From a virus, in IMG/VR virus record IMGVR_UViG_3300017963_000468, positions 1 to 38,524 of that record: a DNA stretch of 38,524 nucleotides. The stretch is one strand, 5' to 3'. This document shows positions 1 to 38,524 of this stretch, in pieces (positions within the stretch are counted from its first letter, which is position 1; each line of letters begins with the position of its first letter). The translations under genes and the position numbers were made by a program. Under the pieces are notes generated by a model. That model had not been told where the DNA came from. It searched no databases and worked only from the letters and a program-made list of their open reading frames with translations.

Positions 1-3
1 ACC

Positions 4-189
4 ATGAGCTACTTCAAGAAGGACAAGCGGGCGCCGGGTGGGGGGTGGTGGATCCAGCGCGCCGACGTGCTGATCGACGACACCCCCGAGGTCCTGGAGC
101 GCGACTACAAGTGGTTCCCGGCGCCGAAGAAGCAGGGCTTCATCCGACTCGTCGTGGACGAGATCGTGGAGGAGGAGAGCGAAGGATGA
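4..189 (+). CDS. Small hypothetical phage protein (61 aa)
   Basis: I do not recognise a family. The protein is short and soluble, with a basic N-terminus (YFKKDKR), a central acidic stretch and a C-terminus ending in EIVEEESEG. No membrane segment or cysteine motif is seen. The ATG lies three bases from the window edge, so its ribosome binding site is not visible and a longer N-terminus cannot be excluded. The stop overlaps the next start in an ATGA, which supports it as the first visible member of a run of small co-translated genes. The function is unknown. Confidence 0.6.
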   Translation: MSYFKKDKRAPGGGWWIQRADVLIDDTPEVLERDYKWFPAPKKQGFIRLVVDEIVEEESEG

Positions 190-506
190 TCGAGGGCAAC
201 GTCGTAGAGGAGATCGAGGAGATCCTCGGGGTCGAGTTCAGCACGATCGAGAAGGAGGCGATCGGCACCGCGATCGTCCACTGGGGCGAGTTGATGGCCG
301 TGAAGAACGGCCACGAAGAGCCGCGGATGACGAAGAGCGAGGCGCTCGAAGTGCTGAAGCTCTATCGGGACTGGAACACGGCCGCGAAGGGGCTCAACGC
401 CGAGGAGGAGCAGATCCTCGCCGGCCGCCGCGCGCTGATCGAGGAGGCCCAGCGCGTTCTGGTCGCGCGGGTCGATCGTCAGGCTGAGGGACTGAAGGCG
501 GGATGA
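186..506 (+). CDS. Small hypothetical helical protein (106 aa)
   Basis: The start is the ATG of the ATGA overlap with the upstream gene, preceded by a GAAGG ribosome binding site; the in-frame ATG at 45 would overlap the upstream gene almost completely. The protein is acidic and predicted mostly helical, with EEIEEIL near the N-terminus and a long charged helix around residues 70-100. No catalytic motif or membrane segment is seen. It belongs to the overlapping small-gene operon that precedes the HTH gene. The function is unknown. Confidence 0.65.
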   Translation: MIEGNVVEEIEEILGVEFSTIEKEAIGTAIVHWGELMAVKNGHEEPRMTKSEALEVLKLYRDWNTAAKGLNAEEEQILAGRRALIEEAQRVLVARVDRQAEGLKAG

Positions 507-844
507 CCGCGCCGGCCGGCAGCAGCAGCCACGAGCTGGAGATCCAGGGCGGCGTGCAGCGCCGCGGCACGCTCTTCGGCGAGTACGCCTTCGCCCTGAT
601 CGAGCAGGCGCTCGCCGACCTCTCGCACTCGGCGGACGTCGAGGAGGAGGACGTCGCCACCGCGCGCCACTTCCTGCTGAGCCCCGAGTCGGTCTTGCCC
701 CACTACTGCGAGCTGCTCTCCCTCGACTACGAGCTGCTGCGGCGCGCGGCCCTCAGCCGGTCAACTCGGCGCGAAGCGGTGCGCGCGACGCTCGCCGCGC
801 ACAACCGCGCGCTCGGACGTGACCGGACGAGGAGGGCAGCATGA
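503..844 (+). CDS. Small hypothetical protein (113 aa)
   Basis: It overlaps its neighbours on both sides by ATGA, which supports the chosen start and stop. The N-terminal 15 residues are Ala/Ser/Gly-rich and probably disordered. The remainder is helical, with an acidic centre (VEEEDVATARHF) and an arginine-rich C-terminus (RDRTRR). No domain is recognised. Its place in the small-gene run suggests an accessory or early function, but nothing more specific can be said. Confidence 0.65.
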   Translation: MTAPAGSSSHELEIQGGVQRRGTLFGEYAFALIEQALADLSHSADVEEEDVATARHFLLSPESVLPHYCELLSLDYELLRRAALSRSTRREAVRATLAAHNRALGRDRTRRAA

Positions 845-1032
845 GGCGCGGCATCCTGGTCGCGAAGGACCCCTGCTTCTTGGGCCCCTGCGGGACCTCG
901 ATCATCGGGAACATACAGGTCGATCCGGGCTGGACCGTGGTCCATGTGCCCTGCATGAGGGGCGTGCGCTTCTTCCATCTGATCTGCGAGCTGCCGGAGT
1001 TCTCCGTCTTCCGCGAGGAGGCCTACGCCTGA
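841..1032 (+). CDS. Small cysteine-containing hypothetical protein (63 aa)
   Basis: It starts in an ATGA overlap and ends in a TGATG overlap with the next gene. The protein has four cysteines spread through it (CFLGPCG near residue 12, then C at 38 and 49). The spacing does not match a standard zinc ribbon. It is too short for a recognisable domain. It is kept because both ends are translationally coupled and the frame has the same codon character as its neighbours. Confidence 0.55.
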   Translation: MRRGILVAKDPCFLGPCGTSIIGNIQVDPGWTVVHVPCMRGVRFFHLICELPEFSVFREEAYA

Positions 1033-1631
1033 TGCCCCTCTACCACAGCGCGGACCACGCGATGCGGGTCTATCTCCAGCTCTACGACCTCCTGCTCCAG
1101 GGCTTCGACCCGTTCGTGATGGTCGGCCGCGAGTACGAGGACAAGTGCCCGGCCTGTAAGTCGGTCGGGAGGTGGAGGAAGCAGGACGGCGTCTGGTACT
1201 GCACCGGCCCGAGGTGCGGCGCGAAGCGGCCGTGGAATGTGGCGGCCGTGATGAAGGGCTTCTTCCAGGACGGCCAGGCCAGGGTGACGATGCGGTCGCC
1301 GCTCGGCTTCTGGCCCGGCCGGGTGACGATGAAGCCCTCGGCCCGCGTCCGCTACGACACGCCGGCCGATCTACTCGCAGACCTCGGCCTGGTCTGGGTC
1401 GTGCTGAAGCTGGAGGAGTTCGCGCTGCTCCGGGGCCGCGTCGAGCTGGACGGCTGGGAACCCCTGATGCGGGATCTCCGCGAGCGCTACCCGCGAGAGC
1501 AGTGCGAGTGGCAGGCGTGGAGCAAGCGGAAGGTGCAGAGGACCGTCGAGGAAGCTCGCGACAAGGCGCAGAGGCGGATGGTCTGGATCGGCCTGATGGA
1601 CAAGGAGGACTTGCCGGATGATCGGGTGTAG
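1032..1631 (+). CDS. Zinc-ribbon hypothetical protein (199 aa)
   Basis: The ATG at 1032 overlaps the previous stop (TGATG) and is preferred over the in-frame ATG at 819, which lies inside the upstream genes. Residues 37-63 form a zinc-ribbon-like knuckle: CPACKS, fourteen residues with aromatics, then CTGPRCGAKR. The C-terminal half is basic and helical (EARDKAQRR). Zinc ribbons in small phage proteins often bind nucleic acid or protein partners, but nothing here fixes the target. It lies in the small-gene run before the HTH gene. No specific function is assigned. Confidence 0.65.
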   Translation: MPLYHSADHAMRVYLQLYDLLLQGFDPFVMVGREYEDKCPACKSVGRWRKQDGVWYCTGPRCGAKRPWNVAAVMKGFFQDGQARVTMRSPLGFWPGRVTMKPSARVRYDTPADLLADLGLVWVVLKLEEFALLRGRVELDGWEPLMRDLRERYPREQCEWQAWSKRKVQRTVEEARDKAQRRMVWIGLMDKEDLPDDRV

Positions 1632-1986
1632 GAGGCTTCGGGCCTGGCGGCGCGCGCGCAAACGGGAGCAGATCAAGGAGCGGATCCGGCTGGAGCTGGG
1701 GATCCTCGGGGCCCCGCGGATCGAGCCGTGGGAAGAGGAGCTTTACTCGGTCTACCTCCAGCGGCTCGCGCCGATCTGGCCCTGGACGCTGCCCGAGCTG
1801 ATCTCGGGCTGGGCGACCTGGAAGGCGTTCCTCTCGCCCAGGTTGACGCTGCCGAGCATCGTCACCTTCGGCGACGTCTTGACGGTCGCGGCGGCGACGA
1901 ACGAGCTGCCGAGCACCACGGCGCGGGAGATCGGGGCGGAGAAGGATCCTCTCGCGACGCTTCGGTGGAGAAAGGTCGCAGGGTGA
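1618..1986 (+). CDS. Basic-N-terminus hypothetical protein (122 aa)
   Basis: A strong AAGGAGG ribosome binding site lies about 11 bases before the ATG, and the gene overlaps the end of the upstream gene. Residues 5-27 are very basic (RRLRAWRRARKRE), followed by an amphipathic segment with several tryptophans (WPWTLPELISGWATWKAF). No membrane segment is evident. The family is not recognised. The basic arm could contact nucleic acid, but this is only inference. Confidence 0.6.
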   Translation: MIGCRRLRAWRRARKREQIKERIRLELGILGAPRIEPWEEELYSVYLQRLAPIWPWTLPELISGWATWKAFLSPRLTLPSIVTFGDVLTVAAATNELPSTTAREIGAEKDPLATLRWRKVAG

Positions 1987-2336
1987 GCGGGCCGATCGAG
2001 GAGAAGCACGCGCGCGGAATCTGGGCGATCCTGGTCGAGCACTGCGGCTTCAAGGCCGACGCGGAGGATGATTTCGTGGTGGCGTGCAGCGAGCCCTTCG
2101 TGGCTCTCTGGATCGGTCGCGAAGCGGACCACGCCATCCTCGGCGGTGACCTCGGCCCGACGGCGCTCTTGTGGAACGATGGTCTCGTGTGGCGGGTGAC
2201 GGTGGGCGCAGGCAGCCACACGCGGGGGCGTAACGAGATGATCGACAAGGCGAATCACGCGCTGCGCGAGTTCTATCAGCAGGCAACCCAGCCCTGCGGC
2301 TGGCTTCCGGGCGGTGGGCCCCGGGGCGGGCCGTGA
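1983..2336 (+). CDS. Hypothetical protein (117 aa)
   Basis: The chosen start is the GTG that overlaps the upstream TGA (GTGA); an in-frame ATG far upstream (1728) lies inside the preceding gene. The protein looks like a compact alpha/beta fold, with helices near the N-terminus (ARGIWAILVEHCGF) and strands (FVALWIG, LVWRVTVGAG). The C-terminus is Gly/Pro-rich. No motif is recognised. It is the last of the tightly overlapping run before the HTH gene. Confidence 0.6.
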   Translation: MSGPIEEKHARGIWAILVEHCGFKADAEDDFVVACSEPFVALWIGREADHAILGGDLGPTALLWNDGLVWRVTVGAGSHTRGRNEMIDKANHALREFYQQATQPCGWLPGGGPRGGP

Positions 2337-2352
2337 CACGAGGAGGAGAAGG

Positions 2353-2544
2353 ATGTCCGGGGGGTTTATCAGTCCGCACGTCTTCCAGCAGCGGCTCCAC
2401 CGCGAGGGCGTCGACGTCGCGCTTCGCACCGTCCAGGACTGGTGCAAGCGCAGGGTGCTCGATGCGCGCAAGATCGGCCGAGCCTGGAAGATTCGCGAGA
2501 GCGAGGTCCGGCGGATCATGGAGGCCGGAACGGAAGGGCTCTAG
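2353..2544 (+). CDS. Excisionase/MerR-type helix-turn-helix protein (63 aa)
   Basis: A GAGGAGAAGG ribosome binding site precedes the ATG at 2353; an in-frame ATG at 2314 lies inside the upstream gene and lacks one. The whole protein is one small DNA-binding domain. Residues 4-25 and the segment TVQDWCKRRVLDARKIG followed by RAWKIRESEVRRIM fit the winged-HTH pattern of excisionase/MerR-like (HTH_17) proteins, where the basic wing and the last helix contact DNA. The gene ends exactly where an array of 10-bp repeats begins, so that array is an obvious candidate target (inference). It could act as a transcription regulator, a directionality factor or an origin/packaging-site binder. Confidence 0.75.
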   Translation: MSGGFISPHVFQQRLHREGVDVALRTVQDWCKRRVLDARKIGRAWKIRESEVRRIMEAGTEGL

Positions 2545-2562
2545 CGTCGTTGAACGTCGTCG

Positions 2563-2584
2563 AGCGCAACTACCCCCTTGCGCT
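2563..2584. repeat. Inverted repeat linking repeat clusters A and B
   Basis: AGCGCAA (2563-2569) and TTGCGCT (2578-2584) are a perfect 7-bp inverted repeat around an 8-base C-rich spacer. The right arm belongs to CCCCTTGCGC (2574-2583), which recurs exactly at 2701-2710 after cluster C, where a shorter inverted pair GCGCA/TGCGC is formed. These repeated borders make the 2543-2710 block look like an organised protein-binding site. Confidence 0.6.
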
Positions 2585-2630
2585 ACGTCGTCGAGCGTCC
2601 TCCAGCGTCGCTGAGCGTTGCCGAGCGCAC

Positions 2631-2644
2631 GTTCCACGGGGAAC
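2631..2644. promoter_or_regulatory. parS-like palindrome between repeat clusters
   Basis: GTTCCACGGGGAAC is an inverted repeat with GTTCC/GGAAC arms around ACGG. It differs at two of 14 positions from GTTTCACGTGGAAC, a form of the bacterial parS site bound by ParB/Spo0J. It sits between repeat clusters B and C. No ParB gene is seen in the window, so if real it would be read by a host ParB or by a phage protein outside the window. A chance palindrome is possible. Confidence 0.35.
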
Positions 2645-2833
2645 ACTGGAGAAGATTCTGCGTTGTTAAGCGTCGCCGAGCGTCGCCGAGCGCAGACGAT
2701 CCCCTTGCGCGGCTGCACAGAGTTCCTCACGATTCTCAGCGTGGTCGGAAGTGCCACCAGTGGAAGCCAAGGAGGCTGACCTCGTGGTCTGACAGCTCTG
2801 AAAGGACACCCCAACCTCTCACCTCCCATCAGG

Positions 2834-2872
2834 CGCCCCGCGTTGCTTCGGTAGCGCGGGGCGTTCTGCTTT
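2834..2872 (+). terminator. Hairpin terminator upstream of terminase
   Basis: CGCCCCGCG (2834-2842) pairs perfectly with CGCGGGGCG (2855-2863) across a 12-base loop and is followed by TTCTGCTTT. It would end transcription coming from the small-gene operon or repeat region before the packaging genes. Between the HTH gene and the small terminase (2545-2971) I see no further gene, only repeats and palindromes. No convincing promoter was found there. Confidence 0.65.
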
Positions 2873-2875
2873 CTC

Positions 2876-2905
2876 CGGGAGCCGGCTCCCGTTACCCGCC
2901 GGGTA
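2876..2905. promoter_or_regulatory. Two adjacent palindromes before small terminase
   Basis: CGGGAGCCGGCTCCCG (2876-2891) is a perfect 16-bp palindrome. It is followed one base later by TACCCGCCGGGTA (2893-2905), a 5-bp inverted repeat around GCC. Both lie within 100 bases of the small terminase start, a common place for packaging initiation sites. They could equally be operators or a second RNA hairpin. No role can be shown from sequence alone. Confidence 0.45.
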
Positions 2906-2971
2906 GAGGCCTGAGCGCGCCGGCAGCTCAGGATCCCACCTCGTTCTGCCGGGCGCGGGGCGATCCCGGGT

Positions 2972-3499
2972 GTGGCGAAGAAGAAGAAAGCGTCCCAGCG
3001 CGGGACGATCGACTGGAAGAAGGCCCGAAGGCTCTACGAGGTCAACGGTCTCAGCTTCACCGAGATCGGCCGGATCCACGGCTGCAACCGGAACACGGTC
3101 TCCCGTAGAGCGAAGGCCGAGGGCTGGGTCGACCGAGCGGAAATCGAGCGCGAAGCGAGCGGCGAGCGCCGAGAGAAACTCGCCCGCGAGTTCATCGAGC
3201 GGGACGGCAAGGCGATCGTCCAGAACCTCTCGCGGAAGCACCAGGCGACGACGCTACTGCTCGACTTCTTTCTCGACATCGCCCAGAAGCTCCAGAAGGG
3301 CGAGATCGTCGGCATCGAGAACCCCGTGGTCACGGCCGGCCAGGCTGCCCTGGGCCTACGGCGCCTCCAGATCGTCGACGATCTACTCGCGGGCCTGAAG
3401 GATGGCAGTTGGCGATCTGACGCCGGCATCGGCCGAGCGGGTGCAGACCCTCACGAGGAGACACTTCAGAGCGCTCTTGAAGCGCTTGGCGACGACTGA
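2972..3499 (+). CDS. terS: Probable terminase small subunit (HTH)
   Basis: A GTG start (VAKKKK...) gives 175 residues. Residues 14-50 form a helix-turn-helix of the type found at the N-terminus of many small terminases: WKKARRLYEVNGLSFTEIG followed by HGCNRNTVSRRAKAEGW. The rest is helical and would form the oligomer core. In packaging, TerS recognises the genome start site and delivers DNA to TerL. Position directly upstream of TerL supports the call. The last 98 bases overlap the TerL frame, so either the TerS tail or the TerL N-terminus is unusual. The small palindromes just upstream are candidate binding sites. Confidence 0.75.
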   Translation: MAKKKKASQRGTIDWKKARRLYEVNGLSFTEIGRIHGCNRNTVSRRAKAEGWVDRAEIEREASGERREKLAREFIERDGKAIVQNLSRKHQATTLLLDFFLDIAQKLQKGEIVGIENPVVTAGQAALGLRRLQIVDDLLAGLKDGSWRSDAGIGRAGADPHEETLQSALEALGDD

Positions 3500-5177
3500 C
3501 CCCGAGATGCGGAAGCGGGTCATCAAGGCCCGCTGCCGCACGGACCGCGAGTTCTTCGCTCGCTTCTTCTTCAAGCAGCGCTTGGAGTACGGCTTCTCGG
3601 ACTTCCACCGGACCGTGTTGAGCGTCCCGAAGGTGGCCTACCGGGACCGGCTGCCGATGACCGGCTGGCGCCGGGCGATCGAGGTGCCCCGCGGCAACGG
3701 GAAGACCACGGTCGCGATCCTGATCGACGTCTGTCACGACGTCGCCTACGAACTGGAAGAGTTCATCGTCATTATCGCGGAGGGCTTCACGCTCTCGAAG
3801 AGCCGCCTCCGCGAGGTGCGCTACCAGATCGAGCGGAACAAGCTCTTCCGCGAGTATTTCGGGGACCTCAAGGGCGACATCTGGCAGGCCGCCGACATCG
3901 AGACGTCGAATGGCGTCCGGATCATGGCCGGCTCGATGGGCGGCCAGACCCGCGGCCTACTCCATCCCGACACGGGCGCCAGGCCGACGAAGGTCTACCT
4001 GGACGACGCGGAGGACTCGCAGGACGTCCAGAACCCCGAGCTGCGCGAGCGCGACCGGCGCATCTTGACGCAGGACATCGAGGGCGCGGCCACCACGGAC
4101 GGCCGCACGAACTACCAGATGACGGGGACGCCCCTCCACCGCGAGGCGCTCCTGCCGAGCCTGGAGCACAACGCCGGCTGGGCCTTCGTCAAGTTCCCCG
4201 CGATCCGCTCCTGGCCGAAGCGGATGGACCTCTGGGAGCGTTGCCGGCAGATCTGGGCCAGCGCGGGCTACCTGGAGACCGACGAGAAGGGCGACCCCTT
4301 CGACCTGGAGGCGGGTCAGGCTCGGGTCGACCTCGCCAAACGCTTCTACCACGCCAACAAGAGGCGGATGGACGAGGGCGTCGATGTCCTCTGGTCCGAT
4401 GGCGAGCCGTTCTTCCAGCTCATGCTCTGGCGCTGGGCGAACGGCGAGGCGGCGTTCTCCAAGGAGAAGATGCTCGTCCCCCGAGATCCGGGGCTGGCGA
4501 CCTTCGAGATGGAGAGCGACGACTACCCCGCACGCGGCGCGATCCGGCACCGCATCAAGGGGAACAAGCTGATCGTCGACGAGCGGGACGGCGGCACCCG
4601 CGAGGTCTTCCTCCACAAGCTCCGCTATGTCTCGTTCCACGATCCCGCCAAGGCCGACCCGACGGCACGCCTCACGCGGCGCCGGCAGATGCTCGGCGAC
4701 TACGCGGCGATCGTGACCATCGGCTTCGAGGACCGACCTGGTGGGGGGTTGGCCGGGCACGTCGTCAACGTGTGGATCGAGCGGCAGCCGCCCTCGGTGC
4801 AGGTCGCGGTCCACTTCGACCTGGCGGAGCGCTGGAAGACCGAGATCTGCGTCCTGGAGACGGACACGCTCGCGCTCCTGAAGGACACCTACCGCAAGGA
4901 GGCGCGGGACCGGAAGGCCGAGGGGCGCTACTACCAGATCCCCCTGCGATCCCTTGACCGGCAGACGACGAACAAGATCGCCCGGGTCGCCTCCATGGAG
5001 CCGGCCGTGGTGAACGCCTGGCTCACGTTCAACGTGGACCTCCCTCCGGTCTACTGGAACCAGATGGTCGACCACCCCACGGCTGACCACGACGACGGGC
5101 CGGATGCGACGGAGGGCGCCTGGCGGTTCGGCGGGCGGAAGCGCGCCGGCCTCCGGATCGTGCGCCTCGCCGCGTAG
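3402..5177 (+). CDS. terL: Terminase large subunit
   Basis: This is the packaging motor ATPase and nuclease, 591 aa. Walker A is VPRGNGKTT (about residues 95-103), Walker B is KVYLDDAED (197-205), and a coupling motif MTGTP lies at 240-244. The C-terminal nuclease region shows SFHDPAKADPTA (D414), VLETDT (E487/D489) and DHDDGPDAT (D564 to D568), which fit the three acidic clusters of TerL nucleases. It would cut concatemeric DNA and pump it into proheads at the portal. The ATG at 3402 gives a 98-base overlap with terS; a later start near 3511 would remove most of it but also the conserved-looking N-terminal helix. Confidence 0.93.
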   Translation: MAVGDLTPASAERVQTLTRRHFRALLKRLATTDPEMRKRVIKARCRTDREFFARFFFKQRLEYGFSDFHRTVLSVPKVAYRDRLPMTGWRRAIEVPRGNGKTTVAILIDVCHDVAYELEEFIVIIAEGFTLSKSRLREVRYQIERNKLFREYFGDLKGDIWQAADIETSNGVRIMAGSMGGQTRGLLHPDTGARPTKVYLDDAEDSQDVQNPELRERDRRILTQDIEGAATTDGRTNYQMTGTPLHREALLPSLEHNAGWAFVKFPAIRSWPKRMDLWERCRQIWASAGYLETDEKGDPFDLEAGQARVDLAKRFYHANKRRMDEGVDVLWSDGEPFFQLMLWRWANGEAAFSKEKMLVPRDPGLATFEMESDDYPARGAIRHRIKGNKLIVDERDGGTREVFLHKLRYVSFHDPAKADPTARLTRRRQMLGDYAAIVTIGFEDRPGGGLAGHVVNVWIERQPPSVQVAVHFDLAERWKTEICVLETDTLALLKDTYRKEARDRKAEGRYYQIPLRSLDRQTTNKIARVASMEPAVVNAWLTFNVDLPPVYWNQMVDHPTADHDDGPDATEGAWRFGGRKRAGLRIVRLAA

Positions 5178-5188
5178 GAGGGCCCTCG

Positions 5189-5380
5189 ATGCGGATGACC
5201 GAGGATCGGAACCCGGCCTTCGTCAACTACGAGCCGCGGCCCGAGTTGAGAAAGAGGCGGCGACGCTCCACGGTGAGGAAGCTGCTGGTGGCAGCCGAAG
5301 AGCTGAGGCTCGCCATGGCCGACATCGCCTGGGGATGGATCGCGCACCTGAAGGATCAGTGGGTGATGCGGTGCTGGTGA
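5189..5380 (+). CDS. Small basic hypothetical protein (63 aa)
   Basis: A GGAGGG ribosome binding site precedes the ATG. The protein is basic in the middle (RKRRRRSTVRK) with a hydrophobic, tryptophan-containing C-terminal helix. It lies between terL and the portal, and its stop overlaps a possible GTG start of the portal gene (GTGA at 5377). Small genes in this place are common in phages, but the family is not recognised. It might simply couple translation into the portal gene. Confidence 0.5.
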   Translation: MRMTEDRNPAFVNYEPRPELRKRRRRSTVRKLLVAAEELRLAMADIAWGWIAHLKDQWVMRCW

Positions 5381-6894
5381 AGATCCTCGACCGGAAGCGG
5401 GCCGACTACCACGAGTCGGCCTGGGAGGAGTACGAGCTGCTCTACGAGGGCGGCCACCGGATCGAGAAGCAGAAGACGCGCTTCTTGCCGCAGCGGCCGG
5501 TCGAGACGACGGACTGGTACAACGTCCGCCTGGCCGACTTCCACTACAAGAACATGGCCGGCGCCGCGATCGACGAGATCGCCGCGGCTACGCTTCAGGC
5601 GCCGATCGAGCTGAACCTGAAGGCGGAGGAGGGCAAGCAGCGACCCGAGCCCGACGGCTTCTACGGCGACGTGCTCTGGCCCGATCCCACCGGGACGGGG
5701 GAGGGCACGTTCCAGGAGTTTCTCTACGAGGCCCTCACGACCGCCATGCAGAAGCGGGAAGCCTGGGCCATGGTCGCCTTCCCGGAGTCGGTGCCCGGTT
5801 TCGAGTGGCAGAGCCGCGGTGAGCAGGAGGCGGCCGGCGAGCTGCGGGCCCAGATCGTGCTCGTGCCTCCGGAGTGCGTCATCAACGTCGGCCGGGACGA
5901 GAAGGGCCTGGCCTCGGTGATGCTCCGGCATCGGATCACGCCAGGCGACCTGCTCCGGGACGAGGAGGCCGCCAAGGACAAGGTCGTCTGGACCTACCTG
6001 ACGCGGACGACGGTCCAGCAGTGGGAGATCGAGATCGAGGCCGGCAAGGAGCCGAAGCCGGACGACGAGGCCACCGCGGTCGACGAGCCGCGAGAGCACC
6101 GGCTAGCCGAGGCCAACGACGGCCGGGGTCAGGTGCCGCTGATCCGCCTGCTGGTCCACCCCTCGCTCTGGGCGATGGACCGCATCGCCTCGCTCTGCAA
6201 GAACGAGCTGAGCAAGAGGAACGGCCTGAGCTGGTACGAGACGCTCTGCTGCTATCCGCAGCCCTACCACAAGGGCGAGACCCGGCTGGCGGACAGCGAG
6301 CCCGGCGAGGAGCAGAAGGCGCAGAAGCGCGGCGCCCAATACTGGTTCGAGTTGGACGAGGAGGGTGAGGTCGGCTACCTGGAGCCGGGCGGAGCAGCGC
6401 TGTCACACCTGAAAGAACGGCTCGACCAGCTCGAACGGGAGATCTACAAGGCGCTCCACAATATGGCGGCGGCCCAAGGTCCCGAGGCGGCGGCCATGAT
6501 GCAGGCGGCAGCCGCGAAGCTCCGCGACGCCGTCGCGAAGATGATCCTCTGCGAGCGCTATGCGAAGTACGTCCGCGACTTCTCGGTGCAGGTGGCCGAC
6601 GCGGTCAGCGCGGCTCGGAACGAGGCCTACTCGTGGGAGGCCAGCGGGGCCGATCGCTTCGACCTGCTCGACTCGACCACGGCCGCGGACGGCGCGCTGA
6701 AGATCCAGGGCATCCCGGACCTCAAGAACTCCCCGACGTTCTGGAGGGCCTTCATCATCAAGACGGCGCTGGCGCTTCTGCCGGACGTCGACGCGAAGAC
6801 GCGGAACGCGATCGTGGACGAGCTGCGCAAGATGCAGGTCGTCGCTCCCAGCGACGCCGAGGATCCCCTGAGCAAGAGGGACGAGGAGGACTAG
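5371..6894 (+). CDS. Portal protein
   Basis: A large protein of about 507 aa directly after TerL, before scaffold and coat, is in the standard portal position. The N-terminal part has the look of a portal clip/wing: helices around DYHESAWEEYELLYEGG, then FHYKNMAGAAIDEI. A mixed core follows (PLIRLLVHPSLWAMDRIASL), with long C-terminal helices (LKERLDQLEREIYKAL, MMQAAAAKLRDAVAKM). Portals form the dodecameric DNA channel at one capsid vertex. The start is uncertain: GTG at 5371 or 5377 is preferred because the longer frame overlaps terL. No catalytic motif is expected. Confidence 0.8.
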   Translation: MLVKILDRKRADYHESAWEEYELLYEGGHRIEKQKTRFLPQRPVETTDWYNVRLADFHYKNMAGAAIDEIAAATLQAPIELNLKAEEGKQRPEPDGFYGDVLWPDPTGTGEGTFQEFLYEALTTAMQKREAWAMVAFPESVPGFEWQSRGEQEAAGELRAQIVLVPPECVINVGRDEKGLASVMLRHRITPGDLLRDEEAAKDKVVWTYLTRTTVQQWEIEIEAGKEPKPDDEATAVDEPREHRLAEANDGRGQVPLIRLLVHPSLWAMDRIASLCKNELSKRNGLSWYETLCCYPQPYHKGETRLADSEPGEEQKAQKRGAQYWFELDEEGEVGYLEPGGAALSHLKERLDQLEREIYKALHNMAAAQGPEAAAMMQAAAAKLRDAVAKMILCERYAKYVRDFSVQVADAVSAARNEAYSWEASGADRFDLLDSTTAADGALKIQGIPDLKNSPTFWRAFIIKTALALLPDVDAKTRNAIVDELRKMQVVAPSDAEDPLSKRDEED

Positions 6895-7281
6895 ATGGGA
6901 ACCCACTTCGTTGGCAGCGAGGACGTCGCGCTCTGCACCGCGCAGGCGGTGACGCAGTCCGCGCCCTGGACGGGCGCCTGGTTCGAGCCCTCCGAGGCGG
7001 AGATCTACGAGCTGGCCTACACGCTCGCGAGCCTCGAAACGGACAAGGTGGTCAACGTGATCGTCGAGGGCGACCTCGGGATCGTGGGCGGGACGCAGCA
7101 GGTCTCGGTGCTCGGCTCGGTGCAGCTCGCCGCGAACGGGAGTGGCACTCTCGACATCAACCTCGGCTCGCTGCCCGGCAGCCGGCGGATCCGATGCCGC
7201 GCGACCTCCGACGGTGACGTCACGGGCGGCACCCTGACCGCAGCGCTCCGCGAAGGTCGGAGCGGGCTGCTTAACCAGTGA
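6895..7281 (+). CDS. Probable beta-rich structural protein (128 aa)
   Basis: The ATG follows the portal stop with no gap and the gene ends in a TGATG overlap with the next one. The sequence is rich in predicted strands with alternating hydrophobic residues (VVNVIVEGDLGIVGG, VSVLGSVQLAANGSG). No signal peptide is seen. Such small beta proteins among head genes are often decoration or head-fibre proteins, but this is inferred from place and composition only. Confidence 0.6.
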   Translation: MGTHFVGSEDVALCTAQAVTQSAPWTGAWFEPSEAEIYELAYTLASLETDKVVNVIVEGDLGIVGGTQQVSVLGSVQLAANGSGTLDINLGSLPGSRRIRCRATSDGDVTGGTLTAALREGRSGLLNQ

Positions 7282-7781
7282 TGGCGCGTTTCCCCTCACG
7301 CTCGACGCTGCTCGGTGGCGCTGCCCCGGTCTCACGGCCGGCGGACCAGCGGGATCCGTTCCCGATCTACACGCTGCTCAAGAACGCGGGTCTGTCCCAA
7401 GAGGACATCCTGGAGGTGGGCGACGAACTGCTTGCGTGCATCCGGAAGAGGATCCGCGACAAGGCGCTCACGGACGACGCCGACCAGGCGCGGCGCTACC
7501 TCAACGACCCCGACTACCGCGCCGAGGTCAACAAGCTGATCGTGGCCGAGGAGATCGCGCGCTTCGACTTCAGCCACTCCGAGCTGAGGAAGATCGACCA
7601 GGGCCTCAACATCGGTCTCACCGAGCCCGAGCCCAAGAAGCCGGCCGTGGCTCGCACCATCGGCCCGCGGGGCCCCGAGGAGTTCACCATCCTCGAACGC
7701 CCTGCGCCTGGCGAGGTGGGCCCGGTCGTCATCAAGAGCAAGAAGGACGGGCGCGTCCATCGAGACGGCGTCCGTCGCTGA
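7281..7781 (+). CDS. Hypothetical head-region protein (166 aa)
   Basis: The ATG at 7281 overlaps the preceding stop (TGATG); a GTG one codon earlier is also possible. The centre is helical and charged (EDILEVGDELLACIRKRIRDK), and the C-terminus is extended and basic with prolines. No domain is recognised. It lies between the portal and the scaffold, where adaptor or minor head proteins can occur. The 132 bases after it hold only a weak hairpin (GCGCC/GGCGC near 7787) and the scaffold ribosome binding site. Confidence 0.6.
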   Translation: MARFPSRSTLLGGAAPVSRPADQRDPFPIYTLLKNAGLSQEDILEVGDELLACIRKRIRDKALTDDADQARRYLNDPDYRAEVNKLIVAEEIARFDFSHSELRKIDQGLNIGLTEPEPKKPAVARTIGPRGPEEFTILERPAPGEVGPVVIKSKKDGRVHRDGVRR

Positions 7782-7913
7782 TCTTTCGGCGCCATTCCGG
7801 CGCGTGTCGCGCTTCGTGCGCGAGTACGGTGGCCCCGCACCGCAACCCTGGGGGTTCCGCAACTACAAGGGTGCCCGAACCCGAGCCCAAGGCTCGAATC
7901 GGGGGAGGACGAC

Positions 7914-8735
7914 ATGCCGCCTTTCGACGAGGAGCAACAGAAAGAGATCAAGGAGCTGGTGAGGGGGACGCTGGGCCTGGAGGAGGACCAGACGCTCGGC
8001 GACGTCCTGAAGGGTCAGGTCAACGACGCGCTCAACGGCTACGACAAGCGCCAGAAGCGGGAGCGCAAGGAGGCGGACGAGAAGCTCGACGAGCGCCTCC
8101 AGGGGTTGACCGAGGCCGTCGAGAAGGGCGCGAAGGGCCCCAAGGGTGACGACCCCGACCTCGACGACCCCGACGCCGAGATCGACGTGAAGAAGCTCCC
8201 GCCGGCTCTGCGGGCCTTCATGGACCGCCAGGGCAAGCAGATGGAGAAGCTCACGAAGCAGGTGGAGACCGAACGGATGGCCCGCGAGGAAGCGCAGGCC
8301 AAGGCCGACGACGCCGAGGAGAAGCGCGCAGCGCAGGCTCTCCGCGACGCCATCCGCACCACCTCGCTCGACAAGGATGCGGTGGGCGTCGAGTTCGACT
8401 TGACCATGTCCGAGGTGATGATCGAGCACCTCTTCCCGAAGGTGAGGAAGAGCGAGACCGGCGACGGCTACGAGATGCAGGTCGGCGTCGAGGACGTCAC
8501 GAACGAGCCGATCTACAAGCCGCTCGCCGAGGGCCTGAAGAGCTTCGGCGGCACGACGGTCGGCAAGCGCTTCCAGGTTCCGGTCAAGGGCCAGGGGCCG
8601 GCCAAACCCCAGGGCGAGAAGGGGAAGACCGGCGACCTGATCCCGGCCGCCGAGGTGGTCAGCGGCAATATGACCCCGGCGCAGATCCGGGAGGCCTCCA
8701 ACAAGGGGTCGATTGAACTCGAAGGGGCGCAGTAG
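7914..8735 (+). CDS. Probable capsid scaffold protein
   Basis: 273 aa, very rich in Lys, Glu, Asp and Gln with long predicted coiled coils. Residues 6-75 contain EEQQKEIKELV and KRQKRERKEADEKLDERLQ; residues 105-145 contain a second coil with KQMEKLTKQVETERMAREEAQ. This composition, the size and the place directly before the coat gene are typical of scaffold proteins, which fill the prohead and guide coat assembly. A GGGGGAGG ribosome binding site precedes the ATG. No protease motif is present within it. The C-terminal basic/Gly-rich part could bind coat protein. Confidence 0.75.
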   Translation: MPPFDEEQQKEIKELVRGTLGLEEDQTLGDVLKGQVNDALNGYDKRQKRERKEADEKLDERLQGLTEAVEKGAKGPKGDDPDLDDPDAEIDVKKLPPALRAFMDRQGKQMEKLTKQVETERMAREEAQAKADDAEEKRAAQALRDAIRTTSLDKDAVGVEFDLTMSEVMIEHLFPKVRKSETGDGYEMQVGVEDVTNEPIYKPLAEGLKSFGGTTVGKRFQVPVKGQGPAKPQGEKGKTGDLIPAAEVVSGNMTPAQIREASNKGSIELEGAQ

Positions 8736-8741
8736 TAGAGG

Positions 8742-8758
8742 ATCCCGATGGTCGGGAT
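8742..8758 (+). other. Small hairpin between scaffold and coat genes
   Basis: ATCCCGA and TCGGGAT form a perfect 7-bp stem with a 3-base loop. No T-tract follows, so it does not look like a complete terminator. It may be a processing or stabilising element for the coat mRNA. The coat gene has its own strong AAGGAGAAGG ribosome binding site just downstream. Confidence 0.45.
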
Positions 8759-8795
8759 GATCCCTCGGCTGCGCGATTGACAAGGAGAAGGAAAG

Positions 8796-9698
8796 ATGGC
8801 CGAGGGTATCATCACTGGCGCGAACAACGCCAGCGCCATCGCGACGGTCGTGGCAGCCAAGACGCTCCCTCCGCTCCGTGCGGAGACGTGCGCCTGGGGC
8901 ATCGCGACCATGGACTACGAGGACGAGGTTCGTCAGTTCGGGAGCCAGGTGGACATCCCGATCCCGGCCGAGTTCACCACGAACCTCATGGCCGACGGTG
9001 GGACCGTGACGCGCCAGGCGAACAACCTGGGCAACGCCTCGCTGGCCCTCAACCGGCACCGCGAGCTGACGTGGGAGCACACCGACGTCAACAAGGCCTA
9101 CGCGAGCCCGAACCTGGAGAACTGCTCCGCGGGCCAGGCCATCGCGAACTTCGCCGAGGACATGGACGAGGACCTGCTCTCGGTCTACGCCTCCTTCACC
9201 GGCACGGCGGTCGGCGCCTACAATACGGCGCTCACCGAGGCGGTGATCGACGCAGCCGAGACGGGGCTCTTCGACCAGCGCGTTCCCGGCAGGGACCGGA
9301 AGAGCCTGGTCGTGACGGGCACGGGCTACTCGAACCTGCGGCTGATCCCCCGCTTCACGGAGGCCGACAAGCGCGGCAGCGGTGACGCTGCGGCGGCTCG
9401 GCTGATGGGTCAGCTCAAGGGCTTCGACGTCTACCGCGCGCAGAAGTGCAACGTGACGTCGAGCACGAACCGCCACGGTCTGGCGCTGGGTCCGGCGGCT
9501 CTGCTGGGCGCCGTTCGCAACCTGGGCACGGACGGGAACGGCCTGGGTGTCGTTCAGGTCGAGATGCAGGAGGACGGGGTCACGATCCGGATGACCATGT
9601 CCTACGACCACCCGGTTCTCGGGCGCATGACGACCATCGACACGCTCTACGGCTACGTCTGTGGCCGGACTCTCCACGGGATCGAGGTGAAGCACTAG
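8796..9698 (+). CDS. Major capsid (coat) protein, P22-like
   Basis: 300 aa with a strong AAGGAGAAGG ribosome binding site, as expected for the most abundant virion protein. The pattern fits the P22-type coat family with the HK97 fold: an early VDIPIPAEFTT segment, an alpha/beta body with DQRVPGRDRKSLVVTG, and a C-terminal VTIRMTMSYDHPVLGRMTTI followed by DTLYGYVCGRTLHGIEV. No cleavable N-terminal delta domain is evident, which agrees with the separate scaffold gene upstream. A strong terminator-like hairpin follows the gene. Confidence 0.87.
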   Translation: MAEGIITGANNASAIATVVAAKTLPPLRAETCAWGIATMDYEDEVRQFGSQVDIPIPAEFTTNLMADGGTVTRQANNLGNASLALNRHRELTWEHTDVNKAYASPNLENCSAGQAIANFAEDMDEDLLSVYASFTGTAVGAYNTALTEAVIDAAETGLFDQRVPGRDRKSLVVTGTGYSNLRLIPRFTEADKRGSGDAAAARLMGQLKGFDVYRAQKCNVTSSTNRHGLALGPAALLGAVRNLGTDGNGLGVVQVEMQEDGVTIRMTMSYDHPVLGRMTTIDTLYGYVCGRTLHGIEVKH

Positions 9699-9738
9699 CC
9701 CACCGCGGCTCGCTTGCTTCGCCTTCTGGCCCCGTTCA

Positions 9739-9777
9739 GGGCCCGAGGTGCCTCCTCACCTCGGGCCCCTTCGATTT
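9739..9777 (+). terminator. Strong hairpin terminator after coat gene
   Basis: GGGCCCGAGGTG (9739-9750) pairs perfectly with CACCTCGGGCCC (9757-9768) across a 6-base loop, followed by CTTCGATTT. The 12-bp GC-rich stem is the strongest in the window. It would limit read-through from the highly expressed coat gene into the next gene, as is common in phages. Confidence 0.75.
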
Positions 9778-9780
9778 CCC

Positions 9781-9800
9781 GCGTCACGCATAGGTGACGC
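9781..9800 (+). other. Second hairpin downstream of coat gene
   Basis: GCGTCAC and GTGACGC form a 7-bp perfect stem with the 6-base loop GCATAG, directly after the coat terminator and 36 bases before the next start. It might be part of a tandem terminator or the 5' end of the next transcript. No promoter was convincing between them. Confidence 0.5.
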
Positions 9801-9835
9801 TTGCCTCCAGACCCCCATGAACAGGAGAGAACCCC

Positions 9836-10657
9836 ATGCCGTCGAGTCAGACCCGGGTCCACGACCTGGAAAGGAAGATCCACGAACTGGAGGTCCGCGA
9901 GCAGAGCCAGGGCCTCAGCGTCGAGAGCGACCTCCAACTCCGCTTCCTGCGGAAGTGGCGGGAGCTGGCCGGCCAGGACGTCGTGCTGGTGATCCGCCCC
10001 CGCGGTGTGATCGAGCGGCCGGGCGAGAAGGCGAAGGCCCGGATGGTCGAGGTCCACGACCAGGTGGCCGCCGACTACCTCGTGCTCGGGCCGCGGCGCG
10101 GCGAGGTCTGCCGCCTCGCGACAGAGAAAGAGAAGAAGCTCTTCCGGGAGTACGAGCAGGCGAACCAGGACGCGCACCGGAAGCGGATCGCAGGTGCCCA
10201 GGCGCGCACGGCGGTCGAGGGTGTCAACGCACTCCTCGGTCAGCTCGCCTCGGCTGCCCAGGGAGGCGCTCCCGAGCAGGCGACCCCGGTTCCGCCGCCC
10301 CAGGTGGAGGTGGGCCCGTCGGCCGAGGAAGAGGCGGCCGATCTCGTCCCCGAGGTGGGCGCGGACGCTTCGGAGGAGGAGAGCAAGGAGCCGGCGCCGG
10401 CCGACGCCGGTCTGGACCCCGACATGGCGAAGCTCGGGGCACCGAAGCACGTCAAGGCGCTGATCGAGGCCGGCTACTCGCAGGTCGAGCAGGTCGCCGA
10501 GGCGGACCCCGCGAAGCTCACCGAGATCCACGGCATCGGCCCGGCCACGGCCTCGAAGCTCATGGTCGAGGCGGCGGAGATCGTCGCGGCGCGCGGGGAT
10601 GACACCGAGGGCGGTGGAGAGGCGGAGGCCAGCGACGCCAGCGACGCCAAGGAGTAG
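9836..10657 (+). CDS. Head-region protein with C-terminal helix-hairpin-helix
   Basis: 273 aa with an AGGAGAG ribosome binding site. Residues 7-60 are helical and charged. A middle region of about 70 residues is Ala/Pro/Glu-rich and likely disordered (about 140-205). Residues 208-250 look like a helix-hairpin-helix pair: VKALIEAGYSQVEQVAEA, then ADPAKLTEIHGIGPATASKL and a closing helix. This resembles HhH domains of Rad51/RNA-polymerase-alpha type proteins, with the GIGPATA hairpin that contacts the DNA backbone. The tail is acidic. A DNA-binding module beside the coat gene could mean an internal head protein or a link to packaged DNA (inference). Confidence 0.7.
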   Translation: MPSSQTRVHDLERKIHELEVREQSQGLSVESDLQLRFLRKWRELAGQDVVLVIRPRGVIERPGEKAKARMVEVHDQVAADYLVLGPRRGEVCRLATEKEKKLFREYEQANQDAHRKRIAGAQARTAVEGVNALLGQLASAAQGGAPEQATPVPPPQVEVGPSAEEEAADLVPEVGADASEEESKEPAPADAGLDPDMAKLGAPKHVKALIEAGYSQVEQVAEADPAKLTEIHGIGPATASKLMVEAAEIVAARGDDTEGGGEAEASDASDAKE

Positions 10658-10660
10658 CCG

Positions 10661-11038
10661 ATGGCGCTCACGGACGCCGAGACGCACCAGGTCTACGAGA
10701 TCCTCGGCGTCCCCGAAGCGGATAGCGTCCTGAACCTGAACGCCGACTACGGCACGGGCTCGCGCTTCGAGAACTTCGCGATCACGACGGCGAAGACCGC
10801 GATCGACGCGATCCTGGCGGGCCTCAGCGCGGCCCTGGAGGCGCGGCTCCGCGAGCTGCTCGTGCAGTGGAGCACGGTCTCGACGTCGGCGACGCGACTC
10901 AGGGCCAACACCGCGAACCAGGGGGTCGAACGCGACCCCCGCAACATCCGCAACCTGATCCGGGCGCGCGTGAAGACGATCGTCCCGGTTCTGATCGAGG
11001 CACAAGAAGGCTCCGGCGGGTCCATCCCGCTCGGGTAA
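10661..11038 (+). CDS. Hypothetical helical head-connector candidate (125 aa)
   Basis: AAGGAG lies before the ATG, inside the end of the upstream gene. The protein is mainly helical, with a long amphipathic helix in residues 45-75 (AIDAILAGLSAALEARLREL). The C-terminal part has NIRNLIRARVKTIVP. Size and place fit an adaptor or connector protein, but no family is recognised. It is soluble and cysteine-free. Confidence 0.6.
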   Translation: MALTDAETHQVYEILGVPEADSVLNLNADYGTGSRFENFAITTAKTAIDAILAGLSAALEARLRELLVQWSTVSTSATRLRANTANQGVERDPRNIRNLIRARVKTIVPVLIEAQEGSGGSIPLG

Positions 11039-11056
11039 AGAAAAGGAGAGAACGAC

Positions 11057-11368
11057 ATGGCCGCAGGGGATGTGACGGTCAACAGCAAGGATGTCTTCGG
11101 CACGCTGACGATGGTCCGCGGCACGATGGAGTACGGCACGGCCGCGAGCGGTGGCATCGCCCTCGCCTCGGGCTCGGAGAAGTTCGGGCTGAGCACCGTC
11201 TACTCGGTGCTCTTCGAGAAGACCTCGGGCTACGAGTTCGCCTACGACAAGGTGAACGACAAGGTCCTGGCGTACCAGAGCGCGGGCTCGGCCGCGGCGA
11301 TGGCCGAGGTGACCTCCGGGGATCTCTCGGCGCAGGTGCCCAGCTTCGTCGTGTTCGGGCGCGAGTAG
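11057..11368 (+). CDS. Small structural protein (103 aa)
   Basis: A clear AAAAGGAGAG ribosome binding site precedes the ATG. The sequence is Gly/Ala/Ser-rich with short strands and the phrase KTSGYEFAYDKVNDKVLAY, a pattern seen in small virion proteins of many uncultured tailed phages. The C-terminus QVPSFVVFGRE completes a strand. Its role is probably a decoration or neck component; this is inference from context. Confidence 0.6.
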   Translation: MAAGDVTVNSKDVFGTLTMVRGTMEYGTAASGGIALASGSEKFGLSTVYSVLFEKTSGYEFAYDKVNDKVLAYQSAGSAAAMAEVTSGDLSAQVPSFVVFGRE

Positions 11369-11374
11369 CCTCGC

Positions 11375-11719
11375 GTGTCGGGCAAGCCCGTCCTGACCCT
11401 GCTCGACGTCGCCGAAGCGACGACGTCGGGCGTGGGTCCGAGCCTCCCGATCAGTGGCCTGGAGAACTTCGCCGGGGAGCTGCGGGCGGTGGAAGACGTC
11501 GCCGGCACCTCCCTCGACGTGGTGATCGAGGACTCCTTCGATGGCGGTGCGACCTGGAACGACTGGATCGTCTTCACCACGCTCGCGACCACCGGGAACG
11601 AGATAAAGGCGATGACCCAGCTCAACCGCACATGCGGCCCGCTGATCCGTGCCAAGTACACGATCGTCGGCGGGACCTGGTCGTTCACGTTGAGGCTCGC
11701 CGCGGACGTGAAGCAGTAG
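11375..11719 (+). CDS. Small beta-sandwich structural protein (114 aa)
   Basis: The GTG at 11375 lies six bases after the upstream stop. The sequence shows strand-turn-strand repeats (SLDVVIEDSFDGGATWNDWIVF, then FTTLATTGNEIKAM) and ends in GTWSFTLRLAADVKQ. The SxDGGxTW signature is typical of jelly-roll or Ig-like virion proteins that average a signal over a surface. It is probably a decoration protein working with its upstream neighbour. The exact family is not recognised. Confidence 0.6.
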   Translation: MSGKPVLTLLDVAEATTSGVGPSLPISGLENFAGELRAVEDVAGTSLDVVIEDSFDGGATWNDWIVFTTLATTGNEIKAMTQLNRTCGPLIRAKYTIVGGTWSFTLRLAADVKQ

Positions 11720-11739
11720 GCCGCGACAGGTAGGTCCCC

Positions 11740-13182
11740 ATGCCGGAAGTGCTCGCGAGCACGCTGTCCCGCGAGCACGCGCTCGAACTCGTCCGCATCG
11801 AGCAGGACGAGATCAAGCGGCTGCGGCGGACCTACGAGCAGGCTCGCAAGGAGATCCTTGCCCGCCTCGTGGACACCCGGGCCGAGACGTTCACGGCCCA
11901 GCAGCTTCGATCCGTCCAGGTGCAGGTCGAGACCGGCCTGCGCGAGATGGTCAAGAAGCTCCGGGACGACACGTCCGGCCAGGTCGACTCGCTCCTGGAG
12001 CAGAGCATCGAGCAGACGCTCGCCGAGATCGGCTACTGGGAGCGGACGTTCCGCGGGGCGGCGACGCAGCGGATCCGGGCGTCTGCGGCGCGGCGAGTGC
12101 TCAAGCCACGCGCGCTGCTGCTCCACCAGTACGACACCTCGATCAACGCCTACGGGCTGAACCTGATCTCCGAGGTCCAGGGTCGGCTCGGCGTCCACCT
12201 GGTCAGGAACTCCTCGTGGCGGGAGATGTCGCTCGACATCGCCGGCCGGCTGGACACGAACGCGATCCAGGGCGCCCGCTGGCGAGCTGAGCGGATCGCC
12301 CGGACCGAGATGGTCGACGTCCTCAGCCTGGGGAACATGACGGCGCTCGAAGAGGCCGCGGCCGATCTTCCCGGGCTCATGGGCCAGTGGGACGCGACCG
12401 TCGACAAGCGGTCGAGCTACATCTGCCTCGAACTCAACGGGCGGATCCGGCGCATCGGCGAGCCCTTCACGACCTACCGGGGCCGGCCGATCGTCAGGCC
12501 TCCGGCGATCCCGAACTGCCGGAGCCGGCTGGTCCCCTGGCATCAGGACTGGGCCGACCTGGACCCCTCGGTGAAGCCGAGGGGCGCCCCGAAGCCCGTC
12601 ACACGGAAGCACCGACCGGGCCCGAAGCCGAAGCCGGCCGAGAAGAAGCCGCGCCGCCGCAAGACGAACAAGCAACGGCTCGCCGAGTCCCTGCGCCGCG
12701 AGGAGCAGGAGATCCGCAACCGCCGCACCGAGTTCGGGGTGCTCTTCGATCCCGACGGCACGGTGGTCTTGAAGAAGACGAGCCGGCAGCGGAGCTACAT
12801 CAGGTTCTACGAGGACGAGCTGAGGCAGTTCAGGGGGCGGGTCTTCACTCACAACCACCCCAGCGGCAGCGCGTTTTCGATCCAAGACCTGTCCGTCGCG
12901 GCCGAATATGGCCTCGCAGAGATGCGGGTTGCTGGCTCGCGCGGCCACGCCTACTCCATCAGGCCGCGGCCCGATCGGCCGTGGTCGAAGCGGTTTTTCG
13001 ACGAGGCCATCGAGCCCTCGTTTCAGCGCCACTCGAAGGAGATACAGCGCCTCAACTGGAAGCGGATCCGGACGGGCAAGCTGAGCACGAGCGACGCGAA
13101 CCTGGAGCACTACCACCAGGTCTGGACCCGGGTGGCTCGTGAGGTGGGCATGGTATACTCCCGGCGGAAGGTGCCGAAATGA
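11740..13182 (+). CDS. MuF-type head protein fused to JAB/RadC-like domain
   Basis: 480 aa. Residues 1-125 are long helices. Residues 160-270 carry the MuF/SPP1-gp7 signature: WRAERIARTEMVDV (181-194), a middle part with CLELNGR, then PPAIPNCRSRLVPW (254-267), the variant form of the PPxHPNCRC motif. A Lys/Pro/Arg linker (280-310) leads to a C-terminal domain with FTHNHPSGSAFSIQDL (369-384). This resembles the metal site of JAB/MPN proteins such as RadC (H371, H373, S380, D383). Minor head proteins of this family sit near the portal, and C-terminal fusions to enzymes or toxins are known. Whether this domain is an active peptidase is not shown. Confidence 0.83.
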   Translation: MPEVLASTLSREHALELVRIEQDEIKRLRRTYEQARKEILARLVDTRAETFTAQQLRSVQVQVETGLREMVKKLRDDTSGQVDSLLEQSIEQTLAEIGYWERTFRGAATQRIRASAARRVLKPRALLLHQYDTSINAYGLNLISEVQGRLGVHLVRNSSWREMSLDIAGRLDTNAIQGARWRAERIARTEMVDVLSLGNMTALEEAAADLPGLMGQWDATVDKRSSYICLELNGRIRRIGEPFTTYRGRPIVRPPAIPNCRSRLVPWHQDWADLDPSVKPRGAPKPVTRKHRPGPKPKPAEKKPRRRKTNKQRLAESLRREEQEIRNRRTEFGVLFDPDGTVVLKKTSRQRSYIRFYEDELRQFRGRVFTHNHPSGSAFSIQDLSVAAEYGLAEMRVAGSRGHAYSIRPRPDRPWSKRFFDEAIEPSFQRHSKEIQRLNWKRIRTGKLSTSDANLEHYHQVWTRVAREVGMVYSRRKVPK

Positions 13183-13346
13183 CCGGAGAGCGCAGGAAGC
13201 CGGGCGCGATCCCTCCGCATCCGCCCGCCGAGGTGCCTGCCGTGAAGGACGGCGCCGTCGATCTCGACAAGGGCAGCGAGGACTGGACGCGCCAGCTCTA
13301 CGGTCTTGCGCCGATCGAGACCGAGGAGGAGGAGACCGAGAGGTGA
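13179..13346 (+). CDS. Small acidic protein at head of tether cluster (55 aa)
   Basis: The ATG forms an ATGA overlap with the MuF gene stop, and its own TGA overlaps the next GTG (GTGA). The protein begins MTGERRKPGAIPPHPP and ends with a run of glutamates (ETEEEETER), with one tryptophan segment (SEDWTRQLYG) in the middle. It is likely disordered. It has no recognised family. Coupling at both ends makes it a plausible real gene that links MuF translation to the tethered genes downstream. Confidence 0.55.
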   Translation: MTGERRKPGAIPPHPPAEVPAVKDGAVDLDKGSEDWTRQLYGLAPIETEEEETER

Positions 13347-13816
13347 CCCGGCGCGCGTTTCTCTGGGCGCTCGCGGCCATCACCGGCTTCTTCGCCGGGC
13401 TATGGCCGAAGGCGGGCGCCGAGGCCGCGCAGTCTTCCGCGGTGGCCGCAGACGTCTCTGTCGCGTCCGGTGCCTGGGAGCGGCGCTGCGTCGTTGACTA
13501 CCTGAAGGAGTCGATCGCGTCGGCGCTGGCGCCCTTGCAGTACAGGCCCTTCAGCGCCTCGCTCGTGAAGTCGACGTGCGAGGACGTGCTCGATCGGCAG
13601 GTCGCGCTCGGGTTCCTGCCGAGCCAGCAGGATCTCAACGGCGGCGGCGAGCAGCCGCAGCTCAAGCCCTATCACGTCGAGGTGGCTCCTCTCGGGGGGA
13701 GCGAGGTGCCTGGGGACGTCCGGGTCGACATCGGCCTTCGCGTCTTCCCGAGGATGGAGTGCATCGCGCTCAGGGTCGAGTGGGAAAGAGCAGAGGTGCG
13801 GCATGACCCGGCGTAG
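13343..13816 (+). CDS. Tat/membrane-leader protein with sheath C-terminal domain
   Basis: The GTG at 13343 gives 157 aa. Residues 1-30 are a Tat-like leader: TRRAFLW (twin arginine), a hydrophobic core to GFFAGLW, and a possible AxA cleavage region (AGAEAAQ). Residues 48-151 align with the last ~115 residues of the tail sheath at 16501-18054. Shared features in order are DYL, LAxLQ/LAPLQ, LDxQ, PSxxDLN, PxLxPY, the A-L pair, VRxF/LRVF with M three residues later, and I(V/A)LRxE. So this is a leader-bearing, truncated paralogue of the sheath domain. Whether it crosses the membrane is not shown. A decoy, an assembly aid or an exclusion factor are all possible. Confidence 0.75.
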   Translation: MTRRAFLWALAAITGFFAGLWPKAGAEAAQSSAVAADVSVASGAWERRCVVDYLKESIASALAPLQYRPFSASLVKSTCEDVLDRQVALGFLPSQQDLNGGGEQPQLKPYHVEVAPLGGSEVPGDVRVDIGLRVFPRMECIALRVEWERAEVRHDPA

Positions 13817-14213
13817 CTTCTTCCGGATCCTGGGCGGGCTCGTGCTCGCAGCGCTCGGGTTCTTCGCGGGGCGCAGGGTCGAGGAAGCATCTTGGCGGGC
13901 CGGTGTTATCGCGAAAACCGAGATGGTGGCCGCCGTGAACGCGGCGGAGAAGGGGCTTCTCGATCACTATCCGGTTCCGCCCCCGTGGCATCCGAACTGC
14001 CGGTGTGTGCTCAAGGAACCGGTCACCTGGTACTACGTCTACACGACGCCGGGGCAGGGGCCGATCATCTTGCCGAAGCTGAAGGAGACGCCACTCCCCG
14101 ATGGCTGGCGCTTCGAGGGTGCCTTCCATAACGATGCCAGCCGCGACACCGTGGGCTTCGTGCGGCCCGGGAAGTTCCCCGAGTGGATCGAGTTCGAGGG
14201 GCGCATCTCGTGA
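13803..14213 (+). CDS. Tat/membrane-leader protein with MuF-like fragment
   Basis: 136 aa; the ATG lies 14 bases inside the previous gene. The leader MTRRSFF, a hydrophobic stretch and GFFAG mirrors the leader of the gene before it. The part after it matches the MuF signature of the protein at 11740-13182: here ASWRAGVIAKTEMVAAV, there ARWRAERIARTEMVDV. PPPWHPNCRCVL follows after a much shorter spacer, so the middle of the MuF domain is missing. Residues 75-136 are unrelated to the MuF protein and beta-rich. No clear signal peptidase site follows the leader, so it may remain as an anchor. Confidence 0.75.
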   Translation: MTRRSFFRILGGLVLAALGFFAGRRVEEASWRAGVIAKTEMVAAVNAAEKGLLDHYPVPPPWHPNCRCVLKEPVTWYYVYTTPGQGPIILPKLKETPLPDGWRFEGAFHNDASRDTVGFVRPGKFPEWIEFEGRIS

Positions 14214-14416
14214 GCGCCTGCTCGGTCTGCGGCGAAGACGTGCTCGAAGGAGCGCTTCGCTGCCGGCACTGCGGCGTCCCCTTCGAGGGCCCAAGCAAGC
14301 AGCCACGGCTGAAGCCATACGCGAAGGTCGGCGCAGGCCTTCGACGCACGGAAGACGGGGTCGAGGTCCAGGGCTTCGGGATCTCCTTCGGCTTCGAGCC
14401 AGACGACACCGACTAG
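14210..14416 (+). CDS. Zinc-ribbon small protein (68 aa)
   Basis: The GTG forms a GTGA overlap with the upstream stop. Residues 4-24 hold two CxxC knuckles (CSVCGED and CRHCGVPF), a typical zinc ribbon. The rest has a short beta-rich tail (GVEVQGFGISFGFE) and an acidic end. Partners are unknown. It belongs to the tightly overlapping cluster with the two leader-bearing genes and may act with them. Confidence 0.65.
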   Translation: MSACSVCGEDVLEGALRCRHCGVPFEGPSKQPRLKPYAKVGAGLRRTEDGVEVQGFGISFGFEPDDTD

Positions 14417-14599
14417 AGCTTCTGGGGGGCCGTCGGGACGCGGCAGGCGTCCAGGCGTAGGGGACGTTCCACCGCCCCGGCTTCAGCGCAGTCCCGGGTC
14501 AGCCCCGGCTCGCGCGGTTGTCGGCCGCGGCCTGCCGGGACGTCAAGGGAGCCGGGCTGGGCGCAACCCGGCCGGCGGTTTCTCGGGGAGGGGTGTGCG
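14417..14599 (+). other. 183-base stretch without confident gene
   Basis: No convincing frame or promoter is seen. A GC-rich hairpin (GCCGGG 14551-14556 with CCCGGC 14567-14572) lies near the end, with no clear T-tract. The GGGGAGGGG at about 14585 is the ribosome binding site for the tiny gene that follows. A longer open frame beginning at 14518 is probably a shadow of the frames around it. Confidence 0.4.
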
Positions 14600-14662
14600 A
14601 TGGGCTGCGAGCACTGCGGCGGCAAGCGCAAGAAGAAGAAGCGGCCGGGGGGTGGCCGCTAG
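14600..14662 (+). CDS. Tiny CxxC basic peptide (20 aa)
   Basis: ATG at 14600 with a good GGGGAGGGG ribosome binding site encodes only 20 residues: a CEHCGG knuckle, a run of basic residues (KRKKKKR) and a Gly-rich tail. The stop is three bases before the next start. Such a peptide could bind a metal or nucleic acid, or may only couple translation. It is too short for homology and rests on the ribosome binding site and placement alone. Confidence 0.4.
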   Translation: MGCEHCGGKRKKKKRPGGGR

Positions 14663-14665
14663 CGT

Positions 14666-15175
14666 ATGGCGGCGCCGGATCCGCCCTTCGTCCGAGAGCC
14701 CGAGGACCTCTTCACGCAAGAGGTCGCCCCTGCGCTCGACGAAGCGCGCAGAGAGATCGCGGGTGTCGGCCTCCGGCCGCAGAGGGTCTTCCTGGTGATC
14801 GACAAGTACGAGGGGCCTGGCCGGAAGGAGGGCGCCCTGGTCGAACGCGAGCTGACCGAGCTGGATCCGCAGCCGGCCGTCCGCACGCTCTCGGCCCGGG
14901 AGGTGGCGGGCAGCGGAGGGCTGTACCAGGCGGGCGACGTCGCGCTCAGCCAGATCAGCCGGGTCAACTACACGAACGAGCAGCTCCGCGGGAAGACGCT
15001 GGCCGGTGACGACCTGCCCGAGCGCTGGGACTTCTTCGTCGCGATCCAGGACTACGGGCGGATCCACGCCGAGTTCTACAACGTGCAGTCGAGGCCGGTG
15101 CTCCTGCCGACCGAGTGGAAGATGACGCTCCGGCCGCGAAACAAGCGCGCGCCGCTCGTGATCGGCCCCGACTGA
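14666..15175 (+). CDS. Head-tail connection candidate (169 aa)
   Basis: The ATG is three bases after the tiny gene and the stop overlaps the next start (TGATG). The N-terminus is a charged helix (LDEARREIAGVG); the middle and C-terminus are mixed strands (FFVAIQDYGRIHAEFYN, RPVLLPTEWKMTLRP). The place directly before an HK97-gp10-like gene and a tail terminator candidate suggests a neck or stopper protein. That is inference from gene order; no family motif is seen. Confidence 0.6.
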   Translation: MAAPDPPFVREPEDLFTQEVAPALDEARREIAGVGLRPQRVFLVIDKYEGPGRKEGALVERELTELDPQPAVRTLSAREVAGSGGLYQAGDVALSQISRVNYTNEQLRGKTLAGDDLPERWDFFVAIQDYGRIHAEFYNVQSRPVLLPTEWKMTLRPRNKRAPLVIGPD

Positions 15176-15747
15176 TGCTTGGCGCGACGCAGGTCTTCAG
15201 CACGCCAAGCGCGGCGCGGAGGGCCCAGAAGGCCAAGCAGGAGGACATCGAGCAGGCGATCGGGCTGGCGCAGTACAGCTCCGCCCTGCGGACGAAGCGC
15301 TTCATGCAGCGGGATCCGAGGGTTCCCGCCGACATCGGGGCCTACAAGGCCGGCCTGGAGGTCCACCGGCTGCGCTACATCAAGCAGACCCGGCTGGAGG
15401 CGAACGCGCCGCACTCGGGCGTGCTGGAACATGGCGCGAGGCCCTTCTGGGCGCCGATCGCGCCGCTGATCGAGTGGGCGAAGCGGAAGGCGGCCGACCT
15501 CGGGATCGTCGACGTGCCTGCGGGCCAGCAGTTCCAGGGACCGGCGAGCCTGAACGCGGACGAGAACCGGGCGGCCGAGGCGTTCGCCTACGCGGTGCAG
15601 CGGGCCATCGCCGCGCGAGGACTTCCGGCCCGCTACCCGATGCGGAACGCGCTGCCCTTCGCGCTCAAAGCGCTCGACCGGGACTTCATCCGACACCTGC
15701 GGCGGATCGCACGGGAGAGGCGGGGCCCTGGGGGAGGCACGAAGTAG
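15175..15747 (+). CDS. HK97-gp10-like tail completion protein (190 aa)
   Basis: The ATG overlaps the upstream stop. The centre has the family-typical VLEHGARPFWAPIAPLIEWAK..K pattern (residues about 82-104), close to the HK97 gp10/virion-morphogenesis signature that ends a strand-helix unit with 'GtrP...P..W...K'. The N-terminus is helical and charged. These proteins help join the tail to the neck or finish the tail tube. The tail terminator candidate follows immediately. An alternative is a P2-gpS-type completion protein, which has a similar role. Confidence 0.7.
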   Translation: MLGATQVFSTPSAARRAQKAKQEDIEQAIGLAQYSSALRTKRFMQRDPRVPADIGAYKAGLEVHRLRYIKQTRLEANAPHSGVLEHGARPFWAPIAPLIEWAKRKAADLGIVDVPAGQQFQGPASLNADENRAAEAFAYAVQRAIAARGLPARYPMRNALPFALKALDRDFIRHLRRIARERRGPGGGTK

Positions 15748-16404
15748 ATGGCCGACCCCGTGGCGCTCGCGCTCAACGAGGCGATGATCCGCACGCTGGC
15801 GGAGTATTTCGACCAGGACCTCCCTGTCGCGCTGAAGGCGGAGTCGGACCCGGTCGGTCACATCGCGCACGTCACGAGCGGCTGGGAGCACATCGGCCAC
15901 GACATGCGCTACCCGACGGTCTCGATCGACGCACCGATCGAGGGCGACCGCGTCAGCTCGGCGCCGGTTGCGATCGTGATCGTCGAGTCGAGTCCGACGG
16001 CGCCGATCGTCGAGGTCTACTACCACGTCGCCGACGTCGAGATCCCGCTGACGCTCAACGTCTTCGCGGAGAGCAAGGTCCAGCGCTCGCTGGTCGTTCA
16101 CGCCCTGGAGGTGGCGCTCCAGGGTGACGTCCTCGATGGGGCCGGCGCTCTCCAGCTCGACAGCTCCTACTACTACGGGCTGCCGTTCGGCTACCGGCGC
16201 GAGGGGCCGTTCCGGTCCATCGACAGCGAGACCACGGTCGGCGGCGACGAGTGGCGCGCAGTGGGAACGCTGCTTGTCGAGAGCCATGAGATCGCGCGGG
16301 TGCAGATCGCCCGCTTCCTCGACCTGAGCATCGACTGGCGCGTGGCCGAGATGACGAAGGTCGACCAGGTGCCGGGCGAGATCGTGACGTACTTCGAGCC
16401 GTAG
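15748..16404 (+). CDS. Probable tail terminator protein (218 aa)
   Basis: The ATG directly follows the preceding stop. The fold looks alpha/beta: an N-terminal helix, strands (VAIVIVESSPTAPIVEVYYHV), then a helix (VVHALEVALQG) and closing strands (IARFLDLSIDWRVAEM). This shape, the size and the place just before the sheath fit the tail terminator of contractile phages, which caps the tube and sheath. No catalytic motif is expected. It is followed by a strong hairpin before the sheath gene. Confidence 0.65.
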   Translation: MADPVALALNEAMIRTLAEYFDQDLPVALKAESDPVGHIAHVTSGWEHIGHDMRYPTVSIDAPIEGDRVSSAPVAIVIVESSPTAPIVEVYYHVADVEIPLTLNVFAESKVQRSLVVHALEVALQGDVLDGAGALQLDSSYYYGLPFGYRREGPFRSIDSETTVGGDEWRAVGTLLVESHEIARVQIARFLDLSIDWRVAEMTKVDQVPGEIVTYFEP

Positions 16405-16448
16405 CGCCGGGGGGACGCGCGGCCAGACCTACAAAACCACCGAGAAAA

Positions 16449-16488
16449 GAGCGGGCTCGGGGCTTCGGCCTCGGGCCCGCTCGCCTTT
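16449..16488 (+). terminator. Hairpin terminator just before sheath gene
   Basis: GAGCGGGC (16449-16456) pairs with GCCCGCTC (16475-16482), with GGC-TTCG-GCC stacking inside, followed by GCCTTTTGG. It is only about 12 bases upstream of the sheath start, so a sheath promoter cannot lie between them. It may therefore act as an attenuator or an mRNA 5' stabiliser rather than a simple terminator. Confidence 0.7.
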
Positions 16489-16500
16489 TGGGAGGGAGCC

Positions 16501-18054
16501 ATGGCTGGAGTCTCCACCATCCGCCGCACGAACAACGCCGCCGAGTACATGAGCGTCGACGGTGTCGTCATCGACGAGCGCAAGCCGCCGAGCGCGATCG
16601 TCGCGAAGCCGCAGAACCGGGTGTGCGTGATCGGCGAGTTCCAGAAGGGCCCGGTGGACGTCGTCACGCGCATCGGATCGCCGCGCGAGCTTTACGACAA
16701 GTTCGGAGGCGCGGGGCCTGACGCGAGCGGCAACTTCTACAAGGGCTACCTCTCCCTGGCCCGCAAGCAGTTCGGCCGGCTCTACGTCATCCGCCTCTCG
16801 AACTCGACGCAGGCCACGGCCACGGTGGACCTCGACGACTCGACCGTGCCGACGGCCGTGCTCCGGATCAACGCCGAGTCGCCCGGCGTTTGGGGCAACA
16901 GCCTCACGGTGACCGTGTCGGTTGCCTCGGACGGCATCGCCACGCATTTCAACCTGACGGTGAAGTACGACGGCGAGACGGTGGAGGTCCACCGTAACCT
17001 GAACCTGGCCGACGTGAACGATGGCGAGGACCTCACGCCCGAGTCGCTCTACATCCGGGCGGAGCGCCTCGCGATCGGCGACGGCCGGCCCGTGGACATC
17101 GCCGACGAGGCGCTCACCTCCGGCCTGGACGGCACGTTCGCCGACGCTGACTACACGGGCAGCGGTTCGGACAGCCGCGGGATTCAGCTCCTCTACGGCT
17201 CCAGCCACAGCGACATCAAGTGGGTCTTCGTGGCCGAGAGCTACGCCGCCGCGGTCAACGGTGCGCTCCTCAACCTCTCGGCGACCACGAAGACGAAGAA
17301 CTGCCTCATCATGGGCGACCCTTCGAACGACGTCGCCGCGGCGCTGACCGACGTCGCCAGCTACCGCAACGACCGCATCGGCTATTGCTACCCGCACGCC
17401 CAGATCTACCTGGCCGAGGCCAACAGCGGCCGGGGCGGCCTGGTCCAGGTCGGCCTCAACTCCTTCGCTGCCTCCGTGCTCGCGGGGCTGCCTCCGGGCT
17501 CGAACCCGGCCGGGGTCAACGGCGAGGAGTTCCTCACCGGCATCCGTGCGCTCACGAACCAGAACCTCGGGACCGCGGACTTCGAGAGCTTCCGCGAGAA
17601 GGGGATCATGGGCTTCCAGTTCACGATGGAGCGCAACAAGTTCTCGATCCGGTCGGGGATCAACACCGACCTCGATCCCGCGCTCCACAACTGGGCGCGG
17701 CGGAGTATGGCGGACTACCTCCAGGACAACGCCGCGGCCTACCTGGCGTTCTTGCAGGGCAAGCCCATCAGCTCGAAGAACAAGGTCATGGCGCAGGCCG
17801 CCATCGAGCGCTTCCTCGACCAGCAGATCCGGCTGGAGCATATCCCGAGCAAGCGGGATCTGAACGAGAACCGGCCCGAGGACGATCCGGTCCTGGAGCC
17901 CTATGAGATCGACATCGCCTCGCTCAACAGCCAGGCCCAGGAGGCGGAGGGCGTCTTCATCATTCTCGCTCGGGTCCGCACCTTCGCGACGATGGACTTC
18001 ATCGTTCTCCGCACCGAGATCGGCGAGCGGGTCGAGGTCGAGGCCACGGCCTAG
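16501..18054 (+). CDS. Contractile tail sheath protein
   Basis: 517 aa with a GGGAGGGAG ribosome binding site. The N-terminus (VSTIRRT, KPQNRVCVIGEFQKGPVDVVTRIGSP) matches the usual sheath start, where the protein makes its first strand and a 'G.a.kGP.n.....s' signature. The middle is a large insertion domain. The C-terminal domain (about 401-517) contains IPSKRDLNE, LEPYEIDIASL and MDFIVLRTEIG, the conserved part that holds sheath subunits together. The sheath contracts to drive the tube through the envelope. A fragment of this C-terminal domain is duplicated in the small leader-bearing gene at 13343. Confidence 0.9.
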   Translation: MAGVSTIRRTNNAAEYMSVDGVVIDERKPPSAIVAKPQNRVCVIGEFQKGPVDVVTRIGSPRELYDKFGGAGPDASGNFYKGYLSLARKQFGRLYVIRLSNSTQATATVDLDDSTVPTAVLRINAESPGVWGNSLTVTVSVASDGIATHFNLTVKYDGETVEVHRNLNLADVNDGEDLTPESLYIRAERLAIGDGRPVDIADEALTSGLDGTFADADYTGSGSDSRGIQLLYGSSHSDIKWVFVAESYAAAVNGALLNLSATTKTKNCLIMGDPSNDVAAALTDVASYRNDRIGYCYPHAQIYLAEANSGRGGLVQVGLNSFAASVLAGLPPGSNPAGVNGEEFLTGIRALTNQNLGTADFESFREKGIMGFQFTMERNKFSIRSGINTDLDPALHNWARRSMADYLQDNAAAYLAFLQGKPISSKNKVMAQAAIERFLDQQIRLEHIPSKRDLNENRPEDDPVLEPYEIDIASLNSQAQEAEGVFIILARVRTFATMDFIVLRTEIGERVEVEATA

Positions 18055-18077
18055 CGGCTGATCCACCGCTCCTTCCA

Positions 18078-18113
18078 GCGCCGCCTTCCACTCGGGGAGG
18101 CGGCGCTTGTCAT
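18078..18113 (+). terminator. Hairpin between sheath and tube genes
   Basis: GCGCCGCCT (18078-18086) pairs perfectly with AGGCGGCGC (18098-18106) over an 11-base loop, followed by TTGTCATT. The tube start is 22 bases downstream. As with the hairpins before the sheath and J-like genes, it lies just ahead of a ribosome binding site. Confidence 0.6.
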
Positions 18114-18127
18114 TCAGGGGGAAAGCC

Positions 18128-18550
18128 ATGCGAACTCGATGGGCGCACGTCAGCGTGAGGGTTTTCGTCGACAACGCGGAACTCGACGAGTACAAGGCCG
18201 TCAGCTTCGACTACAGCGAGAACATCTCCACCGACCGGGCGACCTACCAGGGCGACGTGGGGCCTCGCCTCGATGCCTCGGCCGAGGGTGGCACCGGGAG
18301 CCTGGAGTTCCGCCTGGAGCATGGCTTCGGCGATCCGACCGTCGCCTATGAGCAGTATCTCCGGGGCCTCAAGAACCTCGACGGCACCGGCAAGATCGAC
18401 CTCGCGATCAGCAGGGTCAACCCCAAGACGCGGCAGCCCGAGAGCCGTCGCTTCGAGAACTGCCAGGTCACCCAGACGGAGCGCGGGGGTTCTGGCTCCC
18501 CGTGGGCCGTGATCTGGAATTTCGAGTACGAGACCAGCGAGAGGACCTAG
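18128..18550 (+). CDS. Tail tube protein
   Basis: The ATG at 18128, preceded by AGGGGGAAAG, gives 140 aa; an in-frame TTG seven codons upstream lies in the hairpin and is less likely. The sequence is rich in strands: VSVRVFVDNAEL, SFDYSENIS, SLEFRLEHGFGD and IWNFEYETSER. Size and place directly after the sheath fit the contractile-tail tube protein, which stacks as hexameric rings. No enzymatic motif is expected. Confidence 0.8.
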   Translation: MRTRWAHVSVRVFVDNAELDEYKAVSFDYSENISTDRATYQGDVGPRLDASAEGGTGSLEFRLEHGFGDPTVAYEQYLRGLKNLDGTGKIDLAISRVNPKTRQPESRRFENCQVTQTERGGSGSPWAVIWNFEYETSERT

Positions 18551-18556
18551 CCCCCT

Positions 18557-18943
18557 ATGGCAAACCCCAGAGAACTCCTTGAAGCCACGCTCCCCAGTGG
18601 CAAGAAGATCGTGCTGCGCGAGCTGGACGGCAACGTCGAGCTGATTTGCGCGAAGGAGTGCGGCGAGAACCAGTCGCTCATGTTCTACTCCCAGGTCATG
18701 CGGTCGATCGTCTCGATCGACGGCGAGCCGCTCGACTCGTCGAAGTACACGCCGCAGAGCACCCGGGACCTCTTCTCGTCGGTCGAGTGGCAGCTCGTCC
18801 TCGACGCCTTCGGATTGCTGAACCGGCCGCGCATCGAGGAGGTGGAGGCCTTCCGCGCCACCTTTCGTCGGTCCGTCGACGGAGACGGAGGACAGCCCGC
18901 TCTGGCAGCAGCGGCAGGAGACGCTCCGGCCCCTGGCGCTTGA
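18557..18943 (+). CDS. Tail assembly chaperone, short frame
   Basis: 128 aa. Position after the tube and before the tape measure, plus an overlapping open frame downstream, fits tail assembly chaperones. The N-terminal half has LPSGKKIVLRELDGNVEL and helices typical of the chaperone family (WQLVLDAFGLLNR). The last 25 residues are low-complexity Ala/Gly, as expected when ribosomes leave the zero frame. Chaperones of this type bind the tape measure during tail assembly and are not in the virion. The start has no strong ribosome binding site, only CCCCC before the ATG. Confidence 0.75.
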   Translation: MANPRELLEATLPSGKKIVLRELDGNVELICAKECGENQSLMFYSQVMRSIVSIDGEPLDSSKYTPQSTRDLFSSVEWQLVLDAFGLLNRPRIEEVEAFRATFRRSVDGDGGQPALAAAAGDAPAPGA

Positions 18944-19118
18944 GATCGCGTTTCTCGGCCGCTACGCGGGCCAGCAGGCGAGCGAGGTGCTCGCGATGAC
19001 GATCAGCCTGCGGGCGGCGGTGACGGACGCGCTCAAGGAGCTGCTGGGGGCCGAGGGCGGAGACGGGGACGAGCCGAGTCCCCACTTCGACGCTCTCTCG
19101 CGCGGGCGCGGGGGGTAG
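18822..19118 (+). CDS. Tail assembly chaperone, frameshift extension
   Basis: The +1 (or -2) frame relative to the chaperone gene is open from 18822 (just after a TGA at 18819) to the TAG at 19118. It reads WQQRQETLRPLALEIAFLG and then RYAGQQASEVLAM, sensible helical protein, with no good start codon. A shift between 18822 and 18943 would give a fusion of about 186 aa. TTTC at 18863-18866 is a reasonable +1 slip site because the Phe tRNA can re-pair on TTC; a -2 shift as in Mu-like phages is equally possible. The end of this frame is four bases before the tape measure start. Confidence 0.7.
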   Translation, partial: TGRASRRWRPSAPPFVGPSTETEDSPLWQQRQETLRPLALEIAFLGRYAGQQASEVLAMTISLRAAVTDALKELLGAEGGDGDEPSPHFDALSRGRGG

Positions 19119-19121
19119 ACC

Positions 19122-20492
19122 ATGCCGGGCGTTGGCGCGACGACCTACTACGACGTCGTCACCCGCTACAAGCTCATCGACGAGATGTCGAACTCCGTCG
19201 GGCGCATCGACCGCAGCGTCTCCAAGGTGGACAGGTCGCTCGCCGGCCTCACGCGGCAGACGGCCATGGTCGGGCGTGGCTTCCGCAACGTCGCGATGCT
19301 GGCCGGCCCGGCGCTGGGCGGGATGGTCGGCCTGGCGGGCGCTGGGCTCGCGATGGTCAAGACCTTCCGCAACCTGAACGAGGAGGCCAACTCCACGATC
19401 CAGCTCGCGGCTCAGGTGAACCTCGCCTTCGTGTTCGAGGGCGCGCAGGGGGCCGCCGAGAACTTCAATCTGGCGATGACCGCCTCGCGCAAGGAGTTCC
19501 GCGCGCTGGTTAAGGACGCGGCGGCGCTGCCTGGCGAACTCCAGGACTTCATCAACATCGCGCAGCAGATTTCGGGCGGTGTGTTTGCTGGCGGCGGAGA
19601 TCTGACGCGGATGCGCGAGTTGACGGCGCGCGTCGCACTGGCGGCTCCCGCGGCCGGCACCGGCTTCCAGGAGGCCGGCCTGGGCGCGATGCAGATGCTC
19701 TTCGGCGTCTCCCGCGTCACGAACCCGCTCTTCAAGATGCTCGCGGGCCAGGGGCTCGTGCCGAAGGCCGAGATCTACAACGCGCTGCCGGCGACCGAGC
19801 GGCTACGGCGCCTCGATGACGCGCTGAAGCGGCTCACGGATAACCCCATGTTCCGGAAGAACATCCTGGGGACGTGGGACACGCAGATCGGCACGCTCTC
19901 GGACAACCTCTTCGGCATCGAGGGCATCTTCGGGCAGCTTCTCCGTGGCCCCTTCGAGGGCTTCATCGACTGGCTGATGCGACTGAACGAGGCCCTCGAC
20001 CGCAACAAGGACGCGATCGTCCGGCTCCTGGGAGGAAGCGCGGGCGGCCTGACGGGTCGGAACCTGGAGCGCTTCATGGGCGCCGACGTGAGGAGCGCGG
20101 GCGGCGGCTTGCTCGACATGCTGGGCGCGCTGGCGCCCACGGCGGAGGAGATCCGCAAGAAGCAGATCGAGACCTGGGTCCGGGCGAACTGGGGCATGGC
20201 CCTCGGGACGCACGACCCCGTGGAGTATGGGAAGAGGATCTACGCGCTCGGGGCCCAGCGCCACGCGCACTTCGTGAAGCTCCAGGAGGCGGACGCCGAG
20301 GGCAAGCTGCGGAACGTCCCGAAGACGAAGATCGAGCAGAACTTCCACATCAAGCTCGACCTGAAGAGTGACGACGCGCCCGAGGCGGTCGCCGTCAAGA
20401 TCACGCGAGCCATGGAGAAGGTCGGCCGCCACCCGACCACGGTCTCGCGCGGCCTTGGCTCGGTGGCCTCGATGTCCGGGGCGGGGCCGTGA
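19122..20492 (+). CDS. Tape measure protein (short)
   Basis: 456 aa, placed right after the chaperone pair. The N-terminus is helical and coiled (MSNSVGRIDRSVSKVDRSL). A glycine-rich hydrophobic region (residues about 60-85, VAMLAGPALGGMVGLAGAG) is typical of tape measures. Further helical stretches follow and the C-terminus is basic. Tape measure length sets tail length, so this size suggests a short contractile tail. There are no peptidase or lysozyme motifs. Confidence 0.75.
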   Translation: MPGVGATTYYDVVTRYKLIDEMSNSVGRIDRSVSKVDRSLAGLTRQTAMVGRGFRNVAMLAGPALGGMVGLAGAGLAMVKTFRNLNEEANSTIQLAAQVNLAFVFEGAQGAAENFNLAMTASRKEFRALVKDAAALPGELQDFINIAQQISGGVFAGGGDLTRMRELTARVALAAPAAGTGFQEAGLGAMQMLFGVSRVTNPLFKMLAGQGLVPKAEIYNALPATERLRRLDDALKRLTDNPMFRKNILGTWDTQIGTLSDNLFGIEGIFGQLLRGPFEGFIDWLMRLNEALDRNKDAIVRLLGGSAGGLTGRNLERFMGADVRSAGGGLLDMLGALAPTAEEIRKKQIETWVRANWGMALGTHDPVEYGKRIYALGAQRHAHFVKLQEADAEGKLRNVPKTKIEQNFHIKLDLKSDDAPEAVAVKITRAMEKVGRHPTTVSRGLGSVASMSGAGP

Positions 20493-20493
20493 G

Positions 20494-21915
20494 ATGGGGC
20501 AGGTCCACTACCCGAGGGCGTGGGTTCGGGCTCACGTCCGGGTCGAGGACGTCGGCCAGCCTGACCCCGATCGGCTAATCAAGCTCCCGCATCCGCCGAT
20601 CGAGCTGGAGGTCGTCGAGAACAAGTGGAGCGAGGCGAACACCTTCAGGGCCGTCGTGGACCTGGAGGACTTCCCGCTCGACCCACGGATCATCCGGGGC
20701 GTGACCTTCGAGGTCTTCCTCGCGGACGCCGGCAGCCTCGATCCCGACTTCTGGCAGAAGCAGAGCCTCGATCAGATGCGGAGCCACGCGGTCTGCCTGG
20801 GCGTGGTGGACGAGATCCAGACGCGGATCGACGACGACTGGCGCAAGACCACGCTCAAGGGGCGCGACTACACCGCCTACTTCCTCGACGTCGAGACGGA
20901 GGGTAAGCCGGTCGCCTACACGGGCGAGGACGGCGCGAAGCTCACGCTCCTCGAAGTGCTCGAAAAGATCAAGGAGCAGATCCCGAACGCGGAGGCCATC
21001 ACCTTCGACGTCGACCCGGACGTGCCGACGCTCTACCCCGCGGACTACCACACGCGCGGGACGGACGAGAAGCTCAGCACGCGCAAGAAGCGGCAGGGCG
21101 AGTCGGCCTGGGAGGCGATGCTCGAACTCTGCCTGGAAGGGGGCCTGATCCTCTACGTTGAGCTGGACAAGATCCGGGTCCGGCGGCCGACCACGATCTT
21201 CGTGAACCAGGGCCAGGACGAGTCGACCTGGTGGACGTGGACGCTCGGGCAGAACCTCAAGAGTCTCCAGACCAGCCGGAACATGGGCCGGCAGCACGGG
21301 ATCAACGTCAGGGTCACGAGCTACTGCCCGGACGGCGATGGCGGCGAGAAGATCCGCCACGCGAACTGGCCGAAGAACCCCGTGGCGAAGCTGGAGACGC
21401 CGGCCTCGGCGGTCGCAGACGACGGGGAGAAGCAGCAGAAGAAGACGCCGAAGGTGGTCTTCACGCCCTACCTCGTGCGTGGCATCACGAGCGCGGCGCA
21501 GCTCGAAGTGATCGCGGAGCAGCTCTACAACCTCCTGCGCCACCACGAGCTGGAGGGCGAGTTCGAGACCGACGACATGGTCGACTCGAACGACCGGCCC
21601 GTGATGGGCCTGCACTACGGCGACCCGGTCGTCTTCGACTTCTCCGAGGCGTTCCACTCGGTCCTCACGCTGGATCGGGCGGAGCAGGTCGAGCGGCTGC
21701 TGGCGGTGGGCTACGACGAGGAGACGGCGCAGAGCGTGGCGCGGGCGCTCAAGTCCCAGACGATCCCGTTCTACGCGCACACGATCCGGCACGACTTCCG
21801 GAGTGAGGACGACGGCGGCTACTCGCTGAGGGTGGAGATCCGCAGCCGTAAGCAGGTCGACTACAAGCTCGACGCGGACGGCAACGTGGTCAAGGACACG
21901 GGGGAGGAGACGTAG
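20494..21915 (+). CDS. Baseplate hub protein (gpD/gp27-like)
   Basis: The ATG at 20494, two bases after the tape measure stop, gives 473 aa; the longer frame from 20368 would overlap. The protein begins with strands (RAHVRVEDVG, PPIELEVVENKWSEANTF) and FPLDPRIIRGVTFEVFLAD, like the first hub domain of P2 gpD/T4 gp27 proteins. The middle has VGVVDEIQT-type and TLKGRDYTAYFLD strands. Hubs form the trimer above the spike at the end of the tail tube. The place before the LysM and spike genes agrees. The call is by pattern and gene order. Confidence 0.7.
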   Translation: MGQVHYPRAWVRAHVRVEDVGQPDPDRLIKLPHPPIELEVVENKWSEANTFRAVVDLEDFPLDPRIIRGVTFEVFLADAGSLDPDFWQKQSLDQMRSHAVCLGVVDEIQTRIDDDWRKTTLKGRDYTAYFLDVETEGKPVAYTGEDGAKLTLLEVLEKIKEQIPNAEAITFDVDPDVPTLYPADYHTRGTDEKLSTRKKRQGESAWEAMLELCLEGGLILYVELDKIRVRRPTTIFVNQGQDESTWWTWTLGQNLKSLQTSRNMGRQHGINVRVTSYCPDGDGGEKIRHANWPKNPVAKLETPASAVADDGEKQQKKTPKVVFTPYLVRGITSAAQLEVIAEQLYNLLRHHELEGEFETDDMVDSNDRPVMGLHYGDPVVFDFSEAFHSVLTLDRAEQVERLLAVGYDEETAQSVARALKSQTIPFYAHTIRHDFRSEDDGGYSLRVEIRSRKQVDYKLDADGNVVKDTGEET

Positions 21916-21918
21916 GCG

Positions 21919-22959
21919 ATGCGGATGCCGACCCTCCCGCTGGTGATCGTCGAGGCCGAGGGTCTCAGGCGGACGATCGTGCTCTACGACACGACGCTCC
22001 CGCGTGAGGGCAACGAGACCGCGCTCACGACGAAGGTCCGCGGCAAGGACACCTGGTATCTGGGCTCGAAGGAGGCGACCTCCCAGGTTCTCGGGCCGAG
22101 CTACGAGCCGATCCGCTTCGCGGGGCTCCTGGAGGACAAGCGCACGGGCGTCTCGGGCTCCGCCGTCGCGCTCCAGTGGTTGATCGACCTGGTCGGCGAG
22201 GCTGGCCGGGTCGTGCTCTTCAGCTACGGCCCGTTCGTGCGGCGGTGTCGGTGGCTCCGCCACAGCTTCACGCTCTTCTCGCTCCAGAAGATCGGCTATG
22301 AGATCGAGCTACAGCCGATCGGTAACGAGGTCCGGGACCGCAAGCGGGTCAAGCAGGACGTCAACGCGATGCCCAGCGTGGAGAAGAGCCTGGAGTTCGC
22401 AGCCGAGGTGGACGGCGAGCTGGTGCAGCTCGGCGGCCAGTCGGCCAGCGCGGCCAGCGGGGAGATGCAGAAGGTCCTGGAGTTGACGGTGGAGAGCGGC
22501 GAGGCGCTTCAGGGCGTGGCGCAGCAGGGCGCCATGGTCGATCAGGGCGTGGCGAGCTTTGCGCTCACGAAGCTCGACTCGGCGCGAGCCGCGCTGGGCA
22601 ACGCGGTCGACCACGTCCGGAACCTCGACTGGTCGAGCGTGACCCAGGGCGAGTTTTCTGCACTGGCGAGCTGGGGCCTGGCCGTGCTCAACGTCCACTC
22701 GGGGATGGCGTCGACCGCGAAGGAGCTGGGGAGCCTCCGCACCAGCGTCGCCTCTCTGGCGGGCGAGGCCTCGGAGGGCGAGATCTACATCGCGGCGGAG
22801 GGCGACACGCTCCACAGCATCTCGACGAAGTTCTACGGCACACCGCACCGCTGGTCGGACATCATGCGGGACAACGGGAAGCAGACGCCCGCGGTGGCGG
22901 CCGGCGAGCAGATCCTCCTGCGCGGAACGCCGCGCCGTGACCAGGTGACGGCGCCGTGA
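21919..22959 (+). CDS. LysM-domain baseplate protein
   Basis: 346 aa. Residues 1-140 are beta-rich, residues 150-285 are long alanine-rich helices, and residues 289-335 form a LysM domain (IYIAAEGDTLHSISTKFYG, then RWSDIMRDNG and GEQILLRG). LysM domains bind peptidoglycan and often sit in baseplate proteins between hub and spike. The stop overlaps the next start by GTGA/TGATG. It may contact the cell wall or only add structural stability to the baseplate. No lytic residues are seen. Confidence 0.8.
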   Translation: MRMPTLPLVIVEAEGLRRTIVLYDTTLPREGNETALTTKVRGKDTWYLGSKEATSQVLGPSYEPIRFAGLLEDKRTGVSGSAVALQWLIDLVGEAGRVVLFSYGPFVRRCRWLRHSFTLFSLQKIGYEIELQPIGNEVRDRKRVKQDVNAMPSVEKSLEFAAEVDGELVQLGGQSASAASGEMQKVLELTVESGEALQGVAQQGAMVDQGVASFALTKLDSARAALGNAVDHVRNLDWSSVTQGEFSALASWGLAVLNVHSGMASTAKELGSLRTSVASLAGEASEGEIYIAAEGDTLHSISTKFYGTPHRWSDIMRDNGKQTPAVAAGEQILLRGTPRRDQVTAP

Positions 22960-23699
22960 TGTTGCTCGGCGCTCGCACGCACGAGATCCTGCTCGCGGAG
23001 GGGAAGGTCCTGGAGGTCCTCGTTCGAGAGGACCGGGCAGTCTTCCTCCGCGTGGAGCTGCAACGGTATCCGAACGAGGACGGATCGGGGCTGGAGGCGC
23101 TTTGTCGCCTGCTCGTTCCCTACCACGGCGCGACCCACGGCGACTGGCACGTCCCCGACGTCGATCTCGACGTGGTCTGCTTGTTCCCGGGCGGCGGCCA
23201 CGACGGCGCCCCGGGCGGCGACCTTGGCGAAGGCTACGCCATCGGCTTTATCAGCTCGCTCCAGGAGCCTCCGGTCGCGACGGGCGTGGAGAACGACGCC
23301 CTCAGTTCGTCCCGCCGGATCTACCGCGGCAAGCCGGGCGAGGCGCACGACGTCAAGATCGACGGCGTCGAGCTGCGCGAGAACGTCGGCGTCGTGAAGC
23401 GGCTCTTCCGGGCGGCGGTCCAGTGGCTCGGCGATACCGACATGACGGTCCAGGCGTGGAACTATCTCACGCTGAAGGGTCGGCTCCTGAACACCGTCGA
23501 GTCGGACTGGATTGTCAACATACAGGGCGCGCTGATGGTTCAGCTTGGCACGTCGGGCTACACGAACTCGGTGAAAATCGAGCCCGGCCAGCTCGTGGTT
23601 ATCAAGGCGCCCTCGGTGTTGATCCAGGACCGCGAGTTCATGGATCACAAGCACGACGGAGTCCAGCCGGGCAGCGGCGAGACGGGGGGCGTGGTCTGA
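22959..23699 (+). CDS. Baseplate spike protein (gpV/gp45-like)
   Basis: The ATG at 22959 (or the GTG at 22956) overlaps the upstream stop. An OB-fold-like N-terminal part (VLVREDRAVFLRVELQRYP, then HGDWHVPDVDLDVVCLFPGG) is followed by a beta-helical stalk and the tip HKHDGVQPGSGETGGV. The tip with its H-K-H pair and GVQPGSG resembles the iron-binding apex of P2 gpV/Mu gp45 spikes. The spike pierces the outer membrane when the sheath contracts, in agreement with a diderm host. Confidence 0.82.
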   Translation: MLLGARTHEILLAEGKVLEVLVREDRAVFLRVELQRYPNEDGSGLEALCRLLVPYHGATHGDWHVPDVDLDVVCLFPGGGHDGAPGGDLGEGYAIGFISSLQEPPVATGVENDALSSSRRIYRGKPGEAHDVKIDGVELRENVGVVKRLFRAAVQWLGDTDMTVQAWNYLTLKGRLLNTVESDWIVNIQGALMVQLGTSGYTNSVKIEPGQLVVIKAPSVLIQDREFMDHKHDGVQPGSGETGGVV

Positions 23700-24214
23700 T
23701 GGCGATGCCGATCCTGACGGGCCCCGGCTTCATCGTTGAGGACATGGGGCTCGCGGCGAAGGGCGCGATTACACCGACCACCTACTTCGAGGTCGGCGAT
23801 CCGATCGCGCCGAGCGGGATGGGCGCGACGGACCTGCTGGGCCGCTTCTACGGCGTCGACCTGCGGATGATGACCGACTACCTGGTCATGGGCAGCGGAG
23901 ACCTCCAGCGCACGAAGGGCCTGGAGGCGCTGAAGGCCTCCTTTGCTCGCGCGCTGGTCACGACACGCGGCGGGATCTTCTGGCGGCCGGAGTACGGCAT
24001 CGGGATCACCGACTTCCTGAACCGACGCGCCTCGGCGGCCGAGATCATGGACGCGCAGAACCGGATCCGGACGACGCTGGCGAGTGATCCAGCGGTCGAG
24101 CAGATGGACTCGCCGCAGGTGGTGGTCACCGCGGGCGGACTGGTCGAGATCATGGTCACGGTGCAGGTCGCCGGCCAGATCCAGCCGATCGCGCTGGGGA
24201 TCCGCGCCGACTAG
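23699..24214 (+). CDS. gp25-like baseplate wedge protein
   Basis: The ATG overlaps the upstream stop (TGATG), giving 171 aa. The second half has the gp25/GpW pattern: ALKASFARALVTTRGGIFWR, then PEYGIGITDFLNR and AEIMDAQNRIRTTLASDPAV. This is a wedge component that starts sheath assembly, and although often called lysozyme-like it has no hydrolase activity in known cases. The place between spike and J-like genes is the standard order. Confidence 0.83.
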   Translation: MAMPILTGPGFIVEDMGLAAKGAITPTTYFEVGDPIAPSGMGATDLLGRFYGVDLRMMTDYLVMGSGDLQRTKGLEALKASFARALVTTRGGIFWRPEYGIGITDFLNRRASAAEIMDAQNRIRTTLASDPAVEQMDSPQVVVTAGGLVEIMVTVQVAGQIQPIALGIRAD

Positions 24215-24251
24215 GCGCTTCAAATCAGAACGAGCAGCACGAAAGGGGTCG

Positions 24252-24284
24252 GGGGCCCAGCGCCTCCGGCCCCGCTCGCTTTTC
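24252..24284 (+). terminator. Hairpin before J-like gene
   Basis: GGGGCC (24252-24257) pairs with GGCCCC (24268-24273), followed by GCTCGCTTTT. Like the hairpin before the sheath it ends close to the next start (24295) and carries the same GCTCGC-TTTT 3' end, so the two may be related elements. The stem is only 6 bp, so termination would be moderate. Confidence 0.5.
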
Positions 24285-24294
24285 GGGGGGCTTG

Positions 24295-25362
24295 ATGACG
24301 ACGACGGTCGAGGTCCCGACGTTCGGGCAGCTCTACGACATCGGGAAGGCGGCGGCGCTGCTCAGGACGTCGAAGCTCACCGAGAAGAGCTTCTCCCCCG
24401 GCTACCTGATGGACGTGATCGCCGGCCTCACGGCGACCCTGGGAGAAGAGGCGGCGCGGATCGCGGTCGAGCTGCACCTCCGCACCTTCTTCGGGACGGC
24501 CGCCGGTAGCGATCTCGACGCCCTGGCCCTCGATCACTTCGGGCAGACGCGCCAGGCGGGCGCGGCAGCGATCGGGACGGTCCGCTTCTCCAGGCCGACC
24601 GCGGCCTATGGGAACGTCCTAATCGAGGCGGGGACGATCGTCGCGACGCCCGACGGCACGCGGTTCGTGCTGACCTCCGAGCCCTTGCTCACGGGCACGC
24701 AGATCGACGCCGACGTGCGAGCCGAGGTGATCGGCGAGGACGGCATCGTTGACGCCAGCACGATCACCGTGATCGTCACCGGGCTCCCGGACTCCACGAT
24801 CACGGTCACGAACCCGGAGAAGACCTCCGGCGGGCTGGCTGCGGAGACCGACTCGGCCTTCCGCCAGCGGATCATCGAGTGGTTCCAGACGTTGCGAAAG
24901 GGCACGCCGGCAGCCCTGGTGGCCGGCGCGAAGAGCGTGGCCGGCGTCGTGACGGCCACGGTCGACGAGAGCGCCTATCCGCCCACCGTCTACATCGCAG
25001 ACGTCACGGGCGGCGCGAACTCTGCGCTCGAAGAGGCCGTGGACGACGAGCTGGTGAACTGGAGGACCGCGGGGATCCAGGTCAACGTGGTCGGGGCCAC
25101 GGTCGTCTACCAGAACATCACCCTCTCGCTGACGTTCCAGGCGGGTTACGACACGAGCGCGGTGCGCGAGCAGGTGCGCGCGGCCGTGGTCGAGGCGGTC
25201 AACGACCTCAGCATCGGCGAGACGCTCTACCGCTCGGCGATCGTCGCCGCGGCCGTGGGCGTGACGGGCGTCATCGACTGCGTGGTGACCGACCCGGCCG
25301 GGGACGTGGCGCCGGCTGCGAACCAGTTGATCCGGTCCTCGACTGATCGCGTGACGATCTGA
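24295..25362 (+). CDS. Baseplate J-like wedge protein
   Basis: The ATG at 24295 gives 355 aa. The signature GSDLDALALDHFGQTR followed by beta strands (AIGTVRFSR, GTIVATPDGTRFV) and a middle ETDSAFRQRIIEWF is characteristic of the J/gp6/gp47 family. The C-terminus has strands and a helix (ALEEAVDDELVNWRTAGIQV, AAVVEAVNDLSIGETLYRS). J-like proteins form the baseplate wedge ring around the hub. The stop overlaps the next start. Confidence 0.85.
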   Translation: MTTTVEVPTFGQLYDIGKAAALLRTSKLTEKSFSPGYLMDVIAGLTATLGEEAARIAVELHLRTFFGTAAGSDLDALALDHFGQTRQAGAAAIGTVRFSRPTAAYGNVLIEAGTIVATPDGTRFVLTSEPLLTGTQIDADVRAEVIGEDGIVDASTITVIVTGLPDSTITVTNPEKTSGGLAAETDSAFRQRIIEWFQTLRKGTPAALVAGAKSVAGVVTATVDESAYPPTVYIADVTGGANSALEEAVDDELVNWRTAGIQVNVVGATVVYQNITLSLTFQAGYDTSAVREQVRAAVVEAVNDLSIGETLYRSAIVAAAVGVTGVIDCVVTDPAGDVAPAANQLIRSSTDRVTI

Positions 25363-26024
25363 TGGCGCGAACCGAGCAGGAGCTTCGCGACCACTACCTC
25401 CAGCTCGGGCCCGGCTTCCTGGCCGAGCCCGAGGAGCTGCTCGACGCGCAGATCCGCCTGGTCGCGGCCATGATGTCGGAGACCGAGGGCGCGATCGAGA
25501 CGCTCCACGCGCGCACGTTCCTCCGCCAGGCAGACGGCTCCTGGCTCGACGAGCACGGCAAGGAGCGGGGGATCCTCCGCTTCGACGGCGAGAGCGACAC
25601 CGACTACCGCGCGCGGATCCTGCTCATAGAGGACGCGGTCACTCCGGTCGCGATCGTGAACGCGGTGGACTCGCTGCTCAGCGTGGGCACCTGCACGCTG
25701 CGAGAGCACCTGGGCGACGGGGCCTTCGCCGACTTCCCGGGCTGGCAGGGCTTCGCGGACATGGCCGTCGCCTACGACGGCATCCGGGCCTTCACGGTCT
25801 TGATCGAGGAGCAGCTTCTTACGCGCGCCGACCGCGCCTACGCGCTGCCGGCCGCCACGACCATCGAGAAGCTCAGCTTCGCAGGCGATGACGGGAGCAA
25901 GCCGAGCGCCACCGCCTTCGCCGACGGCGCGGACCCGACGCCTAGCGACATCTACGGCCGCATCTACCAGACGATCGACCGGCTACGCGCTGCGGGCGTG
26001 ACCTTCCGGGTCGAGATCATCTAG
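25362..26024 (+). CDS. Tail protein I-like / wedge end protein
   Basis: The ATG overlaps the J stop (TGATG); 220 aa. After an N-terminal helix (ELRDHYLQLGPGFLAEPEEL) comes the phrase ARTFLRQADGSWLDEHGKERG, then RFDGESDTDYRARILL. This resembles the I/gp48 family that follows J in P2/Mu-like phages. It probably links the wedge to tail fibres. The C-terminus FRVEII ends in a strand. The fibre gene follows after a strong ribosome binding site. Confidence 0.7.
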   Translation: MARTEQELRDHYLQLGPGFLAEPEELLDAQIRLVAAMMSETEGAIETLHARTFLRQADGSWLDEHGKERGILRFDGESDTDYRARILLIEDAVTPVAIVNAVDSLLSVGTCTLREHLGDGAFADFPGWQGFADMAVAYDGIRAFTVLIEEQLLTRADRAYALPAATTIEKLSFAGDDGSKPSATAFADGADPTPSDIYGRIYQTIDRLRAAGVTFRVEII

Positions 26025-26038
26025 GAGGGGGGACCTTC

Positions 26039-27610
26039 GTGGAACGCCACAAGCACAACGCCTACCAGCAGATCCTCTACTCGGACCTCTGTCGGATCTC
26101 GACGCTCACGGACCGGAGGATCTTCGACCGCATCCTCCACCGGATGCTTTTCGCTGCGGGCGGGTCTCCGAACTCGAAGATCGCGAACGGTGCCAGCGGC
26201 TTCTTCCCGGATGATTCCTGCCTGGTCGAGTACGTCAGCGGCGACCGGAGCACGGGGGTCACGTTCAAGATCCTGGTCGGGCTCGGCTTCAAGAAGTTCG
26301 CCACCGGCCAGCCGGACGAGGACTCGCCGGCCTTCCAACCGATCTACGTCGCGAGCGAGCAGAGCTTCGTCACGGACAATAGCGACCCGACGAACCCCCG
26401 CATCGACCGGCTCTACATCAAGCCGGCGATCGTGGACGCGGACCAGGCCTCGGTCAATGTCATCGACCCGAACCCCCCTAACAACATCACGAGCGAGCTG
26501 CGCTACCGGGAGTCGGTCGCGAGCTACGAGTACGCCTACAAGGCGGGCACGCCCGCCGCGAGCCCCTCACCGCCCCCTGCGCCCAGCGGCTACACGGACG
26601 CCGACGCGATTGCCGAGATCCTGATCCAGCCCGGCTCCGGCTCCTTCAATGTCGACGACCTCGACGACCTCCGCACGCTCTTCGAGATGGACGACCAGCT
26701 CGTGCCGGCCGTGACCAGCCTGCCGGCTGGCTCGATCACCGTCAGCCCGGCGGTCATGGGCGAGAGCAACGCCCAGGACGCGCTCGAAGCGCTGGAGACC
26801 GAGGTGGGCGCCGTCGTGCCCAAGGGCCTCCTGGTCGGGCGGCTGGAGTACGTGAACACGCAGAGCGTGAAGCTGGCGCGGATCATGGGCTCCGACATCC
26901 GGATCGAGATCGACGGGGAGGTGCTCACCAGCTCCAGCGACATCACCTTCGACATCACGTCCCACCTGGAGGGCGGGCAGACGGAGGGGGCGAGCGAGCC
27001 CATCTACCTCTACGTCTACGACAGCGCCAGCACGATCCTCCAGAAGGTGTCGCAGACCGCGCCGGTCCTGAATCCCGCGAACAAGTGCGGCTACCACCCG
27101 ACGAACACGGGCTGGAGATGTATCGGGTCCGTCTGGAACGACTCCAGCGGCAACTTCGTCCCTGGCCGCTGGGTTGACGGCTGGCACGAGTTCTACGACG
27201 GCGACAGCGATCAGCACTACAACCTCGGCACGACGGTCCCGACCGCCTGGACGTCGCGGAGCCTCAACGTTCCGCTGTGCGCTGCGGCGGTGCGGATCCT
27301 GGCTCATGCTCGGATCAATAGTGCCTCCGTCGTGTTCGGAACATCCGACGCACCGGGCACGCTGCCGAGCAGTGCTCCGGGATCCAACGCGCACCGGCTG
27401 AGCGCCTCGGGGATGCAGGGTGTTCTCGCGCGGCTCACCAGCGACATGACCTACAACGAGGGCGAGGCGGACCAGTTCGATCTGCCGATCTCTGACGCCT
27501 CAAGCCCCGCGATCCGCTGGGGGATCCTCAGGGAGTACACGACCGGGACTTGCGTGTTCAACGAACTGCGCGTGCTCGCGTATTACGACCTCTTCGCTCC
27601 GCGCTACTGA
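26039..27610 (+). CDS. Tail fibre or baseplate appendage protein
   Basis: A GTG start, preceded by AGGAGGGGGG, gives 523 aa. The N-terminus (RHKHNAYQQILYSDLCRIS) probably docks to the I-like protein. A Pro/Ala-rich hinge (about 178-188) separates it from a region with the fibre-like unit ITVSPAVMGESNAQDALEAL (about residues 235-256). The C-terminal part is beta-rich with tryptophans (WRCIGSVWNDSSGNFVPGRW). Place and pattern support an adhesin. The receptor is unknown. No signal peptide is seen, unlike the later fibre-like gene at 30833. Confidence 0.7.
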   Translation: MERHKHNAYQQILYSDLCRISTLTDRRIFDRILHRMLFAAGGSPNSKIANGASGFFPDDSCLVEYVSGDRSTGVTFKILVGLGFKKFATGQPDEDSPAFQPIYVASEQSFVTDNSDPTNPRIDRLYIKPAIVDADQASVNVIDPNPPNNITSELRYRESVASYEYAYKAGTPAASPSPPPAPSGYTDADAIAEILIQPGSGSFNVDDLDDLRTLFEMDDQLVPAVTSLPAGSITVSPAVMGESNAQDALEALETEVGAVVPKGLLVGRLEYVNTQSVKLARIMGSDIRIEIDGEVLTSSSDITFDITSHLEGGQTEGASEPIYLYVYDSASTILQKVSQTAPVLNPANKCGYHPTNTGWRCIGSVWNDSSGNFVPGRWVDGWHEFYDGDSDQHYNLGTTVPTAWTSRSLNVPLCAAAVRILAHARINSASVVFGTSDAPGTLPSSAPGSNAHRLSASGMQGVLARLTSDMTYNEGEADQFDLPISDASSPAIRWGILREYTTGTCVFNELRVLAYYDLFAPRY

Positions 27611-27619
27611 GGTATTGCC

Positions 27620-28078
27620 ATGCTTCTGATCTTCGATACTTCCCAGGGCTACCCGGCGCCGTGTATCGGCCGGCACGACATCGAGACCGACGATCCGGTG
27701 CGTGTCACCGAGAACCCCGACGCCGTGGGGGTCCCCGATGTCGGCTTCGAGGACGAGCCGCACCACTACCTCGTGCTGAGCGACCACCCCGACAACGGCG
27801 GCGTCGTGAGCGTCGACGCGACGCGCATGGCCGAAGAGGGGGCAGAGACGGCTCTCCGCGGCGGCGGCCTGTTGGGCCTCGTGGTTGCCGTCGGCGCGAT
27901 CAACCACGTCGTCCGCACCCACACCCCCGGGCTCTCGCCCCTGGAGGACCAGGCGCTTGAGATCGTCGCGGATGCCCTTCCGGACGTCTCCACGCTTCGC
28001 ACCCTGCTCGCTCGCCCCGGGCTCGCTGCCGACCTGCGGCGGGCGAAAACGATCCTCGAAGGGCTCGCTGGCAGCTAG
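27620..28078 (+). CDS. Hypothetical protein (152 aa)
   Basis: The ATG is ten bases after the fibre stop. The N-terminal half is acidic and beta-rich (DEPHHYLVLSDHPDNGGVV), a short hydrophobic stretch follows (GGGLLGLVVAVGAI), and the C-terminus is helical (LRTLLARPGLAADLRRA). The hydrophobic stretch is too short and too Gly-rich to be sure of a membrane segment. No family is recognised. It may be a fibre chaperone or an accessory structural protein. Confidence 0.55.
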   Translation: MLLIFDTSQGYPAPCIGRHDIETDDPVRVTENPDAVGVPDVGFEDEPHHYLVLSDHPDNGGVVSVDATRMAEEGAETALRGGGLLGLVVAVGAINHVVRTHTPGLSPLEDQALEIVADALPDVSTLRTLLARPGLAADLRRAKTILEGLAGS

Positions 28079-28106
28079 GCCGGCGGCGCCGACCAGGAGG
28101 GATCCG

Positions 28107-28781
28107 ATGCTTCGACGACTTGTCCTTCTCCTGTTCGCAGGGGCTTTCGTCACCTGCGGGATGCACCCGGCCTATGCCGGCCCACCGCTGAACTCGCAGA
28201 AGAACATCCGGTCCGCGGCCTTCCAGTCGGCACCGACGACGGTCACGGTGGACGTCGTCGACATGGACACGGGCACCCAGGTCGGGAACAACCTCGCCAC
28301 CACCCAGCTCCAGGCGGACAGCTCGGACACGATCGTCCACAAGTTCGATCTGTCGAGCGTGACCGGCTACCCGGAGGGCTGCGAGCCGAAGACCTACCTG
28401 GTCATCTTCGTCCCCGACTCGGCCGACTGCTCGGAGTCCGGGAGCCCCGCGCTCTGCGCCTATGACTGGGTCCAGGTTGGCGGCTCGGCCTGCCTGGCCT
28501 CGGCGTCGCCGGTCACGCAGTCCTTCTCCTACACCTCGACCGTGGTGAGCGCGCAGGGCATCACCCAGGACGTGGTCGACTTCTACAACCGACGCGGCCT
28601 CCTGGTTCCGAAGTGGCAGCGCTTCGACATCGCCGGGGACCTCGACTTCAGCGGAATCGACGAGACGATCTGGCTGGTCATGTTCTACCAGGACGACGGC
28701 AGCGCGCCGCGTGTCCGCTGCTCGGTTCCCACGACGACCGATCCCTCTAGCTCGCTGCCGTCGGCGACTCACTGCCCGTAG
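28107..28781 (+). CDS. Secreted cysteine-containing protein (224 aa)
   Basis: The ATG at 28107, with a CAGGAGGG ribosome binding site, is chosen over the longer frame. Residues 1-24 are a Sec signal peptide: LRRLVLLLFAGAF and a cleavage site AYA-G. The mature part is beta-rich (TTVTVDVVDMDTG, KTYLVIFVPDS) with several cysteines, as expected for a disulfide-bonded exported protein. A phage gene with a signal peptide in the late region is unusual for a virion part. The function is unknown. Confidence 0.65.
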   Translation: MLRRLVLLLFAGAFVTCGMHPAYAGPPLNSQKNIRSAAFQSAPTTVTVDVVDMDTGTQVGNNLATTQLQADSSDTIVHKFDLSSVTGYPEGCEPKTYLVIFVPDSADCSESGSPALCAYDWVQVGGSACLASASPVTQSFSYTSTVVSAQGITQDVVDFYNRRGLLVPKWQRFDIAGDLDFSGIDETIWLVMFYQDDGSAPRVRCSVPTTTDPSSSLPSATHCP

Positions 28782-28791
28782 GGGGTGATCC

Positions 28792-29085
28792 ATGCGGAAC
28801 GGGCTCCCGCTCTGGGCCGCGACGCTGATCTTGACGCTGCTCTTCGGCGTCCTGGGCTGGAACGTGCGGGGTATCGCCTCCGACGTGAGGGCGAACACGG
28901 TGGACCGGCTCCAGCGTGAGGGCGCCCAGCAGACGCAGACGATTGTCTGGCTGGAGAACGCCGTGCGCGGGATCCACCACGAGCAGGTGAAGGACCGCGA
29001 GCTGCTGAATCGCATCGCGCGCGAGCTGAAGGTCGAGGAAGGCCCGGTCGTCGAGCCGCTGCCGCCCAAGGACCCCCCGAACTGA
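28792..29085 (+). CDS. Small membrane protein with coiled coil (spanin/holin-like)
   Basis: 97 aa. Residues 7-24 form one membrane helix (LWAATLILTLLFGVLGW), followed by a charged helical region (DRLQREGAQQTQTIVWLENA, then EQVKDRELLNRIARELK) and a proline-rich end. One N-terminal membrane helix plus a periplasmic coil is the layout of inner-membrane spanins such as Rz, and it precedes a gene with a lipobox. It might also be another small membrane protein. Assignment is by topology only. Confidence 0.6.
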   Translation: MRNGLPLWAATLILTLLFGVLGWNVRGIASDVRANTVDRLQREGAQQTQTIVWLENAVRGIHHEQVKDRELLNRIARELKVEEGPVVEPLPPKDPPN

Positions 29086-29091
29086 TCTTTA

Positions 29092-29130
29092 CGCGGTGAC
29101 TCGTGCCGTTGGGGCGCGAGATCCACCGCG
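29092..29130 (+). other. Long imperfect hairpin before holin/lipoprotein gene
   Basis: CGCGGTG (29092-29098) pairs with CACCGCG (29124-29130), with inner pairing CTCG/CGAG and GCC/GGC. It fills most of the 62-base gap before the next gene. No T-tract follows, so it may control translation or mRNA processing between the two membrane genes. Confidence 0.45.
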
Positions 29131-29147
29131 CCTAGAAGGAGAACCCC

Positions 29148-29915
29148 ATGCCCCAGCAGGAGAAGTGGATCGGCCGGAGCCGCAGATGGCAGGCCGCGAT
29201 CATCAGCATCCTCAGCGCCCTCGTCGGTGTCGGCCTGAACCAGGAGGTCATCGAGCCCGTCAGGGCCCTATGCGAGGCGATCACAGGGGAGAACGGCCTC
29301 CTGGTCGTCGGCTTCCAGTTCTACGCCGCCCTCACGCTCGCCTGGTCCTACTTCCGGCCCGACAACGCGAAGGTCAAGGTGTTGCCGCCGAAGCCGCCCG
29401 AGGGCGCGGCCCTGCTCTTCATGCTTGCGATCGGCGGTTCTGCCCTTCTGCTCTCGGGCTGCCGCTCGACGAGCACGATCACCTACATCCCGGCGGACAA
29501 GACCCAGCCCACGGTCACCATCGACCAGGGCGCGGGCGGACGTAATTGCATCGCCACCCGCATCGACCCGAAGACCGGCGAGATCGACTTCGTCATCGAC
29601 CAGGCCGGCGAGAGCGACTGGGGTGGCTGGGGCGCCCTGACGAAGGTCTTGCCCGATTTGGTCAAGGCCGCCACGGCCTTCCTGGCCCAGAATCCGGCCC
29701 CGCTCGGCCAACTCAGCGACGGCGTGCTCAGGCCGCCGGCCGGCTACTCGGGCTGCCTGGCGATCTTCGATACCTACGACGGCGAGGCCGATCTGGAGTT
29801 GGAGGAGGCTCCCGAGGTCCTGGTCCTGCCGCCCTCGATGCCGGCCGACGAGCGCGAGGCGCTGCGCGAGATGATCGAGGCCTTCGGAGGCGAAGCGGCC
29901 GACACGGTCGAGTAG
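29148..29915 (+). CDS. Two-TM holin-like N-terminus joined to lipobox protein
   Basis: 255 aa with an AGAAGGAG ribosome binding site. Residues 15-30 and 51-68 are hydrophobic helices, a small-holin-like layout. Residues 87-105 form a third hydrophobic stretch ending LLLSGC, a clear lipobox (LSGC, C105), followed by a soluble domain with DKTQPTVTIDQGAGG and an acidic tail. An internal ATG at 29421 (Met92) would make a free lipoprotein of about 164 aa, so one frame may yield a membrane protein and a lipoprotein such as an outer spanin. No peptidase motif is seen. Confidence 0.65.
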   Translation: MPQQEKWIGRSRRWQAAIISILSALVGVGLNQEVIEPVRALCEAITGENGLLVVGFQFYAALTLAWSYFRPDNAKVKVLPPKPPEGAALLFMLAIGGSALLLSGCRSTSTITYIPADKTQPTVTIDQGAGGRNCIATRIDPKTGEIDFVIDQAGESDWGGWGALTKVLPDLVKAATAFLAQNPAPLGQLSDGVLRPPAGYSGCLAIFDTYDGEADLELEEAPEVLVLPPSMPADEREALREMIEAFGGEAADTVE

Positions 29916-29942
29916 CCGGCGCAGCCGGCGGGAGGGAGTGCC

Positions 29943-30836
29943 ATGCGCGCGCTAGTCCTCTCGGGCGGGGGTGTGGACGGCGTCTTCGGTCACGGCGGCG
30001 CCCTCCACGCGCTCGGCCGCACGTTCCACAAGCCGCCCAGCAACGTCTTCCAGCGGATCTCCGGGGCCTCCGCGGGCGCTACCGCGGCGACCTACACGGC
30101 GGTCCGTCGGGAGCACCGCATCTTGGAGCTGGCGGAGACGATCCGGCCCGAGGACCTCTTCGCGTCGGATCGCCCGGCCCGCGCGCTGCGCCGGGCCAAG
30201 CGGGTTCACGACAGGGCGGCGCTGCTCAACCCGAAGGGTCTGCGAAAGCTCATGGTCGAGGAGTTCCCGGACCGCTGGCTCTCACAGATCCCGGCCGGCC
30301 AGCTCGTGATCCCGACCTGCGATCTGCGGACGCAGCAGATGGTCGAGTGGCGTCCCGAAGAGGTGCCGCCGGCCGTCTTCCGGCGTGCGCTCCTGGCCTC
30401 GATGTCGATCCCGATCGTCTTTCCGGCCGTCGAGATCTCGCACGGCGGGGTCCGCTACGAACTGGTCGACGGTGGCACGACGCATAACCACCCCGTCGAC
30501 CTGGTGCTCCCGGACCTCGCGGAGGCCAAGCGGCGGGGCGAGCCCGTCGAGATGGTTGTGATCTCCGCGCTCCAGCCGCCCGTGGAGTCGGACCTTCCGG
30601 AGAGCGGGCCTTCTCGCGTTATGGCCGTGATCCAGCGGGTCGCCTCGGCCGTGATGCACGAACTGGGGAACCTGCGGCGCGAGGAGGCCGAGGAGATGGA
30701 GATCCCGCAGCACTGGATCCAGATCGACTCGCCCGACCTCGACCTCGAAAACTTCACGTATATCGACGCCCTCGCCGCCTACCAGGCGGGCTTCGAGGCC
30801 GTCGAGAGTCACTTCAAACGGAGGCCTGCGAAATGA
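29943..30836 (+). CDS. Patatin-like phospholipase
   Basis: 297 aa. The patatin hallmarks are all visible: a glycine-rich oxyanion loop LSGGGVDGVFGHGGA (residues 6-20), the nucleophile motif GASAG (S43) and the catalytic aspartate in LVDGG (D176). The usual Arg/Lys of GGGxRG is replaced (GGGVDG), so activity must be tested. Patatins hydrolyse acyl chains of membrane lipids. No signal peptide or membrane segment is seen, so it would act from the cytoplasm. It lies between the lysis-type genes and the secreted genes, and its stop overlaps the next start (ATGA). A role in lysis or envelope remodelling is likely but not proven. Confidence 0.85.
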   Translation: MRALVLSGGGVDGVFGHGGALHALGRTFHKPPSNVFQRISGASAGATAATYTAVRREHRILELAETIRPEDLFASDRPARALRRAKRVHDRAALLNPKGLRKLMVEEFPDRWLSQIPAGQLVIPTCDLRTQQMVEWRPEEVPPAVFRRALLASMSIPIVFPAVEISHGGVRYELVDGGTTHNHPVDLVLPDLAEAKRRGEPVEMVVISALQPPVESDLPESGPSRVMAVIQRVASAVMHELGNLRREEAEEMEIPQHWIQIDSPDLDLENFTYIDALAAYQAGFEAVESHFKRRPAK

Positions 30837-32173
30837 ACCGACTTGTCGCCACTCTCCTTTGTCTCTTCCTGGCCTTCCTGACGCTGCCCGTGACCGCCGA
30901 GGAGGTCGTGGTGCCGCTCGGAGACATCGGCGACGTGACCGGTCCGTCGTCGAGCGTTGACGAGAACGTGCTGGTCTTCGACGGGACGTCTGGGAAACTC
31001 GTCAAAGACTCCGGATATGGCCCAACCGCCGATGATGTGACCGACGACAACGTAGAGTCGATGCAGACGGCGGGGTCGGATGGAACGGCGCCGGTCGCGG
31101 ACAGCGGCAGCCTCGTGATGACGGACATCGCTACGGAATCCGAGCTGGCTGCGATGTTTGCCGCCAACGTCCCCCAGGACGCGGTGAGCACCTGGGCCTC
31201 GTGGCTGGGTAGCATCGGATACGTTACCACGGATTATCAGGCGGCCAGCGATGCCGTGTGCGCCGAGAACAGCGGCTTAACCGAATCTGGAGATCCCTTC
31301 GACGAGTGGGTGTTGCTCGATTCTACTTTCGACAACGCCTACGACTGCGACGGCGATACGACCGACGACGATGCCGTCGGGTTCTGCTGGGCACCTGGTG
31401 GATACGACACGTACGATCCTGTGTTCCACAACTCGTCGATCATCGTAGACGCCTTGATGCATTTCAACGCTTGGCTGTGGCACTCGTCGCCTGACTCTGG
31501 GGACGTCGTGGCCTCGGTCCCAATGCTCAAGACGGCGGTTCGGCATTGCACGTGCCCCGGCGGCACCTGCGAGCAGGGAGAGACCTGCACGCTCTCGACG
31601 CCCAACGTGACCGAAGCGGCTGGACGTGCTGTCTATCGCCGGATCGATCAGTCCTATCTTATAGGCGGTACGCGGTACGGTTTCAGCCTGCCTTACCCGA
31701 TGACCTTCAAGATAAAGCCGGGTGACTGTGTCATGTTGACGGTCACCGAGTACGGAACCGATACCGCTGGCGTTTCCGATCCGCCGTACGACCCGGATCA
31801 GTTCGGCATGGAGACTTACCTGGCGCTGACCGTCGCCGAGATTGGCGCTCGGTCCGACAAGCCGTTCCTGTGTCCGTTCTCTGACAGCGGAACCGTGTCC
31901 ACGCGCTGCATGGACAACGGCGTCGTGCTTATGAACGCGACGGGTTCTCGCACGCTCACGTTGCTGGAGACGCCGGACGACCCCGTTCCCTGGTGTCTGA
32001 CGATCGTCAACCAGGCAGGAGCTTCGCTCACGGTGACCCCACATTCCAACGACACAATCGAGGGTGAAACGCAGGGGTCGTCGATCTCCAACGGCACGCA
32101 GTACGACAAGATCCAGCTCTGCAACAACGTCGATGACTTCTGGTCGATCATGGGAAAGACGGGCACATGGTGA
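30833..32173 (+). CDS. Secreted fibre-like cysteine-rich protein
   Basis: 446 aa, starting in an ATGA overlap with the patatin gene. Residues 1-22 are a Sec signal peptide (LVATLLCLFLAFLTLPVTA-E). The mature N-terminus reads GDIGDVTGPSSSVDENVLVF then DGTSGKLVKDSGY, a phrase typical of phage tail fibres. The C-terminus (SISNGTQYDKIQLCNNVDDF, ending WSIMGKTGTW) also has the common fibre ending. In between is a cysteine-rich part (CTCPGGTCEQGETC). So it looks like a fibre protein with an export signal. The base composition looks less GC-rich than the flanks, which suggests recent acquisition. Confidence 0.65.
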   Translation: MNRLVATLLCLFLAFLTLPVTAEEVVVPLGDIGDVTGPSSSVDENVLVFDGTSGKLVKDSGYGPTADDVTDDNVESMQTAGSDGTAPVADSGSLVMTDIATESELAAMFAANVPQDAVSTWASWLGSIGYVTTDYQAASDAVCAENSGLTESGDPFDEWVLLDSTFDNAYDCDGDTTDDDAVGFCWAPGGYDTYDPVFHNSSIIVDALMHFNAWLWHSSPDSGDVVASVPMLKTAVRHCTCPGGTCEQGETCTLSTPNVTEAAGRAVYRRIDQSYLIGGTRYGFSLPYPMTFKIKPGDCVMLTVTEYGTDTAGVSDPPYDPDQFGMETYLALTVAEIGARSDKPFLCPFSDSGTVSTRCMDNGVVLMNATGSRTLTLLETPDDPVPWCLTIVNQAGASLTVTPHSNDTIEGETQGSSISNGTQYDKIQLCNNVDDFWSIMGKTGTW

Positions 32174-34050
32174 GGTTGCTCGCGCTGCTCACACCGCTGC
32201 TGGTGGGGATATTCTTCAGCGTGGGGGAGCACCCCTCGGAGCCGAAGTTCTTTCTCAAGGAGATGCTCTTCGTCCCACACCAGACGAAGGCGATGGTGCG
32301 GGTGATCCCGCAAACCACCGCGACGATGCGGGTTCGCTACGGCACGGCGCGTAACGCTATGACGAGCTTCGCGCCTAGCTCCAGCGGAACGAGTGTCACC
32401 GCCGATACGCCTGGAGAGTTCACGCTGACTACCGGGCTCGCGGCCGACACGACGTACTACTACCAATTGGAGATCCTTGAGGACGGGGACTGGAAGGGAC
32501 GCGGGGTACACGAGCACCGGACGCTCCCGAGTGCGACGACGGCGGTGTACGACTTCGCGATAACGGCGGACACGCATTTCTGGCCCCCGTTCAGCAGCTC
32601 GATGTTGGGGCTGGATTGCTCAACGCGACAGGATTTCGCGTACCAGCATACTTGGAAGTACGCACACGGGCGCTTTGCACTCTCGGCGATGCGCGACGTC
32701 GCGGGTTTGGATCCGTTGTTTCACCTCGATTTGGGTGACGGTTTGATCGGTTGTCAGTCGGGCATGGCTAACGATTGCCCAACGTTGTGGCCCGACGGAG
32801 GAACTGGGGATGGTAGCACCGGTTCCACGGCCACCTCGGAAACAGAGGAACGTCAGTTCTGCGAGCGGCGACTGCGCTCTTCGCTGGAGTGGATCACATT
32901 CCACAAGGCGGACGTCCCGGTGGTGCTCATCGAGGGAAACCACGACGGTCACCCGCGATACGGCAGCCTCAGCGGTGGAACGGTGGGACATTACAACGGC
33001 GGCTCCACCGGTCAGGCAAAGCGGATGTTCTACACCTCGTGGGACGCGACGGAGAAGTACACGGGCAACGCAAACCAGTCCGGGTGGTACCCGAATACGG
33101 GCTGCACTCCGAGCTGCACGGAGCAAGAAGGTCACTACTATGCCTTTCAAGCTGGTTCGGCGCTCTTCATAAAGCTCACGCCGTTCGAGCACACGCCGCC
33201 CGGCTGGGGGGGGGATCTGGACGGCGACACGGTGTCGGCCGAGGATCCTGACGACTTCTTTCCGAGGACGGCGGACCAGTGGAGCTACGGGGACGAGCAG
33301 CTCTCGTGGCTTCTCAACCTACTAGATACCACGTCGGCGAAGTGGGTCTTTCTCGTGGAGCACTCGTTTCCCGGTGCGCCGTCTCCCGAGAACGCGCACG
33401 GGAACTACCACTACAGCAAGTTCGGTCTCGGGGTGGAACGATACTGCGTCGATGAGCCCGGAACGCTGTGCGAGTGCCACGCTGGCGAGCAATGTGGAGG
33501 GACCCCCTGGACACCACATCAGTGCTCAACCGGGCTGTGCGAAGATCCCGATCCTACCGCGCCGTGGCGGGGACCGGCGCAGGCTGTACTAGTCGCAGCA
33601 AAGGCAGCCGCGGTAGGGAACGGCGGGGCGGTTTTCGTGCTACTCGGACACGATCATTTCACGTTCAGCGCCCAGTACCAAGATTCCAGCGGTGCGCAGC
33701 CGGTATTTTTCATCACACATAGTAGTACATCCATCGACCAATCGAGCACCAACGACCCTGAGGGCTGTTACAAGAGTCAGCACATCGCGCCGCTGTTCGG
33801 GTCCCCGCCCGCGCTACCGATGGCGGCAGATCCGATCTGGGGCGAGCCCGTGAGCAAGGCCGGGCTCGGTCACTACGCTCGCGGCTGGTTCAAGTGGACG
33901 GTGAACGGGGAGACGAACGTGACGATGCGTTTCTATGGGCTGCGCGTGCTGTCGTCAGATCACGCTCAGTATGCGCACCCGTACAGGTTTCATGGGAAGC
34001 AGTTGATGTGCATCAACTACACGAACGCAGGGCAGGCGGTCTGCCCGTGA
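32167..34050 (+). CDS. Secreted purple-acid-phosphatase-like metallophosphoesterase
   Basis: 627 aa, overlapping the upstream gene by 7 bases. A short hydrophobic N-terminus (LLALLTPLLVGIFFSVG) is a signal peptide or anchor. Residues about 35-120 look like a fibronectin-III/PAP N-terminal domain. The metal-site motifs of calcineurin-like phosphoesterases then occur in order: ITADTHFW (D135, H137), LDLGDG (D188, D191), EGNHDG (N258, H259, D260), VEHS (H399) and GHDH (H495, H497). A cysteine-rich insert (CECHAGEQCGGTPWTPHQC) lies near 435-453. It would act outside the cytoplasm on phosphoesters; the substrate is unknown. Confidence 0.8.
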   Translation: MVRLLALLTPLLVGIFFSVGEHPSEPKFFLKEMLFVPHQTKAMVRVIPQTTATMRVRYGTARNAMTSFAPSSSGTSVTADTPGEFTLTTGLAADTTYYYQLEILEDGDWKGRGVHEHRTLPSATTAVYDFAITADTHFWPPFSSSMLGLDCSTRQDFAYQHTWKYAHGRFALSAMRDVAGLDPLFHLDLGDGLIGCQSGMANDCPTLWPDGGTGDGSTGSTATSETEERQFCERRLRSSLEWITFHKADVPVVLIEGNHDGHPRYGSLSGGTVGHYNGGSTGQAKRMFYTSWDATEKYTGNANQSGWYPNTGCTPSCTEQEGHYYAFQAGSALFIKLTPFEHTPPGWGGDLDGDTVSAEDPDDFFPRTADQWSYGDEQLSWLLNLLDTTSAKWVFLVEHSFPGAPSPENAHGNYHYSKFGLGVERYCVDEPGTLCECHAGEQCGGTPWTPHQCSTGLCEDPDPTAPWRGPAQAVLVAAKAAAVGNGGAVFVLLGHDHFTFSAQYQDSSGAQPVFFITHSSTSIDQSSTNDPEGCYKSQHIAPLFGSPPALPMAADPIWGEPVSKAGLGHYARGWFKWTVNGETNVTMRFYGLRVLSSDHAQYAHPYRFHGKQLMCINYTNAGQAVCP

Positions 34051-34172
34051 AGGGAGGCAGCTAGCCCCTAAAGTCGGCGCGCGACCCGGGGACGGCCGGA
34101 CCGGGATGGAAGACTTCAGCGAGGTCTCCGCGGGCTGGGGAACGGAGCACTTCCACCAGCACGCGGTCCGCG

Positions 34173-34195
34173 CCCCCCGCAAAAAAAGGGGGGGG
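34173..34195 (+). promoter_or_regulatory. C6 / A7 / G8 tract hairpin over ribosome binding site
   Basis: CCCCCC, GC, seven A and eight G lie in a row just before the ATG at 34205. The C and G tracts can pair around the A loop and so hide the G-rich ribosome binding site. Homopolymer tracts of this length can slip, giving phase variation or sequencing error. The rest of the 154-base gap from 34051 holds no confident gene. Confidence 0.55.
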
Positions 34196-34204
34196 ACTGA
34201 CACG

Positions 34205-36388
34205 ATGGTAAGACTTTCCACGTTTGCAGCGCTCCTCGCGACGACCCTGCTTTTCGCTGCGTCTCCGGCGGTCGCCCAGGAGACGATCACCGCGTCCATC
34301 AGCACGTCGCGCACCAGCGGGGTCGCTCCGCTAGCCGTGTTCTTCGATGCCTCGGGAACCACCCACAGCGATGGCTCCGTTCGTCCCTTCCACCACCTCT
34401 ACTACGAGTGGGACTTCGACGACGACGAGGCCGGAACCTGGGCCACGTCGGGCAAGAACAAGAACGAGGCCATCGGGCCCGTGGCCGCCCATGTGTTCGA
34501 CAGCCCCGGGACCTACACCGTCAACCTGGACGTCAAGGATGCGGAGGGCGTCACAGACAACGGGAACACGGTGGAGATCACGGTCTCCGATCCCGACACG
34601 GTGTTCTCTGGGACCAGCACGGTCTGTTTCTCCAACGACACGTCCTTCACGGGATGCCCCAGCGGGGCGACCGAGGTCTCCAACACGAGCGACCTGTCGG
34701 ACCTCAACTCCTACATAGGTAGCGGAAAGCGCCTCCTTCTCAACCGGGGGGATACGTGGACGACCGGGAGCGTGAACGTCGACGACTACGACGTCGGCCT
34801 GGTCGGGGCGTTCGGGTCTGGAGCCAAGCCCATTCTCTCTCTGTCCAAGTCCGACAAGTGGGAGTATGCGTTCAGGGTCGAGGAGGCGACAGACTGGCGG
34901 ATCATGGACCTGGACGTTCGCATGACCTCCCAGTATGTCGGGATTGCCGTCCGCCTGACCTGCAACGCCAGCCTGGATCCCGCGGAGAACATTCTGGTCT
35001 ACAGGGTCGACTCCACAGAAGCCTTCGGCATGGTTTACGGTCAATGCCACGAGAACACCGCAGAGAAGCTCTTCATCGTCGAGGGCAGCAGTGACGACGA
35101 AGACACCCTGGGGTACGTGAACGGAATCACGGCGGCCATCATGGGAGTCGACGGAAGCAACACCGCGACCGACGACTCCCACCTGTTCCGCACCTCGTAC
35201 TGGTCGCCGGGCGTGATCCAGCACAACGACTTCGGCACTCCGGCAGATGCCAACGATCACATCCTGAAGATTCACGCCACCGCGGCCGGCTCTTGTACCG
35301 TTTGCGGCCTATGGAACGAAAAGATCGTCGTGTCGGATAACGTCTTCTCGTGCCTGTCGACAGACGTCACCGCGTGCAACGTGGCCGTGGGCCCACAGAG
35401 TTCCGGGTACGACGAGCGCATCAGGGACGTGATCTTTGAAAGGAACTACTGGGACGACATCCGCGGGAACGCGCTGACGGTGTGGGCTACCAAGGTGACC
35501 ACCAGGAACAACATCTTCAAGGGCCAGGCCTCCGACCACGGCAGCAGGGTCTTCGTGGACCTGGACGGGAAGCGCGGATCAAACCCAGACATCACCATCG
35601 AGTACCTAGAGGTGTTCAACAATGTGTGTTACGACCCTGACGAGGCGGTAACCTGCATCGCCATTGACACGAGCGACGTGTCCACCGGGGAGGCAAGAAA
35701 CAACCTGCTGCATACTCCGTCAGGAGGAACCCTGGTCAGCGGTTGCGGTGCTGGGTGTACCAGCAGCGACAACTACTCTGCCGGGTCGAATCCGTTCGTG
35801 GAGGCGAGTCCGTCTGCCGACGAGGATTATCAGATTGATCCCGAGGGCGCCCTCGCCGAATATATCATCGACGACGGCTACTCTGTCGATGCGGTGCTAG
35901 AGGACTACGCCGGGGCTTCCAGGCCGAAGGGGTCCAGCCACGACATCGGTGCCTACGAGTGCTCGCCCACCGAGTGCGCCCTGTGCGGCAACCAGGACGG
36001 TGACGGGGTTCTCGACACGGAGGACAACTGCCTCGACGACTCCAACGCCTCCCAGACGGACACCGACAGCGATGGCTTCGGAAACGCCTGCGACGCGGAC
36101 TGGGATGGCGATGGCGCCGTCGGCGTCGGGGACTTCGTATTGCTCAGCATCGCACACGGGTGCGAGGACGGGACGATCGGCAAGTGCTCCGGCACAGGTA
36201 CGCTCTGCACGCTCGACTCCGACAACTGCGAGACCGGCACCTGCCAGCCCTGCTACGACGCGGAGGTCGACAAGGACGACGATGGCGCGGTCGGCGTCGG
36301 GGAGTACGTCCTCTACAGCCAGCAGTACGGAGAAGAAATCTGCGAGCTGGGTCTCACCTGCGAGCAGCCGGCGTTCTGCAACGAGTAG
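34205..36388 (+). CDS. Secreted beta-helix protein with PKD, TSP3 and dockerin-like repeats
   Basis: The ATG at 34205 (not the in-frame one at 34106) gives 727 aa with a Sec signal peptide (FAALLATTLLFAASPAVA-Q). Residues about 27-125 are a PKD-type domain (APLAVFFDASGT, then YYEWDFDDD, HVFDSPGTYTVNLDVKD). About 150-590 has short strand repeats of a right-handed beta-helix (VFSCLSTDVTACNVAVG, IFERNYWDDIRGNALTVW). The end has a thrombospondin-3 calcium repeat (DGDGVLDTEDNCLDD, TDSDGFGNACD) and two dockerin-like loops (WDGDGAVGVGDFVLL, DKDDDGAVGVGEYVLY). Beta-helices often cleave polysaccharide. No catalytic residues can be named. Confidence 0.75.
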   Translation: MVRLSTFAALLATTLLFAASPAVAQETITASISTSRTSGVAPLAVFFDASGTTHSDGSVRPFHHLYYEWDFDDDEAGTWATSGKNKNEAIGPVAAHVFDSPGTYTVNLDVKDAEGVTDNGNTVEITVSDPDTVFSGTSTVCFSNDTSFTGCPSGATEVSNTSDLSDLNSYIGSGKRLLLNRGDTWTTGSVNVDDYDVGLVGAFGSGAKPILSLSKSDKWEYAFRVEEATDWRIMDLDVRMTSQYVGIAVRLTCNASLDPAENILVYRVDSTEAFGMVYGQCHENTAEKLFIVEGSSDDEDTLGYVNGITAAIMGVDGSNTATDDSHLFRTSYWSPGVIQHNDFGTPADANDHILKIHATAAGSCTVCGLWNEKIVVSDNVFSCLSTDVTACNVAVGPQSSGYDERIRDVIFERNYWDDIRGNALTVWATKVTTRNNIFKGQASDHGSRVFVDLDGKRGSNPDITIEYLEVFNNVCYDPDEAVTCIAIDTSDVSTGEARNNLLHTPSGGTLVSGCGAGCTSSDNYSAGSNPFVEASPSADEDYQIDPEGALAEYIIDDGYSVDAVLEDYAGASRPKGSSHDIGAYECSPTECALCGNQDGDGVLDTEDNCLDDSNASQTDTDSDGFGNACDADWDGDGAVGVGDFVLLSIAHGCEDGTIGKCSGTGTLCTLDSDNCETGTCQPCYDAEVDKDDDGAVGVGEYVLYSQQYGEEICELGLTCEQPAFCNE

Positions 36389-36415
36389 GCGGGCAGGACC
36401 GATCTGCAACGACCC

Positions 36416-37111
36416 CTACCCGGGCCGACGGCGCGGCGCGGCCAGGGTGAAGACGACGAAGCCGACAGCCATCAGCGCCGCAGCGCCCGGCTCGGGGATT
36501 ACCGCGTTGGGCGGCGGCGGCGGGAGCGGCTCCGTCGTGACGGTGAGCGTGCCCAACTCTCCCGAGTCGACGTTGACGTAGGCGCCCCCGATGACCGCGG
36601 CGAAACCGTCCGCAGGGGCGAGGAACGCGGAGATCGTTTCGGCGCCCTCGGCGATGGCCGACGTGTCCCAGATGATCGTGCCGATGTTGTAGGTGCCGGT
36701 CAGCATTTGCTCGGGCAGGGTGCCGGACGACGGGGTGACGCAGCCGAATCCCCTGACCCCAAGGCTCCCGAGGTCCGCGGGGTTGACCGCGGGCGAGCAG
36801 CAGCGGATCGCCTCGCCCGCCATGTTGAAATCGACGCCGACCCCGCGCCAGTTGTCGATGCCCGCAACCGCCAGCCCGTTGTCGTAGTCGTAGGCGACGC
36901 TCACGCCGAAGCCGACCAGGTCGTAGGTCGAGCGGAGGACGATGTCCATCGTCCGCGAGCCGCCGCCCGCAGGGTCGCCAGGGTCGATCGTGAGCGTCTG
37001 GGCCGTCGTATCCCGGAAGACGAGATCGACGGTGATCGCCGCCTGGGCCGGAAGGCCGGCGGCCAGCACGAGGAGCACCGGGGCCAGGAACGTCGCAAGA
37101 GAAGCACGCAT
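36416..37111 (-). CDS. PEP-CTERM sorted secreted protein
   Basis: 231 aa with a GGGAGG ribosome binding site. Residues 1-25 are a Sec signal peptide (LATFLAPVLLVLAAGLPAQA-A). The C-terminus is a PEP-CTERM signal: VIPEPGAAALMAVGFVVF, then an arginine-rich tail (APRRRPG). Such signals are cut by exosortase in diderm bacteria that make exopolysaccharide. The mature part is beta-rich (cohesin-like pattern LVFRDTTAQTLTIDPGDPA and FGVSVAYDYDNGLAVAG). It has its own promoter and runs against the late operon, converging with only 27 bases between stops. It looks like a cargo (moron) gene. Confidence 0.83.
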   Translation of the reverse strand: MRASLATFLAPVLLVLAAGLPAQAAITVDLVFRDTTAQTLTIDPGDPAGGGSRTMDIVLRSTYDLVGFGVSVAYDYDNGLAVAGIDNWRGVGVDFNMAGEAIRCCSPAVNPADLGSLGVRGFGCVTPSSGTLPEQMLTGTYNIGTIIWDTSAIAEGAETISAFLAPADGFAAVIGGAYVNVDSGELGTLTVTTEPLPPPPPNAVIPEPGAAALMAVGFVVFTLAAPRRRPG

Positions 37112-37141
37112 GGTCTACCTCCCGCCTCTCGCCCCGCGGAG

Positions 37142-37170
37142 ATCATGCGCCTACTCGCGCCCCCTGTCCA
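37142..37170 (-). promoter_or_regulatory. Sigma-70-type promoter of the PEP-CTERM gene
   Basis: On the minus strand TGGACA (37170-37165) and CATGAT (37147-37142) are separated by exactly 17 bases, matching TTGACA at five and TATAAT at four of six positions. The start codon is 31 bases after the -10 box, with GGGAGG in between. This is the best promoter seen in the window and gives the gene independent expression. Confidence 0.6.
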
Positions 37171-37217
37171 GCGAAAACCACACCGAGCGTTGTGACACCG
37201 CGCCAGGCCCCGCGGGG

Positions 37218-37664
37218 TTAAGAGAGCCTCCGGTCCAACTCGGCGTTGCCGGCCACCGACTCCAGGGCGAGAGTGAGCAGCGCGCGGGCCACGGTGTCGG
37301 CCAGTCGGTCGTCTCCCTTCAGACCGAGGGCGTCGTTCACGACCCGGGCCGGCCGCTTCGGGAAGGGCTGCGGCTGCGGGAGCTTCACCAGCGCCTCCCG
37401 GACCCGCTTCTTCGTCCACTCTTCATCGAAGAGCAGGAAGTCCAGGGCCGCGGTCCAGCCCGCGTGCCGTTGCTCGATCATCGCGGAGACGTAGCTGGCC
37501 TGGCTGTAGCCCTCGCCGTCTCCAGCTTGCTCGGCCACGGTCTTCGCGCTCTTCTTCATCGACCAGTTCACGCGGACGGTCTGGGCTCCGCCGGGCCATC
37601 TGGGGCTCACGGGGTCCTCCCTGGGGGGGGGCGTGGCCTGATCTTGCATCACCGCCTCGGACAT
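37218..37664 (-). CDS. Hypothetical phage protein (148 aa)
   Basis: The N-terminus is Pro-rich and likely disordered; a helical core follows (YSQASYVSAMIEQRHAGWTA, DEEWTKKRVREALVKL). No domain is recognised. It lies downstream of the zinc-binding gene in the same direction with a 44-base gap, so it is probably in the same minus-strand operon. The PEP-CTERM gene that follows has its own promoter. The function is unknown. Confidence 0.6.
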   Translation of the reverse strand: MSEAVMQDQATPPPREDPVSPRWPGGAQTVRVNWSMKKSAKTVAEQAGDGEGYSQASYVSAMIEQRHAGWTAALDFLLFDEEWTKKRVREALVKLPQPQPFPKRPARVVNDALGLKGDDRLADTVARALLTLALESVAGNAELDRRLS

Positions 37665-37708
37665 CTCAAGTTCCTCCCTCTGCGGGCCCTTCCTGGGCCT
37701 CTGCCGGG

Positions 37709-38164
37709 CTACCGCCCTCTTTCGGGGGCGAGGCCATCCTGCCGGCCCGAGATCTCTTCTCCTGTGTGATTATACAGCGCCTCTTCTGCACCCACAACGA
37801 TCGCGTCTCGGGCGCTGAAATCGAACCGCCCCTGGCGCTCGCTCACGGTCCGGCGCTTTCGCCCTTCAGAGCGGCTCCTGCGCGTCCTGGGGGCCCTTCT
37901 CCGCGCGAGCCACGCCTGCCTCTCTGCTTCCAGCTTCTCGGCCAGGGCGCCCTTCTTGGCGTTCTTCAACTCGGAGACGTCGCAGCCTTCCCCCTCCAGC
38001 CACTCGACGAAGCGATCCTGGGTCTCGTGGACCTTCTCGATCAGCGTGCCGTCCCGGCCGCAGCCGTGGTAGCGCCCTCCGCAGACGCAGCGGCAGGTCG
38101 AGAAGCGGGCGTAGTGACAGCTCGCGTTGCAGACGCGGTCGCCCGACTTGATTAGGGTCGTCAT
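37709..38164 (-). CDS. Cysteine-rich zinc-binding phage protein (151 aa)
   Basis: Residues 7-36 are a compact Cys/His cluster: GDRVCNASCHYARFSTCRC, then VCGGRYHGCG. This pattern recurs in small proteins of many phages and mobile elements and probably binds zinc. The middle helix is long and charged (GALAEKLEAERQAWLARRR), then strongly basic (RTRRSRSEGRKRRT), so nucleic acid binding is possible. The start overlaps the stop of the upstream gene (ATGA). No enzymatic motif is seen. Confidence 0.7.
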   Translation of the reverse strand: MTTLIKSGDRVCNASCHYARFSTCRCVCGGRYHGCGRDGTLIEKVHETQDRFVEWLEGEGCDVSELKNAKKGALAEKLEAERQAWLARRRAPRTRRSRSEGRKRRTVSERQGRFDFSARDAIVVGAEEALYNHTGEEISGRQDGLAPERGR

Positions 38165-38400
38165 CGAGGATCGTCCCCCTCGACGCGCACGGCGCTCCCC
38201 CCGGCCGTTTCGGGCGGTGTTGCATCTGCTCCGATGTCGATCAACTCGAAGGCCGTGATCTCCCGCTCCCCCAACTCGTGCGTGCGGATGAAGCGCTGCC
38301 CGGGGAGGATCGCGCTGGCCCCGTGGAGGGACCTCTCGATCGTGGAGTCGACCCAGGCGTCGTCGCCGATAACCTCGATCAGCCGGTAGGCGATCTTCAT
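38161..38400 (-). CDS. Small hypothetical protein (79 aa)
   Basis: The protein has an N-terminal strand-helix-like part (MKIAYRLIEVIGDDAWVDST) and an acidic, flexible C-terminus. Both ends overlap neighbours by ATGA on the minus strand, which supports the frame. A CTCAGGAAGGAG ribosome binding site precedes the ATG. The family is not recognised. Confidence 0.6.
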   Translation of the reverse strand: MKIAYRLIEVIGDDAWVDSTIERSLHGASAILPGQRFIRTHELGEREITAFELIDIGADATPPETAGGSAVRVEGDDPR

Positions 38401-38524
38401 GTCGTGCTCTCCTTCCTGAGCGTCTTCGTCTCCAGGCGGGCCTCGCGCCCGCGCAGCGGGCCGTCGAGCCAGCGGACCGGCGTGCTCCCGTTCCTCCCGC
38501 GGCCGAGGACCTCGACCCGCCAGC
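38397..38524 (-). CDS. Partial small phage gene cut by window end
   Basis: An open minus-strand frame enters from the window end and reads WRVEVLGRGRNG, WLDGPLRGREARL and then KTLRKESTT before a TGA that overlaps the next start (ATGA). Its 5' end is outside the window, so only 41 codons are visible. The overlap and regular codon use make it likely to be real. No function can be named. Confidence 0.5.
   Translation of the reverse strand, partial: WRVEVLGRGRNGSTPVRWLDGPLRGREARLETKTLRKESTT

Follow-up and report, generated by a model that had tools for sequence, protein, structure and literature searches.

The window analysed here, a stretch of 38,524 nucleotides, is an IMG/VR viral record. Its right end contains a reverse-strand gene that lies between the last gene of a phage late operon and a set of small reverse-strand genes (Table 1). 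The G+C content of this gene at the three codon positions (0.67/0.54/0.91) shows the same signature as that of the terminase, head and sheath genes, and the open reading frame is therefore a real coding gene.

Table 1. Positions of the features discussed, in coordinates of the window.
Feature	Position	Strand	Remarks
Terminase large subunit	3402..5177	+	phage identity
Portal protein	5104..6894	+
Major head protein	8796..9698	+
Tail sheath	16501..18054	+	contractile tail
Signal-peptide protein	30833..32173	+	no family
Metallophosphoesterase-like protein	32167..34050	+	weak match; signal peptide
Last late gene	34205..36388	+	convergent neighbour, ending 27 nt from the PEP-CTERM-type gene; signal peptide, PKD, choice-of-anchor Q, TSP3/dockerin-like repeats
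PEP-CTERM-type protein gene	36416..37111	-	231 aa, ATG start
Leader with ribosome binding site	37112..37130	-	GGGAGG shortly before the ATG
Sigma-70-like promoter	37142..37170	-	TGGACA-17-CATGAT; TGGACA at 37170, CATGAT ends at 37142; 30 nt before the ATG
Upstream neighbour	37218..37664	-	148 aa, without a clear family; separated from the PEP-CTERM-type gene by 106 nt
Two small genes	37709..38400	-	4-nt overlap, operon-like; probably early region

The encoded protein is composed of a signal peptide (residues 1-24), an orphan ectodomain (residues 25 to about 195), a PPPPP linker, and a terminal segment containing IPEPG, a hydrophobic helix and an RRR cluster. In a rule-based test its N-terminus was recognized as a Sec signal peptide (MRASLATFLAPVLLVLAAGLPAQA before the cleavage point and AITVD after it), as is characteristic of the PEP-CTERM class. 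The C-terminus ends in ...PPPPPNAVIPEPGAAALMAVGFVVFTLAAPRRRPG, and the tail reads IPEPG-AAALMAVGFVVFTLAAP-RRR-PG, so that the Pro-Glu-Pro motif, helix and basic cluster of PEP-CTERM are all present and only two residues follow RRR. Bacteria employ this type of tail to direct proteins into the slime layer outside the cell. The motif itself is IPEPGAAA, not VPEPGT. PEP-CTERM proteins are defined by their tail, a signal peptide and the absence of other homology (PMC1569441). The sequence-only reading had proposed a PEP-CTERM-type protein gene at this position, and coding signature, signal peptide and tail agree on its presence.

No convincing relatives of the ectodomain were seen in 2.9 million viral contigs, in genome contigs, among phages and plasmids, or in about 1,130 sampled genomes from three phyla. 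The ectodomain belongs to no family in Pfam, NCBIfam or PHROGs, and nothing was found among PDB sequences. Two single-sequence structure predictions did not give a reliable fold (pLDDT 38-41). A cohesin-like ectodomain facing the dockerin-like repeats of the convergent neighbour was suspected and then abandoned, as no match supported it and both structure predictions were unreliable.

The gene had been described as encoding a host-type protein located in phage DNA, in reverse direction where the late operon ends. For a host-type envelope protein this description is supported: phage genes are present on its left and it converges with the last late gene. Another contig, IMGVR_UViG_3300017971_000466, is 99.995% identical to positions 1-21471 of the window and continues for a further 19.6 kb on the upstream side. 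The additional region encodes a tyrosine integrase, an SSB, a PD-(D/E)XK nuclease, an AAA/SMC-like protein and a small HTH protein, and most of its genes are on the minus strand. Because of the integrase and the HTH protein, the data suggest a temperate phage; family searches did not identify a repressor. At the right end of the window, the genes in 37218-38400 are likewise oriented leftward, and two of them overlap. In a circular or permuted genome, the PEP-CTERM gene would probably be the last one on this leftward early strand and face the late operon head-on, an arrangement inferred across a gap between the contigs for which no bridging contig was found at the right end of the window. No exosortase gene (PF09721) was found in either of the two contigs, and hence the host would have to supply the exosortase. 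The relatives of the terminase were considered as a guide to this host; the matching loci, in genomes of Gemmata, Pandoraea and Victivallales, show only 24-27% identity, which is too distant. Among phage records, the terminase (3402-5177; L026:2304-3860) is nearest to the D3112 group, which consists of Mu-like phages, at 26% identity; the phage that encodes it also has a tyrosine integrase and a contractile sheath.

Among the late genes tested, clear signal peptides cluster at the right end, in the genes starting at 28107, 30833, 32167 and 34205, followed by the PEP-CTERM gene. The ORF of the last of these late genes opens at 34106, and its signal peptide starts at 34205. The late genes with signal peptides (28107-36388, plus strand) differ from the preceding virion genes and give the impression of a gene block for adsorption proteins or secreted cargo. 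Within the late operon, a patatin-like phospholipase gene (29943-30836, plus strand; Pfam E 6e-21) overlaps the next gene by 4 nt, and in 34205-36388, which encodes TSP3/dockerin-like calcium repeats, a 36-nt unit is duplicated at 36103 and 36274. The genes in 30833-36388 have a lower G+C content and GC3, as would fit a later acquisition; in this respect the PEP-CTERM gene differs from them.

The sequence-only reading had further claimed an independent promoter and a good ribosome binding site. Both motifs are located exactly as claimed, and an own promoter, judged from the sequence motif, is plausible. The putative promoter matches the consensus at 9 of 12 positions, though this consensus need not hold for the host of the phage. 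One promoter-like site was found in 5.5 kb, against 0.2 expected in shuffled sequences, and this site falls inside the 106-nt gap preceding the PEP-CTERM gene. Upstream of the gene no RpoN promoter was detected, and terminator-like sites occurred at chance level only.

A search of viral databases for PEP-CTERM proteins had been advised as a check. We screened IMG/VR viral contigs with two exact DNA patterns for VPEPGT...RRR, so that two choices of codons and a single form of the motif were covered. The 71 stretches that matched gave 32 proteins with a signal peptide and a PEP-CTERM tail. Given this coverage, the number should not be read as a census, nor, as several of the proteins are near-identical, as a tally of independent phages; some of the contigs may be proviruses with host flanks. 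All ten of the viral proteins tested passed PF07589. Several of the genes are located among terminase, portal or head-tail genes. The L078 gene (10222-10896) is on a contig with terminase, head, portal and tail protein genes, the L076 gene (8437-9111) starts 13 nt after a head-tail adaptor gene, those of L085 (11755-12417) and L055 (12226-12942) lie near terminase and portal/adaptor genes, and that of L054 (6859-8238) near terminase and portal genes; the L095 gene is near a head protease gene and the L096 gene near a spanin gene. Their position beside or inside head-tail operons in L078, L076, L054, L085 and L055 suggests late expression in those phages; in some phages the gene lies within the virion operon itself, which points to late and not to lysogenic expression there. 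Promoter motifs similar to that of the window gene are found upstream of just a few of the remaining viral PEP-CTERM genes. A convergent position as a general rule for such genes was also considered and not retained, the outcome being mixed and based on crude gene calling (background 42 of 266 genes).

The viral PEP-CTERM proteins form recurring families, mostly of 220-310 aa, for example L093/L103/L108/L091/L095/L046/L055, L078/L076/L073 and L051/L089/L048. Members of the first of these families share 38-99% identity and two invariant cysteines, and an HNH endonuclease gene lies beside three of them. For one viral family, 300 genomes of the order of Pandoraea gave only partial, tail-side matches, and none of four viral PEP-CTERM proteins tested had a relative among 50,697 phage records. 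Some match PepA beyond the tail (L078, residues 80-221, 42 bits, which is below the family cut-off of 80). The ectodomain of the window protein has no detectable homology with any of the viral PEP-CTERM proteins found. Among the open-access papers searched, where matches were mostly judged by title and abstract, we found no report of phage-encoded PEP-CTERM proteins. The weight of the finding comes from the recurrence of this class in other phages, rather than from the orphan in the window alone.

The viral tails found by DNA pattern, none of them chosen with the window protein, were used to build a tail profile. This profile scores the window protein at 19.1 bits (E 1.3e-4), whereas the next ORF among about 2,670 control ORFs reaches 6.4 bits, and 500 shuffles of the window tail score at most 4.3 bits. 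An earlier version of the profile, which included tails found with the window protein and is therefore partly circular, gave 24.4 bits. A whole-protein search of 790 genomes retrieves true PEP-CTERM proteins through the tail, several other weak matches being due to chance; the best genome match is a 217-aa planctomycete PEP-CTERM protein ending in PPPPPSTAVPEP...RRRRA (51% over 42 aa). In NCBIfam, five PEP-CTERM families match the window protein, in the tail only and all below their cut-offs (best XDP1, E 0.0018). A tblastn search of phages with the consensus tail gave no match, possibly due to masking of the tail as low complexity. The curated models do not score the protein as PEP-CTERM: Pfam PF07589 does not match it at E up to 1, nor in a search restricted to its own record, and TIGR02595 is not among its matches at E up to 5, where HMMER filters may hide it. 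If these results and the departure of IPEPGAAA from VPEPGT are given most weight, the protein could be a tail-anchored inner-membrane protein, with the IPEP-helix-RRR segment acting as a membrane anchor only that is not read by an exosortase. We regard this as unlikely given the score with the independent tail profile, the PEP-CTERM matches in bacterial genomes, and the linker-PEP-helix-RRR layout at the extreme C-terminus, which is the same as in PEP-CTERM; moreover, the protein has a signal peptide, as do nearly all PEP-CTERM proteins (PMC1569441). The window protein is predicted, from its sequence, to be exosortase-sorted.

A different possibility is that the gene comes from the host chromosome, either because a misassembly fused it to phage DNA or because it belongs to a prophage flank. 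The region from 21.5 to 38.5 kb, including position 36.4 kb, is covered by no second contig, and the G+C content is 61-64% across approximately 30.5-36 kb and 68-70% beyond, but the latter value is also that of the phage core. Furthermore, the codon usage of the gene fits the structural and early phage sets about equally well, and better than the low-G+C block, and there is no repeat at the junction. Clearly chromosomal flank genes, against which the sequence-only reading had warned, were not seen. The flanking genes are small, overlapping, reverse-strand genes without matches to chromosomal or other families, and their codon usage is near that of the phage early and structural genes. The gene has phage genes at its left, while those at its right are phage-like by layout and codon usage only. 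As unrelated contigs also carry PEP-CTERM genes among phage genes, we consider a host origin through misassembly or a flank very unlikely. More credible, though still doubtful, is that the same surface protein is not encoded by an independent moron, and that its gene is either the last one of a leftward early operon or is expressed lytically and aids virion exit from biofilms or flocs. The leftward orientation of the right-end genes and of most early genes of the overlapping contig is consistent with the former. As to the latter, in L076, and by synteny also in L078, the PEP-CTERM gene comes 13 nt after a head-tail adaptor gene, and in L054 it overlaps the gene that stands before it in the head operon. 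The window gene, in contrast, is reversed relative to the late operon and therefore not transcribed with it, and the promoter-like site and ribosome binding site directly before it, in the 106-nt gap, argue for a transcription unit of its own.

Phage morons, or lysogenic conversion genes, alter the host envelope; they sit between transcription units, have a promoter and a terminator of their own, differ in composition from the phage core and encode an envelope-directed product. The window gene shares with them its place between transcription units, a promoter-like site of its own and an envelope-directed product. It differs in that its product would take the exosortase route and in that its composition is like that of the phage core (GC3 0.91, codon usage like that of core genes). 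The viral PEP-CTERM families of IMG/VR are likewise phage-borne and combine a signal peptide with PEP-CTERM, but their ectodomains are unrelated to that of the window protein. The substrates of the PEP-CTERM/exosortase (EpsH) system resemble the window protein in having a signal peptide, an ectodomain without homologues and, at the very C-terminal end, a PEP motif, helix and basic cluster (Haft 2006, PMC1569441); the window protein differs from them in being phage-encoded instead of chromosomal, in having a tail below the Pfam cut-off and in that neither contig yielded an exosortase. The flocculation protein PepA (NF033554; A. tertiaricarbonis PepA, PMC9850573) is comparable in size and carries similar export signals, but the window protein does not match NF033554 and is not placed in the PepA floc family. 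The chromosomal pepA of A. tertiaricarbonis has an RpoN promoter, in contrast to the sigma-70-like site of the window gene; overexpression of PepA keeps exopolysaccharide cell-bound in this species and, in an rpoN1 mutant, restores flocs but neither biofilm nor swarming (PMC9850573).

On balance, we favour the view that the window encodes a phage PEP-CTERM envelope protein with its own promoter, which is processed by the host exosortase and alters the surface of the infected cell or lysogen. Judged from its sequence, the protein is most likely of the host-surface, lysogenic conversion type, and to read its gene as a host-surface moron is plausible and supported in part. The gene would be transcribed in the host from its own promoter, possibly in lysogens, and the protein would cross the inner membrane by Sec, with removal of the signal peptide. 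The C-terminal helix would hold it in the membrane with the RRR cluster in the cytoplasm, and a host exosortase would then recognize the PEP motif and deliver the ectodomain to the cell surface or the extracellular polymer. There, the ectodomain may alter the surface of the lysogen or infected cell, for instance by keeping exopolysaccharide attached to the cell or by hiding the phage receptor; an effect on biofilm is a guess.

We tentatively extend this to a broader idea, which we hold as possible rather than probable: that phages of exosortase-bearing bacteria widely carry PEP-CTERM families of their own and use the host exosortase to remodel the matrix of the infected cell, with the window gene as an independent orphan example. 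Such genes recur in uncultured phages beside those for heads and tails, so that the host-sorting idea can be tested. If it is true, phage PEP-CTERM genes would mark their hosts as exosortase-bearing diderms, and matrix remodelling could serve the exclusion of rival phages, the aggregation of lysogens or the release of virions. Phage genes that use host protein sorting would then link infection directly to floc and biofilm formation.
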